A DNA stretch of 64,000 nucleotides, from NCBI RefSeq assembly GCF_003999875.1, contig NZ_RQVJ01000001.1, forward strand, positions 124,001 through 188,000, given 5' to 3'. This document shows positions 1-64,000 of this stretch, piece after piece. Made by a program: the position numbers and the translations under genes. Within the stretch, counting starts at the first letter, position 1. Every line of letters begins with the position of its first letter. The notes beneath the pieces were generated by a model that did not search any database, was not told the DNA's origin, and was given only the letters and a program-made list of their open reading frames with translations. This DNA is from Veillonella sp. 3310. GTDB lineage: Bacteria; Bacillota; Negativicutes; Veillonellales; Veillonellaceae.

Positions 1-197
1 GCCAAGTGGGTACAGGGGATCGCTCCGAGCGAATCCGTACGTACAACTATCCACAAGGTCGTGTGACGGACCATCGTATTAATTTAACTTTATACAAATT
101 AAATGCTGTATTAAATGGGGATATGGATGAATTAATCCAAGCCTTGATCACAGCAGAACAAGCCGCTAAAATGCAAGAGGCAAATCAACATGGATAA
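1..197 (+). CDS. prfA: Peptide chain release factor 1, C-terminal end (partial)
   Basis: The start of the gene lies outside the window; the visible 65 or so codons are the C-terminal end of RF1. RF1 recognises UAA and UAG stop codons and triggers peptide release on the ribosome. The visible part contains the conserved RF block [22 protein letters not shown] followed by the usual NLTLYKL segment, which distinguishes it from RF2. The GGQ loop lies upstream of the window. The TAA stop overlaps the prmC start by 8 bp, so the two are probably translationally coupled. The coupling makes sense because PrmC methylates the GGQ glutamine of RF1. Confidence 0.93.
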
Positions 198-1146
198 TGA
201 GTTATGGACTATTAGTCGCATGCTCCAATGGACAGAGCAGTATTTTCGCTCCAAAGGCATAGAATCAAGCCGCTTGGATGGGGAAGTACTGCTTTCTCAT
301 AGTTTGGGCTGTGACCGTATGTACTTATATGTCAATTTTGACCGTCCGTTGGACAAGGCTGAATTAGATGCCTATCGACCTCTAGTGGTACAACGTGCCA
401 AAGGTTATAGTGTAGCAGCTATTACAGGTCATAAAGAATTTATGGGGTTAGATTTTCATGTGAACGAGCACGTGTTGATTCCCCGTCCCGATACAGAAAC
501 ATTGATTGAAGATATCTTAGAACTCTATGATGTGGATGCATCTCCACGCATCTTAGACTTATGCACAGGTCCCGGCACTATTTTGTTAAGTCTATTACAT
601 TATTTGCCGAATGCCACTGGTGTAGGCCTAGATATTTCCGATAAAGCATTAGCAGTGGCTGAGGAGAATTGCAGATCTTTGGAATTAGCCGATGTTTCAA
701 GGTTCTGTGAAAGTGATGTAAAACAATTGTTAGAACAGGTGGCAATGGGAAAAGGTACTGAATATAATGTGCTAATGGAGGCTTGTACATCTCTAGTTGG
801 AGAACAAATCACATCCTTAGATGGTCTGTTTGATGTACTTGTGTCGAATCCACCGTATATCACAACAGCAGAGATGAAAGCATTATCTCAAGAGGTATTA
901 CACGAACCTCACATTGCACTTCATGGAGGAGATACGGGATTAGAGTTTTATGTTCCTATTATTCGTGAAGGTTGGCGTTTTGTAAAAGATGGTGGTTACC
1001 TTGCTATCGAAATTGGACAGGGTCAAGAAGAGTCAGTATCTAAACTAGCTAGAGAAACAGGACAATATGGAGAACCTGTATACCAACGAGATATCGCTGG
1101 TATCATTCGTGAAGTACGTTGGGAAGTACGACGCTCTTCTATATAA
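190..1146 (+). CDS. prmC: Release factor glutamine methyltransferase PrmC (HemK)
   Basis: SAM-dependent N5-glutamine methyltransferase acting on the GGQ motif of release factors. The N-terminal helical recognition domain spans about residues 1-90. It is followed by the Rossmann methyltransferase fold, with SAM motif I DLCTGPGT (near residue 120) and the catalytic NPPY tetrapeptide at residues 220-223. At 318 residues it is longer than the usual 280-290. The extra length is a loop just before NPPY (about residues 180-210), and the catalytic motifs are intact. The ATG at 190 overlaps the prfA stop, as expected for this pair. Confidence 0.95.
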
Positions 1147-1364
1147 ACATTTATGTATTGAATCTGCTAATGGAGATAGAATGCCATATACTTCTCCACA
1201 AATTTACGTTCCACTAAGATTTGCTCCGAAGTATATGACGCTCTATCTTAGGCAATCAACAGCAGTATGTATAAATACAAGTTTATATAGTGCTTGCTTT
1301 GGTGAGAAAGGCAAAGATTCAAAAGTAGTAGCTCATATATTTTAAAAATAAATTCGGTATTTAG

Positions 1365-1373
1365 TGATATAAT
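1365..1373 (+). promoter_or_regulatory. Extended -10 promoter element upstream of tsaC
   Basis: TG-A-TATAAT is a perfect -10 hexamer with the TGn extension, 25 bp before the tsaC start. No good -35 is visible, which is normal for extended -10 promoters. A near-identical TGATATAATATT stretch precedes menB at 45841. It suggests tsaC has its own promoter despite following prmC. Not experimentally supported. Confidence 0.5.
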
Positions 1374-1397
1374 ATTATTTAAGAAAGGAGGCACGAT

Positions 1398-2522
1398 ATG
1401 GAAGCATTAGACTCTATTGAGACACAGGTATTGACTCCTGATGATGTGGAACTAGCGGGTACTTTGCTCCGAGTAGGAGATTTGGTGGCCATACCTACGG
1501 AGACGGTGTATGGCTTAGGAGCTAATGGGCTGGCAGCGGATGCGATGGATCGAATTTATGCAGCCAAGGGAAGGCCTTCTGACAATCCATTAATCTTACA
1601 TGTATGCGACCAGTCTATGGTACATCGTTTAGTACGACATATCACTCCTTTAGAGCAAACCTTAATGGATACCTTTTGGCCAGGGCCATTGACGATCACC
1701 TTTGAAAAGTCTGCGCTAGTGCCAGAACGAGCGACTGGTGGACTTTCACGGGTGGCACTACGATGTCCAGCCCACGAAGTATGTCGTGAGATGATACGCA
1801 TTGCTGGTGTACCTATTGCAGCACCAAGTGCCAATCGCTCAGGACGACCAAGTCCGACTACGGCAGAAGCTGTCCTACACGATATGAAAGGACGCATTCA
1901 TGCTGTACTAGATGCAGGCCCCTGTGAAATTGGTGTAGAATCTACAGTAGTACAAGTAGAAGATGATACGGTAATTATCCTACGCCCCGGCGGTGTGACA
2001 AAAGAGATGTTAGAAATGGTGGCGGACCATGTGGTGTATGATACAGCCTTGCATGACCCTACAGAAGCACCGAAAGCACCAGGGATGAAATATCGCCATT
2101 ATGCACCGGACATGCCTGTACAAGTTGTGGTAGGTTCCTTAGAGGCTGTGGTGAAATCCATAGAATTTAGTACTAATTCGAATGTATGTAAACGTATTGG
2201 ACTATTCCTATCTCAACAAACTTGGGATTTGCTAGTAGAGACATTAGGTGCAAAATTAACCACTATATCTGAAGATACACATGCGAGGTACCTAGCTTCA
2301 TTCGGGGTAGGTGCTGACACTCAAGATATTGTTGCGATTATTTATGGTGAAATAGCGGAGCCTGTATCTTTGGCAAATCAATTGTATGAGGGGTTGCTAG
2401 ATTTCAACGAAAAAGATGTGGATCTACTCATTGTAGAAGGTTGTAAAAAAGAAGGTCTAGGAGTGGCTGTTATGAATCGCTTGGAAAAAGCTAGTGGCGG
2501 TCAAGTATATATCACTGAATAA
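1398..2522 (+). CDS. tsaC: L-threonylcarbamoyladenylate synthase, Sua5/YciO/YrdC/YwlC family
   Basis: Makes threonylcarbamoyl-AMP from threonine, bicarbonate and ATP, the first step of t6A37 modification of ANN-decoding tRNAs. The YrdC domain occupies about residues 15-200, with the family signatures IPTETVYGLG, KGRPSDNPLI and SANRSGRPSPT. A C-terminal Sua5 domain (about 235-370) makes this the long Sua5-type enzyme of 374 residues rather than the short TsaC. The start is set by AAAGGAGG at 1384-1391. The position after prfA-prmC is the usual Firmicute arrangement. Confidence 0.94.
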   Translation: MEALDSIETQVLTPDDVELAGTLLRVGDLVAIPTETVYGLGANGLAADAMDRIYAAKGRPSDNPLILHVCDQSMVHRLVRHITPLEQTLMDTFWPGPLTITFEKSALVPERATGGLSRVALRCPAHEVCREMIRIAGVPIAAPSANRSGRPSPTTAEAVLHDMKGRIHAVLDAGPCEIGVESTVVQVEDDTVIILRPGGVTKEMLEMVADHVVYDTALHDPTEAPKAPGMKYRHYAPDMPVQVVVGSLEAVVKSIEFSTNSNVCKRIGLFLSQQTWDLLVETLGAKLTTISEDTHARYLASFGVGADTQDIVAIIYGEIAEPVSLANQLYEGLLDFNEKDVDLLIVEGCKKEGLGVAVMNRLEKASGGQVYITE

Positions 2523-2606
2523 GTTTTGAGTTGCGTTTCAATTAAAAATCCAGTGCTATTTAAAGGAGTATAAGAACTTTATATATCATCATAATAGAGG
2601 TAGTAA

Positions 2607-3050
2607 ATGAATTTATTATTTGTTTGTACAGGGAATACCTGTCGCAGTCCCATGGGTGAAGGAATTGCCCGTGCTGTTGGACGTGACCTTGGTATAGAGG
2701 TGGCAACCCTATCCACAGGTTTATTTTGCGTGCCAGGGGCTAAGGTGAGCGACGAAGCTGTGGTGGCAGTTCGAGAATTAGTAGGCGAAGATATTAGCGA
2801 ACACAGTTCTCGACCATTAAAAGTAGATTTTGTGAAAGCCGCAGATTATGTATTGGCTATGACAGAAGATCATAAAAAAATATTACTTCGCCAATTTCCT
2901 TTCGATAGTAAAAAAATTATGACTCTTGCTGAATTTGCTGGCGAAATAGGCGATGTAGATGACCCATTTGGGCAATCTCAAGAAGTATATACGAAAACAG
3001 CGGAACAGATTGTACGGTATGTACAACAAGGGCTTGCATTACATAAATAA
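2607..3050 (+). CDS. Low-molecular-weight protein-tyrosine (arginine) phosphatase, YwlE-like
   Basis: A 147-residue LMW-PTP. The phosphate-binding loop C-X5-R is at residues 7-13 (CTGNTCR followed by S), and the general-acid aspartate lies in the DDPFG motif near residue 117. In Bacillus the enzyme in this position (YwlE) dephosphorylates phospho-arginine. The residue after the first Cys of the loop is Thr, as in YwlE, which hints at the same activity but does not prove it. The tsaC-ywlE-rpiB order supports orthology. Confidence 0.88.
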   Translation: MNLLFVCTGNTCRSPMGEGIARAVGRDLGIEVATLSTGLFCVPGAKVSDEAVVAVRELVGEDISEHSSRPLKVDFVKAADYVLAMTEDHKKILLRQFPFDSKKIMTLAEFAGEIGDVDDPFGQSQEVYTKTAEQIVRYVQQGLALHK

Positions 3051-3224
3051 GAATGTTCCAATTGTTTTATCAAAAAGATTGGGTACCATAGCATATAAAG
3101 AATACTATAATTGCTTGTATCTATACATTAACGATGTGGATATGTATCCACAATATAGGTGTACACAGATATATATTGATAAGATACTGTTTTATGAACT
3201 TGGTATTACATAAAGGAGGACAAA

Positions 3225-3662
3225 ATGAAAGTAGCAGTTGGTTGTGATCATGGTGGATTTCATTTGAAAGAGGCTATTAAAGGCTTACTAGAAAAACAAG
3301 GTATTGAGTACAAAGATTTTGGTACATACTCTACAGATTCTATGGATTATCCAGATGTGGCAAAACCATTGGCAGAGGCAGTAGCAGCTGGTGAATTTGA
3401 CCGTGGTATTTTGACATGTGGTACAGGTATTGGTATCGGAATTGCAGCGAACAAAGTAAAAGGCATTCGTGCTGCATTATGTCATGATACATTCTCTGCT
3501 CATGCTAGCCGTGAGCATAACAATGCAAATGTGCTCACTATGGGTGAACGTGTTATTGGTCAAGGGTTGGCATTAGATATCGTCGACATTTGGTTACACA
3601 CCGAATTTGAAGGTGGTCGTCATGCTAAACGTGTGGATAAAATCTCCGCTATTGAAGAATAA
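3225..3662 (+). CDS. rpiB: Ribose 5-phosphate isomerase B
   Basis: Interconverts ribose 5-phosphate and ribulose 5-phosphate in the pentose phosphate pathway. The 145-residue RpiB/LacA-LacB fold starts with CDHGGFHLK. The active-site Cys lies in the TCGTGIG motif (near residue 66) and the family block HNNANVLTMG follows. The single-domain size matches RpiB rather than galactose 6-phosphate isomerase subunits. The start follows a strong AAAGGAGG. The terminator at 3689-3722 ends the cluster. Confidence 0.95.
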   Translation: MKVAVGCDHGGFHLKEAIKGLLEKQGIEYKDFGTYSTDSMDYPDVAKPLAEAVAAGEFDRGILTCGTGIGIGIAANKVKGIRAALCHDTFSAHASREHNNANVLTMGERVIGQGLALDIVDIWLHTEFEGGRHAKRVDKISAIEE

Positions 3663-3688
3663 TATAAAATAATAATATCGAACAAAGT

Positions 3689-3722
3689 AACGGCTAGTCC
3701 TAAAATGGGGGTAGCCGTTTTT
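3689..3722 (+). terminator. Rho-independent terminator after rpiB
   Basis: A perfect 8-bp stem (AACGGCTA at 3689-3696 with TAGCCGTT at 3712-3719), extended by possible C:G pairs inside the loop, runs directly into a T-tract. It separates the prfA-to-rpiB cluster from surE. Confidence 0.85.
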
Positions 3723-3834
3723 ATGTTCGATGTATTTTTTGAATAATAATATTCGGTATCTTACAAATGTAGAAATATTACTTATTTTCCTATACAATAG
3801 TAGATATATTATTACTATGTAGATAGGAGACACT

Positions 3835-4596
3835 ATGCATATTTTATTAACAAATGACGACGGCTTATGGGCCCCAGGGATACAAGGATTAGCACAGGAA
3901 TTAGCGAAGCACCATCGAGTTACGATGGTAGCACCTAAGGTGGAGCAAAGTGCTAAATCCAGCTCGTTAACAGTGCAGGTACCAATCAGAGCAAAAGAGA
4001 TGAGCGAAGACGGTGAAAACCCAAGAATGATCTTTGTAGAAGGGACACCAGTGGACTGCGTGAAGTTTTCTATATCTTATTTATTAAAAAATGATCGTCC
4101 TGATCTAGTTGTATCTGGTATCAACCATGGATTTAATTTGGGATCTGATGCAGTGTATTCAGGTACTGTGGGTGCCGCATTGGAAGGATTGATGTACGGC
4201 ATTCCATCTTTGGCGCTATCTTTAGAAAAATATAGCGTTAAACGGATGGAGGAAATACTGCCTTTCATTACTGATTTTATCAAAGTCATGTATGAAGAAG
4301 GGCAATATCAAGGGTTATTGAATGTTAACTTCCTAAAAGAAGGTCCTATTGGCTGGGAACAAGTAAAAGTATTCCATCAAGGCTTTCAAGAGTATACTAA
4401 CGTCATCGATGTACGGAAAGATGCCAAGGGCAGAGAGTACTATTGGATTGTAGGAGACCAAGGGTTTCAGAAGGAAGATAAACCTACCGATGTGGGACAT
4501 ATCAAAGAAGGATATATCTCTGTGGTGCCTTTGACGTGGAAACAAGAAGATACGGAGCAAATTTCTGTGGTAGAACAGTTAATTGCAAATAAATAG
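3835..4596 (+). CDS. surE: 5'/3'-nucleotidase SurE
   Basis: A metal-dependent nucleotidase and exopolyphosphatase of the SurE family, 253 residues. The N-terminus LLTNDDG carries the paired metal-ligand aspartates. SGIN-G (about residues 94-97) and the YSGTVGAA block are the other family signatures. The RBS is AGGAG, 7-8 bp before the ATG. It appears monocistronic, bounded by the rpiB terminator and a hairpin at 4699. Confidence 0.95.
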   Translation: MHILLTNDDGLWAPGIQGLAQELAKHHRVTMVAPKVEQSAKSSSLTVQVPIRAKEMSEDGENPRMIFVEGTPVDCVKFSISYLLKNDRPDLVVSGINHGFNLGSDAVYSGTVGAALEGLMYGIPSLALSLEKYSVKRMEEILPFITDFIKVMYEEGQYQGLLNVNFLKEGPIGWEQVKVFHQGFQEYTNVIDVRKDAKGREYYWIVGDQGFQKEDKPTDVGHIKEGYISVVPLTWKQEDTEQISVVEQLIANK

Positions 4597-4698
4597 CGTG
4601 CAGTCATTAAAGTTTTACAACTCCGTGGAGGGAGTATTAACTTTTGGATATATTGACTATAGTATAATTATAAATCTTTGATGTATCTAATAATATAC

Positions 4699-4745
4699 AA
4701 ACGATCTATCTATCATGATATATGATAGGATAGGTCGTTTCTTTT
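4699..4745 (+). terminator. Rho-independent terminator after surE
   Basis: A long hairpin: AAACGATCTATC... pairs with ...GATAGGTCGTTT (outer arms 4699-4710 and 4729-4740, with G:U pairs and near-continuous inner pairing). It is followed by C and five T's. It is read after surE and insulates the bioY promoter. Confidence 0.75.
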
Positions 4746-4789
4746 TATTGTCAACTCCTAGTAATTATATTGGAGTTGACAATAAAAAG
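4741..4789 (+). promoter_or_regulatory. Putative BirA operator overlapping the bioY promoter
   Basis: A perfect 18-bp inverted repeat: the left arm is 4741-4758, the right arm 4772-4789, with a 13-nt spacer. The inner parts TTGTCAACTCC and GGAGTTGACAA resemble biotin-repressor half-sites of the TTGTNAAC-N-GTTNACAA type. The right arm contains a consensus -35, TTGACA (4776-4781), which is 17 bp from a TTTAAT -10 (4799-4804). A bound repressor would block RNA polymerase. The position upstream of a biotin transporter fits; the protein that binds it is inferred. Confidence 0.7.
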
Positions 4790-4861
4790 TAATAGTGTTT
4801 TAATACTACTTGAAAGACATTTTTTATCATCTTATGTTGTGGCTCAAGGGAGGGTCCTATC

Positions 4862-5428
4862 ATGAAAGAAGAAACAAATGTAATAGGTACGATGAGTGCA
4901 AGACAGATTACGATGACTGCATTATTTGTGGCATTGGTAGCAGTAGGGGCGTTTATTAAGATTCCCATCCCGAATTTGCCATTTACCTTGCAATTGCTCT
5001 TTACTACATTAGCTGGTCTCATCTTAGGAAGTCGTTTAGGTGGCATGAGCGTAGCGATGTACATTATTCTTGGCCTTGTAGGGGTGCCGGTATTTACAGA
5101 AGGTGGCGGGTTCATGTACATCTTCAAACCTACATTTGGCTATCTTGTAGGCTTTGCTATTGGTGCCTTTGTGGCAGGTCGCATGATAGAAAATGCAGGG
5201 GTGGTTACTTTCAAAAAATTGTTAACCGCATCTTTTGTGAACTTACTTATCGTGTATGCTCTAGGTATGGTTTACTTGTATGAAATCATGGATTTATATC
5301 TAGCAAAACCAATTGGTCTAGAAACATTATTTATCTATTGCTTTGCATTGCCAGTGATTCCAGATATTTTTCTTTGCATCTTGGCAGCTTTCATTGCAAA
5401 ACGATTACTTCCGATTTTAAAACGATAG
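4862..5428 (+). CDS. bioY: Biotin ECF transporter S component BioY
   Basis: The membrane substrate-binding subunit for biotin uptake; it works alone or with an ECF energising module (not in this window). The 188 residues have about six hydrophobic segments. The family features IPIPNLPFTLQ near the start and a GG-rich YIILGLVGVPVFTEGGG segment (about 68-82) are typical of BioY. The RBS is GGGAGG. The operator and promoter described at 4741-4804 lie immediately upstream, so biotin-dependent repression is likely. Confidence 0.93.
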   Translation: MKEETNVIGTMSARQITMTALFVALVAVGAFIKIPIPNLPFTLQLLFTTLAGLILGSRLGGMSVAMYIILGLVGVPVFTEGGGFMYIFKPTFGYLVGFAIGAFVAGRMIENAGVVTFKKLLTASFVNLLIVYALGMVYLYEIMDLYLAKPIGLETLFIYCFALPVIPDIFLCILAAFIAKRLLPILKR

Positions 5429-5447
5429 TGAACATAACAGATTTGAT

Positions 5448-5481
5448 ATAAGGTGCATATACACGTTGGTATGCACCTTAT
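5448..5481 (+). terminator. Hairpin between bioY and bioD
   Basis: A perfect 12-bp stem (5448-5459 with 5470-5481) and 10-nt loop, but no clean T-tract after it. It could be a weak or factor-dependent terminator, or an mRNA-stability hairpin allowing partial read-through into bioD. Confidence 0.5.
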
Positions 5482-5537
5482 GTTGATATTTGTGAAATTC
5501 ACCGCAGGTGATGAAGAACGTAGGAAAGGACAAAATC

Positions 5538-6242
5538 ATGACAACAACTCAAAGCCCAAAAGGCTTATATATATTAGGCACAGGAACAGATGTAGGCAAA
5601 ACATATATCACTGCCTTATGGCTCAAAAAACTTCGTGAATCAGGACATGATGTGGCGTATTATAAAGCAGCTGTTAGTGGTGCTCCTAGCATTTCTGAAA
5701 GTGATGCAGGGTATGTGAAACAAGTGGCAGGACTTTCACAAGCAGATGAGACTTTATTATCCTATGTATTTGATGAGGCCGTATCTCCCCATTTGGCGGC
5801 TCGTCATGAAGGAAAATTTATCGATAGGACTGTAGTGAATCGAAATTTCTGTCACGTCGCTAACACACATGCATACACAACTGTTGAAGGTAGCGGTGGA
5901 ATTATTTGCCCATTGCATGTGACAGATACAGAATTGTACATGCTAGAAGATGTGGTAAAGGATTTACAGCTGCCAACCATAGTGGTAGCCATAGCAGCAC
6001 TTGGCACGATCAATAGCACGGTGTTGACAATTCATTATTTACAATCTAAAGGTATCTCTGTGAAAGGGATTATTGTAAACCAATATATAGGAAACCCTAT
6101 GGAATTTGACAATTGTGTGATGATGGAACGATTGACAGGAGTTCCTGTGTTAGATCGAGTAGGACCGGGTGAAACATCATTACATATGGATGTGGACAAG
6201 ATGTTAGCTTGCTACGAAGATATTGCGAATCCACATGCGTAA
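5538..6242 (+). CDS. bioD: ATP-dependent dethiobiotin synthetase
   Basis: Closes the ureido ring of 7,8-diaminopelargonate with CO2 and ATP to give dethiobiotin. The P-loop GTGTDVGKT is at residues 14-22. The downstream blocks KAAVSGAP and VEGSGGIICPL match the BioD family. The start at 5538 is preferred over an upstream in-frame ATG at 5508 because AGGAAAGGA directly precedes it and the protein then has normal family length (234 residues). It sits between bioY and bioA. bioB and bioF are not in the window. Confidence 0.92.
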   Translation: MTTTQSPKGLYILGTGTDVGKTYITALWLKKLRESGHDVAYYKAAVSGAPSISESDAGYVKQVAGLSQADETLLSYVFDEAVSPHLAARHEGKFIDRTVVNRNFCHVANTHAYTTVEGSGGIICPLHVTDTELYMLEDVVKDLQLPTIVVAIAALGTINSTVLTIHYLQSKGISVKGIIVNQYIGNPMEFDNCVMMERLTGVPVLDRVGPGETSLHMDVDKMLACYEDIANPHA

Positions 6243-6320
6243 GTAGTTATGTAGGAGATATATTTTTTAAAGTAATGTAATGTTAGTGTGAAACTTTATT
6301 ATAGAAGTTTACATAATTAC

Positions 6321-6356
6321 GGATAGATACATATAGATACATATAGATACATATAG
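6321..6356 (+). repeat. Tandem 10-bp repeat in the bioD-bioA spacer
   Basis: About three and a half head-to-tail copies of ATATAGATAC lie in the 235-bp spacer before bioA. The period is close to one helical turn. No function is evident. Slippage-prone short repeats can alter promoter spacing, but no promoter could be placed around it with confidence. Confidence 0.6.
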
Positions 6357-6477
6357 AAGATATATTATTGAAATGTATAGTTAATACAACTACTGATAGT
6401 GCTATATATGAGATATACATATCTGAAACATCGATTAAAAATTATATTATAAATGTACGAGAGGTATAGGTATACAC

Positions 6478-7824
6478 ATGAAAGATTGGGCAAAAAAGGA
6501 TTTAGAATTAATTTGGCATCCATGTTCTCAAATGAAAGATTATGAAACATTACCACCGATTGTGATCGACCATGCAAAAGGTTGTTATTTATATGATGTA
6601 GAGGGAAAAGAATACATAGACATCATCAGTTCTTGGTGGTGTAATTTACTGGGTCATTGTCATCCAAAGGTAAACGAGTCGATTAAACACCAATTAGATA
6701 CATTGGAACATGTTATTTTTGCGAACTTTAGCCATCGACCTGCCATCACTTTGGCGGAACGATTGAAAGAAGTGATGCCAGAAGGTTTAACTCGCTTTCA
6801 TTTCAGTGATAATGGGTCTGGTGCAGTTGAATGTGCCTTGAAAATGGCGTTCCAATATCATTACCAAACAGGTCATCCAGAACGTCAAAAATTCTTATGT
6901 CTCAGTGAAAGTTACCATGGTGAAACTATTGGTGCTTTATCTGTAGGTAGTATGGATCTATTTGCCGAAATTTACAAACCAATGTTGATGGATCAAACAA
7001 TCCACACACAAGGACCAGACTGTTACCGTTGTAATTATGGTAAGACTCGAGAAACCTGCTCCTGTGAATGTTTTGAGCACATGGAAAAAGATTTTGCTGA
7101 ACATGGTTCCACTTTGGCAGCGGTTATTGTGGAGCCTTTGATTCAAGGTTGTGCAGGGATGAAAATGTATCCTCCAGAGTATTTACGTAAATTACGTGAA
7201 CTTTGCGATCGTTACGGAGTATTACTAATCGCTGATGAAATTGCTACAGGCTTTGGTCGTACGGGTAAATTATTTGCCTTTGACCATGCAGGAGTATCTC
7301 CAGATATTATGACTGTTTCTAAAGCGTTGACTGGTGGATATATGCCGATGTCTATCACCGTAGTAGCTGAAAAAATTTACCAAGCTTTCTACGATGATTA
7401 CCATACAATGAAAGCGTTCATGCATAGCCATACCTATAGTGGTAACCCATTGGGATGTGCCGCAGCATTAGCGGTGTTAGATACCTTGCGAGATGAGCAT
7501 ATTTTAGAACAAGCTGAAGAAATGGGTAACTATTTACATGATGCATTAGTGAAAGCCTTGGGGGATCATCCGAATGTAGGTGAAATTCGTCGCATGGGAT
7601 TAATTAATGCCATCGAGCTTGTTACCAACAAAGAAACAAAAGAAGGCTTTGATGGCTCCTTGCGCATGGGCTATCAAATCTATAAAAAAGCGTTGGATAG
7701 AGGATTACTACTTAGACCATTAGGGAATGTCATTTACTTTAACCCACCATTAACAATTGATAAAGAGACCATCGATATTGCCATTGAACGAACAGTACAA
7801 GCCATGGCAGATGTGTTGGGGTAA
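6478..7824 (+). CDS. bioA: Adenosylmethionine-8-amino-7-oxononanoate aminotransferase
   Basis: A class III PLP aminotransferase that uses SAM as amino donor to make 7,8-diaminopelargonate, the step before BioD. It has 448 residues. The N-terminal WHPCSQMKDYE and SSWWCNLLGH motifs are specific to BioA. The PLP lysine is K282 in the SKALTGG motif, preceded by ADEIATGFGRTG. The Cys-rich insert CYRCNYGKTRETCSCECF (near residue 182) is common in Firmicute BioA. The RBS is weak (GAGAGG, about 15 nt upstream). A bidirectional terminator follows. Confidence 0.94.
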   Translation: MKDWAKKDLELIWHPCSQMKDYETLPPIVIDHAKGCYLYDVEGKEYIDIISSWWCNLLGHCHPKVNESIKHQLDTLEHVIFANFSHRPAITLAERLKEVMPEGLTRFHFSDNGSGAVECALKMAFQYHYQTGHPERQKFLCLSESYHGETIGALSVGSMDLFAEIYKPMLMDQTIHTQGPDCYRCNYGKTRETCSCECFEHMEKDFAEHGSTLAAVIVEPLIQGCAGMKMYPPEYLRKLRELCDRYGVLLIADEIATGFGRTGKLFAFDHAGVSPDIMTVSKALTGGYMPMSITVVAEKIYQAFYDDYHTMKAFMHSHTYSGNPLGCAAALAVLDTLRDEHILEQAEEMGNYLHDALVKALGDHPNVGEIRRMGLINAIELVTNKETKEGFDGSLRMGYQIYKKALDRGLLLRPLGNVIYFNPPLTIDKETIDIAIERTVQAMADVLG

Positions 7825-7927
7825 TTTGTGGTTATCAAAATATCATATTACAAGTATGGCAAATTACTGAAATTGGCAAAATGAATGCATTGTTATAATA
7901 ATGCTATGCATAATGAATTAGAATAAT

Positions 7928-7970
7928 AAAAAGGCTGTAAGCAAACAATACGAATGCTTACAGCCTTTTT
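7928..7970. terminator. Bidirectional terminator between bioA and rqcH
   Basis: A perfect 16-bp stem with A-tract on the left and T-tract on the right (7928-7943 with 7955-7970; loop about 11 nt). By symmetry it can end both bioA (plus) and rqcH (minus), which converge here. Confidence 0.9.
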
Positions 7971-8061
7971 CTGTAATGTGTATAAACTTTTATGTAATCG
8001 TTAAATATATTGTATATCTGAATGAATCAAAATATAACATGTTGAGATCATATACAAATAA

Positions 8062-9798
8062 TCAATTGTTTTGAGTATTTTCCATATACCCCTCAGGTGC
8101 TTTAGGTTCTACTACAATGTCGTTATGGGTGGTAAAGATGACATAGCCCAACGGTGATCCAGGTGGCTTTTTAATGTGTTTCACTAGGGTGTAGTCTACG
8201 GTTACTTTAGAAGTATCTTTTCCTTTGCTAAAGTATGCAGCAATTTGCGCAGCAGCCTCAATCATTTTAATATCAGGCTCAACGTCAGACCGCAAGATAA
8301 CGTGGGATCCTTGTATATGTTGTGTATGCAACCATAGGTCATTTGGTTTAGCCCAACGATTGGTCAGGTATTCGTTTTGCTGGTTATTTTGCCCCACATA
8401 TACATCCCCATTAGGAATGGTAAAGTGCAAGAAATTATCTTTTTTAATCTTGAAAGGAATCGGCTTTTTGGATTGTCGTAAGATGCCTGCACTTTCACAT
8501 TCGCTACGAATTTCTTGAACAGATTGTTTTGTCGTAGCTAAGGATAAACTGTATTGAATGGATTCCAAATAGGAAAGGCGCATAGAACTTTGTTCTAGTT
8601 GGTATTGACCATTCTTCGTACGATTTTTCATCTTGCGATATAGCTTATAATAGGCTTGCGCATTTTCTGTGATTGACAATGGAGGATCTAAAGGAATCGT
8701 GATATTTTCAGTATTATCAGATAAGACGTTTTGTACTGTTACTTCCGATTCATAGTGATGAGGCAAGTAGCTATAAATCATGAGTAGATCTCCATATGCT
8801 TTGTAGGTATCTGCTTTTGATGTATCATCGAGTTCAGCCTTAATCTTTTCGTGACGGCCTTCTTCTTTTTTGATGGCTGCAGAGATAATTTTTTCTAGCT
8901 CTTTTCCTGCTGTGTGGATAGCGCCTAGTTTTGCCACATCTTGTGAAAGAGCCTCGGAAATCGTAGCGTATTGTATGGTATCAACAATGGTGTGAGGGAA
9001 ACTTTCAGAGATAGGTATGGGCGTTAATAAACGTTTGCCAGTAGCCGTGGTATATTGTAATAATCCTTGTGCGCTGAGTAGTTGAGTCTGCAAATTAGTA
9101 AGTCCATCGGTGATACTGCTAATGAGGTCCTCTGTCATCGGTGTAGTTGGTGTTAAATCCATGCGACAACATAGGTCATCTAATAGAACGGGACCGAAGC
9201 CGTTGAAGATGTGACGAATCGTATTGCCCACTGTATCTTGGGAGAAGGATTGTAGTAATTGCGTAATCTCTGGACCAGAGAATTGCATGAGGTCTACACG
9301 AGATGTATTGGGTGGCAATTCATAAGGTAATTTAGGTGCTACAGAACGAACACGGTTCATCAGTGGTGTAACATGAACAAGAGATTCTAAAATCATCCCA
9401 TCTTGCACGAAGATACAGTTCGAATATTTGCCCATTAGTTCTACATAAATTTCATTCACAACGATGGAACCATCTAAGCCTAATTTGTCGGCTGTAATCC
9501 GGATAATACGGTCCCCATGTAATTGCTCGATATTTGTGATGCGAGCTCCTTCAATATGTTTACGTAAATACATAATGAGAGATGTAGGCTCCTTGGGAGC
9601 ATCCACAATTTTGTCCGTGACATAGATAGACGGAGCGCTACCTACAGTAATTACTAAGTAGGGACTTGTGGTAGGCGTATTAATTTTTAAGAGTATACTT
9701 GTTTTATCTATCTGCTGAATGCGTTGAATCTGACCATTACCGACTTGGTCGTTCAGTTCACGTATTAATACAGATAATGTTAAACCATCTAAATTCAT
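8062..9798 (-). CDS. rqcH: Rqc2 homologue RqcH (NFACT family, formerly fibronectin-binding protein)
   Basis: A ribosome-associated quality-control factor that adds C-terminal alanine tails to nascent chains on stalled 50S subunits. It has 578 residues. NFACT-N occupies about 1-220, beginning with the family hallmark MNLDGLTLSVLI. HhH and long helical/coiled-coil regions follow (about 270-450). The C-terminal NFACT-R domain (about 455-550) carries the signature NDLWLHTQHIQGSHV. The start has AAAGGA just upstream. It is a single gene facing away from yicC. Confidence 0.94.
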   Translation of the reverse strand: MNLDGLTLSVLIRELNDQVGNGQIQRIQQIDKTSILLKINTPTTSPYLVITVGSAPSIYVTDKIVDAPKEPTSLIMYLRKHIEGARITNIEQLHGDRIIRITADKLGLDGSIVVNEIYVELMGKYSNCIFVQDGMILESLVHVTPLMNRVRSVAPKLPYELPPNTSRVDLMQFSGPEITQLLQSFSQDTVGNTIRHIFNGFGPVLLDDLCCRMDLTPTTPMTEDLISSITDGLTNLQTQLLSAQGLLQYTTATGKRLLTPIPISESFPHTIVDTIQYATISEALSQDVAKLGAIHTAGKELEKIISAAIKKEEGRHEKIKAELDDTSKADTYKAYGDLLMIYSYLPHHYESEVTVQNVLSDNTENITIPLDPPLSITENAQAYYKLYRKMKNRTKNGQYQLEQSSMRLSYLESIQYSLSLATTKQSVQEIRSECESAGILRQSKKPIPFKIKKDNFLHFTIPNGDVYVGQNNQQNEYLTNRWAKPNDLWLHTQHIQGSHVILRSDVEPDIKMIEAAAQIAAYFSKGKDTSKVTVDYTLVKHIKKPPGSPLGYVIFTTHNDIVVEPKAPEGYMENTQNN

Positions 9799-9969
9799 GA
9801 AAATCCTTTCGTTATAGGTATATCGTATTTTTAAATGCTATTACTCTAATAGTATACACTAATCTACTAATAGGAGATATAGGAAGTATTAGTTCACATT
9901 TAAGGAATTATATTTTATAACATATATCACTAAGTTCTATAAATGATAGTATTATTTTTGCGCCTACCG

Positions 9970-9978
9970 TGCTATACT
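9970..9978 (+). promoter_or_regulatory. Extended -10 promoter for yicC-gmk-rpoZ
   Basis: TGC-TATACT lies 39 nt before the yicC start, with no convincing -35. The same nine bases TGCTATACT occur in the probable promoters of rpsB (55877) and the thiC riboswitch (51248), which strengthens each call. Confidence 0.55.
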
Positions 9979-10016
9979 GAAAGATAAGAAATAGAACGGA
10001 AGCGCGAGGTAAATCC

Positions 10017-10898
10017 ATGAACAGTATGACAGGCTTTGGTCGCGGCATAGTGACTACAGAAACAGGAAGTTTCCAAGTAGAAATTAAAACAGTAAATACA
10101 CGATATTGTGACATTACTATTAAAAGCCCTAAACAATTTAATGTATTCGAAGATAAAGTGAGACGATTGATCCAAAATGCTTTCCAACGAGGTAAGGTAG
10201 AAGTTGCTATTCTCTATAAAGAATCTGGTGAGCAAGAAAAAGACTTGAGTATGAATCGTGCTTTATGTGGACAGATTAAACAATTTTTAGTGGATGAAGG
10301 ATTCTATACGGATGTGAAAGAGGTCCCTTTATCGGCGATTATGTCCATTTCCTCGGACTGGATCACTGTAGAAGAACCACCTACTGACGAAGAGGCAATA
10401 GGTCGTGCCTTAGAAGAGGCTACAAAGTTAGCTATAGACGGTGTTCTTGCTATGCGTGCTAAAGAAGGCATTGCCATGAAAGAAGATATTTCTTTACGAT
10501 TGCAAGGTATTGAAACATTGTTCGCTTATATGGAAAGTAGAAGAGATGTGGCCCTAGCGCATCATGAAGAACGATTATTGCAACGAATTCAAACGATGCT
10601 AGATAAAGTGGGCGTAGACTTTCAAGAAGAACGATTTATGCAAGAAGTGGCGATACTTTCAGATAAAGTAGATATATCAGAAGAGATTGCTCGATTTGCC
10701 TCACATGTGGTACAATTAAAAGAAATCCTTGAGGAAGAAGGACCTATTGGACGCAAATTAGATTTCTTGTTACAAGAAATGAATCGTGAGGTCAATACGA
10801 TGGGATCTAAGGGGAATGAAATTACAATTGTAGATACAGTTGTACAATTGAAAGTAGAGTTAGAAAAAGTAAGAGAGCAAATTCAGAATATAGAATAA
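10017..10898 (+). CDS. yicC: YicC/YloC-family endoribonuclease
   Basis: A 293-residue protein of the YicC family (MNSMTGFGRG start; C-terminal DUF1732 block FLLQEMNREVNTMGSK near residue 258). Characterised members are metal-dependent endoribonucleases involved in mRNA or sRNA turnover. The neighbours gmk and rpoZ reproduce the conserved Firmicute order yloC-(remA)-gmk-rpoZ; remA is absent here. Family assignment is firm; the specific RNA targets are unknown. Confidence 0.93.
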   Translation: MNSMTGFGRGIVTTETGSFQVEIKTVNTRYCDITIKSPKQFNVFEDKVRRLIQNAFQRGKVEVAILYKESGEQEKDLSMNRALCGQIKQFLVDEGFYTDVKEVPLSAIMSISSDWITVEEPPTDEEAIGRALEEATKLAIDGVLAMRAKEGIAMKEDISLRLQGIETLFAYMESRRDVALAHHEERLLQRIQTMLDKVGVDFQEERFMQEVAILSDKVDISEEIARFASHVVQLKEILEEEGPIGRKLDFLLQEMNREVNTMGSKGNEITIVDTVVQLKVELEKVREQIQNIE

Positions 10899-10922
10899 TA
10901 TGTAAGTAGTACTGGAGTTATC

Positions 10923-11555
10923 ATGTCTGATAAAGGAATATTAATCGTCATTTCAGGACCATCTGGGGCAGGAAAAGGCACGATTTGTGCAGAACTCCGC
11001 AAACAAATGCCAAACTTGGTCTATTCTGTATCGATGACTACACGTCAACCACGAGTGGGTGAAGAAGAGGGCATTAGCTATTTCTTCCGAGATGTAGATA
11101 CGTTTGAAAAATTAATCAAAGAAGATGCATTCTTAGAATATGCAAAAGTGTACGATAATTATTATGGTACACCGAAAGAGCACGTGATGAATTTATTAGA
11201 AGAAGGCAAAAGTGTGATTTTGGAGATTGATATTCAAGGTGCTATGAAGGTAAAAGAATCCTACAGTGATGCGGTCTTTATCTACGTTGTACCGCCGTCA
11301 TTAGATGTGCTGACATCTCGTCTGCATGGTCGTGGTACAGATGATAAAGAAGTAATTCATAAACGTTTATCGTTGGCTTGTTCTGAACTGGCTTTGGCAC
11401 ATCGTTATGATTATATTGTCGTCAATGATGATTTAGAGGATGCCATTGAAAGAACTGCATCTATCTTGCGTGCTGAAACGTGTAAAATCAGTCGCAACAA
11501 AGAAAAGATTCAATACATTTACAAACGATATAGCAATGAACAAGAACAACAATAA
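10923..11555 (+). CDS. gmk: Guanylate kinase
   Basis: Phosphorylates GMP to GDP with ATP. The P-loop GPSGAGKGT is at residues 12-20. The GMP-binding region contains SVSMTTRQPRVGE and YAKVYDNYYGTPK, and ILEIDIQGA is the next conserved block. The 210-residue length is normal. It lies 24 bp after yicC and 30 bp before rpoZ, so the three are very probably one transcript. Confidence 0.96.
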   Translation: MSDKGILIVISGPSGAGKGTICAELRKQMPNLVYSVSMTTRQPRVGEEEGISYFFRDVDTFEKLIKEDAFLEYAKVYDNYYGTPKEHVMNLLEEGKSVILEIDIQGAMKVKESYSDAVFIYVVPPSLDVLTSRLHGRGTDDKEVIHKRLSLACSELALAHRYDYIVVNDDLEDAIERTASILRAETCKISRNKEKIQYIYKRYSNEQEQQ

Positions 11556-11585
11556 TATAGTAAGTAGATAAAGGAGACTTTCATT

Positions 11586-11798
11586 ATGATGGTAGAACCG
11601 CATTTAAAAGATTTGGAAAAACAAGTGGACAGCAAGTACACATTGGTCACATTAGCTGCTAAGCGTGCTCGTGAATTGACAGACGGAGACCCGTCCTTGG
11701 TAGGAGAAGTAGGAACAGAAAACCCTGTATCCATTGCTTTGTATGAAATCGCAGCAGAACAAGTAGGTTTCGAACGTACTAAAGATGGTGTGAAATAA
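11586..11798 (+). CDS. rpoZ: DNA-directed RNA polymerase omega subunit
   Basis: A small (70-residue) omega subunit that assists beta-prime folding and RNA polymerase assembly. The family core SKYTLVTLAAKRARELTDG is clear. There are two adjacent ATGs at 11586 and 11589; AAGGAG at about 11571 suits either. It is the last gene of the yicC-gmk-rpoZ group, followed by a strong terminator. Confidence 0.94.
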   Translation: MMVEPHLKDLEKQVDSKYTLVTLAAKRARELTDGDPSLVGEVGTENPVSIALYEIAAEQVGFERTKDGVK

Positions 11799-11818
11799 GT
11801 TTACATTATGATTATAAG

Positions 11819-11868
11819 ATGCCTAATGAATAGAGGAATCAAAACTGTATTCATTAGGTATTTTTTTT
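11819..11868 (+). terminator. Rho-independent terminator after rpoZ
   Basis: A 14-bp stem with one G:U pair (11819-11832 with 11848-11861) followed by eight T's. The arm GCCTAATGA also appears in the terminator after the first giant receptor (29421), probably coincidence or common usage. Confidence 0.9.
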
Positions 11869-11978
11869 ACGTATACTACATTCCTAAAAGCTATAATAAA
11901 AGGCACTACAAAGGTAGAAAATATAAGGGAAGTAGGGTATAATTAAACTGTTCATGTAAATATTTATTGGAGGTTTAT

Positions 11979-12473
11979 ATGGCTAAAGATTGTTCATTTG
12001 ATGTAGTATCCGAAGTGGATATGCAAGAAGTAGATAATGCAGTAAATCAAGCGAAGAAAGAAATCGGTACACGGTACGATTTCCGTAATAGCAAAGCAGA
12101 TATAGAACATGATGGTGACACGATTAAAATTCATTGCGATGATGAATATAAATTAGGTGCAATTATTGATGTATTAAAAGGTAAAATGGTAAAACGTAAT
12201 GTGGCCATTAAAAATTTAGAGTATGGTAAAATTGAACCAGCATCTGGCGGTACTGTACGCCAAGTTGTGACTATCAAAAATGGTATCTCTAAAGAGGTGG
12301 CTAAGGATGTTGTTAAATTAATCAAAAACATGAAATTAAAAGTGACAGCTCAAATTATGGAAGACCAAGTACGTGTAGCAGGAAAAGATAAAGATCAATT
12401 GCAAGCAGTGATTACCATGCTTCGTGAACAAGATTTACCTGTGGAATTACAATTTGTGAATTTCCGTTCTTAA
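11979..12473 (+). CDS. yajQ: YajQ-family cyclic-di-GMP/nucleotide-binding protein
   Basis: A 164-residue YajQ-family protein made of two ferredoxin-like domains. The start AKDCSFDVVSEVDMQEV and the end LREQDLPVELQFVNFR are both family hallmarks. Members bind c-di-GMP or nucleic acids; the cellular role here is unknown. The ATG at 11979 is chosen over an upstream TTG because GGAGG (11969-11973) would be inside the longer version. It is separated from cbiD by only 54 bp. Confidence 0.92.
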   Translation: MAKDCSFDVVSEVDMQEVDNAVNQAKKEIGTRYDFRNSKADIEHDGDTIKIHCDDEYKLGAIIDVLKGKMVKRNVAIKNLEYGKIEPASGGTVRQVVTIKNGISKEVAKDVVKLIKNMKLKVTAQIMEDQVRVAGKDKDQLQAVITMLREQDLPVELQFVNFRS

Positions 12474-12482
12474 TCAAATAAA

Positions 12483-12506
12483 GGAGCATCACCCAATGGA
12501 TGCTCC
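12483..12506 (+). terminator. Hairpin between yajQ and cbiD
   Basis: GGAGCATC (12483-12490) pairs perfectly with GATGCTCC (12499-12506); an interrupted T-rich stretch follows. This is a moderate terminator or attenuator in a 54-bp gap. No cobalamin riboswitch fits in this space, so cbi expression probably depends partly on read-through from yajQ. Confidence 0.6.
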
Positions 12507-12527
12507 TATTTTATCATGTGAGGGACT

Positions 12528-13646
12528 ATGAACGTAGAAGATATGCGTGGTGGTTACACCACTGGTTCCTGTGCAACAGCAGGGGTGAAAGCTGGACTCT
12601 TAGCCCTAATCGAAGAAGAAATTGTTGACCAAGTTTCTATACGAAACCCGCAAGATGCTTTCATCGATGTACCTATTGCCAAGGTAGAAGTAGTATCCCC
12701 AACAGAGGCAATGGTAACAGTTGTGAAAGACGGCGGTGATGACCCAGATGTTACACATGGCACGGACATTGTGACTACGGTAACAGTCAATCAATCGGGC
12801 GCCATTACTTACGAGGCGGGATTCGGGGTTGGTACAGTAACGAAACCAGGACTAGCATTACCTGTAGGAGAGCCTGCCATCAATCCAGGTCCTAGAACAA
12901 TGATTTCCTATGTGTTCGATGAACTAGTACCAAAGGGTATGGGAATCCATGTGAAAGTCTCTGTCCCAGCAGGAGAAAGCTTAGCTAGAAAAACTTTGAA
13001 TGGCACCCTTGGTATTGAAGGTGGTATTTCTATCATTGGCACTACAGGTATTGTAAAACCTATGAGTGAAGAAGGATTCAAAAACTCCTTAGTACCGCAA
13101 TTGCGAGTCATGAAAGAAGCAGGTTATACAACGGCTATCCTTGTACCGGGACGCATTGGTCAAGAAATTGCTAAGGAACAACTAGGTATTTCTATCAATC
13201 AAATGGCGGAAACTAGTAATTTTATCGGCTTTATGCTAGAACAATGTGTCAAAATTGGCTTTAAAAATATTCTCATCATTGGTCATATTGGTAAAATTAT
13301 TAAGCTCGCTAGCGGTAGCTTTCATACCCATAATCGTATGAGTGATGGTCGTATGGAAACGATCGTTGCCTATGCAGCCTTAGAAGGGGCATCCCAACAG
13401 GTTTGTGAAGAATTGATGGAATGTCGCACCACAGAGGCGGCTATGCCAATTATAGAACGAGAACACTTGGAGGGCATTTATCAGCGTGTAGCGGATCGAG
13501 CGTCTATGCGTTCCATGCGATATATTGCACAAGATGCAAAGGTTGGTATTATCATATCTACCTTGGATGGCACTATACTGGCTGTCGATGAGGTAGCGAA
13601 ACAAATAGGAGAAGAAGAATCATGGCACATACCTTGTATGTCGTAG
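12528..13646 (+). CDS. cbiD: Cobalt-precorrin-5B C1-methyltransferase CbiD
   Basis: Adds the C-1 methyl group in the anaerobic (early cobalt insertion) cobalamin pathway. It has 372 residues. The start RGGYTTGSCATAG is the CbiD signature, and GHIGKIIKLA (about residue 249) is a further conserved block. It is the first gene of the overlapping cbi operon, and its last 25 bp overlap cbiE. Confidence 0.95.
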   Translation: MNVEDMRGGYTTGSCATAGVKAGLLALIEEEIVDQVSIRNPQDAFIDVPIAKVEVVSPTEAMVTVVKDGGDDPDVTHGTDIVTTVTVNQSGAITYEAGFGVGTVTKPGLALPVGEPAINPGPRTMISYVFDELVPKGMGIHVKVSVPAGESLARKTLNGTLGIEGGISIIGTTGIVKPMSEEGFKNSLVPQLRVMKEAGYTTAILVPGRIGQEIAKEQLGISINQMAETSNFIGFMLEQCVKIGFKNILIIGHIGKIIKLASGSFHTHNRMSDGRMETIVAYAALEGASQQVCEELMECRTTEAAMPIIEREHLEGIYQRVADRASMRSMRYIAQDAKVGIIISTLDGTILAVDEVAKQIGEEESWHIPCMS

Positions 13647-14248
13647 GTATTGGCCCTGGGAACCCAGAGTATGTAGTACCTAGAGGATTACATCTCATTC
13701 AGCAGGCTAAGGTTTTGGTAGGAAGTGAACGGGCATTAGAAGATTTTGCTCAGCCTGGTCAATTAACCTTTCCCATAGCGAAATTAGCACCTATGGCTGA
13801 ATGGATGGGACAGCAACTACAATCCAATGATATTGTAGTGTTAGTCAGTGGTGATACAGGATATTATTCCTTGTTGCCATACTTAAAAACTAAATTCCCC
13901 AACAATCCAATCGATGTGACGCCGGGGATTAGTTCTATGACATTTGCTTTTGCCAGACTAGGTGAAGTGTGGCACAATGCAGATTTAATGAGCTTTCACG
14001 GTCGTCGACCAGAAGAGAAAGATTTGTATTATGCAGAAGGGCGTAAGTTAGGATTTTTAACAGATCCTGAACAAAATCCTGCCTATATTGCAACATATTT
14101 AATCGAAGAGCATGGTTGGCCGAAGGATACAAAGGCGGCTGCCTGTGAACGATTGAGTTATGAAGATGAGCGTATTGAACGCGGTACATTAGAAGAATTA
14201 CAGACATTGGAGGGCTTTGGGCACTCCGTAATGGTGGTATTAGGATGA
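13622..14248 (+). CDS. cbiE: Cobalt-precorrin-7 C5-methyltransferase CbiE
   Basis: A SAM-dependent uroporphyrin-III-type methyltransferase that methylates C-5 of the corrin ring. The tetrapyrrole methylase motif VVGIGPGNPEYV is at the N-terminus. VLVSGDTGYY (about 75-84) and TPGISSMTFAFARL (about 100-113) follow. It overlaps cbiD by 25 bp and cbiT by 4 bp, indicating translational coupling. Here E and T are separate genes rather than a fused CobL. Confidence 0.93.
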   Translation: MAHTLYVVGIGPGNPEYVVPRGLHLIQQAKVLVGSERALEDFAQPGQLTFPIAKLAPMAEWMGQQLQSNDIVVLVSGDTGYYSLLPYLKTKFPNNPIDVTPGISSMTFAFARLGEVWHNADLMSFHGRRPEEKDLYYAEGRKLGFLTDPEQNPAYIATYLIEEHGWPKDTKAAACERLSYEDERIERGTLEELQTLEGFGHSVMVVLG

Positions 14249-14826
14249 GACATTTTTTTGGAATTGAAGACGAGGAATTTATTCGTGGCGACGTGCCCAT
14301 GACGAAAAAAGAAATTCGCATGGTTGTTATGAATGAAGCTCGAATTGAAGAAGATAGCGTTGTCCTTGATGTAGGAGCTGGTACAGGTTCTATTTCTATT
14401 GAAGCTGCTTTAGGGGCTCCGAAAGGACATGTATATGCCATAGAACGCTTTGAAAAAGCGACAGATTTAATTCGTCAAAATCAAGAAAAATTTGGCGTGA
14501 AAAACTTAACGATTATTGAGGCAAAAGCGCCAGAAGGTATGGAAGATTTACCAGAATTAGACGCTGTTATCATTGGCGGTAGTGCTGGTGGTATGGGTAC
14601 CATTATGGACGAAGCCACACGATTGTTAAAAGTGGGTGGTCGTCTTGTGGTAACAGCTGTTACTATGGAAACTGGCTATACTATTTTGAAAGAGTTAAAA
14701 GGTAGACCATACACGTATGAAGGATTTCAAATGCAAGTGAGCCGTTTCAGAAAGGCTGGCCCGTACCATTTATTAAATCCATTGAGCCCTATTTTTATCG
14801 TAACTGCAGTGAAACAGGAGGCATAA
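14245..14826 (+). CDS. cbiT: Cobalt-precorrin-6B C15-methyltransferase (decarboxylating) CbiT
   Basis: Methylates C-15 and decarboxylates the C-12 acetate side chain. It has 193 residues. The class I Rossmann SAM motif DVGAGTGSISIE is at about residues 39-50, followed by AIERFEKA and AVIIGGSAGGMG. The neighbouring CbiE performs the C-5 methylation. The 4-bp overlap with cbiE and 1-bp gap to cbiF place it firmly in the operon. Confidence 0.93.
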   Translation: MRHFFGIEDEEFIRGDVPMTKKEIRMVVMNEARIEEDSVVLDVGAGTGSISIEAALGAPKGHVYAIERFEKATDLIRQNQEKFGVKNLTIIEAKAPEGMEDLPELDAVIIGGSAGGMGTIMDEATRLLKVGGRLVVTAVTMETGYTILKELKGRPYTYEGFQMQVSRFRKAGPYHLLNPLSPIFIVTAVKQEA

Positions 14827-14827
14827 T

Positions 14828-15586
14828 ATGGCACAAGTACATATCGTGGGCGCAGGCCCTGGAGATCCAGAATTAATTACCCGTAAGGGGTATCGATTGG
14901 TACAAGAAGCAGATGTAGTCATCTATGCTGGTTCCTTGGTAAATCCAGCGATTTTAGAAGCTTGTAAAGAGGGTTGTGAGATCCACAATTCTGCGTCTAT
15001 GAGTTTAGATAATGTGTTAGCAGTAACAAAAGCTAGCGTTGCAGAAGGTAAAACAGTAGTGCGCTTGCACACAGGTGACCCTGCCATCTATGGAGCCATC
15101 CAAGAACAAATGGATGCCTTAAAAGAAATGGGTATTACCTATGATGTAACACCTGGGGTAAGTTCTTTCTTGGCAACGGCAGCAGCCTTGCAACAAGAGT
15201 ACACATTGCCTAATGTAACCCAAACTGTCATCATCACTCGCATGGAAGGCAGAACGCCTATGCCAGAAAAAGAAAAATTATCTATGTTGGCTAGCCATGG
15301 CGCTACTATGTGCATTTTCTTGTCTGTACAAATGATTGATAAAGTGGCAGCAGAATTAATTGAAGGTGGCTACGATAAAACGACACCAGTGGCTATCGTT
15401 GTGAAAGCATCTTGGCCAGACCAACGCATCATTCGTGGCACTTTAGAAACGATTGCTGATGTGGTGGCAGAAGAAGGCGTTATTCGCCAAGCTATGATTG
15501 TAGTAAGCCGTGTACTGGATACAGATTATGAATTATCTAAACTCTATGACAAAGGCTTTGCCCATATGTATCGAGATGCGAAGTAA
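14828..15586 (+). CDS. cbiF: Cobalt-precorrin-4 C11-methyltransferase CbiF
   Basis: A tetrapyrrole methylase adding the C-11 methyl group. It has 252 residues. The start VHIVGAGPGDPELIT, the YAGSLVNP segment and VVRLHTGDPAIYGA (about 78-91) are typical of CbiF/CobM. The TAA stop overlaps the ATG of cbiG (TAATG), a coupling arrangement repeated twice more downstream in this operon. Confidence 0.94.
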   Translation: MAQVHIVGAGPGDPELITRKGYRLVQEADVVIYAGSLVNPAILEACKEGCEIHNSASMSLDNVLAVTKASVAEGKTVVRLHTGDPAIYGAIQEQMDALKEMGITYDVTPGVSSFLATAAALQQEYTLPNVTQTVIITRMEGRTPMPEKEKLSMLASHGATMCIFLSVQMIDKVAAELIEGGYDKTTPVAIVVKASWPDQRIIRGTLETIADVVAEEGVIRQAMIVVSRVLDTDYELSKLYDKGFAHMYRDAK

Positions 15587-16686
15587 TGAAGATTGCTATT
15601 GTATCTGTTACAAAACGGGGCGCGACCCTTGGACAACAAGTACGCAGGGCTTACGTGCAAGAACATGTGGTAGATTGTTATGAAAAGGAAGATCGTGAAA
15701 GTGGAGACACAGCGATTTCTTTTTCTTCCTTGAAACTACATATAGAACAGTTGTGGAAAGACTACGACCGCATCTTATTCATCATGGCCACAGGTATTGT
15801 AGTGCGCATGATTGCCCCTTTTATCAAGCATAAATCAGAGGATCCAGCCATATTAGTCATGGATGAAGGTGGTCACTTTGTGATTAGTCTTTTATCGGGT
15901 CACTTAGGTGGTGCTAATGAATGGACTAGTGAGGTAGCAATGATTACGGGGGCTACACCAGTGATTACAACAGCTACAGACGTAAATCAGTTGCCTGCGC
16001 CAGATGTATTGGCCCGAAAAATTGGCGCTAAGGTAGAAGACTTCTCTATGCTTATTAAGGTGAATGCTGCTATCGTCAATGGAGAAACTGTCAAATATTA
16101 TTTGGATAGTACCTTGGCAGATGACTTTGAACAAGCTGTGCAAGCACATCAAGTGGACTATGCTCTTTTTCACCCAGAGGAAGCATTCCCATGGGGGGAT
16201 GAGCCAAAGGTTGTGATTACAGATAGAACCATTGATTGTATAGGTGTCACACTGGTGTTACGACCACCGACTATGACGGTAGGCATCGGATGTCGCCGTG
16301 ATACACCGAAAGAATTGATACTTTCAGCGGTAGCAGAATCATTGCAAAATGTAGGACGATCCCCATTAAGTGTCAAAGGAGCGGCCTCAGTTATCGTAAA
16401 AGCTGATGAAATAGGATTATTGGAAGCCATGGAAGCACTAAAATGGCCTATCCAATTTTATACACAAGAAGAAATGGCCCCTTGTATTGAAGAGGCACAA
16501 ATTATAGAATCAAATTTTGTTAAACAAACAATAGGAGTAGGAAACGTATGCGAAACGACAGCACTATTACTAGCGCAGGGGCAGGAGCTACTGCAACACA
16601 AAACAATATTTCCGAGAACAACCGTAGCCATTGCACGGGTACATTACAAGTCATCGGAATCGGACCTGGTAACCCAGAATTCATGA
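15586..16686 (+). CDS. cbiG: Cobalt-precorrin-5A hydrolase CbiG
   Basis: Opens the delta-lactone of cobalt-precorrin-5A, releasing acetaldehyde. It has 366 residues. The N-terminal CbiG domain contains FIMATGIVVRMIAP and LLSGHLGGANEW. The C-terminal domain contains VGIGCRRDTPKE (about residue 229) and ends with the conserved TVAIAR at R351. The last 15 residues (352-366) are non-conserved tail. The final 139 bp overlap cbiH in another frame, and the conserved part of CbiG ends exactly where the conserved part of CbiH begins (16638). Confidence 0.93.
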   Translation: MKIAIVSVTKRGATLGQQVRRAYVQEHVVDCYEKEDRESGDTAISFSSLKLHIEQLWKDYDRILFIMATGIVVRMIAPFIKHKSEDPAILVMDEGGHFVISLLSGHLGGANEWTSEVAMITGATPVITTATDVNQLPAPDVLARKIGAKVEDFSMLIKVNAAIVNGETVKYYLDSTLADDFEQAVQAHQVDYALFHPEEAFPWGDEPKVVITDRTIDCIGVTLVLRPPTMTVGIGCRRDTPKELILSAVAESLQNVGRSPLSVKGAASVIVKADEIGLLEAMEALKWPIQFYTQEEMAPCIEEAQIIESNFVKQTIGVGNVCETTALLLAQGQELLQHKTIFPRTTVAIARVHYKSSESDLVTQNS

Positions 16687-17372
16687 CACCAGAAGCACGT
16701 GAAGCGATTTTACAAGCAGACCGTGTAGTAGGTTACATTACCTATTTAGATTTGATTAAAGACCTGGTAGCAGACAAAGTAACTGTAGGTACAGGCATGA
16801 TGCAAGAAGTGGATCGATGTCAACAAGCTGTAGACTTAGCTGTAGAAGGTCATAAAGTGGTTGTGGTATCCAGTGGTGACCCTGGAGTATATGGCATGGC
16901 GGGTCTTGTCATCGAATTGGCTAATAAAGTGGCAGAAGAAAAACGTCCTCCTGTACATATCGTACCAGGTTTAAGCGCAGTGAACATGGCAGCAGCTGTG
17001 TTGGGTGCGCCATTGATGCATGACTTCGCCGTGATTAGCTTGAGCGATTTGATGACACCATGGGATTTAATTAAAAAACGTGCCGCACTGTGTGCAGAAG
17101 GTGATATGGTTATCGCTTTATATAATCCACGCAGTAAAAAACGTATCACCCATTTAGATGAAGTACGTGAATTGGTATTGAAACATCGTGACCCTAAAAC
17201 ACCAGTGGGGATCGTACAAAAAGCAGGCCGTGCAGGTCAACATATCATCATTTCTGATTTAGAACATTTCCACAAAGAAGAAATCGATATGCAAACATTA
17301 GTTATCATTGGTAATAGCCAAACATATGTGGAAAATGGTCAAATCATTACACCACGAGGATATAAACTGTGA
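16548..17372 (+). CDS. cbiH: Cobalt-precorrin-3B (C17) methyltransferase CbiH
   Basis: A tetrapyrrole methylase for ring contraction and C-17 methylation. The conserved core begins at G31 (GTLQVIGIGPGNPEFMTPEA). VVVSSGDPGVYGMAG (about 104-118) and VPGLSAVNMAAA follow. Residues 1-30 are a Ser/Thr/Asn-rich extension encoded over the conserved 3' end of cbiG. No ATG, GTG or TTG lies between 16548 and G31 in this frame, and AGGAG precedes 16548, so the long start seems real. It ends in a 4-bp overlap with cbiJ. Confidence 0.92.
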   Translation: MRNDSTITSAGAGATATQNNISENNRSHCTGTLQVIGIGPGNPEFMTPEAREAILQADRVVGYITYLDLIKDLVADKVTVGTGMMQEVDRCQQAVDLAVEGHKVVVVSSGDPGVYGMAGLVIELANKVAEEKRPPVHIVPGLSAVNMAAAVLGAPLMHDFAVISLSDLMTPWDLIKKRAALCAEGDMVIALYNPRSKKRITHLDEVRELVLKHRDPKTPVGIVQKAGRAGQHIIISDLEHFHKEEIDMQTLVIIGNSQTYVENGQIITPRGYKL

Positions 17373-18145
17373 TCTGGGTCATAGCGGGCACATTAGACGG
17401 TCGTAACCTAGCAGTAGCTGTGCAAGAATATACAGGATTACCTGTGTTGGTGTCTGTAGTGAGCCAGTATGGGGCACAATTAGCATCCCATCCGGGCATT
17501 GAGGTGCATGAAGGGCGATTGAACCTAGAAGAGATGAAAGCTCTCATAAAAAATAAAGGTATTACGATGCTTGTCGATGCGAGTCATCCTTATGCAGCGA
17601 TTGTGACAGCTACAGCGCGTGAGGCCGCAGCAGACATGGAGATTCCTTTCATTCGCTTTGAACGTAAAGAAGTGCCATTACCAGCATATGATAAATTACA
17701 TCATGTGAGCAATGAGGAAGAGGCGGCTACTTTAGCAGGTAAGCTAGGTAAGGTAGTATATCTTACAACAGGTAGTAAGACTATGCATGTCTTTGCCAAG
17801 TCAGAGGCTCTACAAGATAAAGAAGTATGGACCCGTGTCTTACCGACGGCAGAAGTTCTACAAATGATGGAAGACTTAGGTGTATCTCCTAAGCATACCA
17901 TTGCTATGCAAGGACCATTTTCTTATGAAATGAATAAGGTAATGTTCCAAGATACTAAAGCAGAGGTAGTTGTGATGAAAAACTCTGGCCTTGTAGGAGG
18001 TTCAGACACAAAGTTACAAGCTGCTATCGATTTAGATGTACATGTCATCGTCATCGATCGCCCAACACCGGCGAAAGGGGCATTGACAATTTCAACAGTA
18101 GAAGAATTTAAAACTCTATGGGAGGATTACGATGGATTACATTAA
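17369..18145 (+). CDS. cbiJ: Cobalt-precorrin-6A reductase CbiJ
   Basis: An NAD(P)H-dependent reductase of the corrin macrocycle (CobK/CbiJ family), 258 residues. It begins IWVIAGTLDGRNLA. VDASHPYA (about 69-76), FIRFER (about 93-98), TTGSKTM and MQGPFS are family motifs. The start is GTG, overlapping the TGA of cbiH as GTGA. The 3' end overlaps the cbiC start by 14 bp. Confidence 0.93.
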   Translation: MIWVIAGTLDGRNLAVAVQEYTGLPVLVSVVSQYGAQLASHPGIEVHEGRLNLEEMKALIKNKGITMLVDASHPYAAIVTATAREAAADMEIPFIRFERKEVPLPAYDKLHHVSNEEEAATLAGKLGKVVYLTTGSKTMHVFAKSEALQDKEVWTRVLPTAEVLQMMEDLGVSPKHTIAMQGPFSYEMNKVMFQDTKAEVVVMKNSGLVGGSDTKLQAAIDLDVHVIVIDRPTPAKGALTISTVEEFKTLWEDYDGLH

Positions 18146-18797
18146 AAACCCGAAAGCAATTGAAGATAAAAGTATGGAAATTATCTATCCTTATGTGAAA
18201 GATATGGGATTTACTGACGATGAAATTCGAGTGGTATCTCGTACGATTCATGCGTCTGGTGACGTAGAATATGCGAAATTATTCCGTACTAGTGAAGGTG
18301 CTGTAGCGGCAGGTATTGCAGCTGTTAACAATGGCGCTCATGTGTACACTGACGTGGAAATGGTGCGCACAGGTATTTCTAAACCAGCATTGAAACTTCA
18401 TAACAGTGAAGCACATTGCTTAATTCGTGATGAAAAAGTAGCAGAAATGGCAAAAGAATTAGGCGTAACACGCTCGATTGCTGCTATGCGTACATTCGGT
18501 AAACAATTAGAAGGCCAAATCGTGGCGATCGGTAATGCACCGACTGCTTTATACGAAGTATTGCGCCTTGCCTTAGAAGAAGGTATTCGTCCGGCTTTAA
18601 TTATTGGTATTCCAGTAGGCTTCGTAGGCGCTGCAGAATCTAAAGATTATTTAGCAGAAGTATCTCCAGTTCCTTATATTACAATCCAAGGTAACAAAGG
18701 TGGTAGCTCCATTGCTGCATCCGTTGTTAATGCATTGTTCTACACAGATGTAAAACGTAATGACATGTTATTTGTAGAAGGAAAAGAAAAGAAATAA
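18132..18797 (+). CDS. cbiC: Cobalt-precorrin-8 methylmutase CbiC
   Basis: Moves the C-11 methyl group to C-12, giving cobyrinate. It has 221 residues. The catalytic histidine lies in the TIHASGDVEYA motif (about residues 37-47), and IGIPVGFVGAAESK (about 158-171) is the second family signature. The operon lacks cbiA, cbiP, cbiB and cbiL; these must be elsewhere. The stop is joined to the permease start as TAATG. Confidence 0.95.
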   Translation: MDYIKNPKAIEDKSMEIIYPYVKDMGFTDDEIRVVSRTIHASGDVEYAKLFRTSEGAVAAGIAAVNNGAHVYTDVEMVRTGISKPALKLHNSEAHCLIRDEKVAEMAKELGVTRSIAAMRTFGKQLEGQIVAIGNAPTALYEVLRLALEEGIRPALIIGIPVGFVGAAESKDYLAEVSPVPYITIQGNKGGSSIAASVVNALFYTDVKRNDMLFVEGKEKK

Positions 18798-19795
18798 TGA
18801 ATAAAACGAGTCAAACACGCAATGCATGGCGTATGTTTCTCGTTCTAGTGTTTGGGGCAGCAGCGATTGCTGCCCTAATCTTATCATTAGTATTTGGGTC
18901 CGCCCAGACTACATTAGCTCAAATTTGGCATACATTGTGGTCTCCCACTTTATCTGATACGAACTCACTAGTCATATGGAACATTCGCTTTCCGAGGAAT
19001 ATAGTAGCCGCTTTAGTAGGCTCAAATCTAGCCGTAGCAGGTGCTATCTTACAGGCAGTAATGAAAAATCCATTAGCAGATCCGCAAATTGTAGGTGTTT
19101 CTTCGGGTGCAGGATTAGCTGGTGTTATAGTATTAATTTTATTTCCCTACCTAGAATATGCAGTGCCGTTTATCGCCTTTATTGGGGCTTTGACAGCGGC
19201 TATTCTGGTGTATGCCTTAGCCTGGAAACAGGGCATACGTCCCAGTCGTATTATCTTGGCAGGTGTGGCAGTGGCTGCATTCTTAGGCTCCATGATATCT
19301 GCTCTTCTCGTGTTCTATGGTGATCGCGTACAAGGGGCTTTATTATGGATGGTAGGTGGTCTTGCCGCCCGCAGTTGGCCACAAGTGTATGTGTTAATTC
19401 CTTATACGATAGGGGGGTTAGTATTTGCATTCTTAGGGGCAAAACGATTGACCATACTCAGCCTAGGTGATGAAACAGCTCGTAGTTTAGGCTTAGCCGT
19501 TGAAAAAACACGATTTATGATGACTGCTGTGGCAGCACTCCTAGCAGCGAGTGCCGTATCAGTAGCGGGCTTGATTGGTTTCGTAGGACTTATCATTCCT
19601 CATATCGCTCGCATGATGTTGGGTACAGATTATCGATTCCTGTTACCAGGATCTGCCTTCTTGGGGGCTTTTGTACTAGTCATTAGCGATACGGTGGGAC
19701 GCACACTGTTTAGTCCTATTGAAATTCCCGTGGGCATTATTATGGCCTTCTTTGGGGCTCCATTCTTCTTATATTTATTGAGGAGGGATGACTAA
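18797..19795 (+). CDS. FecCD/BtuC-family ABC transporter permease
   Basis: An inner-membrane permease of the iron-siderophore/haem/vitamin B12 family, 332 residues with about ten membrane segments. Conserved sites are WNIRFPRNIVAALVGSNLA (about 57-75), AVMKNPLADP-VGVSSGAGL (about 89-108) and GLIGFVGLIIPHIARMMLG (about 258-276). It is coupled by TAATG to both cbiC and the ATPase gene, so it is part of the cbi operon. That context favours cobalamin, cobinamide or a related metal complex, but the family does not define the substrate. Confidence 0.88.
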   Translation: MNKTSQTRNAWRMFLVLVFGAAAIAALILSLVFGSAQTTLAQIWHTLWSPTLSDTNSLVIWNIRFPRNIVAALVGSNLAVAGAILQAVMKNPLADPQIVGVSSGAGLAGVIVLILFPYLEYAVPFIAFIGALTAAILVYALAWKQGIRPSRIILAGVAVAAFLGSMISALLVFYGDRVQGALLWMVGGLAARSWPQVYVLIPYTIGGLVFAFLGAKRLTILSLGDETARSLGLAVEKTRFMMTAVAALLAASAVSVAGLIGFVGLIIPHIARMMLGTDYRFLLPGSAFLGAFVLVISDTVGRTLFSPIEIPVGIIMAFFGAPFFLYLLRRDD

Positions 19796-20568
19796 TGAAA
19801 TCAGTAATTTCTGTGAAAGATTGTCGTGTCTCTTTTGGTGAAAAAGAAGTCTTGAAGGGCATAGATTGGACAGTGTACGAAGGAGAAATTGCTACCTTAA
19901 TTGGTCCGAATGGTTGCGGTAAAAGTACTTTGTTACATGCTATTACCAGCGCTATTAAAAGTACAGGAACTATCCAGATTGCAGGGAAAGCAGCAACAGA
20001 CTATTCTAATAAAGAATTAGCTCGCTATATGGCATTCTTACCACAAGTACCATCTATCCCAAAAGATATGTTGGTCGAAGAACTTGTCAACTGCGGACGT
20101 TTTCCTTATCAATCGTGGTGGAAGCAACAAGGAGCCCATGATAAAGAAGTGGTAGATGCTGCCTTAGAGGCCACACAAGTTAGCCATTTGCGCAATCAAC
20201 TAGTATCTTCCTTATCCGGTGGGGAACGGCAACGTGTATGGATTGCCATGGCGCTAGCACAAGAGCCGAAAGTATTGATTTTAGATGAACCTACTACATA
20301 TTTAGATATAAACCACCAATTGGAGATTATGGAATTATTACAAGACTTAAATCGCCGTGAAGGGTTAACCGTTGTCATGGTTCTTCATGAATTGAATCAG
20401 GCTGCGCAGTATTCCCATCGCATTGGAGTCTTGTACAAAGGAAATATCTTAGCAGATGGATCTCCTAAAGAGGTAATGACAGAAGACTTACTAGAAACAG
20501 TGTTTGCTGTCAAAACAGATGTAGAAGTAGGGGAGTTTCCTTATATACGGATACAGGGGCTATTGTAG
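19795..20568 (+). CDS. ABC transporter ATP-binding protein, BtuD/FecE type
   Basis: The ATPase partner of the preceding permease, 257 residues. Walker A GPNGCGKST is at 37-45. The signature SLSGGERQRV is near 140, Walker B VLILDEPTTYLD near 160, and the switch histidine is in MVLHELNQA. The module lacks an adjacent binding-protein gene on the same strand; the lipoprotein on the minus strand at 21884 is the natural candidate. The stop is followed by a terminator. Confidence 0.9.
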   Translation: MKSVISVKDCRVSFGEKEVLKGIDWTVYEGEIATLIGPNGCGKSTLLHAITSAIKSTGTIQIAGKAATDYSNKELARYMAFLPQVPSIPKDMLVEELVNCGRFPYQSWWKQQGAHDKEVVDAALEATQVSHLRNQLVSSLSGGERQRVWIAMALAQEPKVLILDEPTTYLDINHQLEIMELLQDLNRREGLTVVMVLHELNQAAQYSHRIGVLYKGNILADGSPKEVMTEDLLETVFAVKTDVEVGEFPYIRIQGLL

Positions 20569-20609
20569 TACTTGAGCAAAACTTAACAAGAGATCTATAA
20601 CTCCTTTAT

Positions 20610-20648
20610 ATTGGCATAGTCATAACCATGGGCTATGCCGATTTTTTT
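20610..20648 (+). terminator. Terminator ending the cbi-transporter operon
   Basis: A 12-bp stem with G:U pairs (20610-20621 with 20631-20642; core GGCATAG/CTATGCC) followed by seven T's. Confidence 0.88.
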
Positions 20649-20814
20649 GAGTTGGGATATGTACTGATGGTGTTAGTATATAAATCAATAATTGTATGAT
20701 ACAATAACGTTATAAATTAAAACTCTTAAAATAAATAATCTATGTGTTGTTTAGAGTTATCTAATACTTAGATGATTGAAAACACCACATGGAACTAGAA
20801 AGGAGAAATAAGTT

Positions 20815-21666
20815 TTGTCAAAGATTAAAAAAGAAATGATTGAAGTAAAAGGATTTGAAATACAAATTTACACAGAAGATTTTAAAAATGATTATATTAG
20901 TCTTACAGATATCGCAAGATATAAAAACAAGGAAGAACCTAATGTTGTTGTTGCAAATTGGATGAGAAATTTTAATACCATCGAATATTTAGGAATTTGG
21001 GAGAAGTTAAATAATCCAGAATTTAACCCCCTCGAATTCGAGGGGTTTTTAAAAGAAGCAGGTAGTAATGCCTTTACATTATCTCCACAGAAATGGGCAA
21101 CGACTACAAATGCCAAAGGCTTATTTGTAAAAGTTGGTAGAGGTGGTGGTACGTTCGCACATAAAGATATTGCTTTTAAATTCGCTTCTTGGATCTCAGC
21201 TGAATTTGAACTTTATATCATTAAAGATTACCAAAGACTAAAAGAAGATGAAACTTCAAAATTATCACTCACTTGGAATTTACATCGTGAAATATCAAAA
21301 ATAAACTATAAAATTCATACTGATGCTATTCAAATATATTTACTAAATGATTTAACGGACAGTCAGTTAGGTTATAAATATGCAAGTGAAGCAGATATGT
21401 TAAATGTTTCCTTATTTGATAAAACGGCTAAACAGTGGCGAGATGAAAATAAAAACTTAAAAGGTAATATGAGAGATTATGCAAGTTTAAATGAATTATT
21501 AGTTTTAGCCAATATGGAAAGCTACAATGCAATTCTCATTGAGAAAGGTTTAGAACAAAAAGAAAGAATGATAGAACTAAGAAAGCTTGCAAGAAATCAA
21601 ATGTTATCACTTGAAAAATTAAATAATACAGGAATAAAAAGATTAGGAGATAAGTCAAAGAAGTAG
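20815..21666 (+). CDS. KilA-N domain protein
   Basis: A 283-residue protein with an N-terminal KilA-N DNA-binding domain (about residues 10-145). Visible features are YISLTDIARYKN, the SPQKWATTTNAKGLFVKVGRGGGTFAHKDIAFKFASWIS core and KDYQRLKEDE. The C-terminal half is helical and charged. KilA-N proteins occur in phages and mobile elements and as isolated chromosomal genes; function is usually unknown. The start is TTG at 20815, supported by AAGGAG about 10 nt upstream; an ATG at 20836 is the alternative. It is more AT-rich than its neighbours. No integrase or phage genes flank it. The coding region contains a terminator-like palindrome at 21028-21050. Confidence 0.85.
   Translation: MSKIKKEMIEVKGFEIQIYTEDFKNDYISLTDIARYKNKEEPNVVVANWMRNFNTIEYLGIWEKLNNPEFNPLEFEGFLKEAGSNAFTLSPQKWATTTNAKGLFVKVGRGGGTFAHKDIAFKFASWISAEFELYIIKDYQRLKEDETSKLSLTWNLHREISKINYKIHTDAIQIYLLNDLTDSQLGYKYASEADMLNVSLFDKTAKQWRDENKNLKGNMRDYASLNELLVLANMESYNAILIEKGLEQKERMIELRKLARNQMLSLEKLNNTGIKRLGDKSKK
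21028..21050 (+). other. Terminator-like palindrome inside the KilA-N gene
   Basis: A perfect 18-bp palindrome CCCCTCGAATTCGAGGGG at 21028-21045 is followed by TTTTT. As RNA it would fold as a 7-bp, mostly G:C stem with an AAUU loop and a U-tract, the form of an intrinsic terminator. It falls about 75 codons into the gene. Confidence 0.7.
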
Positions 21667-21693
21667 AGATGTATATTGTGAGGTAGGCATTAG

Positions 21694-21792
21694 AGATTTG
21701 CTTCTAGGGTCGATTCGTTCTTTGGAACATTGCTCATGAATCACTTTGTAGATATGGCAGTGCAAGGATATGGTTGGATTGGTACTGTATGA
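21694..21792 (+). other. Short open stretch, possible gene remnant
   Basis: This stretch of 32 codons plus a stop, without start codon or RBS, reads as a hydrophobic segment (FFGTLLMNHFVDMAVQGYG and so on). A second frame is open just upstream. It could be the decayed 3' end of a membrane protein gene or chance. No family recognised. Confidence 0.2.
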
Positions 21793-21825
21793 GGAAATAA
21801 CTGTTGAGAAGATAGAGTTGCAAAT

Positions 21826-21879
21826 TAAAATGCATGCTATATAGTATATAGGTTGCTATATACGTTAGCATGCATTTTA
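21826..21879. terminator. Strong hairpin between the KilA-N gene and the SBP gene
   Basis: A perfect 14-bp outer stem (21826-21839 with 21866-21879; TAAAATGCATGCTA) continues into further A:T pairing inside. It lies just past the stop of the minus-strand SBP gene, with T-rich flank on that strand, so it most likely terminates the cbiK-SBP transcript and may also serve the plus strand. Confidence 0.75.
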
Positions 21880-21883
21880 TCGC

Positions 21884-22828
21884 TTATAATTGTACTTTCA
21901 CACCATAGATAATATTAACTAATTCAGCCATAGCTTCTGGTGTTTCTAGTCCTGGATTCAATAGAAACCATTGGGATGGTAAGAAAACAACTTTGTCATT
22001 TTTCACAGCTTGTAATTGATTCCAAGCTGGATTGCTAGTCATTTCTTTGGCAAAGGTTGCATTGATTTCATCCTTTTTACCCATGGTAACCACAAGAATG
22101 ATATCAGGGTTGTCTACGGTTAATGTTTCTAAGGAATATGGTACTGTTTTAGATGTTACATTGTCTTTCAAATGTTGTTCTACTACATTGGTGATGCCTA
22201 ATTCACGAACCATAGATGCCGTGATTGCTAGTGGAGTTTCTGCTGTTACCGATTTACCAGTAGCTCGTAATACAGCAACTTTGACTGGTTTGTCTTTTGG
22301 AATCGAGGCTTTCACTGTATCGATTTTTTTATTGTAATCTTCGATGACAGATTTGGCCTTGTCTTCTGTATGGAAAATATTGCCCAATAATGTTAATAGT
22401 GGAATGTTATCATTGATGCCATCGTAATTAATTAGAATAGATGGAATATTGTTGCTATCTAGCTGCCCTTTAAATTTTTCATGTTGGCTAGGTAAACCAA
22501 ATACTAAATCAGGATGTAATCCTACTAATTGTTCCATATTAGGATTGGCTGTATGGCCTATGCTTGGTAATGATTCAATTTCACTAGGTAATTTTTCGTT
22601 ACTTTCAACACGAGCGATGGCTTTGCCACCTACAGCATAGATCATTTTAGAGATGGAATTAGATAATGCTACAACTTTAGATGGGTTAGCAGGTATTGTA
22701 TAGGACTGATCTTGATAAGAGACTGTGCGAGTTGTTTCTGTTGTAGTAGGACCTGTTTTTGCGCATCCACCTAGTAACAAAGAAGTGGAGAGTAGAACAG
22801 CACTACAAATTTTTAAATATGTTTTCAT
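21884..22828 (-). CDS. ABC transporter substrate-binding lipoprotein (iron/haem/cobalamin type)
   Basis: A type III (TroA/BtuF-like) binding protein, 314 residues. The signal peptide ends in a lipobox L-G-G-C with the lipidated Cys at 22, so it is anchored in the envelope. Two lobes are joined by a long helix (about 155-185). The motifs PSKVVALSNSISKMIYAVG and NMEQLVGLHPDLVFG are typical. It lies 74 bp downstream of the secreted CbiK gene on the same strand and is a plausible partner of the FecCD/ATPase pair at 18797-20568. The ligand could be corrinoid, haem or another chelate; sequence alone does not decide. Confidence 0.88.
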   Translation of the reverse strand: MKTYLKICSAVLLSTSLLLGGCAKTGPTTTETTRTVSYQDQSYTIPANPSKVVALSNSISKMIYAVGGKAIARVESNEKLPSEIESLPSIGHTANPNMEQLVGLHPDLVFGLPSQHEKFKGQLDSNNIPSILINYDGINDNIPLLTLLGNIFHTEDKAKSVIEDYNKKIDTVKASIPKDKPVKVAVLRATGKSVTAETPLAITASMVRELGITNVVEQHLKDNVTSKTVPYSLETLTVDNPDIILVVTMGKKDEINATFAKEMTSNPAWNQLQAVKNDKVVFLPSQWFLLNPGLETPEAMAELVNIIYGVKVQL

Positions 22829-22848
22829 TGTTTATTTCTTTCAAATAA

Positions 22849-22869
22849 GGGGATACGAAACGTATCCCC
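22849..22869 (-). terminator. Hairpin between cbiK and the SBP gene
   Basis: GGGGATACG (22849-22857) pairs perfectly with CGTATCCCC (22861-22869) across a 3-nt loop. Read on the minus strand it follows the cbiK stop and is trailed by TTATTT, so it may partly terminate or stabilise cbiK mRNA and set a lower level for the downstream SBP. Confidence 0.55.
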
Positions 22870-22902
22870 CTAAATTTTAATACTATACTATTGTGATTGC
22901 AA

Positions 22903-23898
22903 TTATTTTACTAATGCATCATATGCTTCGGAAGCACGTTCAGCAAAGATATCACGGATTAGTTGGTTTTCACCAGCACCATGGATGTAAGTATCTACAG
23001 TGAAGCCTTCTTTCATAAGGATGCTTTTGTGTGAATCAGGTTCGTCACCAGCCATGTCGTTGTTTGCATGGTCACCAGCCACCATCATTAATGGCATTAA
23101 TGTAACGTGTTTGATACCTTTTTCTTTCAATTGAGGGATTACTGTTTCAAGGTTTGGCCATCCTTCAACTGTGTAAAGGTATGTATTTTGGAATCCCATG
23201 GAATCGATACGATCTTGGATTACTGCATAGTACGCATTAGATGGATCTGGAGTACCATGAGCCATGATCAATACAGCAGAATCTTTTGTTTGGATCATAG
23301 GGAATTGGGAAGAGTATGCTTTTAATGCTTGTTCAATATCATCGCGTTGTTCTTCTTGGCCCATCCAGTACATTAAAGGTAAACCTAATGTCATTTTTTT
23401 GAAATCTTGTTTATGATGGTTGAATACAGCACCAGCATAGTTATATTCCATGCCTGGAATCATATTTAATGTTGTTAAAGCAACACGAGTGTATCCATCA
23501 GCTTTTAATTGGTCTAATGCTTCTTCTGGAGTAGGGTATGTAATACCTTCATGGGCTTTAATGCGATCAATAATAATATGGGATGTAAAAGCAGTTACAA
23601 CTTTAACATTTGGATGTTGTGCTTTGATTTCATTGATAGTAGCATCAATTGTTTTTGCACGAGTATCTTTGAAAGTAGTGCCAAAGGACATAACTACGAT
23701 AGCATCTTTATTCATTGCGTTTTTCATCATTGGATTTTCATATGTGCGAACACCAATGGAAGCAGCTTCTTGTAATGCTGGAGTTGCATCTTTTACTTCA
23801 GAGTTTAACATGTACGCCGCATCAGTAGATTGAGAAACGCCGAAAGCTGCAGTTACTGCTAATGCCGCAATCATAGCGCTTTTAGAAAAGAATTTCAT
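22903..23898 (-). CDS. cbiK: Secreted (periplasmic) CbiK-family cobaltochelatase
   Basis: A class II chelatase of the sirohydrochlorin cobaltochelatase family. It has 331 residues, about 65 longer than enteric CbiK, mainly because of an N-terminal signal peptide (hydrophobic core about 8-21, cleavage near 27) and linker. The fold starts VVMSFGTTFKDTR. The two conserved catalytic/metal histidines are present: H214 in AHGTPDPSNAYY and H277 in PLMMVAGDHANNDMAGDE. Cytoplasmic CbiK inserts Co2+ into sirohydrochlorin. Exported forms are known in Desulfovibrio (CbiK-P), where a role in haem or metal handling was proposed. It has a consensus promoter and lies divergent from the giant receptors. Confidence 0.9.
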   Translation of the reverse strand: MKFFSKSAMIAALAVTAAFGVSQSTDAAYMLNSEVKDATPALQEAASIGVRTYENPMMKNAMNKDAIVVMSFGTTFKDTRAKTIDATINEIKAQHPNVKVVTAFTSHIIIDRIKAHEGITYPTPEEALDQLKADGYTRVALTTLNMIPGMEYNYAGAVFNHHKQDFKKMTLGLPLMYWMGQEEQRDDIEQALKAYSSQFPMIQTKDSAVLIMAHGTPDPSNAYYAVIQDRIDSMGFQNTYLYTVEGWPNLETVIPQLKEKGIKHVTLMPLMMVAGDHANNDMAGDEPDSHKSILMKEGFTVDTYIHGAGENQLIRDIFAERASEAYDALVK

Positions 23899-23973
23899 AA
23901 TAATTCTCCTTACCTAAAACTAGAATATACCCAAAAGCATGAATCTTTATTTCCCTATTCATACTCATTTATT

Positions 23974-24002
23974 ATTATATTCCTAGCTGTGATAAGTGTC
24001 AA
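23974..24002 (-). promoter_or_regulatory. Consensus sigma-70 promoter for cbiK-SBP
   Basis: On the minus strand, a perfect -35 TTGACA (plus coordinates 23997-24002) and a perfect -10 TATAAT (23974-23979) are separated by exactly 17 bp. It lies about 76 nt upstream of the cbiK ATG. This is the best -35/-10 match I noticed in the window. A TGATAA half-site lies in the spacer and could bind a Fur-type regulator. Confidence 0.85.
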
Positions 24003-24113
24003 TGAAATATAAACATATAATCATGAAAGTTAGATATAATTAAAGTATATTATCATGAACTCATCGTCTAAAATATAAATATAATTTTACAATTCGTGAA
24101 TCAAATGGAGCAT

Positions 24114-24141
24114 TTGAAATCCATATGGAGTAGATGTGATA
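24114..24141 (+). promoter_or_regulatory. 28-nt element shared by both giant-receptor promoters (copy 1)
   Basis: This block begins TTGAAA and contains GGAGTAGATGTGATA. It matches 21 of 28 positions, without gaps, with 29676-29703 upstream of the second receptor. In both cases the block ends about 11-12 nt before the -10. It is probably a common -35 region or regulator site. Confidence 0.55.
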
Positions 24142-24164
24142 TTTGATTAGGTCTATAATACAAA

Positions 24165-24179
24165 TGATTAATATTATCA
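24165..24179 (+). promoter_or_regulatory. Fur-like 7-1-7 palindrome at first receptor promoter
   Basis: TGATTAATATTATCA matches 12 of 14 defined positions of the Fur 7-1-7 consensus (TGATAAT-N-ATTATCA). It starts 5 nt after the -10 TATAAT, so a bound repressor would cover the transcription start. Fur control is inferred; other Fur-family proteins (Zur, PerR, Nur) bind similar sites. Confidence 0.5.
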
Positions 24180-24215
24180 AATTTATTTGTATTTATAGGA
24201 AGATGGTGGAATGCT

Positions 24216-27200
24216 ATGCATTATTCTAAGCCGTATCAGAAACGTTTACTTACTGGTGCAGTCATGAGTTGGATGGCTTGTTCTTGGTATCTACTTGGTG
24301 GATTAGCACCTGTACAGGCAGAAGGATCTGTGTTTGTTACAGCAGACCGTGCACAAGAAGAAGCAAAATATAACTCTCAACAAGTGCAAATCATTACTAA
24401 AAAAGATATTGAACAAAAACAGGCTAAATCTGTGGAAGATATTGTATTTACACAAGCTGGTGTAAGTCGTACAGTGGACAGCATGGGTCGTGTCGGTGTA
24501 TCGATTCGTGGTGCTGAACCTCGTCATACATTAATTCTTGTAGATGGGCAGCCAGTGATGGGTGAATTTGCAAAATACCAAGGTCAAGGTGATGAATTAC
24601 AACGACTAGGTACAGAAAATGTAGAACGTATAGAAATTATCCAAGGCGCTGCGAGTGCAAAATATGGATCCGATGCTATTGGTGGTGTTATCAATGTAAT
24701 TACGAATAAACCAAATAAAAATGCAAATATCCGTATCAATGGTGAAAGCATTCGTTCCCGTGGCGATCAAGGTTTGTTCCCATATAGTAACTTCTTTATG
24801 CGTGCTGACTCTGGTCAACAAGGTAAATTACGTGTCAATATTCATGGTAGTAAACGTGATATCGTTCCTGTATATGCTGCGAGGGAAAGAAAAGAAGTTC
24901 CATTTGGAAATTCTACTGTCAATGAACAGTTTCCTAAAAACTCCCTAAGATATTATGGGACAAACTCCAATTTAGGATTGTCTGCAATTTATGATGTGAA
25001 TCAAAATAATTCGTTTACCTTTACAACAGACCGTTATAACGAAGATTTAGAACGTTTTGTAAAACGTACAAACTCCGAAGATGAACCACAAGTTCATTAC
25101 AAACGTGATTTAGATAGAAATAAAAGTAACCTTTCCTATGCAGGACAAGATGAAAAAAGCAATTGGAAGGTTGAATTAAACTATACTCGTACAAAAGAAG
25201 ATGATGTAACCTTAACAAGTGAGTATGGTCGTAGTAATTATGAAGGTAAAAACACATTGAACTATGTGGACAATGTGGACCATAAACAATGGAGCTTTAA
25301 TATCACTGGAGACACTCAAGCCAACGATAATCACTTGCTTTCTTATGGTTTTGGATATACTACTGAAAGTGGCGAAGGTAGCCGTCTAAAAAGTGCACCT
25401 CATACATGGGTTAGAAACATTGATCCATGGGACTATGATAAAAGTTTAGCTGTAAAACATGGTAAACCAGAGAGTACAATCTATCGTCATTCTTTCAAAG
25501 AAAATGAAGAAGGCGTATTACGTTGGGATAAAGAAAAAGAGTGGTATGGTTATGATCATACAGATAAAACAAGTATACCAGAATTTACCTATGAAGATTT
25601 CAAAAACTATCTTGACCCAGAAGCAGGATTAGATCCAGCTGCATTCCATGGACTTGTGTATAACTCTGGATATACACCAAACAATATGGAATCCCGTAAC
25701 CCAGAAGCATTGAAACGATTCAAGGCATTTAATGATAAATTAAATGAAATTCCGTACAATAAAGAACTGATTGCTAAATATGGACCAGGTCATCAAGGTA
25801 CTGAAACCATTGATGGGGTCAAACCACCTGTAATAAATAAAGATTATTTAGCTTTATTCTATTACATGGAAGATCCGTCTTTCAAAATTGTACGACCTCA
25901 ATTTAATGGCGGTCATTTCAAAGATGAATACAATAAACGCATTAACCAACAAACCATGGGTAGTGCAAGATTACGGAAACAGCACTTCTTCTTGCAAGAC
26001 ACATGGCAAATCAACAAAGATACTTTGTTACAACCAATTGTACGTTTAGATCATAGTGATTTATTTGGGTCTCATATGACTTTCAATATGGGTGTTACAC
26101 ACAATGTCAATGGGAATGCACATCGTCGGTTGAAAGCCAATGTTGGTACTAGTTATACAGAGCCAGGTATGGGTGAATTATACTATAACTGGGAAATGTT
26201 TGGACCTACGGTAACGAATGTGGCTCCATTGTCTGGTGGACGTGCTCGTTTAGGTTGGTATTGGATTGGCAACCCAACATTAAAACCTGAAAAGTCGAAA
26301 AATATAGATATTTCCTTTGAAGGAGAAAATAAAAATACCTATATGAAATTGACGGCTTTCCGCAATCAAATTCGCAACTATATGACCATTGCTAATACTG
26401 GACATTTAATGGATTTCTATCCATATCTTGATGAAAGCACTTATTTCGGAGCTACAAAATATGCGCATGCACCAGATATGCTTTATACATTCCGCAATAT
26501 CGGAAAAGCTCGTGTCAATGGTATTGAACTAGAAGTGAAACAACGGTTGAATGACCATGCGAAATTGAAAGTAGGTTATACATATTTAGATGCAGTGAAT
26601 AAAACGAATCCAGATATGCCAAAACGATTGTTGGACAAACCAATGCATAAACTCGATTTAGGATTGGAGTTAGAAGATAAAGTAAGTGGCTGGAGTGGCA
26701 ATATTTGGACTGATTACTATTATGGTATGTTAGATAGTAACTCTGTTGCTGGCGGTGGTAACTATATTACATCACAAGTAAATCCAGAAAATAACGATAA
26801 GTCTATTATCACCTACGAGTTCAATACGAAAAAAACAGCGGATATGTACAAGAAGAAAACCTATGGTATTTGGAATATGATTGTACAGAAAAAAATCGAT
26901 AAAGATTCCCTTGTTTACTTTGGCATGAACAACCTATTCAACCATCGTGATGATGATCGTGCTCTACAAGGACGTCAGTTCCGATTTGGTATGAACTTAA
27001 AATTTGGTTCCGATGGTTCTAGTACTTCTAAACATACTGATGCGAAGGCTGTAGCAATGAATGGAACAACTCCAATCACAGAACATGGTGTATCTAAAGC
27101 TCAAGAAGCTCTAACGCCGTCAGTATTAGAATCTCAATTTGACCAAAATCGAGAAAAAGGGGCTACTGTGGTAGGAGATATCCGCTTTGGTGGTGACAGT

Positions 27201-29372
27201 CACTTAGGCAGTGATAGACCAGCAAACCGTGTGACAGCAGTAAGTTCAATTAGTGATGGAGCATTGAAAAACTTACAAGATAAAAATGAACATGGCTTCC
27301 ATAGTCACTTACGCTTAGGTGTGGATGCTCGTGTGGGCGATCATACGAATGTAAAAGTAGTAGCTACAGCACAAGGTCAAGAAGGCGTCGATGCATCGCA
27401 TGTCACAACAGGGTCTAAAGGACTTTCTCATAGCCGTTTAGAAACAATAGATGTCACAAACCATCATGCTAAATGGGATTTCAGTGTCGGTCGATTGACT
27501 GAGAAATTTGGTATGACCGGCTATTGGTTTAATAAGGAATTTGATGGACTACGCAGTGTTTGGACTAGCGATAAAGATCAAGTGCGTATTGGTTATGGTG
27601 ATTTCCGTCATAGTACAGGCATTGAAGATTCTGCATACACCCATGCAATTTTTACTAAATTCAAACGTCCTCCAACTGTTGATGAATTCGTAGGAACAAC
27701 TTTTGATTACACGGGTCTTTCTGAAGAAGAGAAAAAATTAGTAGGTGGTGCGAAAGTTGAAAAAGTAGTGAAAGATGCACCAAATACGATTAACTTCTAT
27801 CAACAGCTGAAAGCTTTACAAGGAGATTACAAAACCTTAAGCGAGAAAAAAGAAACATTTACTAGCGATATAGCTACATTAAAAGAAGACATGGACAACG
27901 AATATATTGCCGATACTCCAGAAAAGAAAGAGCAATACAGAAAAGATATCGAGGCAAAAACAAAAGAACTTGAAGAAGTTACTACGAAACTAGACGCCAA
28001 TATCGATGCTCAATATGGTGTAGTATCTCGTATGCAAGAGATTGCACTTAAAGCCTATGGACATGATAAAGGATTTAAAAAATATAATGTAGCTAAAAAA
28101 GCAGAAGAAGAAATCACGATTCCAATTAAGATGCCAGAAATAACTTATAGACTAACTGGTAAAGAAAAAAGCTATAAGTATGATGATGATGGAGAACTAG
28201 TATATGGACCTGATGATCAACCTGTAGTGGATGGGCCAGATAAGGAAAGTTCCTTTACTAAAGCAATCAGTCCGAGTGGTGCAAACCTACGTAACCCTAT
28301 CTTTAAATTAAAATTAACTGATATGAAAGTTCTGGGAAATAATAAAAAAGAATTTTTAAAAGAATGGTTTAAAACGAATAAAGAAGCAATCCTAAAAGGT
28401 TATCAAGAACAAGCAGAAGCTATTGCTAAAAACTCATTTAATGCAGGGGTAGTAAAAGTTGAGGCAGAGAGTAGCTTGTTAGATAACATAGGTGATAAAC
28501 TTTATGAAATGAATTATCTTGCTATCGGTACTCCTGGTGAATCAGCCATTGCTAAAACATATGAATCAGGTATGTATCCATATCTTGTAGCGCAATATTT
28601 CAATGAAATCGTAAGTGCCTTAGAAGAGACAGATGGACATAGTAAGTTACCACGAGAAGCTTTCATTCCATACACTGGAGCTATCATTCCAGCAGAAGGT
28701 ATTGTATTACAACGTGATGTCATTCCACCGATTAAACGAGCGGGCTATGTACAGTTACGCCATATGGTAGGTCAACAATTAGGCTTGACTGCTTGGTACT
28801 TGCGTTCCATGGGTAATGATACAAACACAGTACAATTTGCTAGTGGCTTAGGTACATCAAGTACAACTTTCAAAGGTGTCGCTAATGTAGTCGGTATTGG
28901 AGCAAAATATAGTACAGGTAATGCATCCGTATCCATTGATTACGGTCAAAATAGAACTGATTTTGGACGGTATATGAATGGACGCACCGTGTATAACTAT
29001 GTTCCAGGTAGTATCAACTTCACACCAACTGGCCGTGCTATGGGTGGAAATCCAAGCTTCTGGGTAGTACGTTTTGATATTGGTAAATCTGATTATAAAC
29101 GTGCAGGTAGTTGGAATGGTTTCATCGATTATAAACGATTTGATCATGGTTCCTTCTTTGGTGGCAATGGTAGCGGTTCTGTACTAGATCGTTACTTAGA
29201 TGGTATTAGTAGCTTTACTGTTGGTGGCGGCTATGTTCCACGTAAAGACTTATTATTAGAAGCATTCTACACATTTGATGCAAAAGCGACTGGACAACGT
29301 GATACATTATATGGTGGAGAAAACTTTAAATTAGGAAATTATACAAGAATCCAAGGAACGTATAAATTCTAA
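24216..29372 (+). CDS. Giant TonB-dependent receptor fused to a C-terminal porin-like barrel (1)
   Basis: A single 1718-residue frame. Signal peptide 1-35 (cleavage after VQA) is followed by a probable TonB box VFVTA (39-43). The plug domain (about 50-170) has SIRGAEPRHTLILVDGQP and ERIEIIQGAASAKYGSDAIGG. A TonB-receptor barrel follows to about residue 930, ending FRFGMNLKFG like a normal receptor C-terminus. After a linker (about 930-985), a second beta-rich domain starts (GDIRFGGDSH) and runs to the terminal Phe (NYTRIQGTYKF). It resembles Veillonella-type porins (GVDARVGDHTNVKV, FSVGRLTEKFGMTGYWF). This domain is interrupted by a mainly helical insertion (about 1147-1499) with a charged coiled-coil stretch near 1185-1275. 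Ordinary TonB receptors are 600-1000 residues. Substrate unknown; the neighbouring cbiK and binding lipoprotein suggest a metal or tetrapyrrole. Confidence 0.85.
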   Translation: MHYSKPYQKRLLTGAVMSWMACSWYLLGGLAPVQAEGSVFVTADRAQEEAKYNSQQVQIITKKDIEQKQAKSVEDIVFTQAGVSRTVDSMGRVGVSIRGAEPRHTLILVDGQPVMGEFAKYQGQGDELQRLGTENVERIEIIQGAASAKYGSDAIGGVINVITNKPNKNANIRINGESIRSRGDQGLFPYSNFFMRADSGQQGKLRVNIHGSKRDIVPVYAARERKEVPFGNSTVNEQFPKNSLRYYGTNSNLGLSAIYDVNQNNSFTFTTDRYNEDLERFVKRTNSEDEPQVHYKRDLDRNKSNLSYAGQDEKSNWKVELNYTRTKEDDVTLTSEYGRSNYEGKNTLNYVDNVDHKQWSFNITGDTQANDNHLLSYGFGYTTESGEGSRLKSAPHTWVRNIDPWDYDKSLAVKHGKPESTIYRHSFKENEEGVLRWDKEKEWYGYDHTDKTSIPEFTYEDFKNYLDPEAGLDPAAFHGLVYNSGYTPNNMESRNPEALKRFKAFNDKLNEIPYNKELIAKYGPGHQGTETIDGVKPPVINKDYLALFYYMEDPSFKIVRPQFNGGHFKDEYNKRINQQTMGSARLRKQHFFLQDTWQINKDTLLQPIVRLDHSDLFGSHMTFNMGVTHNVNGNAHRRLKANVGTSYTEPGMGELYYNWEMFGPTVTNVAPLSGGRARLGWYWIGNPTLKPEKSKNIDISFEGENKNTYMKLTAFRNQIRNYMTIANTGHLMDFYPYLDESTYFGATKYAHAPDMLYTFRNIGKARVNGIELEVKQRLNDHAKLKVGYTYLDAVNKTNPDMPKRLLDKPMHKLDLGLELEDKVSGWSGNIWTDYYYGMLDSNSVAGGGNYITSQVNPENNDKSIITYEFNTKKTADMYKKKTYGIWNMIVQKKIDKDSLVYFGMNNLFNHRDDDRALQGRQFRFGMNLKFGSDGSSTSKHTDAKAVAMNGTTPITEHGVSKAQEALTPSVLESQFDQNREKGATVVGDIRFGGDSHLGSDRPANRVTAVSSISDGALKNLQDKNEHGFHSHLRLGVDARVGDHTNVKVVATAQGQEGVDASHVTTGSKGLSHSRLETIDVTNHHAKWDFSVGRLTEKFGMTGYWFNKEFDGLRSVWTSDKDQVRIGYGDFRHSTGIEDSAYTHAIFTKFKRPPTVDEFVGTTFDYTGLSEEEKKLVGGAKVEKVVKDAPNTINFYQQLKALQGDYKTLSEKKETFTSDIATLKEDMDNEYIADTPEKKEQYRKDIEAKTKELEEVTTKLDANIDAQYGVVSRMQEIALKAYGHDKGFKKYNVAKKAEEEITIPIKMPEITYRLTGKEKSYKYDDDGELVYGPDDQPVVDGPDKESSFTKAISPSGANLRNPIFKLKLTDMKVLGNNKKEFLKEWFKTNKEAILKGYQEQAEAIAKNSFNAGVVKVEAESSLLDNIGDKLYEMNYLAIGTPGESAIAKTYESGMYPYLVAQYFNEIVSALEETDGHSKLPREAFIPYTGAIIPAEGIVLQRDVIPPIKRAGYVQLRHMVGQQLGLTAWYLRSMGNDTNTVQFASGLGTSSTTFKGVANVVGIGAKYSTGNASVSIDYGQNRTDFGRYMNGRTVYNYVPGSINFTPTGRAMGGNPSFWVVRFDIGKSDYKRAGSWNGFIDYKRFDHGSFFGGNGSGSVLDRYLDGISSFTVGGGYVPRKDLLLEAFYTFDAKATGQRDTLYGGENFKLGNYTRIQGTYKF

Positions 29373-29420
29373 TATTATCTTATTCTATACATCCATGATG
29401 TAATGTAAAAGATTATTTTT

Positions 29421-29463
29421 AATGCCTAATGAGTGCGTATTTAGTTCTCATTAGGCATTTTAT
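29421..29463 (+). terminator. Terminator after first giant receptor
   Basis: A perfect 13-bp stem AATGCCTAATGAG/CTCATTAGGCATT (29421-29433 with 29447-29459) with 13-nt loop and short T-tract. Confidence 0.85.
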
Positions 29464-29675
29464 GTATTGACACTCATGTGATCTTAAAATAGGAAAGACT
29501 ATAATACTCTTTAATGGATCACCTTAAAAGAGTGTGTAATGGTTATACGTATATAGGCATACTTACATGTACCCTTTTTTGAGCGATAGAAATATATATT
29601 AATAAACCTAATTTATATACGTATCACATTATCAAAATGAGAAATATTTACAAAAAATATAACTAAATGGGCTAA

Positions 29676-29703
29676 TTGAAAACATTTCGGAGTGGATTTG
29701 ATA
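29676..29703 (+). promoter_or_regulatory. 28-nt element shared by both giant-receptor promoters (copy 2)
   Basis: It begins TTGAAA and contains GGAGTGGATTTGATA, and aligns without gaps to 24114-24141 (21 of 28 identical). TATAAA at 29714-29719 is the likely -10, 10 nt downstream. Confidence 0.55.
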
Positions 29704-29731
29704 GATAAATTAGTATAAAATTAAAGCAAAA

Positions 29732-29746
29732 TGATATTTTTTGTCA
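29732..29746 (+). promoter_or_regulatory. Fur-like palindrome at second receptor promoter
   Basis: TGATATTTTTTGTCA matches 11 of 14 defined positions of the Fur 7-1-7 consensus. As at the first receptor, it lies just downstream of the -10. It is weaker than copy 1, but the matching position is the stronger argument. Confidence 0.4.
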
Positions 29747-29795
29747 TTTGTGTTATTATTTGTGTTAAGTTTTTTGTATGTAGGAGTAGATTGCA

Positions 29796-32700
29796 ATGAC
29801 GACAAATCGTAGAAAGCAACAGAAATACTTCATGATATCATGTGCGATTGCTACATGGATAGCGCTACCAGGTTTAATGTATTCTAACTCAGTACAAGCT
29901 GAGGGGGCTGTATATGTTACAGCTGATAGAGCTCATGAAGAGGCTAAATATAACTCACAACAAGTGAGCATTATTACTAAAAAGGATATTGAACAAAAAC
30001 AAGCTAAATCAGTAGAAGATATCATTTTCACTGAAAGCGGTGTATCAAAAACTGTGGACTCCATGGGTCGTGTAGGAGTGTCCATTCGTGGTGCAGAAGC
30101 ACGTCATACTTTGATCTTAGTGGATGGTCAAGCCGTACTAGGCGACTTGGCTAAATTTAGTGGCGCAGCGGATGAAGTAATGCGCCTTGGTACGGAAAAT
30201 GTAGAACGTATTGAAATTGTTCAAGGATCTGCCAGTGCGAAATATGGTTCTGATGCTATTGGTGGTGTAGTTAATATCATCACTAAAAAAGCGGCTAAAA
30301 AACCAACTATCCAAATCAATGGTGAAGGATCTCGTGCAAAAGGTGGAGAAACTGGCTATGGTAATACTAATTTCTTCTTGCGTGCCGATTCTGGACAAAT
30401 GGGCAAAGTTCGTGTAGCCATCTCCGGTAGTAAACGAGATGTAATGCCTGTACTTGGTACGAAAGCTCGTAGAGACACTGGAGATACATTGGAAGGCGAT
30501 TTTAAGCCTAATGCACTTCGTTATTATGGAACTACTGATGATATAGGGTTTAATGCTACTTATGATATTAATCAAAATCATAACATTCAACTGCGTTTAG
30601 ATCGTTTTACAGAAGATTTAGTACGGGATGTTAAGAATACAACTTCACCAATGGAGCCACAACGTCATTTTAAACGAGACAGTAATCGTAATACGATGAA
30701 TGCAATTTGGAATGGAAGAAGTGGAGTTAGTGACTGGAAATTAGAGTTAAATCATTCTCGCATTAATGAAAATGATGTATCTTTAGTTGATTATTCTGGT
30801 CGGTCCAAATACGAAGGTAAAAATGAATTAAAATATATAGATGATATTGATCATCGTCAAACTGATATTCGTTTCAATGCAAACTCTGCTATTGGGGATA
30901 AGCATACACTTAGTTGGGGTTTTGCAAATACAAAGGAAACTGGATCGGGAAGTCGCCTAAAGAACTCTCCTATTACACGTACAAAATATATCGATCCATT
31001 TAATTATTCTAAAGATTTGTTAGTTGCAGGTGTAGATCGATTACAGAGAAAAGCCGGTGATAATAGTCTACGTGTTTGGTCTCATGTTCATGATTTTAAA
31101 ATTTCCTTTGATAAAAATAATAAGCCATTTTATGACCAAAATTATGAATATTATGGATCTAAAAATTCTGATGAGGAACCAGATATTACCTATGAAGATT
31201 ATTTAAAATATGATCTTGATAAATATTCGTTTATAGATCCAGATGAAAATCCAGAGTTTAATGAAAGATATGCGAAAAATGGTGTTACCAAAGATGTTTT
31301 TGACAGAATTGTATCTTTCACAAGAAAGCTAAAAAAGGAAAATACCGGCGATGAATTCAGTAGGGACTACTATTTATATCGAAGTTATTTCCAAAAAGGT
31401 GAAAGTTTAGATCCAAAAATTCATGAAAAAGCACCTACATTTAATGGCGTTAAATTTTTAGATAAATATAGAGAAAGAGATCAACGTGTTACTGAAGGTG
31501 AAGGCAGTATTAGAAAACAAAACTTTTATTTATCTGATTCATGGCAAGTGAATAAAGATTTATTAGTACAACCAACTATTCGTTTTGATAAGAGTAGTTT
31601 ATTTGGGTCACATGTATCTTGGAATTTAGGTGCCACATATAATGTGAATTCTAACGCACATCGTAGATTAAAAGCTAATATTGGTACGGGTTACGCTGAG
31701 CCAGGTATGGGTGAATTGTGGTATAGTTGGCAGATGTTTGACTCTACGCCTTTAGGTGTTGGTTATTCAAAAATGGGTTGGTATTGGATCGGTAACCCGA
31801 ACCTAAAACCAGAAACTTCTAGAAATATAGATTTAAGTTTTGAAGGTGAAGGAAAAAATGACTATGCACGAATAGGTCTATTCCAAAACCGCATTCATAA
31901 TTACATGAGCGTTTATTTTACAGGTAGTCTACTTGACTGGGCGCCACGATTATCAAAAGATGATAAATGGATGCGAGCTCCAGATTTAGTATATAGCTTT
32001 AAAAATATAGGCAAAGCACAGATTACGGGGCTTCAATTAGAATGGAAACATAAATTTGGTTCTAAATGGAGCTCACGGTTTGGGCTCACTCGTTTACAGG
32101 CTTTAAATAAATCTGATCCAACTATGCCTAGACACTTGCTAGATCGACCTACAAATAAAATTGATTTTGGTGTAACATTTGAAACAAATAAGTGGAATGC
32201 TCAGGTTTGGGCCGATTATTATCATAAAATGTTAGATAGTAATACCTTAGAAGGTAAATCTAATTATTGGAATGGATCTATTGACTCTGATAGTAGAATT
32301 TTCAACAAAACTAATATCTACGAAGAAAAATCTTATGGCATTTGGAATGCTATGGTTCAACGTAAATTCGACAAAGACTCTATCGTATATTTTGGTGTCA
32401 ATAATATATTTAATCATCGTGATGATGATAGAGCGACACAAGCTCGCGTATATCGTTTTGGTGTAAACCTCAAATTTGGTGCAGGTGGAGATAGTAAAGC
32501 TCAAGATGCGAAGGTGCAAAATCCTGTATTAACAAATGGTATAAATGGTACAACTCCTATTACAAAAGTTCATGTAGATAAAGCTATAGCTACTGTGAAT
32601 GGCGATGATATGGGACGTGAGCATCAATTCTTAGAAAGACCATTTGATGCTAAGAAAGAAAAAGGAATTGAATTTATTGGTGACTATCGAGCACGTTTAA

Positions 32701-35036
32701 TGGCACATGATGGTTCTGAGCATGCACAATCTTTATATACAAGTTCAGCTTATGTAGATACTGGAGCATATAACTTTAAAGATAATGCTGAACATGGTCT
32801 TGAACAACGCATTCGTTTTGGTGTGGATGCTAAAATTAATGATCATACTAATGTGAAAGTTCTTGCTAGTGCAAGCGGAAATCATTCAGTTGATACAGCT
32901 AGTACGACTGTACATTCTAAAGGTTTAAACAAACAACGACTAGATGCTTTAGATGTTACAAGTTCTGGTGGACGTTGGGACTTTTCAGTAGGTCGATTAT
33001 CAGAAAAAATGGGTACAACTGGATATTGGTTTAATAAAACATTTGATGGTTTGCGTGCAGTTTGGACAGATCAACGGAATCAATTCCGTGCAGGAGTAGG
33101 TTCTTTTAAATCTAGTACTGGTATTACGGACTCCGCTTATAATCATAGCGAATATGATACATTCTTTAGAGCTCCTACTATGGAAGAGTTTATTGGTTTA
33201 TACACTTCTTTATTTAATAACACATCCGGTGCAATGTACAAGAGTGGAAAGGATGCGGATGGAACACCTATTAAAGAGGTAGATGGACAAAAAGTTCCGA
33301 GTGAAGGTTCTGCTATGGATATATATCGTAAGCTTTATAAAGGGAAGAATAATAATATTTACTTTATGGAACAATTAAGTGAAGTAGATAGAGATATGGC
33401 AACTGCATCCGAAGAAGAAAGAAATGCTAAAAAGATTGAAATTATTCGACATATGGGTGAAATTCTTGGTAAAGCATATCCAGATTTACTAAATAATAGG
33501 AACATTGCCTACAGTCTTGCAAAAGAACCAGATAGTGTAAAAGTAATTTATGAATTAGAAGATGAATCTGGAAATAAAGTATATTTAAAAACTCCATTAG
33601 ATACATACAGTCCATATATTGGAAATCCTGCATTAATGAAAAAAGAAATGATTGACATTAATGTTAGAGAAAAAACAGAGGTAAATAAAAAATTTGCTAA
33701 GCCATTATCTGATTTAGCTTTGTTAGACGCTAATTATATTGATGCACATAGAAAAGAATTGGAAGAAGGATATATTGCGGCTGCCAATTGGGTTGCTAAA
33801 AATAATTGGTATGATTTATATGTTTATGATAAAGAAGCCAAAAATAAACAGCTAAATGCAAAAGGCGAGTATGGAAATTTTGACTATGAGGTGTATAAGC
33901 TAGAAAATGGCGAGTATAAACAACTTTCTGAAGCTGAACAAGATGCATTAACGACACCGATACCAAAATATAAATTTAATGGTATGAAAAAAATCTTCAA
34001 GGAAGAATATGATAGAACGCTTTATAAATCAGTAATGAAAGATGTAGATATTATTGGAGTGTTGAAAGAAGCGAACTTTAATACAACTGAGGATGCAGAT
34101 TACGCTGAAGGAAGATTACCTAAAATTGCTAAACAATATCTGGTGGATTTAAAATCTGCAGTGCAAGACTCAGAAACTGGAAACACTTTACCGAGAGAAG
34201 CCTTAGAAAAAGTAATTGGAAAACCAATTCAAGTAACTGGATTAACGTTGCAACGAGATACAATTCCAGCTATTGATAAAGCAATTTTTGCACAATACAA
34301 AACAAAACTTAATAATAAATTAGGAGTTCAAGCATGGTTTTTACATTCCTTAAATGATAAAAATGTTGATTTTAAATCAGGCTTTATGGAAGCGGAGAAA
34401 AAAACAATCCGAGTACAAACTGGTACTGGACCAGTAAAGTATGATGAAGATGGATTTGAAATACCAGGCGATCCTATTTATGAAGATAAAACTATTGAAG
34501 TTACAAATCCTATCAATCATACTTATACGTCTAACAAATTAGCAAATGTATTCGCTGTTGGTCTACAGTATCAATTAGGTAATTCTGCATTGTTATCCGT
34601 AGACTACGGTCAAAACCGCACTGACTTTGGTCGTTACATGAATGGTCATACAAATTACGAACACACACCAGGTACTGCTGATTTCAGATTAAAAGGTCAC
34701 TCCATGGGCGGCACTCCACACTTCTGGACAGCTCGTCTTGATCTTGGACAATCTGATTTCACAAGACCTGGTAGCTGGAATGCCTTTGTGGATTACAAAT
34801 ACTTCGCTCACGGTTCCTTCTTCGGTGGTAATGGCACTGGTGCAGTACCAGATCGCTACTTAGATGGTATCCGTAGCTTTACATTGGGTGGTGGCTATGT
34901 TCCTCGCAAAGACTTCTTGGTAGAAGCATTCTACACATTCGATGCAAAAGGTATTGGACAACGTGATACTTTATACGGTGGAGAAAACTTTAAATTAGGT
35001 AACTACACTCGCATTCAAGGTACTTACAAGTTCTAA
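29796..35036 (+). CDS. Giant TonB-dependent receptor fused to a C-terminal porin-like barrel (2)
   Basis: A 1746-residue paralogue of the preceding gene with the same architecture. Signal peptide 1-35 is followed by probable TonB box VYVTA (39-43) and plug (about 50-170, SIRGAEARHTLILVDGQ, GSASAKYGSDAIGG). The first barrel ends near residue 893 (YRFGVNLKFG). The linker leads to a porin-like domain from about 957 (FIGDYRARLMAHDG) to the terminal Phe, with a helical insertion at about 1121-1485. Similarity to the first receptor is very high in the plug and in the last 130 residues, and low in the outer loops and the insertion. The middle of the gene is visibly more AT-rich than its last 500 bp. 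A hairpin lies about 100 bp after the stop. Confidence 0.85.
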   Translation: MTTNRRKQQKYFMISCAIATWIALPGLMYSNSVQAEGAVYVTADRAHEEAKYNSQQVSIITKKDIEQKQAKSVEDIIFTESGVSKTVDSMGRVGVSIRGAEARHTLILVDGQAVLGDLAKFSGAADEVMRLGTENVERIEIVQGSASAKYGSDAIGGVVNIITKKAAKKPTIQINGEGSRAKGGETGYGNTNFFLRADSGQMGKVRVAISGSKRDVMPVLGTKARRDTGDTLEGDFKPNALRYYGTTDDIGFNATYDINQNHNIQLRLDRFTEDLVRDVKNTTSPMEPQRHFKRDSNRNTMNAIWNGRSGVSDWKLELNHSRINENDVSLVDYSGRSKYEGKNELKYIDDIDHRQTDIRFNANSAIGDKHTLSWGFANTKETGSGSRLKNSPITRTKYIDPFNYSKDLLVAGVDRLQRKAGDNSLRVWSHVHDFKISFDKNNKPFYDQNYEYYGSKNSDEEPDITYEDYLKYDLDKYSFIDPDENPEFNERYAKNGVTKDVFDRIVSFTRKLKKENTGDEFSRDYYLYRSYFQKGESLDPKIHEKAPTFNGVKFLDKYRERDQRVTEGEGSIRKQNFYLSDSWQVNKDLLVQPTIRFDKSSLFGSHVSWNLGATYNVNSNAHRRLKANIGTGYAEPGMGELWYSWQMFDSTPLGVGYSKMGWYWIGNPNLKPETSRNIDLSFEGEGKNDYARIGLFQNRIHNYMSVYFTGSLLDWAPRLSKDDKWMRAPDLVYSFKNIGKAQITGLQLEWKHKFGSKWSSRFGLTRLQALNKSDPTMPRHLLDRPTNKIDFGVTFETNKWNAQVWADYYHKMLDSNTLEGKSNYWNGSIDSDSRIFNKTNIYEEKSYGIWNAMVQRKFDKDSIVYFGVNNIFNHRDDDRATQARVYRFGVNLKFGAGGDSKAQDAKVQNPVLTNGINGTTPITKVHVDKAIATVNGDDMGREHQFLERPFDAKKEKGIEFIGDYRARLMAHDGSEHAQSLYTSSAYVDTGAYNFKDNAEHGLEQRIRFGVDAKINDHTNVKVLASASGNHSVDTASTTVHSKGLNKQRLDALDVTSSGGRWDFSVGRLSEKMGTTGYWFNKTFDGLRAVWTDQRNQFRAGVGSFKSSTGITDSAYNHSEYDTFFRAPTMEEFIGLYTSLFNNTSGAMYKSGKDADGTPIKEVDGQKVPSEGSAMDIYRKLYKGKNNNIYFMEQLSEVDRDMATASEEERNAKKIEIIRHMGEILGKAYPDLLNNRNIAYSLAKEPDSVKVIYELEDESGNKVYLKTPLDTYSPYIGNPALMKKEMIDINVREKTEVNKKFAKPLSDLALLDANYIDAHRKELEEGYIAAANWVAKNNWYDLYVYDKEAKNKQLNAKGEYGNFDYEVYKLENGEYKQLSEAEQDALTTPIPKYKFNGMKKIFKEEYDRTLYKSVMKDVDIIGVLKEANFNTTEDADYAEGRLPKIAKQYLVDLKSAVQDSETGNTLPREALEKVIGKPIQVTGLTLQRDTIPAIDKAIFAQYKTKLNNKLGVQAWFLHSLNDKNVDFKSGFMEAEKKTIRVQTGTGPVKYDEDGFEIPGDPIYEDKTIEVTNPINHTYTSNKLANVFAVGLQYQLGNSALLSVDYGQNRTDFGRYMNGHTNYEHTPGTADFRLKGHSMGGTPHFWTARLDLGQSDFTRPGSWNAFVDYKYFAHGSFFGGNGTGAVPDRYLDGIRSFTLGGGYVPRKDFLVEAFYTFDAKGIGQRDTLYGGENFKLGNYTRIQGTYKF

Positions 35037-35130
35037 TACATAAGAATACAAGTTTTTATAGGCTTTGTCGCTATATACATGTCTTATAACACATGACACT
35101 AGACTAGCATTAAGAACATAAGAATATACT

Positions 35131-35168
35131 ATAGAGGATAGTTAACAGTGCAAGTTAGCTATCCTCTA
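35131..35168 (+). terminator. Hairpin downstream of second giant receptor
   Basis: A 16-bp stem with one G:U pair (35131-35146 with 35153-35168), but no T-tract after it. It is likely an mRNA 3'-end hairpin or weak terminator. Confidence 0.6.
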
Positions 35169-35409
35169 TTGACATGCTCTGTGCGATAGTATGGGAATAT
35201 AAGACTGTGCCTATCTATTGGTAAGGATTATTCTTTGCTCATTCAACATTACATTAAGATAAAAGATTGCATTGGAATGCAATCTTATGTCAAAATATAG
35301 AGAAGTTTGCATCCTAATGTATTTTTTGAAATAACAATACCTTGTATGAGGCAATTGAAAAAATGTGCTGTAATGGATGTGGGAATATGTATTTTTTAAT
35401 ATATTTTTG

Positions 35410-35438
35410 TTGATGAAACAATAATAAAGTGAGATAAT
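35410..35438 (+). promoter_or_regulatory. Promoter for the 54-aa/GNAT gene pair
   Basis: TTGATG (35410-35415) and GATAAT (35433-35438) are separated by 17 bp. It lies 37 nt before the first start codon. Good match to sigma-70. Confidence 0.6.
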
Positions 35439-35475
35439 ATACATGTAGATTGTAGTTTATCAGAAGGAGGTATTT

Positions 35476-35640
35476 ATGGCGACATCAAGTTTTTTAACAG
35501 AATTTAAGTTTGATGAAATAGCAACGAATAAAATTTCTAAAATATTTGATGAAAATAAAAAATTGAATATTCCTTCAGATTTTGAGGTTGAAAGTATAAG
35601 TAAAGAGGATATTCCAAAATTTTTGAATATGGAGGAATAA
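35476..35640 (+). CDS. 54-residue protein, putative antitoxin partner of GNAT protein
   Basis: An ATG after a strong AAGGAGG starts a 54-codon frame (MATSSFLTEFKFDE...PKFLNMEE) whose TAA directly abuts the ATG of the next gene. It is acidic and helical, with no recognised domain and no DNA-binding motif that I can name. Its size, promoter, and 0-bp spacing to a GNAT-fold gene resemble antitoxin genes of GNAT toxin-antitoxin pairs, but its own DNA-binding domain is not evident. Role inferred from context. Confidence 0.6.
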   Translation: MATSSFLTEFKFDEIATNKISKIFDENKKLNIPSDFEVESISKEDIPKFLNMEE

Positions 35641-36192
35641 ATGAAATATAAGCTTCTACAATTATGTGATATTATATCTGATAAAAATGTATGCGAGAAT
35701 TTGGTTAATAGATTCTCGTGTCCGATTAATGCTGATGTGGAAAATTTTTTGAAAGATAAAGCTGCTGAATATGAAAGAAAAAATTTGTCTCGTACATATT
35801 TTGTTTTCTATGATGATGGTGATACACATATATTAGTGGGGTACTTTTCATTAGCTCTAATTACTATAGATGTGTCGTCTAATGTTTCTCGTAGTATTAT
35901 TAGAAAGATTTCTGGTAACGAGGGAAAAAAACAGTGCGTAGCCTTATTACTAGGACAGTTAGGAAAAAATCATAAAGATGATGTTCATCGAAAAAAGCTG
36001 ATAACGGGAAAACAATTATTAGGTATAGCTCAAAAAATTATAAGGGATATTCAATATAAAATTGGTGGAAGAACGTTATTGGTAGAATGCAAAGATTGCA
36101 GTGCTTTACGTAATTTCTATGAAGAATGTGGATTTAAACTAGTGAATAAAAGTTTAAATGAAGACTTGCTTAGGTATTTTATATCCATTTAA
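35641..36192 (+). CDS. GNAT-fold acetyltransferase, possibly the toxin of a TA pair
   Basis: A 183-residue protein. The middle (about 53-80) reads YFVFYDDGDTHILVGYFSLAL, a GNAT strand arrangement. The C-terminal FYEECGFKLVN (about 159-169) is the usual last GNAT motif. An acetyl-CoA loop of the R/Q-x-x-G-x-G/A type is not clear; GKQLLGIAQKIIRD (about 123-136) is the likely equivalent region. Similar two-gene units occur on phages and plasmids, and some GNAT toxins acetylate aminoacyl-tRNA. The RBS lies inside the end of the upstream 54-aa gene, so translation is coupled. Confidence 0.65.
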   Translation: MKYKLLQLCDIISDKNVCENLVNRFSCPINADVENFLKDKAAEYERKNLSRTYFVFYDDGDTHILVGYFSLALITIDVSSNVSRSIIRKISGNEGKKQCVALLLGQLGKNHKDDVHRKKLITGKQLLGIAQKIIRDIQYKIGGRTLLVECKDCSALRNFYEECGFKLVNKSLNEDLLRYFISI

Positions 36193-36363
36193 GAAGCATC
36201 ATATATATGATGATATACAGACTGATTTGTATATCATCATTTTTTATAGTTAAGTTTGAAAGGGAGAATAACAATATACTGAGTGAATTGGAAAAATGCA
36301 CATCTTAAGATACAATTAACAATAAGTTAGTTTGTTAGTATATATTAAATATAGGGGTGACAA

Positions 36364-36783
36364 GTGAAAGAAGAAACAACAAAAGAAGTACAAGAATCAA
36401 CGGGTGTGATTCGTTATGTTTGGATTGCATTAGGTGCTATAAGCTTTGGTTTAGGATCGTTGGGAATTGTATTGCCATTATTGCCAACGGTACCATTCTA
36501 TTTATTTGCCGTATTTTGTTTTGCTAGAGGTTCTAAACGATTCCATGAGAAGTTTGTAAATTCTAAGCTGTATGCAAACTATGTGGAACCGTTTAAAAAT
36601 AAAAGTGGCGTGCCACTTCGTACTAAGATTAATATTTTAGTGTCTGTGTCTATTTTATTGGGTATTGGTGCTTATAGCATGCGCAATATGCAAATAGCCT
36701 TATATGTTATGGGCGCAGTATGGATAGGTCATGTCATTGCCCTTGCGTTTATTGTGAAAACAGCACCAGCAGAAGCTAAATAG
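36364..36783 (+). CDS. DUF454 (YbaN-like) inner-membrane protein
   Basis: 139 residues with three or four membrane helices. The family signature ALGAISFGLGSLGIVLPLLPTVPFYLFAVFCFARGS (starting about residue 22) is unmistakable. The function of the DUF454 family is not established. The start is GTG with AGGGGTG upstream. It is monocistronic, with its own terminator. Confidence 0.85.
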   Translation: MKEETTKEVQESTGVIRYVWIALGAISFGLGSLGIVLPLLPTVPFYLFAVFCFARGSKRFHEKFVNSKLYANYVEPFKNKSGVPLRTKINILVSVSILLGIGAYSMRNMQIALYVMGAVWIGHVIALAFIVKTAPAEAK

Positions 36784-36823
36784 AAATCTGATTGATATAC
36801 ATAGCATTAATCAATTGAAATAT

Positions 36824-36869
36824 AAAAGAGCCAGATTATGAAGTGAAAGACTTCATAATTTGGCTTTTA
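36824..36869 (+). terminator. Terminator after DUF454 gene
   Basis: A 16-bp stem with one G:U pair (36829-36844 with 36850-36865), GAAAG loop, A-rich 5' flank and TTTTA 3' flank. Confidence 0.85.
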
Positions 36870-36928
36870 TTATAGGGGCAACATGTGGTATAGTGTTGTC
36901 AAAATACTGCATTCATAAGGAGATATAG

Positions 36929-37684
36929 ATGACTAAAAAACTAACATATAATCCAATACAAATTAATACCTGTGCCATTTGCGTTCCTATTGTAGGACCG
37001 ACGGTAGAAGATATACTTTCACAGGTACAAGAGGCGGTGCAAGCAAAGGTGGACCTTATTGAGTTGCGCGCAGATATGTGGATGAAGGGTTCTCATCTAC
37101 CTGAAGAAGAGTACATACCAACAATACTTAACTTAGTAAAAGAAGTGCATGCCAAATATGAAAAAATGCCGATATTGTTTACATGGCGCACATTAGCTGA
37201 GGGTGGAGAAACGTCCTTAAGTGACAAGAATTACTCTAACCTATTACAAGCAATTGTGGATCAAAATGTAGTACATGCTGTGGATGTGGAATTATTTGCC
37301 TATACAGATAGAATCGGTCAAATTATCAAAGAAGCTCATCATCAAAACATACAAACAGTGATGAGTTATCATAACTTTCAAAGTACACCGAAACTAGAAA
37401 TACTGCATGGCTATGCAGAACGTATGATATCTGCAGGAGCCTCAGTAATTAAGTTTGCTTTGATGCCAACAACGAGTGATGATGTACTTTCAGTATTACA
37501 ATTTACAAGAGAATTAACGGAACGGTATCCACAGTTGCCACGGATTACCATGTCTATGGGACAATTAGGACAGATGACACGGACCTGTGGCAATGTATTT
37601 GGTAATTGTTTGACCTTTGGCACACTAGGGCAAGCATCGGCACCGGGTCAGGTAGACGTTAATTTATTACAACAATTATTGTAA
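36929..37684 (+). CDS. aroD: 3-dehydroquinate dehydratase, type I
   Basis: The third step of the shikimate pathway, through a Schiff base. It has 251 residues. The catalytic histidine is H148 in MSYHNF and the Schiff-base lysine K175 in VIKFALMP. The N-terminal VDLIELRADMW and C-terminal FGNCLTFGTLGQASAPGQ are family motifs. It precedes the trp operon, which depends on chorismate from this pathway, but the T-box leader lies between them, so regulation is separate. Confidence 0.95.
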   Translation: MTKKLTYNPIQINTCAICVPIVGPTVEDILSQVQEAVQAKVDLIELRADMWMKGSHLPEEEYIPTILNLVKEVHAKYEKMPILFTWRTLAEGGETSLSDKNYSNLLQAIVDQNVVHAVDVELFAYTDRIGQIIKEAHHQNIQTVMSYHNFQSTPKLEILHGYAERMISAGASVIKFALMPTTSDDVLSVLQFTRELTERYPQLPRITMSMGQLGQMTRTCGNVFGNCLTFGTLGQASAPGQVDVNLLQQLL

Positions 37685-37924
37685 CCTATATGTCCATTGC
37701 ACGTTAGTATTCTATTATATAATGTATTAATGCAAATAAAAGTGTATATTACTTCATCGGTAGATAGGGACAGGGCATGGTAGGTTACAGTACATGTATA
37801 GAAATAGTTTGGGTAGAAACACTATTTCCTATATAAATACAAGTATATTGTCAATTTATAATAGACAAATGTTTTTTGTTGTGGTAGTATAGTTACATAA
37901 TTTAATACTCGCCTAATAAACCGA
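37685..37924 (+). other. Spacer between aroD and the T-box
   Basis: 240 bp with no gene. It holds an imperfect hairpin (about 37801-37828, GAAATAG...CTATTTC) that may end aroD transcripts, and a short inverted repeat TTGTC...GACAA (37849-37869). The promoter of the trp leader must lie here, but I could not assign its hexamers with confidence. Confidence 0.4.
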
Positions 37925-38220
37925 TGAGGTGGAGGTAAAAATAGAACGTGCACTTCCAGAGAGTGGGGGTAGCTGAGAGCCCCGCAGAACGCAGTCTATT
38001 AAATGGACCACCGAGGGTATGGGGAACGGACAATACGTCTTAGTATAGCATAACGTGTCATGAGCGTTAATCGTGAGGGATATGATAGTATCCTGCAAAG
38101 GGGAATGCATGCATTCAAACAAGGTGGTACCGCGATTTATATGAATCTTTCTGCTCAGTAGTGCAGTTATTTGGCATATGAACTCGTCCTTGACAGTTAC
38201 GTCTAGGGCGAGTTTTTTTA
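37925..38220 (+). ncRNA. T-box riboswitch (tryptophan) controlling the trp operon
   Basis: Stem I features include AGAGAGTGGGGGTAGCTGAGAGCCCC from 37972. The most likely specifier codon is TGG (Trp) at 38004-38006. The T-box sequence AAGGTGGTACCGCG is at 38121-38134. The terminator is AACTCGTCC/GGGCGAGTT (38181-38189 with 38206-38214) plus a T-run. Uncharged tRNA-Trp would stabilise the antiterminator and turn on trpE. The tRNA-end-binding bulge reads UGGU, which pairs best with an A discriminator; bacterial tRNA-Trp usually has G, giving a G:U wobble. Confidence 0.92.
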
Positions 38221-38234
38221 TTGCAGGAGGACTT

Positions 38235-39698
38235 ATGAAACCATCATTAGAAACGGTAAAGCAATTAGGACAAGGCTATGATATCGTACCGGTCTATGTA
38301 GAATTATTATCGGATATACGCACACCTATTTCTGTACTGAAAGCTTTAAAAAAGGTGAGCGCTCATACATTCTTATTGGAAAGTGCAGATAACACCCATC
38401 ACTGGGGGCGATATTCCTTCTTAGGATATAATCCATTGTTGGAAGTAACATGCAAAAATCATACTATGACGATCAAGGGCGATATGACACGTACTTTCAC
38501 ATGCCATAACCCTGCGGAAGAGATTCGAAATATATTGGGTCAATATAAAAGCCCTAGGGTAGAAGAATTGCCAACTTTTACAGGTGGGTTTGTAGGATAC
38601 TTTGCCTATGAATACATTCGATACTTAGAACCTACCTTGGAGCAACACATCAGTGATACAGACACGAGCATGGTTAACGATGTGGACCTTATGCTCTTTG
38701 ATAAAGTCATTGCGTTCGACCATTATAAAAATAAAATCTATATCATCGGTCATGTACGTACAGACGATATTGAACGTAATTACGAGCGTACCCAATTGGA
38801 ATTGCAAGCCTTAGCAGACCTAGTGAAAGAAGGCGAAGAGGCTCAAATCGAGCGAGGTGTATTAGAAAGTGAATTCACCTCGGAGTTTACTTCCGAAGAA
38901 TACCAAGAAGTAGTACGAAAAACACAACATTACATCACGGAAGGAGATATCTTTCAAGCCGTCGTATCCAATCGTAGAGAAGCAAAATTCAAAGGAAGTT
39001 TACTCAATGCTTATCGTGTACTAAGAACGATGAATCCATCTCCGTATATGTTCTATATGAGTGGTAAGTCTGTAGAATTAACGGGAGCTTCACCGGAAAC
39101 ATTGGTGAAATTGCAAGATAGAAGCGTCTATACATTCCCAATTGCGGGTACACTGCCACGGGGCAAGAATGAAGAGGAAGATAGATCGCAAGAGGCTAAG
39201 TTAAGCAAAGATGAAAAAGAATTAGCAGAACATAATATGCTCGTCGATTTAGGACGTAACGACATTGGTAAAGTCTGTGAGTTCGGGTCCGTCCAAGTAG
39301 AAGCGTTACATCAATTACAACGGTTCTCTCACGTGATTCATTTAACGAGTACTGTGAAAGGAACATTGCGAGAAGAGTTTGATGCTTTAGATGCTATCGG
39401 TGCTACTTTACCGGCAGGCACTTTATCGGGGGCTCCTAAAATTCGTGCCATTCAGATTCTACAAGAATTAGAGAAAAGTCCTCGTGGTGTCTACGGTGGT
39501 GCTGTAGGATACTTAGATTTCTCCGGCAATATGGATGTATGTATTGGCATCCGCATGGCCATGGCGAAAGAAGGACGGGTCTTTGTTCGTTCCGGTGGTG
39601 GCATTGTACGAGATAGTGTTCCAGTAAATGAATACAATGAAACTATCCACAAAGCACAATCTATGGTAACAGCCATCACATTGGCACAGGAGGTGTAA
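38235..39698 (+). CDS. trpE: Anthranilate synthase component I
   Basis: Converts chorismate to anthranilate using ammonia from TrpG. It has 487 residues from the ATG at 38235, which follows AGGAGG; an in-frame ATG at 38178 lies inside the T-box terminator and is rejected. The chorismate-binding domain includes VSNRREAKF, ELTGASPETLV, HNMLVDLGRNDIGKV and the C-terminal VRSGGGIVRDSVP. A LLESAD motif near residue 50 is the expected tryptophan feedback site. First gene of trpEGD(CF)BA. Confidence 0.96.
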   Translation: MKPSLETVKQLGQGYDIVPVYVELLSDIRTPISVLKALKKVSAHTFLLESADNTHHWGRYSFLGYNPLLEVTCKNHTMTIKGDMTRTFTCHNPAEEIRNILGQYKSPRVEELPTFTGGFVGYFAYEYIRYLEPTLEQHISDTDTSMVNDVDLMLFDKVIAFDHYKNKIYIIGHVRTDDIERNYERTQLELQALADLVKEGEEAQIERGVLESEFTSEFTSEEYQEVVRKTQHYITEGDIFQAVVSNRREAKFKGSLLNAYRVLRTMNPSPYMFYMSGKSVELTGASPETLVKLQDRSVYTFPIAGTLPRGKNEEEDRSQEAKLSKDEKELAEHNMLVDLGRNDIGKVCEFGSVQVEALHQLQRFSHVIHLTSTVKGTLREEFDALDAIGATLPAGTLSGAPKIRAIQILQELEKSPRGVYGGAVGYLDFSGNMDVCIGIRMAMAKEGRVFVRSGGGIVRDSVPVNEYNETIHKAQSMVTAITLAQEV

Positions 39699-39699
39699 T

Positions 39700-40278
39700 A
39701 TGGTATTACTTATCGATCATTACGATAGTTTTTCTTTCAATATTTATCAATTAATTGGCTCGCTAGTAAAAGATATTAAGGTCATCCGCAGTGATGAAAT
39801 GACAGTGAAAGAAATTCAAGAGCTTTCACCTGACTGTGTCATCCTTTCACCAGGAACGGGTCGACCAAAGGATGCAGGTGTGTATGAAGAATTGCTTGAA
39901 ACATGCCAAGGTGAGTTTCCTATTTTGGGCATTTGTTTGGGCCATCAGGCCATGGGCGAAGTGTTCGGAGCCACTGTAGGATATGCGAAAGAAGTCATGC
40001 ACGGCAAACAAAGCGTAGCTACCCAATGTTATCCATCCATATTATGGAAAGATATTCCTCAAGAGTTCCCCGTAGCACGGTATCATTCCTTAGCAGTTCT
40101 AGAAGATACCCTAGGAGATGAACTAGTGGTAACGGCTCGTACGGAAGACGGAGAAATTATGGCTATGGAACATAGAACGCATCCGATTTACGGAGTACAA
40201 TTCCATCCAGAGTCTATTTTGACACCGCAAGGAACGCAAATGGTTAAGAATTTCTTGGAACATCATAAGATTATATAA
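39700..40278 (+). CDS. trpG: Anthranilate synthase component II (glutamine amidotransferase)
   Basis: A class I glutamine amidotransferase supplying ammonia to TrpE. It has 192 residues. The nucleophile Cys is in GICLGHQAMGE (near residue 80), with the His-Glu pair in QFHPESILT. It starts 1 bp after the trpE stop with AGGAGG just upstream. It is not fused to TrpD here. Confidence 0.95.
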   Translation: MVLLIDHYDSFSFNIYQLIGSLVKDIKVIRSDEMTVKEIQELSPDCVILSPGTGRPKDAGVYEELLETCQGEFPILGICLGHQAMGEVFGATVGYAKEVMHGKQSVATQCYPSILWKDIPQEFPVARYHSLAVLEDTLGDELVVTARTEDGEIMAMEHRTHPIYGVQFHPESILTPQGTQMVKNFLEHHKII

Positions 40279-40292
40279 GGGAGAGATAGAGT

Positions 40293-41309
40293 ATGATTCA
40301 ACAAGCAATACGCCTCGTCACAGAGGGACAAGATATGCCATATGAAGTGGCAAAAGCTACGATGAACGCTATTATGAGCGGCGATGTACAAGAAGTGCCT
40401 ATGGCAGCTTTCTTAGGCGGTTTACAAGCAAAGGGAGCTAGCGTTACAGAGATTACCGCCTTTGCAGAAGTCATGCGAGAAAAAGCCGGATCTGTGCCAC
40501 ATGATAATACAGTGGTAGAAATCGTAGGTACTGGAGGAGACGGCAGTAGTACATTTAATATTTCTACAACATCGGCGATTTTACTAGCGGCCGCAGGAGT
40601 TCCTATCGCTAAGCATGGGAATCGTAGTGTATCTAGTAAATGTGGTGCCGCAGATGTGCTAGAAGCATTGGGAGTGAAACTAGAACTCAATGGAGAGCAG
40701 AATAAAAAGGTTTTAGAAGAAGCCAATATTTGCTTCATGTTTGCTCCGGTATATCATGAAGCGATGAAATATGCAGGTCCTGTACGAAAAGCTATGGGGG
40801 TTAGAACAGTATTTAATATTTTAGGACCCTTGGCAAATCCTGCGGGAGCTACAGTAGAGCTCATGGGTGTGTACGATCGGTCCTTAGTAGAACCTTTGGC
40901 ACATGTTTTGTCTAACTTAGGCGTTCATCGTGGTGCTGTTGTATATGGTAGTGATGGACTAGATGAAATTACCGCCACAGGGACAACGACAGTGTGTGAA
41001 ATCAATCATGGAGCGTTCAAGACCTATGAATTGGATCCTAAGGATTACGGCTTTACTTATGCCACAGCGGATGAACTTGTAGGCGGAGATGCACAGGTAA
41101 ATGCAGAGATTACACGCACTTTATTAGAAGGTAAAGATAAAAGCGGTCGTGCTACCGCTGTGATTTTAAATGCGGGCATGGCATACTACTTAGCTAAAGA
41201 TGGAGAGGTAACCTTAGAAAGTGCTTTCAAAACAGTAGAAGAACTGTTGTATTCCGGTGCGGGTGCAGAGGCGCTTTCAAAATTTGTGAAAGCATCGAAA
41301 AATGCATAA
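40293..41309 (+). CDS. trpD: Anthranilate phosphoribosyltransferase
   Basis: Transfers phosphoribose from PRPP to anthranilate. It has 338 residues. The PRPP loop is GTGGDGSSTFNIST (about 80-93), with KHGNRSVSSKCGAADVLEALG and RTVFNILGPLANPA as further signatures. Start is supported by GGGAGAG. It is followed by a 208-bp gap before trpCF that contains a small imperfect hairpin (about 41368-41397). Confidence 0.96.
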   Translation: MIQQAIRLVTEGQDMPYEVAKATMNAIMSGDVQEVPMAAFLGGLQAKGASVTEITAFAEVMREKAGSVPHDNTVVEIVGTGGDGSSTFNISTTSAILLAAAGVPIAKHGNRSVSSKCGAADVLEALGVKLELNGEQNKKVLEEANICFMFAPVYHEAMKYAGPVRKAMGVRTVFNILGPLANPAGATVELMGVYDRSLVEPLAHVLSNLGVHRGAVVYGSDGLDEITATGTTTVCEINHGAFKTYELDPKDYGFTYATADELVGGDAQVNAEITRTLLEGKDKSGRATAVILNAGMAYYLAKDGEVTLESAFKTVEELLYSGAGAEALSKFVKASKNA

Positions 41310-41517
41310 TAGAGTGTAGTTGTATTTATATAGTTGGAGCTATCCTATAGGAATAAGATATTCTAAACCTTGTTTAGTTATCTTTGTAGATACATAGTGT
41401 AGATTTAGGAATTATATGGATATCATTTAGCTATATGGATGCTACAGATATCAATTTGGCATATACATACTATTAATAAGGTTATTGAAAAATATTTGGA
41501 TAGAAATAGAGATAGTT

Positions 41518-43080
41518 ATGATATTAGATAGAATAGTTGCTGCTACTGAAAAACGTGTTAAGGAAGCAAAAGTCAAGCTGCCCTTATCAAAGTTGCAACA
41601 GCGAGTAGAAAGAATGCCAATCACGAAGGACTTCCCTTTTGAACAGGCATTACAAGAATTAGATTTTAATTTTATATGTGAAGTGAAGAAAGCGTCTCCC
41701 TCAAAAGGAATTATTGCAGAAGATTTTCCCTATCTAGACATTGCTAAAGACTATGAAATGGCTGGGGCAGCAGCGATTTCTGTCTTGACAGAACCAGATT
41801 TTTTCCTAGGTAGCCCTCAGTATTTACAAGAAATTGCAGCAACTGTACATATTCCTGTACTTCGGAAGGACTTCATCATCGATGAATACCAAATCTATGA
41901 AGCAAAATTATGGGGCGCCTCAGCAATATTACTCATAGCCGCTATCTTGGATGATGAAACAATGGCACGCTTTCATAAGCTGGCAGATAGCCTAGGACTA
42001 TCGTGTTTAGTAGAGGCTCACGATGAAAGGGAAGTGTTGCGAGCTGCTAAGATGGGAGCACGCATTATTGGTGTGAATAACCGTAATTTAAAAGATTTCA
42101 CAGTGGATGTAAACAACAGCATTCGCTTACGTAATTTAGTGGATGATTCCGTAATTTTTGTCTCTGAAAGTGGCCTAGACACGGCAGAAGATATCCAATG
42201 TTTACGAGATAACAAGATTCAAGCTGCCCTTATGGGCGAAAGCTTTATGCGCTCTACAGATAAAGTGGCGAAATTGGCTGAGTTATATGGGCCGATTAGA
42301 CCGAAACGTTCTATACATACTAGTACAGAACGAGGTGTGTTAGGAACAGAAGAAATATTCAACTTAGAGGCACCCAGTGCACCAGCAATAGAAGAAGTTA
42401 CTCAACCTAGTTATGCGGTGAAGGTTAAATTTTGTGGCATATCCCAAGAAGATACAGTTCCAGTTTTAGGGGAGACACGACCAGATCATGTTGGTTTCGT
42501 CTTTGCTCTTAGTAAGAGACAAGTGAGTATAGAACAAGCTCATTCCATTGCAAGAACTTTGCAAGGTAGTTTACAAACTACAAGTTGTGACACATGCAGT
42601 TCATGTGTAGGCGTATTTGTGAATGAAACGCTATCGAATGTAGTAGAGGTTGCTAAGACGGTACCACTTTCAGTGGTCCAATTACATGGAGATGAAGATA
42701 TAGCCTACATTGACTCGTTACGAAACCACCTAGAGGAAGAACAATTAGGATCCATTCAAATTTGGAAAGCCATCCAACTGCAAGGTAAAGAAGATATTTT
42801 GCCATGGGAGCAAGCGCCCATCGATGGATTGGTAGTAGATGCCTATTCTAGGGACGAGCGTGGAGGCACAGGCAAGACCATCGATTGGTCATTATTAGAT
42901 GATGTGCATGTCCCATACTATCTAGCAGGAGGTATAGGATTACACAATGTAGCTCGTGCCATTCGACGATTACAACCGTACGGGCTCGACATGAGTAGTA
43001 GCTTAGAAAGAAATGGCCAAAAAGATGCCAATACAATTAGAACTATGTCACAATTAATTAAGACAGTAACACATAGATGA
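41518..43080 (+). CDS. trpCF: Indole-3-glycerol phosphate synthase / phosphoribosylanthranilate isomerase fusion
   Basis: A bifunctional protein of 520 residues. The TrpC domain (about 1-260) has [11 protein letters not shown] and [16 protein letters not shown], followed by [11 protein letters not shown] linker of about 35 residues leads to the TrpF domain (about 300-520) with [35 protein letters not shown] and AGGIGLHNV. The two steps are consecutive. The fusion is known from some enterobacteria and others, and less usual in Firmicutes. The ATG at 41518 is preferred over TTG 41485, since TrpC proteins begin ILDRIV; the RBS is weak. Confidence 0.94.
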
Positions 43081-43091
43081 GGAGATACAGA

Positions 43092-44285
43092 ATGACAACA
43101 CATCGCCATGGCTATTTTGGTGAATTTGGTGGACAATTTATGCCTGAAACATTAATGAATGCCATAATTGAACTTGAAGAAGCCTATGAAACCTATAAAA
43201 ACGATCCGGATTTTATAAAGGAATTAGAAGATTTACATGTGTCCTACACAGGGCGTCCGTCCTTGCTATATTTTGCAGCACAAATGACAAAAGATTTGGG
43301 TGGCGCTAAAATTTATCTAAAACGGGAAGACTTAAATCATACAGGGTCCCACAAATTAAATAATGTGCTAGGCCAAATGTTACTGGCTAAGCGAATGGGT
43401 AAAACGAGAGTGATTGCAGAAACGGGTGCCGGTCAACATGGTGTAGCCACTGCCACAGTAGCAGCGTTAATGGGGATGGAATGTGAAATTTTCATGGGCC
43501 AAGAAGACTGTGAACGACAAGCTTTAAACGTATATCGTATGGAGCTATTAGGTGCCAAGGTACATCCTGTTACATCTGGTACTGGTACATTAAAAGATGC
43601 TGTATCTGAAACGATGCGAGAATGGACTAACCGTATGGCAGACACGCATTATGTATTAGGATCTGTTATGGGCGCTCATCCATTTCCTATGATGGTACGT
43701 GACTTTCAGTCCATCATCAGTCGTGAGGCAAGAGAACAAATTTTAGAAAAAGAAGGTAAATTACCAGCCGTTGTATTAGCTTGTGTTGGCGGTGGTAGCA
43801 ATGCGATTGGTATGTTCTATCATTTTATTCCAGATGCGGGTGTGCAACTTATCGGTTGTGAAGCGGCTGGCAAAGGAATCGATACAGAAGAACATGCGGC
43901 GACCATGACTAAAGGTACGATAGGTATTTTCCATGGAATGAAATCCTACTTCTGTCAAAACTCTTATGGGCAAATTGCACCAGTATTTTCTATTTCCGCT
44001 GGATTAGATTATCCAGGCATAGGTCCAGAGCATGCTTATTTACATGACAGTGGCCGAGCTCAATATGTGCCGATTACAGACGATGAAGCAGTGGATGCCT
44101 TCGAATATCTCTCTCGTATGGAGGGAATTATTCCAGCCATTGAAAGTGCTCATGCCGTGGCACATGCTATGCGATTGGCACCTACTCTAAGTCCTGATGA
44201 AAGTATCATCATTTGCTTATCTGGACGTGGTGATAAGGACGTAGCAGCTATGGCGAGATATAGAGGGGTGAACTTACATGAATAA
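43092..44285 (+). CDS. trpB: Tryptophan synthase beta subunit
   Basis: A PLP enzyme condensing indole with serine. It has 397 residues. The PLP lysine is K88 in HTGSHKLNN, and the phosphate-binding GGGSNAIG and C-terminal CLSGRGDKD motifs are present. The start at 43092 is preferred over the ATG at 43077 because AGGAG lies between them and TrpB proteins begin close to [10 protein letters not shown]. The last 8 bp overlap trpA. Confidence 0.96.
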
Positions 44286-45063
44286 AATAACAATCGCACA
44301 GGCTTTCACAAAGAAAGCATTTATCCCTTTCATTACAGCCGGTGACCAAGGAATTACTACAACAGAGAAATACATTCGTATTATGGCAAAAGCAGGAGCA
44401 AGTTTAATTGAAATTGGCATTCCTTTTTCTGATCCTGTTGCAGAAGGTCCAGTCATTCAAGCAGCTAGTGAGCGTGCACTATCCACAGGGGTTACTACAG
44501 ATGATATTTTTGAGATGGTTCAACGATTGCGTACCGGTGATGATGCGTTGACCATCCCTCTTGTGTTCATGACCTATTTGAACCCTATCTATGTGTATGG
44601 TGTTGAAAGTTTCATGACACGCTGTGAAGAAGTGGGCATACAAGGTGTCATTGTGCCAGACTGCCCATTGGAAGAAAAACAAGAACTAAGCCATCAAGCG
44701 AAGGCCCATGGAGTTTCTGTCATTTCTTTAATTGCACCTACCTCAGAGCAACGGATTGAGGAGATAGCTAGTCAAGCAGAAGGGTTTGTGTACTGTGTGT
44801 CTTCTCTTGGTGTAACAGGTATGCGCAGTGACATCAAAACAGACATTGCTAGCATCGTACAACAGATTCGACAATACACAGATATTCCAGTAGCCGTAGG
44901 TTTTGGCATTTCCACACCGGAACAAGCAAAGACAATGGCATCACTATCTGATGGTGCTATTGTAGGTAGTGCTATTGTGAAACAAATTGGTGAGTGGGGA
45001 GCAACTGGGGAAGAAGAATTATATAACTACGTTCGTTCTATGGTAGAAGCAGTAGGTAAGTGA
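44278..45063 (+). CDS. trpA: Tryptophan synthase alpha subunit
   Basis: Cleaves indole-3-glycerol phosphate to indole, channelled to TrpB. It has 261 residues. The catalytic glutamate is in [19 protein letters not shown] and the aspartate in [21 protein letters not shown] is the phosphate site. Last gene of the trp operon; the terminator lies about 160 bp downstream. Confidence 0.95.
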
Positions 45064-45394
45064 CATCGAAACTTATAAGGTATGTATATGTATTATAAAT
45101 TTACCAGGTTATAGCGTTTTTCGAGCGTTTTCTTATATGAAATCAATGTCATAGCTTAATATTACAAATTAATAAGTTGCAGCATACTTTACATTGTTTT
45201 TGAATATTTGCAATACCTATAAAATAGCTGTGCAAAATGTTTGTGCAGCTATTTTTTCGTTGAAAAGAACATTACATCCACAGAAGAGCATAGTTAAAGT
45301 AGAGATACTGCAGTCTATAAAAAATTGATGGTAACATACTTTAATATACTGTATACTTAAGAATATGAATAATTCTTAACAGGAGATATAGGGT
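45064..45394 (+). other. Intergenic region between trpA and the HutP-family gene
   Basis: 331 bp with no gene. It holds the probable trp operon terminator at 45221-45257 and a short promoter-like region (TTGATG at 45325, TATACT at 45352) before the hutP-like gene whose spacing is not ideal. Confidence 0.6.
45221..45257 (+). terminator. Terminator downstream of the trp operon
   Basis: A 14-bp stem with two G:U pairs (45221-45234 with 45242-45255; core AAAATAGCTG/CAGCTATTTT) running into six T's. Confidence 0.85.
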
Positions 45395-45814
45395 ATGGAA
45401 AAAACAAGTATTGGCGTTGGGCGAGCTGCATTGCATGTGGCTATTTCTGAAAGTCGTGCAGAAGAGATGGCGCTACGAAAAGAGTTTGAAGATATTGGGA
45501 TTCGTAGCTGTGCCGTAGATTTTGGAGGGGCTTTCACAGAGATTATTCCTAAAATTATTGAACGGGCCGTTGTAGCAGCGGAACGACAAGAGTTAATTCA
45601 TGACAACCATGTTAGCAAAGGTGCTGTCGTAGGGGCTACGGCTCAAGCCTTAGAGCAATTAAAAAATAAATGTGTCGGTCTCAATGTAGGTGGCAAGGTA
45701 GGCATTGCACGTAGTCAAGAACATCTAAGTGTAGCTATCTATTTAGGGGTCGGCGTATTGCATTTAGATGAAATTGCGGTAGCCATGGCACATCGAGCTG
45801 TACCAAGTATGTAG
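45395..45814 (+). CDS. HutP-family RNA-binding regulator
   Basis: 139 residues matching the HutP family, which in Bacillus is a histidine- and Mg2+-dependent RNA antiterminator of the hut operon. Visible blocks are GVGRAALHVAISESR (N-terminus), IPKIIERAVVAAERQ, KGAVVGATAQALEQL and GLNVGGKVGIARSQEHLSVAIYLGVGVLHL. No histidine-utilisation genes are nearby. In Clostridia and Negativicutes such solitary HutP genes are common with no assigned target. The RBS AGGAGATA supports the start. Confidence 0.82.
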   Translation: MEKTSIGVGRAALHVAISESRAEEMALRKEFEDIGIRSCAVDFGGAFTEIIPKIIERAVVAAERQELIHDNHVSKGAVVGATAQALEQLKNKCVGLNVGGKVGIARSQEHLSVAIYLGVGVLHLDEIAVAMAHRAVPSM

Positions 45815-45840
45815 AAGTGCTATAAATTTTTCTATAGTTT

Positions 45841-45849
45841 TGATATAAT
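45841..45849 (+). promoter_or_regulatory. Extended -10 promoter for the men genes
   Basis: TG-A-TATAAT lies 46 nt before menB, with the same motif as the tsaC promoter. No clear -35. Confidence 0.55.
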
Positions 45850-45895
45850 ATTTTGTAGAGTATTTAGACAATAGCTAATCATTTTGGAGGTAACT

Positions 45896-46738
45896 ATGAG
45901 TCAATTCGATTGGAAAGTATTAGATCGTAATTACGAAGATGTAATTTATGAAACATATAATGGAATTGCAAAAATTACAATTAATCGTCCAGAAGTGCGC
46001 AATGCATTCCGCCCTAAAACAGTAATGGAATTAATCGATGCTTTCACGATTGCTCGTGAAGACGCAGAAGTAGGCGTTATCATTTTAACTGGTGCTAACC
46101 ACGGTCAAGGAGAAGATAAAGAAGCGTTCTGCTCCGGTGGTGACCAACGTGTTCGTGGTGATGGCGGTTATGTAGGGGATGACAAAATTCCTCGTTTAAA
46201 TGTGTTGGATTTGCAACATTTGATACGCATCACTCCAAAACCTGTTATCGCTATGGTGAATGGTTTTGCAATCGGTGGTGGTCACGTGTTGCACATCGTG
46301 TGTGACCTTTCCATCGCATCTGAAAATGCAAAATTTGGTCAAACAGGCCCTCGCGTAGGTTCCTTCGACGCTGGTTACGGTGCTGGTTACTTAGCTCGTT
46401 TAGTGGGCCATAAAAAAGCTCGTGAAATTTGGTTCTTATGCCGTCAATATTCTGCAAAAGAAGCATTAGATATGGGTCTTGTGAATACAGTGGTTCCATT
46501 TGATCAATTAGAGGCAGAAACAGTGAAATGGTGTGAAGAAATTCTTCAATTATCTCCAATGGCACTTCGTTTCTTGAAAGCTTCTTTCAATGCGGATACA
46601 GATGGTTTGGCTGGTTTACAACAATTTGCAGGGGATGCGACTTTACTGTTCTACACAACTGATGAAGGTAAAGAAGGTCGTGATGCATTTAAAGAAAAAC
46701 GTAAACCTAACTTTAAACAATTCCCTAAATTCCCTTAA
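45896..46738 (+). CDS. menB: 1,4-dihydroxy-2-naphthoyl-CoA synthase
   Basis: A crotonase-fold enzyme closing the naphthoquinone ring of menaquinone. It has 280 residues from the ATG at 45896 (GGAGG just upstream; the in-frame TTG at 45884 overlaps the RBS). Typical MenB motifs are [28 protein letters not shown] and the oxyanion-hole region [10 protein letters not shown], and [13 protein letters not shown] follows. menE follows after 11 bp. menF, menD, menC, menA and menG are not in the window. Confidence 0.95.
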
Positions 46739-46749
46739 TGGCTTAGGTT

Positions 46750-48357
46750 ATGAAGTGGTTATATGATCGAGCACACACACATAGAGATAAGTGTTTCTTA
46801 AATGAACTTACCTATGGAGATGTGTATATTCTAACAATAGCTACAGCAAAACGACTCGCTCCTCATCTTCGAGGAGAGAGTCGTATTGCTTTATGGGCAG
46901 AAAATTCTGTATCCATGGCGATACACCTATTTGCTTTATCTGTATTGCGCATAGAAATCGTGTTGCTGAATACTAACCTAACAGAACGAGAAGTAACAGA
47001 ACAAATGAAAAGTACTGACGTTCGCACCTTGTTAGTGTCGGAAAAAATGGCGCAAGTATTGCGAACACAGATGGAAGCATGTGACATAGAGATTAGAGAT
47101 GTTTCTAGTTCTGAATACAGTCATAGTCAAGGGGATTTGCAGTATTTGTGTTTTTCACCATGCATAGATACTGATTTCAAGCCTATTTTGCCTATATATA
47201 GCGGTGAAAATGTCAAGGAAGAGAAATCTAATAATGTAAAACATACATCTACTCAAATAAATAACGAAGAAATTGATGGCATGGACTCTTTTATAGGTAA
47301 TTATGGGCGTCAGAGAGGTGTTGAAGGTTCTACAGATTGTGATGGTAATCTAACGTGGAATTCAGCGAATGATACAGTATTTTGTATTATCAATACCAGT
47401 GCTACAACGGGCAAATTCAAATCAGTGCCTGTACGATGGTCGCAGATTGAGGCCCATGTAAAAGCTTCTGCTAAAGTGCTAGGCGTGGAGGAAGATGACA
47501 ATTGGCTTGTAGTACTCCCTATGTTTCATGTGAGCGGCTTATCTATTATTTTGCGTACTTTATATAATGGTACGAGAGCGACGATTCGTGAAAAGTTCTC
47601 GGAGCAAATTGTACTAGAGGCATTAGAAAAAGAAGAAGTTACTATGGTATCCTTGGTACCTACAGTATTACAACGTATAGTGGACCAAATCACAGCGCCG
47701 AAGTTAAGGGCCATACTTTTAGGTGGTGAGTTTATTCCTATGCCACTGTTACAAGAATGCGTAGGGCGAAACTTACCTGTGTATAAGACGTATGGTATGT
47801 CAGAAACCTTTGCACAAAGTACGACATTCAGTGTTCGAGAACATCCTTCTAAACTAGCATCGGTAGGGCATCCGCTGGATGGTGTTACCATTGAGATTCG
47901 AAACCCAGATGAAGAAGGGGTAGGAGAAGTGTGGATTTCATCACCGATGCTGATGAAAGGATACCTTAATAAAGAGCCTATTGCAGGTGCTTTTAATACA
48001 GATGACATTGGCTATGTAGACGATGATGGATTTTTATATCTATTAAACCGTAGAAAAGATATCATCATTTCTGGGGGCGAAAATATTTACCCTAAGGAAA
48101 TCGAAGATGTCTTATACGAGATGAATGGGATTAAAGAATGTGCAGTTATTCCTGTCCCTGATTCTAAGTGGGGACAAGTACCTATCCTATGTGTGGTGAC
48201 AAGTCGCACAAAACAAGAAATCATTGAGTATTTGCAATGTCGTTTAGCAAAGTACAAAGTGCCAAAGCGAATCGTGTATTATGACATGTTACCGAAAAAT
48301 AGTATGGGAAAAATCCTAAGACAAGAGTTAATCAATTCTTGTCTCAAACATGGATAA
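46750..48357 (+). CDS. menE: o-Succinylbenzoate-CoA ligase
   Basis: An ANL-superfamily adenylate-forming enzyme activating o-succinylbenzoate for MenB. It has 535 residues. The ATP loop is INTSATTGKFKSVP (about 215-228), and YGMSETFAQS and the C-terminal NSMGKILRQEL (catalytic lysine) follow. The P-loop is degenerate compared with the usual TSGTTGKPK. A polar stretch of about 50 residues (about 150-205, Lys/Asn/Ser-rich) is inserted before it and makes the protein longer than the usual 450-490. Function is assigned with help from the menB neighbour. Confidence 0.88.
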   Translation: MKWLYDRAHTHRDKCFLNELTYGDVYILTIATAKRLAPHLRGESRIALWAENSVSMAIHLFALSVLRIEIVLLNTNLTEREVTEQMKSTDVRTLLVSEKMAQVLRTQMEACDIEIRDVSSSEYSHSQGDLQYLCFSPCIDTDFKPILPIYSGENVKEEKSNNVKHTSTQINNEEIDGMDSFIGNYGRQRGVEGSTDCDGNLTWNSANDTVFCIINTSATTGKFKSVPVRWSQIEAHVKASAKVLGVEEDDNWLVVLPMFHVSGLSIILRTLYNGTRATIREKFSEQIVLEALEKEEVTMVSLVPTVLQRIVDQITAPKLRAILLGGEFIPMPLLQECVGRNLPVYKTYGMSETFAQSTTFSVREHPSKLASVGHPLDGVTIEIRNPDEEGVGEVWISSPMLMKGYLNKEPIAGAFNTDDIGYVDDDGFLYLLNRRKDIIISGGENIYPKEIEDVLYEMNGIKECAVIPVPDSKWGQVPILCVVTSRTKQEIIEYLQCRLAKYKVPKRIVYYDMLPKNSMGKILRQELINSCLKHG

Positions 48358-48475
48358 GGTAATATTGATAGTAGGTAGGAATTTCATCTATTCTATTATG
48401 AAATAATGGATTTACTTGTGTGTTATCTATATAAGACATTTTGATGCTACATATAAAGATGTGAAAGGACATAGT

Positions 48476-48904
48476 ATGAAAGAAAGAACAGCCTCTTTAT
48501 TAGAACAATTACAAATAGAGACATTCCACTGTGCTGGACGGGCCTTTCAAAGCACTATGAGACTGTCATCCTTTCATGCACAACCCTTTGGGTTCGTCAA
48601 CGGCGGCGTGTACCTTGCTTATGGAGAAGCATTAGCTGGCATGGCATCAAATGCTATCTTGGCACAAGAATTTACATCTAGTAAAGATAACACAGACTTA
48701 GGTTTAGCTGAAGAAAAAGTAGCTGTAGGTCAATCGATAACGGCTAACCATGTAAGAGCGAAACGATGTAATGGTTATGTAATAGCACGAGGTCAATTAT
48801 TGCATAAGGGTGGTCGAAACCATGTGTGGACAATCAATATTTTTGATGAAGAAGATCAATTGTTGTCTCATCTAACGGTGACAAATAGTATCGTCAATTT
48901 ATAG
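48476..48904 (+). CDS. Hotdog-fold thioesterase, probable DHNA-CoA thioesterase
   Basis: 142 residues from the ATG at 48476 (AAAGGA upstream). The PaaI-type hotdog signature is FGFVNGGVYLAYGEALAGMAS (about 41-61), where the usual H-GG is N-GG and a glutamate of the catalytic type follows. The C-terminal strands AKRCNGYVIARGQLLHKGGR fit. The men cluster location suggests hydrolysis of 1,4-dihydroxy-2-naphthoyl-CoA (MenI role). The family is reliable; the substrate is inferred. Confidence 0.8.
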   Translation: MKERTASLLEQLQIETFHCAGRAFQSTMRLSSFHAQPFGFVNGGVYLAYGEALAGMASNAILAQEFTSSKDNTDLGLAEEKVAVGQSITANHVRAKRCNGYVIARGQLLHKGGRNHVWTINIFDEEDQLLSHLTVTNSIVNL

Positions 48905-49077
48905 ATATATTGTCCGATAAGTGGACTCATAGTTATAAATTGTTGTATATATTTTGGTGTAAATCGATTAATAGAACATCCTTTTTGCAAATCTGCATAT
49001 TATATCATAACTAAAATAATTGCATCGGTTGTTTAATGATTAAGATAATTTTCTAAAGAAAGGAGGTGTACTGCCCC

Positions 49078-49908
49078 ATGAAAATAGATATTATATCGTT
49101 ATTCCCAGAGTTTTTTGATGCCTTTTTTACACATTCCATCATCAAACGTGCCTTACAAGCGAATCGATTAGAGATGAAAGTGACAAATCCGAGGGAGTTT
49201 TCTCATAGCAAGCATGGTCAAGTGGACGATACTCCTTATGGTGGTGGCGCTGGTATGCTTATGAAAGCACCTCCTCTCTTTGAGGCAGTAGAGCATGTCT
49301 TGCAAATGCCTATCGAAGAACATCGTAGTACAAAGGCGAATCATAAACGTCATGTTGTGTTTATGGGGCCCACTGGGGCGCCATTTACACAAGAAAAAGC
49401 GATAGAATTAGCCACCTATGATCAGCTTGTTATCGTCTGTGGACACTACGAAGGGGTAGATTATCGAGTGGAAGAACATTTGGTGGACGAAACTATATCT
49501 ATCGGTGACTATGTGTTAACTGGCGGTGAATTACCAGCTATGGTGGTAGCCGATGCTGTGGCTCGCATGATTCCCGGCGTTTTAGGAGCAACCTCAGGGG
49601 CTATAGAAGATTCATTTTATCATCCTGTACTTGAGTGTCCACAATATACAAAACCGCAGGAATATAGAGGTATGGTAGTGCCAGATATATTGCTGAGCGG
49701 TCATCATAAAAATATTGAGCAGTGGCGATTGGAAGAATCGTTACGACGGACCGCATATTTGCGAAGTGATTTATTAGTACGAGACTTTACAGCAGAAGAA
49801 GTAAAAGCATTGCAACGATTGCTAGAAAAATCCACATCTCAAGAAGAGCAAGCGTTATTAGAAAGAATCTTAGGTCAGTCTACTTTCACAGAGGAAAAGA
49901 GGAATTAA
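49078..49908 (+). CDS. trmD: tRNA (guanine-37-N1)-methyltransferase
   Basis: A SPOUT-class enzyme making m1G37, preventing frameshifts. It has 276 residues from the ATG at 49078, set by AAAGGAGG at 49060-49067. Motifs are KIDIISLFPEFFDAF, DDTPYGGGAGMLMK, VCGHYEGVDYRVEE and the trefoil-knot ISIGDYVLTGGELPAM. The C-terminal extension continues beyond the core. rimM, its normal upstream neighbour, is not adjacent; instead it is followed by another SPOUT-like gene without any gap. Confidence 0.96.
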   Translation: MKIDIISLFPEFFDAFFTHSIIKRALQANRLEMKVTNPREFSHSKHGQVDDTPYGGGAGMLMKAPPLFEAVEHVLQMPIEEHRSTKANHKRHVVFMGPTGAPFTQEKAIELATYDQLVIVCGHYEGVDYRVEEHLVDETISIGDYVLTGGELPAMVVADAVARMIPGVLGATSGAIEDSFYHPVLECPQYTKPQEYRGMVVPDILLSGHHKNIEQWRLEESLRRTAYLRSDLLVRDFTAEEVKALQRLLEKSTSQEEQALLERILGQSTFTEEKRN

Positions 49909-50481
49909 ATGGCGAATTTATATATTGGCCTCGTTCATTATCCCATTATGAATAAGCATGGTGAGGTGATTACGACGGCTATCACGAACTACGATATCCA
50001 CGATATTGCCAGAGCATCCACAACTTATGATGTAGAACGGTATTTCATTATTCACAATGTACCTAGCCAGCGTGAATTGGCAGAAACTGTCATGAGTCAT
50101 TGGAAAACAGGATTTGGCAGTACCTACAACCCAGATAGAAAGGATGCTTTCAAACACGTGGAACTAGTCAATTCTATTCGACAAGCTATCGATATGGTGA
50201 CGGAACTAGAAGGGCAGACACCGATCGTGTGTACCACGGATGCACGAACCTATGATAATACGATTACCTACGCCTCGCTCCGTAAATCACTTGAAAGTGA
50301 GAGCCGTCCTGTGGTAGTATTATTTGGAACGGGGTATGGTATGACGAAGGAAACAATGGAAGATTTCGACTATATCCTTGAACCAATCTATGGACATGGA
50401 GACTACAATCATCTGTCTGTTCGTAGTGCTGTATCAATTATATTAGACCGCTTACGAGGCGAAGCGTGGTGGAATAAATAG
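49909..50481 (+). CDS. SPOUT-like RNA methyltransferase (PF09936-type)
   Basis: 190 residues starting immediately after the trmD stop. It matches the family once called DUF2168, found as a separate gene or a C-terminal extension of TrmD in several lineages: LYIGLVHYPIMNKHGEVITTAITNYDIHDIAR at the start and VVLFGTGYGMTKETMEDFDYILEPIYG later, a knot-like SAM site. It presumably methylates RNA; the target is unknown. Strict coupling to trmD suggests a related tRNA substrate. Confidence 0.85.
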   Translation: MANLYIGLVHYPIMNKHGEVITTAITNYDIHDIARASTTYDVERYFIIHNVPSQRELAETVMSHWKTGFGSTYNPDRKDAFKHVELVNSIRQAIDMVTELEGQTPIVCTTDARTYDNTITYASLRKSLESESRPVVVLFGTGYGMTKETMEDFDYILEPIYGHGDYNHLSVRSAVSIILDRLRGEAWWNK

Positions 50482-50490
50482 GAGGACACA

Positions 50491-51222
50491 ATGTCAGGAC
50501 ATTCTAAATGGTCAAATATTAAACATAGAAAAGGTAAAAATGATGCATTAAAAGCAAAAATTACCACAAAAATTAGCCGTGAAATCACAGTAGCTGTAAA
50601 AGCTGGTGGTACCGATCCAACAGGCAATATGCGCTTGAAATTGGCGTTACAAAAAGCTCGTGAAAATAACATTCCTAAGGACAATATTCAACGTGCTATC
50701 GACAAAGGTGCCGGTGCAGGTGATGCGAACAACTATGAAGAAATTACCTATGAAGGATATGGCCCAGGTGGCGCTGCTATCCTTGTAGACGTAATGACAG
50801 ATAACCGTAACCGTGCGGCAGCTGACGTTCGTCATGCTTTCTCTAAACGTGGTGGCAACCTAGGTGAAAGTGGATCCGTTAACTGGATGTTCAAACGCAA
50901 AGGTGTATTCGTTATTCCACAAGAGGGCAACGATGAAGAAACATTAACATTATTGGCTCTTGATGCTGGTGCAGAAGACATCAAAGTAGAAGATGATGTA
51001 TTCGTTATTTATACATTACCTGATGATTACGATGCCGTAGAAGCTGCCTTAGCAGAAGCATCCATTGCAACAGATATGGCACAAATCACAATGGTTCCAG
51101 ATACAAATATGGAATTAACAGGTGATGATGCAGTGAATATGCAACGTATATTGGATATGTTGGAAGACTTGGATGATGTACAAGATGTGTACCACAATGC
51201 TATCATGGACGTGGAAGAATAA
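50491..51222 (+). CDS. yebC: YebC/PmpR-family protein (translation/transcription factor)
   Basis: 243 residues. The family start SGHSKWSNIKHRKG, the NIPKDNIQRAIDKGAG block and AADVRHAFSKRGGNLGESGSVNWMF are diagnostic. YebC members were described as DNA-binding regulators; some act on ribosomes stalled at proline stretches. The RBS AGGAGG is 6-7 nt upstream. It lies next to trmD here; the usual ruvC neighbour is absent. Confidence 0.94.
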   Translation: MSGHSKWSNIKHRKGKNDALKAKITTKISREITVAVKAGGTDPTGNMRLKLALQKARENNIPKDNIQRAIDKGAGAGDANNYEEITYEGYGPGGAAILVDVMTDNRNRAAADVRHAFSKRGGNLGESGSVNWMFKRKGVFVIPQEGNDEETLTLLALDAGAEDIKVEDDVFVIYTLPDDYDAVEAALAEASIATDMAQITMVPDTNMELTGDDAVNMQRILDMLEDLDDVQDVYHNAIMDVEE

Positions 51223-51247
51223 TTTTCTGTAAAATTTCATCATTTCA

Positions 51248-51256
51248 TGCTATACT
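51248..51256 (+). promoter_or_regulatory. Extended -10 promoter for the thiC leader
   Basis: TGC-TATACT is about 25 nt upstream of the TPP aptamer, identical to the elements before yicC and rpsB. Confidence 0.55.
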
Positions 51257-51280
51257 ATAAGTAAGTAAATATTTTAGATT

Positions 51281-51374
51281 TGCAAGGGAGCCTATGTAAT
51301 AGGCTGAGAAAGGACTATGAAGTACCTGACCTTTTGACCTGATCGGGATCATGCCCGCGTAGGAAGCACGCTGA
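51281..51374 (+). ncRNA. TPP riboswitch (thi box)
   Basis: Conserved TPP-aptamer segments are present in order: GGGAGC, GGCTGAGAAAGG, TGACCTGATC, and TCATGCCCGCGTAGGAA. A terminator hairpin follows at 51383-51410, 50 nt before thiC, indicating transcriptional control: thiamine pyrophosphate binding should favour termination. Confidence 0.96.
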
Positions 51375-51382
51375 CATATGTG

Positions 51383-51410
51383 GGTATCGATGTAATGTCG
51401 ATACCTTTTT
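51383..51410 (+). terminator. Riboswitch-controlled terminator before thiC
   Basis: GGTATCGA (51383-51390) pairs with TCGATACC (51398-51405), followed by five T's. It is the expression platform of the TPP riboswitch. Confidence 0.85.
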
Positions 51411-51459
51411 GTGTATAGAGTACCCAAAATAGGCTCCTTTGTAATGAAAGGAGCTTTTT

Positions 51460-52764
51460 ATGTTTTACACACAAATGCAAGCAGCCCAAAAAGGCATTGT
51501 TACCGACGCGATGAAAGTGGTAGCAGAAAAAGAAAACATGGATGTTGAAGTATTACGAGACCTAGTGGCAAAAGGGCATGTAACGATTCCTTGTAACAAG
51601 CATCATACCTCTTTACAACCAGAAGGAATCGGGCAGAAGTTGCGCACAAAAATTAATGTGAACTTAGGAACATCTAAAGATTGTACAGACTACGAAGAAG
51701 AGATGAAAAAAGTCCATCATGCAGTGGCATTAGGTGCTGAATCTATTATGGACTTGTCTACACATGGGGATACAAAAGTGTTCCGTCGGTTGTTGACAAA
51801 GGAATGTCCTGTTATGATTGGCACCGTGCCAATCTATGATAGCGTTATCCATCATCAGAAGGATTTAGGTGAATTGACTGCAGAGGACTTTATTTCTACT
51901 ATCCGTCTTCATGCAGAAGATGGTGTAGACTTTGTTACTTTACACTGTGGGATTACACAACACACAGTGGAGCAAATTAAACGTCATAAACGAAAACTAA
52001 ACATCGTGAGCCGTGGAGGTAGTTTAGTCTTTGCATGGATGTCCATGACTGGTCAAGAAAATCCTTTCTATGAATACTATGATGAGATTTTAGATATATG
52101 TGCAGAATATGATATGACCATTTCTCTTGGTGATGCATGCCGTCCAGGTTGCTTGGCGGATGCTACTGATATCTGTCAAATCGAAGAACTTGTTCGTCTG
52201 GGTGAGTTAACAAAACGAGCTCGTGAACGTGGTGTGCAAGTGTTGGTGGAAGGTCCAGGTCATGTGCCATTGAATCAAGTCCAAGCCAACATGGAAGTTC
52301 AACAAACAATCTGCGACGGAGCACCATTCTATGTATTGGGACCATTGGTGACAGACATTGCACCAGGCTACGACCATATTACAGCAGCTATCGGTGGTGC
52401 TGTGGCAGCTATGCATGGGGCAGCGTTCCTTTGCTATGTAACACCAGCAGAACATTTAGCATTACCGGATGAAAACGATGTTAAAGAAGGTATTATGGCT
52501 TTCAAAATCGCAGCGCACGCCGCAGACATTGCAAAAGGTATACCAAATGCACGAGACCGTGATGACCGCATGGCAGAAGCGCGACAAAAACTCGATTGGG
52601 AAGCGCAATATGCAGTGGCATTAGATCCTGAAAAAGCACGTCGTATCCGTGAAAGCCGTGCTCCAGAAGAAGGACATAAAGAAGCATGCAGTATGTGCGG
52701 AAAATTCTGCGCCGTACGGAGCATCAACAAAGCCTTAGAGGGAGAGAAAATCGATATATTATAA
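51460..52764 (+). CDS. thiC: Phosphomethylpyrimidine synthase ThiC
   Basis: A radical-SAM enzyme converting AIR to HMP phosphate for thiamine synthesis. It has 434 residues. Motifs are [42 protein letters not shown] and [11 protein letters not shown]. The C-terminal cluster-binding cysteines CSMCGKFC (CX2CX4C) are intact near residue 415. It is the only thiamine gene here, controlled by the riboswitch upstream and ended by a terminator. Confidence 0.97.
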
Positions 52765-52774
52765 AAGAGAAACG

Positions 52775-52809
52775 AAACAGCCAACTCTGTAGGGAGTTGG
52801 TTGTTTTGT
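52775..52809 (+). terminator. Terminator after thiC
   Basis: A 13-bp stem with one G:U pair (52775-52787 with 52794-52806; core CCAACTC/GAGTTGG), then an interrupted T-tract. Confidence 0.8.
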
Positions 52810-52939
52810 TATATAAATAAATTGATTATAGCCATGTGATTGATGTATTATATAGATAATGAGTATGTTTTTATGTAATGTAAGAGGTGCAATTATATAA
52901 GAGAATCTTTTGAGAAAATTGGGTTTTAGAGGTGCAATG

Positions 52940-53647
52940 ATGAAACAATGGAAACTGTTAGCACTGGGATGCGCACTATTAGCGCTAACTGGTTGTGCAA
53001 GTATGGACTCTACGATACAAGTAGATAGTGATTTTAGTGGCAAATGGGAAGCACAATTACATATTCCAGAATCGTTGAGTAAATCGGATATAGAATCTGG
53101 ATTTGATGGTAGTGTAAGCAAAATTATTAATGACCATAAGCATATAGATGATGATTCTTTCGAAGAAAAACAAAATAAAGAGAAAGAGTCCTTAAAACAA
53201 TTTAGTGCAAAACATATTAAACTTGAGGCAATTGATTCAAATGGCACGGTACTTCCTAATCAAGTGGAGGCGAGATCTGAGCATTGGAAGATTACCGCTT
53301 CTTTTTCAGATGAAAGTGAATTGACTAACAGTTACAGAATTCTTTATGGTGCTATAGATAGACCTGAGGCATTACATATTATCTATCCTTATGGTGAAGA
53401 AAGTAATGCATATATGTTCAATATGGGACGTTCATATGGAACAACAACTATCACATTAGATGGAGACATTAAAACCGATTTTAAAACAGATGGTGTAGTG
53501 AATGGTAACACCATAACTTTTGAAAAAGATAAAAATATCCGATTTGTTTTTCTGAAAGCATCACATACTATTAGAAATGTAATGATTGGTGTAGTAATAT
53601 TTGGCGTGTTAGTAGTCGCCTATATTCTGTGGAGAAAACGAGGTTAG
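52940..53647 (+). CDS. Hypothetical lipoprotein with C-terminal membrane anchor
   Basis: About 235 residues from the ATG at 52940 (ATGs also at 52937; GAGGTG just upstream). The signal peptide KLLALGCALLALTGC has a lipobox with Cys near 19. The middle (about 30-205) is a beta-rich, charged domain with a Lys/Glu-rich helix near 75-95. The C-terminus has one membrane helix (about 212-230) and a WRKRG tail. The layout of lipobox, beta domain and C-terminal helix recalls LppM/DUF3153 proteins, but I do not claim identity. The next gene is 4 bp away. Confidence 0.75.
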   Translation: MKQWKLLALGCALLALTGCASMDSTIQVDSDFSGKWEAQLHIPESLSKSDIESGFDGSVSKIINDHKHIDDDSFEEKQNKEKESLKQFSAKHIKLEAIDSNGTVLPNQVEARSEHWKITASFSDESELTNSYRILYGAIDRPEALHIIYPYGEESNAYMFNMGRSYGTTTITLDGDIKTDFKTDGVVNGNTITFEKDKNIRFVFLKASHTIRNVMIGVVIFGVLVVAYILWRKRG

Positions 53648-53651
53648 TAGT

Positions 53652-54344
53652 ATGAATATGAAGAAATATATGCTAATTATACTAGGCGTAATTATGATGG
53701 GGCTGGCTTTCACAGGATGCACATCTGATACATCAGTCGGTGATAATCTCGATTTATCGGGCACGTGGTATCATTATAATCCTCCCTATGAAGACAACGG
53801 CTATAATAGTGGGGTTGTTTATAAAATAACCTTTGAAAAGGTAAGTGACCATGTGTATAAAATGACGGAGTCCAAGTTTTATATGCGTAATGTATATGCG
53901 AAACATCAGTTGATAAACGAAAAGGAATATGGCACTGATCACGCTAGAATAACGGCATTAGATATTGCGAAAGGACCAAATAAAAACGGAGTACTACCAA
54001 TCTATGATGATGCTTATGAATGGGTGCCTTACTACGATGAAATAAAAGAGGAGGCCTTGTTGACAGTTAGAGATGGCAAGGCTTATGATGGGGTATTTGG
54101 TGCTACCCACACGATTAAAAAGGAAAATGGTAAGTTGATGCTTGTTAGTGATAAAGATAGTAACTCTATTATGTATAAAACGGATGATTCCTTCTTTACA
54201 GTTGCTAACGAACAAGAAGCAGCTAATATCAAAAAGAAAGTGGATATCGATAACGCTAAACAGCCCAATGAAGCATATCAAATACGTAATATCACGTTCA
54301 CTGTGAAAGAAAGCGATAAAAAAGTGTATGCTCATTCTAATTAG
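53652..54344 (+). CDS. Hypothetical lipoprotein
   Basis: 230 residues with signal peptide and lipobox FTGC (Cys at about 23). The start could also be the in-frame ATG at 53658. The body begins DLSGTWYHYNPPYED, similar to lipocalin-like or META-type beta domains that often start with a GTW strand. Not recognised as any family. It is co-directional and 4 bp from the previous lipoprotein, so they are probably one operon. Confidence 0.72.
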   Translation: MNMKKYMLIILGVIMMGLAFTGCTSDTSVGDNLDLSGTWYHYNPPYEDNGYNSGVVYKITFEKVSDHVYKMTESKFYMRNVYAKHQLINEKEYGTDHARITALDIAKGPNKNGVLPIYDDAYEWVPYYDEIKEEALLTVRDGKAYDGVFGATHTIKKENGKLMLVSDKDSNSIMYKTDDSFFTVANEQEAANIKKKVDIDNAKQPNEAYQIRNITFTVKESDKKVYAHSN

Positions 54345-54465
54345 GCATACAATCAGTATGCTAATTCTGTATGCTCAACGGTCAAACAATGCTTGATAGT
54401 GCATATATTTATAGAGTATGATAGAGATGTCATTATAGTTATTTTTTATAAGTGTGAGGTGTGCT

Positions 54466-55041
54466 ATGAGAAAAAGAACAGCAATAGCTCTTGTATTAGC
54501 TAGCGTATTTGCAATGAATGCAGGTACTGCTACAGTAGAAGCTAGTTGGTTAAGTAAAACGTTAAAGAAATTAGATAATGCTTTGGGGGTTCCTGATAGT
54601 AATACACAAGTGACACAACAATCTGATGGAAATTTACGATTACCACAAGCAGGAGAACGATGGGTTCTGATTTCGGAAAATAAATATTATAAAACGTATG
54701 TAGATCGTTCTAAAGTATACGCAAGAGGTGAAGCTCAGGATCGTTGGGTAACGGGTGTTTTTAAGCGCGAATTTACGCCACTTGGTTCACAATGGTTAGG
54801 TGGATTTGGAGATGTTAAACCAGATGTAGTAACAGTGGAGTATTATTCTATTTCATATGGAGTAAATGGCGTGTATGATAACTATGGTATGTATGCAATT
54901 CCTACTTCATATTATGATGTTCATGGCAATTTAATTTATAAGGGAATCATAGAGCGTAAACACTATGGTAACTATATTCCAGACACTGAAGAAGAACACA
55001 TCAAAGACCGACTCTTCCATATGTTCGGTTGGGATTACTAA
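54466..55041 (+). CDS. Hypothetical secreted protein
   Basis: 191 residues from ATG 54466 (GTGAGGTGTG upstream). A cleavable signal peptide (KRTAIALVLASVFAMNAGTATVEA, cleavage near 27) is followed by a beta-rich domain with many Tyr and Trp residues (RWVLISENKYYKTYVDRSKVYARG). This resembles small Negativicute surface/exported proteins that show a ...-S-x-YYDVHGNLIYKG repeat-like end. No function can be assigned. Confidence 0.7.
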   Translation: MRKRTAIALVLASVFAMNAGTATVEASWLSKTLKKLDNALGVPDSNTQVTQQSDGNLRLPQAGERWVLISENKYYKTYVDRSKVYARGEAQDRWVTGVFKREFTPLGSQWLGGFGDVKPDVVTVEYYSISYGVNGVYDNYGMYAIPTSYYDVHGNLIYKGIIERKHYGNYIPDTEEEHIKDRLFHMFGWDY

Positions 55042-55104
55042 AAGACTTTAAATTTATTATTTTATGTGTCTTTGATGAATTTATTTTGAAAGGAATATAC
55101 TTAA

Positions 55105-55266
55105 TTGAGTTATGAAAGTATCCCGAGGGATAGAGATGAGTTATTAAGAGAGTTGACTCGATTAGAAATTGAATATCGCGTAACCATTCCTTATCTAATG
55201 AAAGTTGCAGAATTAGATAAAGAACTAAAATATTATGAGGAAGAAAAATTGAAGGCCCAGGGTTAA
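55105..55266 (+). CDS. Small hypothetical protein (53 aa)
   Basis: A TTG start preceded by AAAGGA at the right distance opens a 53-codon frame. The product is highly charged and helical (RDELLRELTRLEIEYRV then LMKVAELDKELKYYEEE), likely a short coiled coil. It ends 15 bp before the next gene, whose product also carries helices, so the two may form a pair. No family recognised. Confidence 0.45.
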   Translation: MSYESIPRDRDELLRELTRLEIEYRVTIPYLMKVAELDKELKYYEEEKLKAQG

Positions 55267-55281
55267 TCAGGTGAAACGGAA

Positions 55282-55824
55282 ATGAAGTCTGTTGGATGTG
55301 GGTGTTTATTATACCTTGTTTTTTTAGGCCCATGGATATATATGGGGTGGTTTGTACCCAAATGGTTAACAGCATTTGCTAATTATGTAGGATTCTGGAA
55401 GTTTAGTGTTGGGCTTTTTATTAGTTTGGGAATCATTCGATTTATGATTTCAGCGTATTTTGATAATAAAAAAAGTGCAAAAGCTAGAGCAATATCTCTT
55501 GAAATTAATGATAATATAAGAGACATTAAGAAACTAGTAGATGCCATTCCTAATAATTTTTTGCCAGATCCTTTTAAAAGCTATGTAGCTGTTACTGGAA
55601 TGATTGACTTGGTTAATGATTATAGAGCAGATAGTTTAAAAGAAGCAATGAATCTATTTAAGCAGGAGACAATGTTAGACTCTATCTTGACAGGAATTGA
55701 TGAGTTAAGAGCAGACATGATTGTTAGCCAACTTATGACGCTTCAGGCGATCCGAGCAGCGAAAGAAGCCGCAGATGAAGCCAATCAAGCAAAGTGGGAG
55801 GGAAGATTTAGGAATAGTAAATAG
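55282..55824 (+). CDS. Hypothetical membrane protein
   Basis: 180 residues. Two membrane helices near the N-terminus (about 8-27 and 40-58, with GCGCLLYLVFLGPWIYMGW at the start) are followed by a long, charged, mainly helical cytoplasmic or extracytoplasmic part (about 65-180). The start follows a weak RBS (GTGAAACGGAA). Unknown function; sits directly upstream of the rpsB promoter. Confidence 0.65.
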   Translation: MKSVGCGCLLYLVFLGPWIYMGWFVPKWLTAFANYVGFWKFSVGLFISLGIIRFMISAYFDNKKSAKARAISLEINDNIRDIKKLVDAIPNNFLPDPFKSYVAVTGMIDLVNDYRADSLKEAMNLFKQETMLDSILTGIDELRADMIVSQLMTLQAIRAAKEAADEANQAKWEGRFRNSK

Positions 55825-55855
55825 ATCGTAAAGGTGTTAATGAGCATATTTCCTC

Positions 55856-55885
55856 TTGCTTTCAACCCACATTTTGTGCTATACT
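55856..55885 (+). promoter_or_regulatory. Promoter of the rpsB-tsf operon
   Basis: TTGCTT (55856-55861) and TGC-TATACT (-10 at 55880-55885) are separated by 18 bp. The extended -10 is identical to those of yicC and the thiC leader. The transcript would have a leader of about 100 nt. Confidence 0.65.
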
Positions 55886-55889
55886 AGCC

Positions 55890-55989
55890 AAGTATGAATA
55901 CACACGCAACTAGACTATCAGTTCTGTGCGCAATTTCGCGTTTGCTGAGGGATGAGAGTTGCGGAGGTTTTTTAACAGGAGGTGCCAAC
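55890..55989 (+). promoter_or_regulatory. rpsB 5' leader with terminator-like fold
   Basis: The leader can fold CGCAACT (about 55905-55911) with AGTTGCG (55957-55963), an enclosed GCGCAATTTCGCG hairpin, and then a T-rich run (GGTTTTTTAAC). The RBS AGGAGGTG follows. This looks like an S2 autoregulatory leader or attenuator; an in-frame ATG within it at 55894 is not a credible start. Confidence 0.5.
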
Positions 55990-56715
55990 ATGGCAGTAGT
56001 ATCACTTAAACAATTATTAGAAGCTGGTGTTCACTTTGGACATCAAACAAGAAGATGGAATCCTAAAATGGCTAAATTCATCTTCACTGAACGTAATGGT
56101 ATCTATATCATTGACCTTCAAAAAACTGTAAAAAAAGTAGAAGAAGCGTATGATTTCTTACGTGAAGTAGCTCAAGAAGGTAAAACAATCCTTTTCGTAG
56201 GTACTAAAAAACAAGCTCAAGAAGCTGTTAAAGAAGAAGCTCTTCGTGCTAATATGTACTTCGTTAACGAACGTTGGTTGGGCGGTATGTTGACTAACTT
56301 CAAAACTATCGAAGCTCGTATTAAACGTTTAAAACAATTAGAAAAAATGGCTGAAGATGGAACATTCGAAGTTCTTCCTAAAAAAGAAGTGATTCGTCTT
56401 CGTCATGAATGGGAAAAATTGGAAAAATACCTTGGCGGTATCAAAGATATGCCAGAAATGCCAGGTGCACTTTTCGTAATCGACCCTAAAAAAGAAAAAA
56501 TCGCTATTGCAGAAGCTAAAAAATTAGGTATTCCTGTTGTAGCAACTGTAGACACTAACTGTGATCCAGACGAAGTTGATTTCCCAATCCCAGCAAATGA
56601 TGACGCTATTCGTGCAGTTAAATTGTTAGCTGGTAAAATGGCTGATGCTATTTTAGAAGGTCGTCAAGGTGAACAAGACGCATTCGGTACAGAATCTGCT
56701 TCCGAAGAAGCGTAA
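55990..56715 (+). CDS. rpsB: 30S ribosomal protein S2
   Basis: 241 residues from the ATG at 55990 after AGGAGGTG. The start [24 protein letters not shown] and the blocks [21 protein letters not shown] and [26 protein letters not shown] are universally conserved. The frame is open to 55894, but the extra 32 residues come from the leader. Confidence 0.97.
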
Positions 56716-56785
56716 GAATCTGTAAGATTATTTAACAATATATACAGACATAGTCTTAATTGATAAATAAGTAATAACGATGTAA

Positions 56786-56817
56786 AATTAAGGTAAGGCT
56801 AAGGTCTTACCTTAATT
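56786..56817 (+). terminator. Hairpin between rpsB and tsf
   Basis: A perfect 12-bp stem AATTAAGGTAAG (56786-56797) with its complement (56806-56817), loop 8 nt, no T-run. It is a likely attenuator or processing signal giving different S2 and EF-Ts levels. Confidence 0.65.
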
Positions 56818-56836
56818 ATTTATAGGAGGAAAAATC

Positions 56837-57520
56837 ATGGCTCAAATTACAGCAGCTTTAGTAAAAGAATTACGCGACATGACTGGCGCAGGTATGATGG
56901 ATGCTAAAAAAGCATTGGTAGAAGTTGATGGCGATATCCAAAAAGCAGTTGACTTCCTTCGTGAAAAAGGCTTAGCAGCAGCAGCTAAAAAAGCTGGTCG
57001 TATTGCAGCTGAAGGTGTAGTAGCATCTTACATTCATGGTGGCGGACGTATTGGTGTATTAGTAGAAATCAACTGTGAAACAGACTTCGTTGCTAAAACT
57101 GATGATTTCCAAGCTCTTTGCAAAGACGTAGCAATGCAAATCGCTGCAGCTAACCCTACATACTTAAAACGTGAAGACGTTCCAGCTGATGTAATCGAAC
57201 ATGAAAAAGCTGTATTGATGGAGCAAGCTAAAGTAGAAGCTGAAGAAGACGTTAAAGCTGGCCGTAAACCAAAACCAGAAGCAGTTCTTGAAAAAATGGT
57301 AGCTGGCCGCGTTGAAAAATTCTATAAAGAAAACTGCCTATTAGAACAAGTTTTCATTAAAGACGGTGAAAAAACTGTACAAGCTATGATCAATGAAGCA
57401 ATCGCTAAAATCGGTGAAAACATTAACGTACGTCGTTATGTTCGCTATGCATTAGGCGAAGGTATCGAAAAGAAACAAGACGATTTCGTTGCAGAAGTTA
57501 TGGCTACTGTAGGTAAATAA
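56837..57520 (+). CDS. tsf: Elongation factor Ts
   Basis: The nucleotide-exchange factor for EF-Tu. It has 227 residues, shorter than E. coli EF-Ts (283) because the dimerisation core is reduced, as in other short forms. The UBA-like N-terminal domain contains [18 protein letters not shown], the contact TDFVAK follows near residue 82, and the C-terminal [17 protein letters not shown] is conserved. Confidence 0.96.
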
Positions 57521-57528
57521 GTACGGAG

Positions 57529-57561
57529 ATAAGAGAACACCGCAAGTGTTCTCTTATTTTT
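57529..57561 (+). terminator. Terminator after tsf
   Basis: A perfect 12-bp stem (57529-57540 with 57546-57557) with CGCAA loop followed by T's. pyrH follows 36 bp later, so read-through or a separate promoter is needed. Confidence 0.88.
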
Positions 57562-57596
57562 GAATTATTTGTTAGAAACGTCATAAGGAGAAGGAC

Positions 57597-58316
57597 ATGA
57601 GTGAACGTAAATTTAAACGTATCGTATTAAAACTTAGCGGTGAGGCCCTAGCAGGTGATCAAGGATTTGGTATTAATCCACAAGTGGTAGAGCCATTAGC
57701 ACAAGAAATTGCGCAACTTTCCAAAGAAAGTGGTATTGAAATTGCTATCGTTGTAGGTGGTGGAAATATCTGGCGTGGTTTATCAGGTAGTGCTAAAGGT
57801 ATGGATCGTGCATCTGCTGATTATATGGGTATGATTGCAACAGTAATGAATGCTATTGCATTACAAGATGCTCTTGAAAATGCAGGCGTAGCAACTCGTG
57901 TTCAAACTGCTATCGAAATGCAAGAAGTAGCAGAACCATACATTCGTCGTCGTGCTATTCGTCACTTAGAAAAAGGTCGTATTGTTATCTTTGCAGCAGG
58001 TACTGGTAATCCGTACTTCTCTACAGATACAACAGCCGCTTTGCGTGCTGCTGAAATCGAAGCAGATGCTATTTTAATGGCGAAAAAATTTGCTGATGGT
58101 GTTTATGATTCTGATCCTAAAACAAATCCTGATGCTGTAAAATTTGATGAATTAACATATATGGATGTTATCAGCAAAGAATTAAAAGTTATGGATGCAA
58201 CATCTACTACTTTGTGTAAAGATAATCATATTCCTATCGTTGTATTCAGCATGGATATTCCTGGCAACATCACTAGAGCTGCCAAAGGAGAAGCCATCGG
58301 TACTATCGTAAAATAA
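57597..58316 (+). CDS. pyrH: UMP kinase
   Basis: Phosphorylates UMP to UDP; a hexameric bacterial amino-acid-kinase-fold enzyme. It has 239 residues. [14 protein letters not shown] at the start, [26 protein letters not shown] and [19 protein letters not shown] are family signatures. It is the usual neighbour of tsf and frr. Confidence 0.96.
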
Positions 58317-58328
58317 AAGGTGAACACT

Positions 58329-58889
58329 ATGGAAATTAAAGAAATTATTAGCCGCGAAGAAGCGCGCATGGACAAAACAATTGAATCTTTGAAACACGAA
58401 TTTGCCTCTGTACGCACAGGTCGTGCTCATACATCTCTATTAGATTCTGTAATGGTTGATTACTATGGTGCACCAACACCTGTTAATCAAGTAGCGAACG
58501 TATCTGCTCCAGATCCACGCATGATTTTAATCGCTCCATGGGATAAAACAATGATTGGTGCTATTGAAAAAGCAATCTTAACATCTGACTTAGGATTAAA
58601 TCCTAATAATGATGGTGATTCTATTCGTTTGGCGATTCCTCAATTGACGGAAGACCGCCGTAAAGAATTGGTAAAAGTTGTAAGCAAAAAAGCAGAAGAC
58701 GCTAAAGTTGCGATTCGTAACATTCGTCGTGATGCTAATGATGCAATCAAAAAAGAAGAAAAAGCGAAAACTATTACTGAAGACGTGTCAAAAGATGGAC
58801 AAGATCAAGTTCAAAAGTTGACCGACAAAAAAATCAAATTAATTGATGAACTTCGCGATACAAAAGAAAAGGATGTTATGTCTGTCTAA
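58329..58889 (+). CDS. frr: Ribosome recycling factor
   Basis: Splits the post-termination ribosome with EF-G. It has 186 residues from ATG 58329, preceded by AAAGGTGA; the in-frame GTG at 58320 overlaps the RBS. The conserved [30 protein letters not shown] and [10 protein letters not shown]-type (here [14 protein letters not shown]) segments are present. The TAA stop shares a base with the next ATG. Confidence 0.96.
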
Positions 58890-59146
58890 TGGAACATACA
58901 TCTATTTTGGGATTTCCATGGCAGCTTGCACAGTCTCTTTTGCAGGCTGCCTCTATCCCTTTTACTACGAAAATAGAAAAGAACTATAATCGCTTCTTTT
59001 CCATTTCTTCCGAAGAATGTTATGTAGGCCGTGTCAAAGTAACGGAAGGTACATGGGAGATAGTTCTCTTTCACCCTATGGTATCCAGTCATGTGACAGT
59101 GTCGAATGAGGTACAATATGCTAAAAAACTTATGGAAGAAAAGTAA
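58889..59146 (+). CDS. Hypothetical 85-residue protein between frr and uppS
   Basis: It starts at an ATG overlapping the frr stop (TAATG) and ends 29 bp inside uppS. The product (GFPWQLAQSLLQAASIPF...EKNYNRFF...VGRVKVTEGTWEIVL) has no recognised domain. Its tight coupling and coding-like composition suggest a real gene, perhaps lineage-specific. An alternative is a fortuitous frame in a translation-coupled spacer. Confidence 0.6.
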   Translation: MEHTSILGFPWQLAQSLLQAASIPFTTKIEKNYNRFFSISSEECYVGRVKVTEGTWEIVLFHPMVSSHVTVSNEVQYAKKLMEEK

Positions 59147-59885
59147 ACAACAAGAGAGACCGACTGTAGATCCTACTAATATTCCAGAACATATTGCCAT
59201 TATCATGGATGGTAATGGAAGATGGGCAAAGCGGAGAGGCATGCCACGAAGTATGGGGCATCGCGCAGGAGCGGAAGTATTAAAGGACATTGTGAAAGCT
59301 GCCCAAGGATTTGGTGTGAAAGCATTGACTGTATATGGTTTTTCCACAGAAAATTGGAAACGTCCAGAAGAAGAAGTCAGCCTATTAATGGGTCTTATTA
59401 AGGAGTATTTACTTTCAAATGTAAAGCGAATGCATGCGGAAGGCGTGCGTATTCGTTTTGTGGGAGATATTACTAAGCTATCTGAAGAGTTACAAAACAT
59501 CATTAAAGAATCTGAGGATTTGACACAAGAAAATACAGGAATTACTTTGCAATTAGCAATTAACTATGGGGGACGTGACGAACTCACTCGAGCTACAAAG
59601 CGGATTGTCCAGGATGTGGCAAGCGGTATCATCTCTGAGGAGGATATTACAGAAACATTGATTTCTTCCTATTTAGATACACAAGAATTTGACCGTGTAG
59701 ATTTACTGATTCGACCAAGCAATGATGCACGTATCAGCAATTTTTTACTATGGCAAATTGCCTATGCAGAGTTCTGGTTTACCCCTTTACATTGGCCAGA
59801 TTTTACACCACAAGTGTTGGAAGAAGCCATTTTGGCATACCAGCAACGTGAACGTAGATTTGGTGGTTTAAAAGAGGAGAAATAA
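59118..59885 (+). CDS. uppS: Isoprenyl transferase (undecaprenyl diphosphate synthase)
   Basis: A cis-prenyltransferase making the lipid carrier for cell-wall synthesis. It has 255 residues from ATG 59118 (an earlier ATG at 59106 overlaps the GAGG). Motifs are IAIIMDGNGRWAKRRGMPRSMGHRAG with the catalytic aspartate, TVYGFSTENWKRP, and the C-terminal DLLIRPSNDARISNFLLWQIAYAEFWFT. The usual ...RTSGE... is RPSND here, a small departure. Confidence 0.94.
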   Translation: MLKNLWKKSKQQERPTVDPTNIPEHIAIIMDGNGRWAKRRGMPRSMGHRAGAEVLKDIVKAAQGFGVKALTVYGFSTENWKRPEEEVSLLMGLIKEYLLSNVKRMHAEGVRIRFVGDITKLSEELQNIIKESEDLTQENTGITLQLAINYGGRDELTRATKRIVQDVASGIISEEDITETLISSYLDTQEFDRVDLLIRPSNDARISNFLLWQIAYAEFWFTPLHWPDFTPQVLEEAILAYQQRERRFGGLKEEK

Positions 59886-59886
59886 T

Positions 59887-60705
59887 ATGTTAAAAACCCG
59901 TCTCATCACAGCTTTGATTGGCGTTGTCTTGTTGGCGGTTGCCATCACCTATGGGGGCCTATTTTTTAATCTTGTGATGTCCGTGTTGGCTTTCATTGGT
60001 TGGGTAGAGTGTGTCAGCTTATTTCGCCATATGAAACGCCGTTTGTTACCATTATGGGGACTAATTTATATTGTTCTTGTATGCGGTTCCTTAGTGTTTG
60101 GTAACTATCCATTAGCAATATTTCTAGGTGTTTTGGTGATGTTGGCTATGGTCATTGAATATACCTTCTGCAACGGAAAAATAACGCTTTCAGCAGTACA
60201 ATCTACCATCAGTAGCTTGTTGTATGTCACAAGTGGCTTTATAGCACTGATGGTGTTACGTGATAATAAAATCTATGAAAATACGAGCTATTACGCAGAT
60301 CAAGATGGGTTCGGTATGGCTGTTATTTGGCTTGTGCTAATCTCTATTTGGGCCAGTGATACATTTGCCTATTTTGTAGGTCGCTCCATTGGTAAACGAA
60401 ACATCGTACCTAGCATTAGCCCTAATAAAACCTTAGAAGGCTTCATTGGTGGTTTCATTGGCTGTTTTTTGACAGGATGGATTGGCTCTATTTGCTTAGG
60501 ATTACCACTGAATTTTGGTGTTGGTATAGGTGTCATTGTTGGGATATTAGCACCGCTAGGAGATTTATTTGAATCAAAATTAAAACGTGAAGCAAATAAA
60601 AAAGATTCCGGTACATTATTGCCTGGCCATGGTGGTGTATTAGATCGTTTTGATAGTCTACTATTTGCGGCACCATTGGTATTGGCATATATTCTTATGC
60701 TGTAA
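59887..60705 (+). CDS. cdsA: Phosphatidate cytidylyltransferase
   Basis: Makes CDP-diacylglycerol for phospholipids. It has 272 residues and about eight membrane helices. The C-terminal CdsA signature runs through [28 protein letters not shown] and the [27 protein letters not shown] block. It starts 1 bp after the uppS stop. Confidence 0.95.
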   Translation: [272 protein letters not shown]

Positions 60706-60729
60706 TGATTTAATCTTAAGGAGACCTTT

Positions 60730-61890
60730 ATGAAAGCTATAAGTATTTTAGGCTCCACGGGGTCTATAGGAACACAAACGTTAGATGTCATTCGTCAACA
60801 TCCAGATCAATTTCAAGCAGTGGCATTAGTTACACATAGCAACATTGATTTGCTAGAACAACAAATTACAGAATTTAATCCCATTATGGTGGGTGTTGTA
60901 GATGAGCGGGCTTATTCTATACTGAAAGATCGTTATCAAGGGCCTACAGAGATTGTAGGAGGCAAAGAAGCCTTGATTCTGGCAGCTACCTTGCCAGAAG
61001 CGACAATGGTGGTCACTGCCGTAGTAGGAGCAGCTGGAATTGAACCAACTATGGCTGCGATTCAGGCCAAAAAAACGATTGGACTTGCTAATAAAGAAAC
61101 CCTAGTGGCTTGTGGTTCTTTGATTACAAAGGCAGCACAAGACTATGGTGTGTCAATTTTACCCATTGATAGTGAACATAGTGCAATTTTTCAGTGTTTG
61201 GAAGGGCAAGATAAAAGTAATGTTGAGAAGTTAATTATTACAGCTTCAGGCGGTGCCTTACGTCATTGGAAATCAGAAGATTTATATACGGCGACCGCAA
61301 AGGATTGTTTGGCACATCCCACATGGAATATGGGAAATAAAATTACCATTGACTCAGCGACTTTATTCAATAAAGGATTAGAAGTCATTGAAGCTCATTG
61401 GTTGTTTGATTTCGATTACGATCATATTGATGTAGTAGTACATCCCCAAAGTATTGTACACTCTATGATTCAAATGAAAGATGGAGCTATTTTAGCACAA
61501 TTAGGGAATCCAGATATGCGTGAGCCTATTCAATATGCGATGACCTATCCAAAACGATATCCATTACAAATGGAACATTTAGATTTTACTAAGGGATTAG
61601 ATCTTCAGTTCATGGTACCTAGGTGGGAAGATTTTCCTGCCTTACGGCTGGCTTTCACAGTGGGAAAAGAAGGTGGTTATGCACCTGCTGTATATAATGC
61701 AGCCAATGAAATGGCGGTCTATGCCTTACTGGATGAACGAATTACTTATGGACATATATATGAAGTAGTTTCAACCGTTCTTGGACGCATGAATAATGGT
61801 GTACCTACATCTATTGATGATGTACTGAGCATGGATGCGTGGGCAAGACAAGAAGCTACGAAAGAAATACAAAGGAGAAGTGCATGTTAA
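60730..61890 (+). CDS. dxr: 1-Deoxy-D-xylulose 5-phosphate reductoisomerase
   Basis: The second step of the MEP isoprenoid pathway, NADPH-dependent. It has 386 residues. The NADPH motif GSTGSIGTQTLDVI, GLANKETLVA (about 112-121), the metal-binding PIDSEHSAIFQ and HPTWNMGNKITIDSATLFNKGLE are intact. It overlaps rseP by 7 bp. ispG, a later step of the same pathway, follows rseP. Confidence 0.96.
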   Translation: MKAISILGSTGSIGTQTLDVIRQHPDQFQAVALVTHSNIDLLEQQITEFNPIMVGVVDERAYSILKDRYQGPTEIVGGKEALILAATLPEATMVVTAVVGAAGIEPTMAAIQAKKTIGLANKETLVACGSLITKAAQDYGVSILPIDSEHSAIFQCLEGQDKSNVEKLIITASGGALRHWKSEDLYTATAKDCLAHPTWNMGNKITIDSATLFNKGLEVIEAHWLFDFDYDHIDVVVHPQSIVHSMIQMKDGAILAQLGNPDMREPIQYAMTYPKRYPLQMEHLDFTKGLDLQFMVPRWEDFPALRLAFTVGKEGGYAPAVYNAANEMAVYALLDERITYGHIYEVVSTVLGRMNNGVPTSIDDVLSMDAWARQEATKEIQRRSAC

Positions 61891-62903
61891 TTACAATTTT
61901 AGGAGCTGTCTTTGTATTCGGTGTGATTGTTATGATTCACGAATTAGGACATTTTCTAACGGCGAAAGCCTGCGGCATGCGTGTTGATGAATTTGCTATC
62001 GGCATTGGCCCTAATGTTATACAAAAACAAAAAGGAGAAACACTTTACTCTTTACGTCTTTTGCCATTAGGTGGATTCAACAAAATTGCTGGTATGGATC
62101 CTTCTGAAGATGCAGGTGACCGTGGGTTCAACAGCAAACCTGTATGGCAACGATTTATCGTGATCGCTGCGGGTGCTACATTTAATTTTTTGTTGGCTAT
62201 TGTGATATACTTTTTTGTATTCGCCTTTCATGGCACTACAATTCCATCTCATGAACCAATTATCGGAGATACCTTAGCAGGAAATCCAGCAGCTACAGCT
62301 GGTATACAAAAAGGAGATAAAATTGTATCTATCAATGGTCAATCCATTAAAGAATGGAAGGATATTACAGAGTCTCTGAAAGGCCATAGTAATCATGTAG
62401 TATCTGTTACATTAGATAGAAATGGTGAGAGTATATCTACCACTGTCATTCCTCGTGAATCGGGTGATAGAGCCGTCATCGGGATCAATCCAGTATTAGA
62501 AGTAAAAGAGTACGGTATTGGTGAATCTGCAGTGCAAGCATTAACACATACTGGATCTACTCTTGCTGATATGGTACAAGGTTTATGGAATATTGTAACA
62601 GGGCACAGTAAAGGCGATGTAGCTGGACCTATCGGTGTAGCACAAATGGCGGGGCAAGTAGCACAACATGGTTTTATCAGTTTGCTGTTATTCACTGCCT
62701 TATTGAGTTTAAATCTTGGCGTAATCAATTTATTGCCAATTCCTGTACTAGATGGTGGACATTTGGTGTTGTTGATTCTGGAAGGTATTACGGGTCGTAA
62801 ACTGCCAGAAAAGGCATTGCAATACATTCAAATGACTGGAGTAGGCCTATTATTGTTAGTATTTGTATATTCTACATTCCAAGATATTCTAAGACTATTT
62901 TAG
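61884..62903 (+). CDS. rseP: Site-2 intramembrane zinc metalloprotease RseP
   Basis: An S2P-family protease in the inner membrane that cleaves anti-sigma factors or signal peptides. It has 339 residues from ATG 61884, after AAAGGAG. The zinc site HELGH is at 19-23 in the first helix, a PDZ domain follows about 105-195 (IGDTLAGNPAATAGIQKGDKIVSING), and the second motif LPIPVLDGGH is near 285. Only one PDZ domain is visible, as in Bacillus RasP. Confidence 0.94.
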   Translation: MLITILGAVFVFGVIVMIHELGHFLTAKACGMRVDEFAIGIGPNVIQKQKGETLYSLRLLPLGGFNKIAGMDPSEDAGDRGFNSKPVWQRFIVIAAGATFNFLLAIVIYFFVFAFHGTTIPSHEPIIGDTLAGNPAATAGIQKGDKIVSINGQSIKEWKDITESLKGHSNHVVSVTLDRNGESISTTVIPRESGDRAVIGINPVLEVKEYGIGESAVQALTHTGSTLADMVQGLWNIVTGHSKGDVAGPIGVAQMAGQVAQHGFISLLLFTALLSLNLGVINLLPIPVLDGGHLVLLILEGITGRKLPEKALQYIQMTGVGLLLLVFVYSTFQDILRLF

Positions 62904-62912
62904 AGGTATACT

Positions 62913-63989
62913 ATGATAGAACGTAAACCGACAAAGGGTATTCAAGTGGGTACCGTCCATATTGGGAATCACGCACCTGTCAGCATCCAATCAATGATTA
63001 CTACAAATCCTGTAAAAGTTGAGCAATCTATTGAAGAAATTAATCGCTTGGCTACCGCTGGTTGTGAACTAGTTCGTTTAGCTGTTCCTGATATGGCAGC
63101 CGCAAAAGCCATCAAAGATATTAAAGAACGTGCCATGATTCCATTAATTGCGGATATTCATTTTGACTACCGCTTAGCACTACAAGCTATTGATAGTGGG
63201 ATCGATGGGCTTCGCATTAATCCAGGAAATATCGGTAGTATCGATAATGTGGTAAAAGTTGTGGAAAAAGCTAAGCCGAAGTTGATTCCTATTCGTATAG
63301 GTGTCAATGCTGGATCCTTACCACAACATGTATTAGACGCTCATGGTGGACACCCTACCGCTGATGGTATGGTGGAAACCGCTTTAGAACATATTCGTAT
63401 CTTAGAATCTTTAGAATATGATCAAATGAAAGTTTCTATTAAAGCTACAGATGTACCTTTAATGATTGAAGCTTACCGCAAATTATCCAGCAAAATACCA
63501 TATCCATTGCATTTAGGTGTAACAGAAGCTGGCACTATCAAACAAGGAACGATTAAATCGGCTATCGGTATTGGAACACTCTTGGCAGATGGTATCGGTG
63601 ATACAATACGTGTGTCTTTAACAGGCGACCCTATCCATGAGGTAGAAGTAGCAAAGACTATTTTGAGCTCTTTGGAGCTTCGTACGTTTGGAGCAACTAT
63701 GATTTCTTGCCCTACATGTGGAAGATGCCAAGTTAATTTATTCAATATGGCAGATATTGTAGAGGAACGATTAAAATCTATAAAAGCGCCAATTCGGGTA
63801 GCAGTTATGGGATGTGTAGTAAACGGACCTGGAGAAGCACGAGAAGCTGATTTTGGTATTGCAGGAGGTAAGGGACAGGGTATTATTTTCCGCAAAGGAA
63901 AAGTGTTAAAAACTGTACCAGAACAAGAATTAGTAGATACCTTATTTGCTGAAATCGATCAATATCTGTTGACACTAGAAGATAAATAA
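62913..63989 (+). CDS. ispG: 4-Hydroxy-3-methylbut-2-enyl diphosphate synthase (flavodoxin-type IspG)
   Basis: A [4Fe-4S] enzyme of the MEP pathway converting MEcPP to HMBPP. It has 358 residues. The start SIQSMITTNP, ADIHFDYRLAL and LRINPGNIG mark the TIM-barrel domain. The cluster cysteines are in SCPTCGRC and MGCVVNGPGEA near residues 268-307. It lies 9 bp after rseP. Confidence 0.96.
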   Translation: MIERKPTKGIQVGTVHIGNHAPVSIQSMITTNPVKVEQSIEEINRLATAGCELVRLAVPDMAAAKAIKDIKERAMIPLIADIHFDYRLALQAIDSGIDGLRINPGNIGSIDNVVKVVEKAKPKLIPIRIGVNAGSLPQHVLDAHGGHPTADGMVETALEHIRILESLEYDQMKVSIKATDVPLMIEAYRKLSSKIPYPLHLGVTEAGTIKQGTIKSAIGIGTLLADGIGDTIRVSLTGDPIHEVEVAKTILSSLELRTFGATMISCPTCGRCQVNLFNMADIVEERLKSIKAPIRVAVMGCVVNGPGEAREADFGIAGGKGQGIIFRKGKVLKTVPEQELVDTLFAEIDQYLLTLEDK

Positions 63990-64000
63990 GGATAAGAAAA

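Follow-up and report, generated by a model that had tools for sequence, protein, structure and literature searches.

The stretch of DNA analysed here, referred to as the window, comprises 64,000 nucleotides of Veillonella sp. 3310 (contig NZ_RQVJ01000001.1, positions 124,001 to 188,000) and carries on its plus strand two tandem genes, each encoding a TonB-dependent receptor (TBDR) fused to an OmpM-type porin. An ORF check of the window showed gene A (24216-29372, 1718 aa) and gene B (29796-35036, 1746 aa) to be intact open frames, in agreement with the original prediction of a single frame of more than 1700 codons per gene. The assignment of A is supported additionally by Pfam and by intact full-length homologues, and that of B by Pfam and by a tree that places it on a separate paralogue branch. 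The two proteins align end to end over their full length at 41.6% identity and share the C-terminus ...YTRIQGTYKF. The order along both chains is signal peptide, plug, 22-strand TBDR barrel, linker and 16-strand barrel. The signal peptide of A (aa 1-36, 24216-24323) has a predicted helix at aa 7-25 and an A-x-A-like end (...VQA); no second signal peptide was seen further along the chain. No riboswitch was found 5' of the gene pair, the only one in the window being a distant TPP riboswitch (51274-51382, 71.5 bits), and a promoter/terminator scan gave signals no better than those of shuffled sequence.

The first part of each protein is a complete TBDR. In A, a putative TonB box (SVFVTADRAQEE) and the plug occupy aa 37-168 (24324-24719; PF07715 E 2.7e-22) and the barrel aa 169-929 (24720-27002; PF00593 E 2.6e-36), whereas in B plug and barrel together extend over aa 37-893 (29904-32474), as mapped via the full alignment. 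Both Pfam models score above cut-off in both genes. PF07715 matches aa 54-158 in A and B alike, and PF00593 is matched to its last position (436/436), the match ending at aa 907 in A and aa 871 in B and the final TBDR strand at aa 929 and approximately aa 893, respectively. Modelled alone with AF2 (pLDDT 81), the TBDR half of A forms a plug and a complete barrel of 22 strands, with a surface loop of ~185 aa at aa 391-575. Foldseek places this model nearest to PfeA, PirA, Cir, FepA and BtuB (E 1e-36), and the nearest sequence matches are of the CirA type (CirA E ~1e-41). The putative TonB box reads VFVTAD or VYVTAD in A- and B-like copies, with looser V-x-V-x-A variants elsewhere. The motif NP-x-L-[KQR]-PE is present in 43 of 46 full-length copies of the fusion, NP-x-L being common among other TBDRs. 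None of the 46 has the FRAP box known from classical haem receptors, and the haem-receptor NCBIfam models TIGR01785 and TIGR01786 reach 103-125 bits against cut-offs of 317-324.

Behind the end of the PF00593 match each protein continues for about 800-850 residues. These include a linker (A, aa 930-981, 27003-27158, periplasmic by AF2; B, aa 894-956, 32475-32663, mapped via the full alignment), which is 38-70 aa long among 45 homologues, poorly conserved, and mostly predicted by AF2 to be disordered or of low confidence. The second part gave no match in a whole-protein Pfam search; when it was used as a query by itself, Porin_5 (PF16930) exceeded its curated threshold for A and B alike (26.8 bits in B, cut-off 22), and Porin_5 is matched by 43 of 48 homologous C-terminal halves. 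When these halves were aligned by hhalign with OmpM and related porins from the same genome and from other Negativicutes, the end of the barrel matched OmpM with 97% probability (E 3e-11) and its start with 89% (E 2e-6), compared to 0.2% for the TBDR half. The alignment skips ~300 profile columns, located between OmpM positions 299 and 311. In the AF2 model of the C-terminal half of A (mean pLDDT 82.7) there are 16 membrane strands and, between strands 7 and 8, an insert in extracellular loop L4 made mostly of long helices. Strands 1-7, including L3 (aa 1099-1104), correspond to aa 982-1130 (27159-27605), the insert to aa 1131-1507 (27606-28736), and strands 8-16, including L7 (aa 1643-1663) and the C-terminal Phe, to aa 1508-1718 (28737-29369). 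The equivalent porin of B covers aa 957-1746 (32664-35033), with its loop-4 insert at ~33108-34277. The insert is ~375 aa long and ranges from 247 to 397 aa in all 46 members. The best PDB fold matches of the C-terminal model are four chains of V. parvula OmpM1 (E 1.9e-13, target TM 0.77), and searching the PDB sequences with a profile of the C-terminal half returned nothing meaningful.

The Pfam match, the profile match to the genome's own OmpM and the fold match identify the second barrel as a porin of the OmpM type. It is not an OmpM as such, since the SLH tether is absent: neither gene has a Pfam match to an SLH domain and an SLH-like motif occurs in 0 of the 46 copies. The TBDR occupies the place of the SLH/coiled-coil tether of OmpM. 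The earlier description of this part as porin-like is correct but can be refined, since the loop-4 insert makes up about half of its length and sets it apart from an ordinary porin. The kinship to OmpM, the loop-4 domain and the haem context discussed below are additions to the original prediction. Its central claim, that a second and separate barrel comes after a complete TBDR, is borne out by the profile and fold searches and by both structure predictions.

A single giant barrel of 38 strands was considered as a candidate and rejected, nothing having been found in its favour. Predicted separately, as had been proposed, the halves each close alone, one into 22 strands with a plug and the other into 16 strands matching OmpM1. 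The mostly disordered linker of variable length also argues against one very large barrel, which is thus very improbable. The topology is consistent with two barrels, the end of the last TBDR strand and the start of the first porin strand both being periplasmic. With the halves modelled separately, two complete barrels lie within one chain, as in multi-barrel proteins. Two-barrel outer-membrane proteins are already known. According to PMC11494523, which cites Solan et al. 2021 (PNAS), GfcD likewise has two beta-barrels per chain joined via the periplasm, but these are of 12 and 13 strands and serve polysaccharide export, in contrast to the plugged, TonB-driven 22-strand barrel and 16-strand OmpM porin of the fusion.

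The fusion can also be set against the single-barrel relatives of each half. TBDRs of the CirA/PfeA/FepA/BtuB type share the plug, the 22-strand barrel and a TonB-box-like N-terminus, but end at strand 22, whereas the fusion continues into a second barrel. OmpM (the SLH-porin; V. parvula OmpM1, PDB 8byt/8bym) shares the 16-strand barrel and the Porin_5 family, but has an SLH domain and coiled-coil stalk where the fusion has a TBDR, and a loop 4 of ~20 aa where the fusion has a mostly helical domain of ~375 aa. No description of a TBDR fused to a porin of the OmpM type was found in the open PMC literature, and an earlier listing in the 2021 survey is possible. Two-barrel proteins being known, the combination of a TBDR with an OmpM-type porin is a new variant of them.

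Of the 28 family genomes searched with the C-terminal half, 20 gave matches at E <= 0.001, as did 68 of the 250 from the class; the weakest of these matches are probably other porins. In a phylum-wide sample of 398 genomes matches occurred in only three, all of the same class. A scan of GTDB contigs identified 66 loci, all in Negativicutes (Veillonella, Megasphaera, Colibacter, Anaeroglobus, Selenomonas, Centipeda and a Sporomusaceae MAG). At every intact locus the porin lies in frame behind a full TBDR, giving 44 full-length genes, or 46 with A and B, which span seven groups of Negativicutes. The arrangement, previously called rare, is so across bacteria as a whole, but it is common within part of the Negativicutes. 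No unfused porin half was found in the 250 Negativicutes genomes, the GTDB contigs or the 398 phylum-wide genomes. Short frames of 806, 811 and 1104 aa were examined as possible lone porins and proved to be frameshifted copies starting inside the TBDR. When the TBDR half was searched, all matches at or above 47% identity were fused or broken fused copies; the next were unfused receptors at 33-34% identity, and at E <= 1e-40 these distant matches numbered only two.

Trees of the two halves are largely congruent (distance correlation 0.956; 31 of 43 splits shared). Three pairs of splits conflict strongly, all involving one clade of the porin tree (the oral B-type copies), and are read as tree uncertainty. 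On the simplest reading, the halves fused once, in an ancestor that these Negativicutes share, and the gene was later duplicated and in places lost. A and B belong to old branches distinct from each other, and their order is retained in V. parvula, strain SKV38 of which carries a tandem pair of fusion genes.

Since the 44 intact homologues elsewhere keep the in-frame order, chance or sequencing error is excluded as the origin of the fusion. The wider notion of an accident, be it read-through, assembly error or a decaying gene, draws on broken copies in Megasphaera cerevisiae, Anaeroglobus, Colibacter and Selenomonas, and exceptions to the intact fusion do exist as frameshifted, truncated or stop-broken copies. 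Their breaks, however, are scattered over many places, none of them showing a clean split between TBDR and porin at the junction, and 46 intact full-length copies from independent genomes, the congruent trees and the conserved barrels leave an accident vanishingly improbable. The original prediction, which took the fusion to be selected rather than read through and proposed looking for unfused halves and for a stop at the junction in relatives, is thereby upheld.

Among the broken copies, five from Colibacter, Megasphaera, Centipeda and Anaeroglobus (L051:3963-3969, L053, L054, L056 and L052) contain single frameshifts or stops at differing places. Only one of these breaks lies in a homopolymer (a G7 tract), and slippage, decay and sequencing error are all compatible with them. 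Phase variation was considered and rejected as the cause, the other breaks having no such tract and the positions differing. Megasphaera cerevisiae DSM 20462 has at least 22 contigs with fusion copies (L078, L082-L084, L086, L090, L096, L097, L099-L101, L105, L108, L109, L112-L114 and L121-L125), few of them intact and several shortened or chimeric; in L096, TBDR position ~397 is joined to the start of the porin. These copies could be a silent cassette store for recombination or could reflect decay of repeats at contig ends.

Conservation, taken as the mean frequency of the majority residue in the 46 full-length sequences (effective number 28), differs along the protein. The plug is the most conserved large region (0.82); the values are 0.59-0.66 for the TBDR barrel, 0.62-0.66 for the porin barrel, 0.31 for the linker and 0.30 for the loop-4 insert. 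Within the porin, L3 (motif TGYWF) reaches 0.92 and L7 (motif HGSFFGGNGT...DRYLDG) 0.85, versus ~0.64 for the porin barrel; both loops are aromatic-rich and far more conserved than those of OmpM, for whose relatives the values are 0.56 for L3, 0.44 for L7 and 0.48 for the barrel, a rough yardstick from a smaller and differently sampled set. The eyelet of OmpM1 is built from L3 and L7 (PMC10628300). Because the same two loops are nearly invariant here, the lumen of the fused porin is under strong constraint, and the second barrel, for which the original prediction had left channel or anchor open, is therefore probably more than an anchor. The fast-varying loop-4 insert is as expected of a surface-exposed domain that contacts ligand or is exposed to immunity, and its variability is too high to indicate one conserved ligand.

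Near-invariant eyelet loops would be needless if the second barrel served solely as an OmpM-type scaffold, a trimerising or anchoring unit that clusters TBDRs without transport. The missing SLH tether also speaks against such a scaffold, even though the porin half descends from OmpM, OmpM1 forms trimers (PMC10628300) and the long flexible linker is suitable for tethering; a purely structural role is considered rather unlikely. A working selective channel alongside the receptor, passing e.g. a small ligand, counter-ion or stripped product, would make use of L3 and L7, strongly conserved and aromatic-rich by comparison with OmpM relatives, and the pore of OmpM1 itself, which conducts nutrients, narrows to ~3.7 A (PMC10628300). 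Inward-facing conserved loops could equally shut the pore, however, and the loop-4 domain may cap it. A conducting second barrel is regarded as possible but less likely than not.

The neighbourhoods of the fusion genes differ between genomes. Divergent from gene A lies a CbiK-type chelatase with a signal-peptide-like N-terminus (22903-23898, minus strand; PF06180 E 1.4e-80), which five related Veillonella likewise have next to the pair; the enzyme is probably periplasmic and, next to the receptors, of interest for the handling of haem or tetrapyrroles. Beyond it is an IsdE-like periplasmic binding lipoprotein (21884-22828, minus strand), for which IsdE is the best NCBIfam match, below the cut-off of that model; an IsdE-like lipoprotein accompanies the pair in five close relatives as well. 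A run of cobalamin biosynthesis genes (12528-20568: CbiD, CbiE, CbiF, CbiG, precorrin-6A reductase and a CbiC-type precorrin-8X methylmutase) ends in a BtuC/Fec-type permease and an ATPase, the whole lying ~4-12 kb upstream of the pair. A stand-alone, phage-like KilA-N ORF with a TTG start (20815-21666) is situated between these ABC genes and the IsdE-like gene. No HutW was found beside the gene pair in the window.

In eight oral Veillonella species (parvula, caviae, rogosae, tobetsuensis, atypica, denticariosi, infantium and sp. T11011-6) the fusion follows an AraC-type regulator and precedes, on the same strand, genes for ExbB, ExbD, a TonB-like protein, a BilS-like (HmuF-like) flavodoxin and HutW. 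The label oral is a loose one, V. caviae being an animal species. The same energiser and haem genes are found in the Sporomusaceae MAG, there immediately upstream of the fusion. HutW, of anaerobic haem degradation, is above the equivalog cut-off (TIGR04107) in both V. parvula and this MAG. Haem genes are absent within about 10 kb of many Selenomonas and Megasphaera copies. A haem uptake operon in V. atypica and V. dispar, with HmuR among the cluster products, is described by McGregor et al. (PMC10404700), and in V. atypica the receptor within the haem uptake cluster is the TBDR-porin fusion. The fusion resembles the HmuR haem receptors and hmu/hut clusters of that paper in that exbB, exbD, tonB, a flavodoxin and HmuW/HutW follow the receptor gene in V. 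atypica and relatives, but differs from HmuR in having a porin and no FRAP box; the available text of PMC10404700 mentions neither a fused porin nor a missing FRAP box. It is likely that the receptor used for haem by oral Veillonella is the fusion protein.

The association with ExbB-ExbD-TonB, a BilS/HmuF-like flavodoxin and HutW in the oral species and the MAG makes haem uptake the most probable function of the fusion, and haem or a related metallo-tetrapyrrole is regarded as the fairly probable substrate. Counting against haem are the lacking FRAP box, the missed cut-offs of the haem models and nearest folds that are catecholate-siderophore and B12 receptors. The surroundings of the window pair, with cobalamin-biosynthesis genes, CbiK and the IsdE-like gene in place of HutW, count against it too, as do the many Selenomonas and Megasphaera copies that lack haem genes nearby. 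The same two-barrel protein could instead take up a siderophore or corrinoid, at least in the case of the window pair: CirA, PfeA, PirA, FepA and BtuB are the nearest matches by sequence and fold, the cobalamin cluster with its permease and ATPase is close upstream, and A and B lie on different paralogue branches, so that their ligands may differ. Set against this are the single-copy branch of oral Veillonella, which sits in a cluster for haem uptake and degradation, and the signal-peptide CbiK beside the IsdE-like protein, which also fits tetrapyrrole or haem handling. A siderophore or corrinoid substrate is a minority reading, possible for A and B.

Under the preferred assignment to haem, the TBDR half would import haem or a related metallo-tetrapyrrole using energy from TonB-ExbB-ExbD. 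The porin barrel would act as a partner holding the loop-4 domain beside the mouth of the receptor, an arrangement proposed by analogy from halves modelled separately. The analogy is with surface lipoprotein lids on other TBDRs (e.g. the B12 complexes 8bmx and 8p98), where a surface domain is placed near the mouth of a TBDR; in the fusion, in contrast to those complexes, the extra domain would belong to a covalently joined second barrel. The porin barrel may trimerise in the manner of OmpM, which would cluster the receptors, and its constricted lumen would have a function, whether as a selective channel of narrow bore or as a pore that is kept closed by design. As a whole, a single-chain, two-barrel outer-membrane haem receptor encoded by each gene, with the porin barrel as a built-in partner, is considered somewhat more probable than otherwise. 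A more elaborate form, in which one covalent machine combines a TonB-driven haem TBDR with an OmpM-derived half whose fixed L3/L7 eyelet and large surface domain serve to capture haemoproteins of the host and/or to conduct a second solute needed for uptake, the trimer placing three receptors around a porin core, is speculative and rather doubtful.

The fusion signifies that a lineage of gut and mouth bacteria has permanently joined an energy-driven receptor to a porin from the family of its own outer-membrane-tethering protein. Work on the porins of V. parvula considers four OmpM and two small 10-strand barrels (PMC10628300), an inventory to which the two OmpM-type barrels inside receptor genes of SKV38 can be added. 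What purpose a second barrel serves for a TBDR is now directly testable in this tractable strain. A further Porin_5 arrangement occurs in a close relative, where a frame of 1045 aa (G003:C18:13941-18458, minus strand) has two widely spaced Porin_5 matches; it may be two OmpM fused together or a single OmpM-like gene that carries a large insert.
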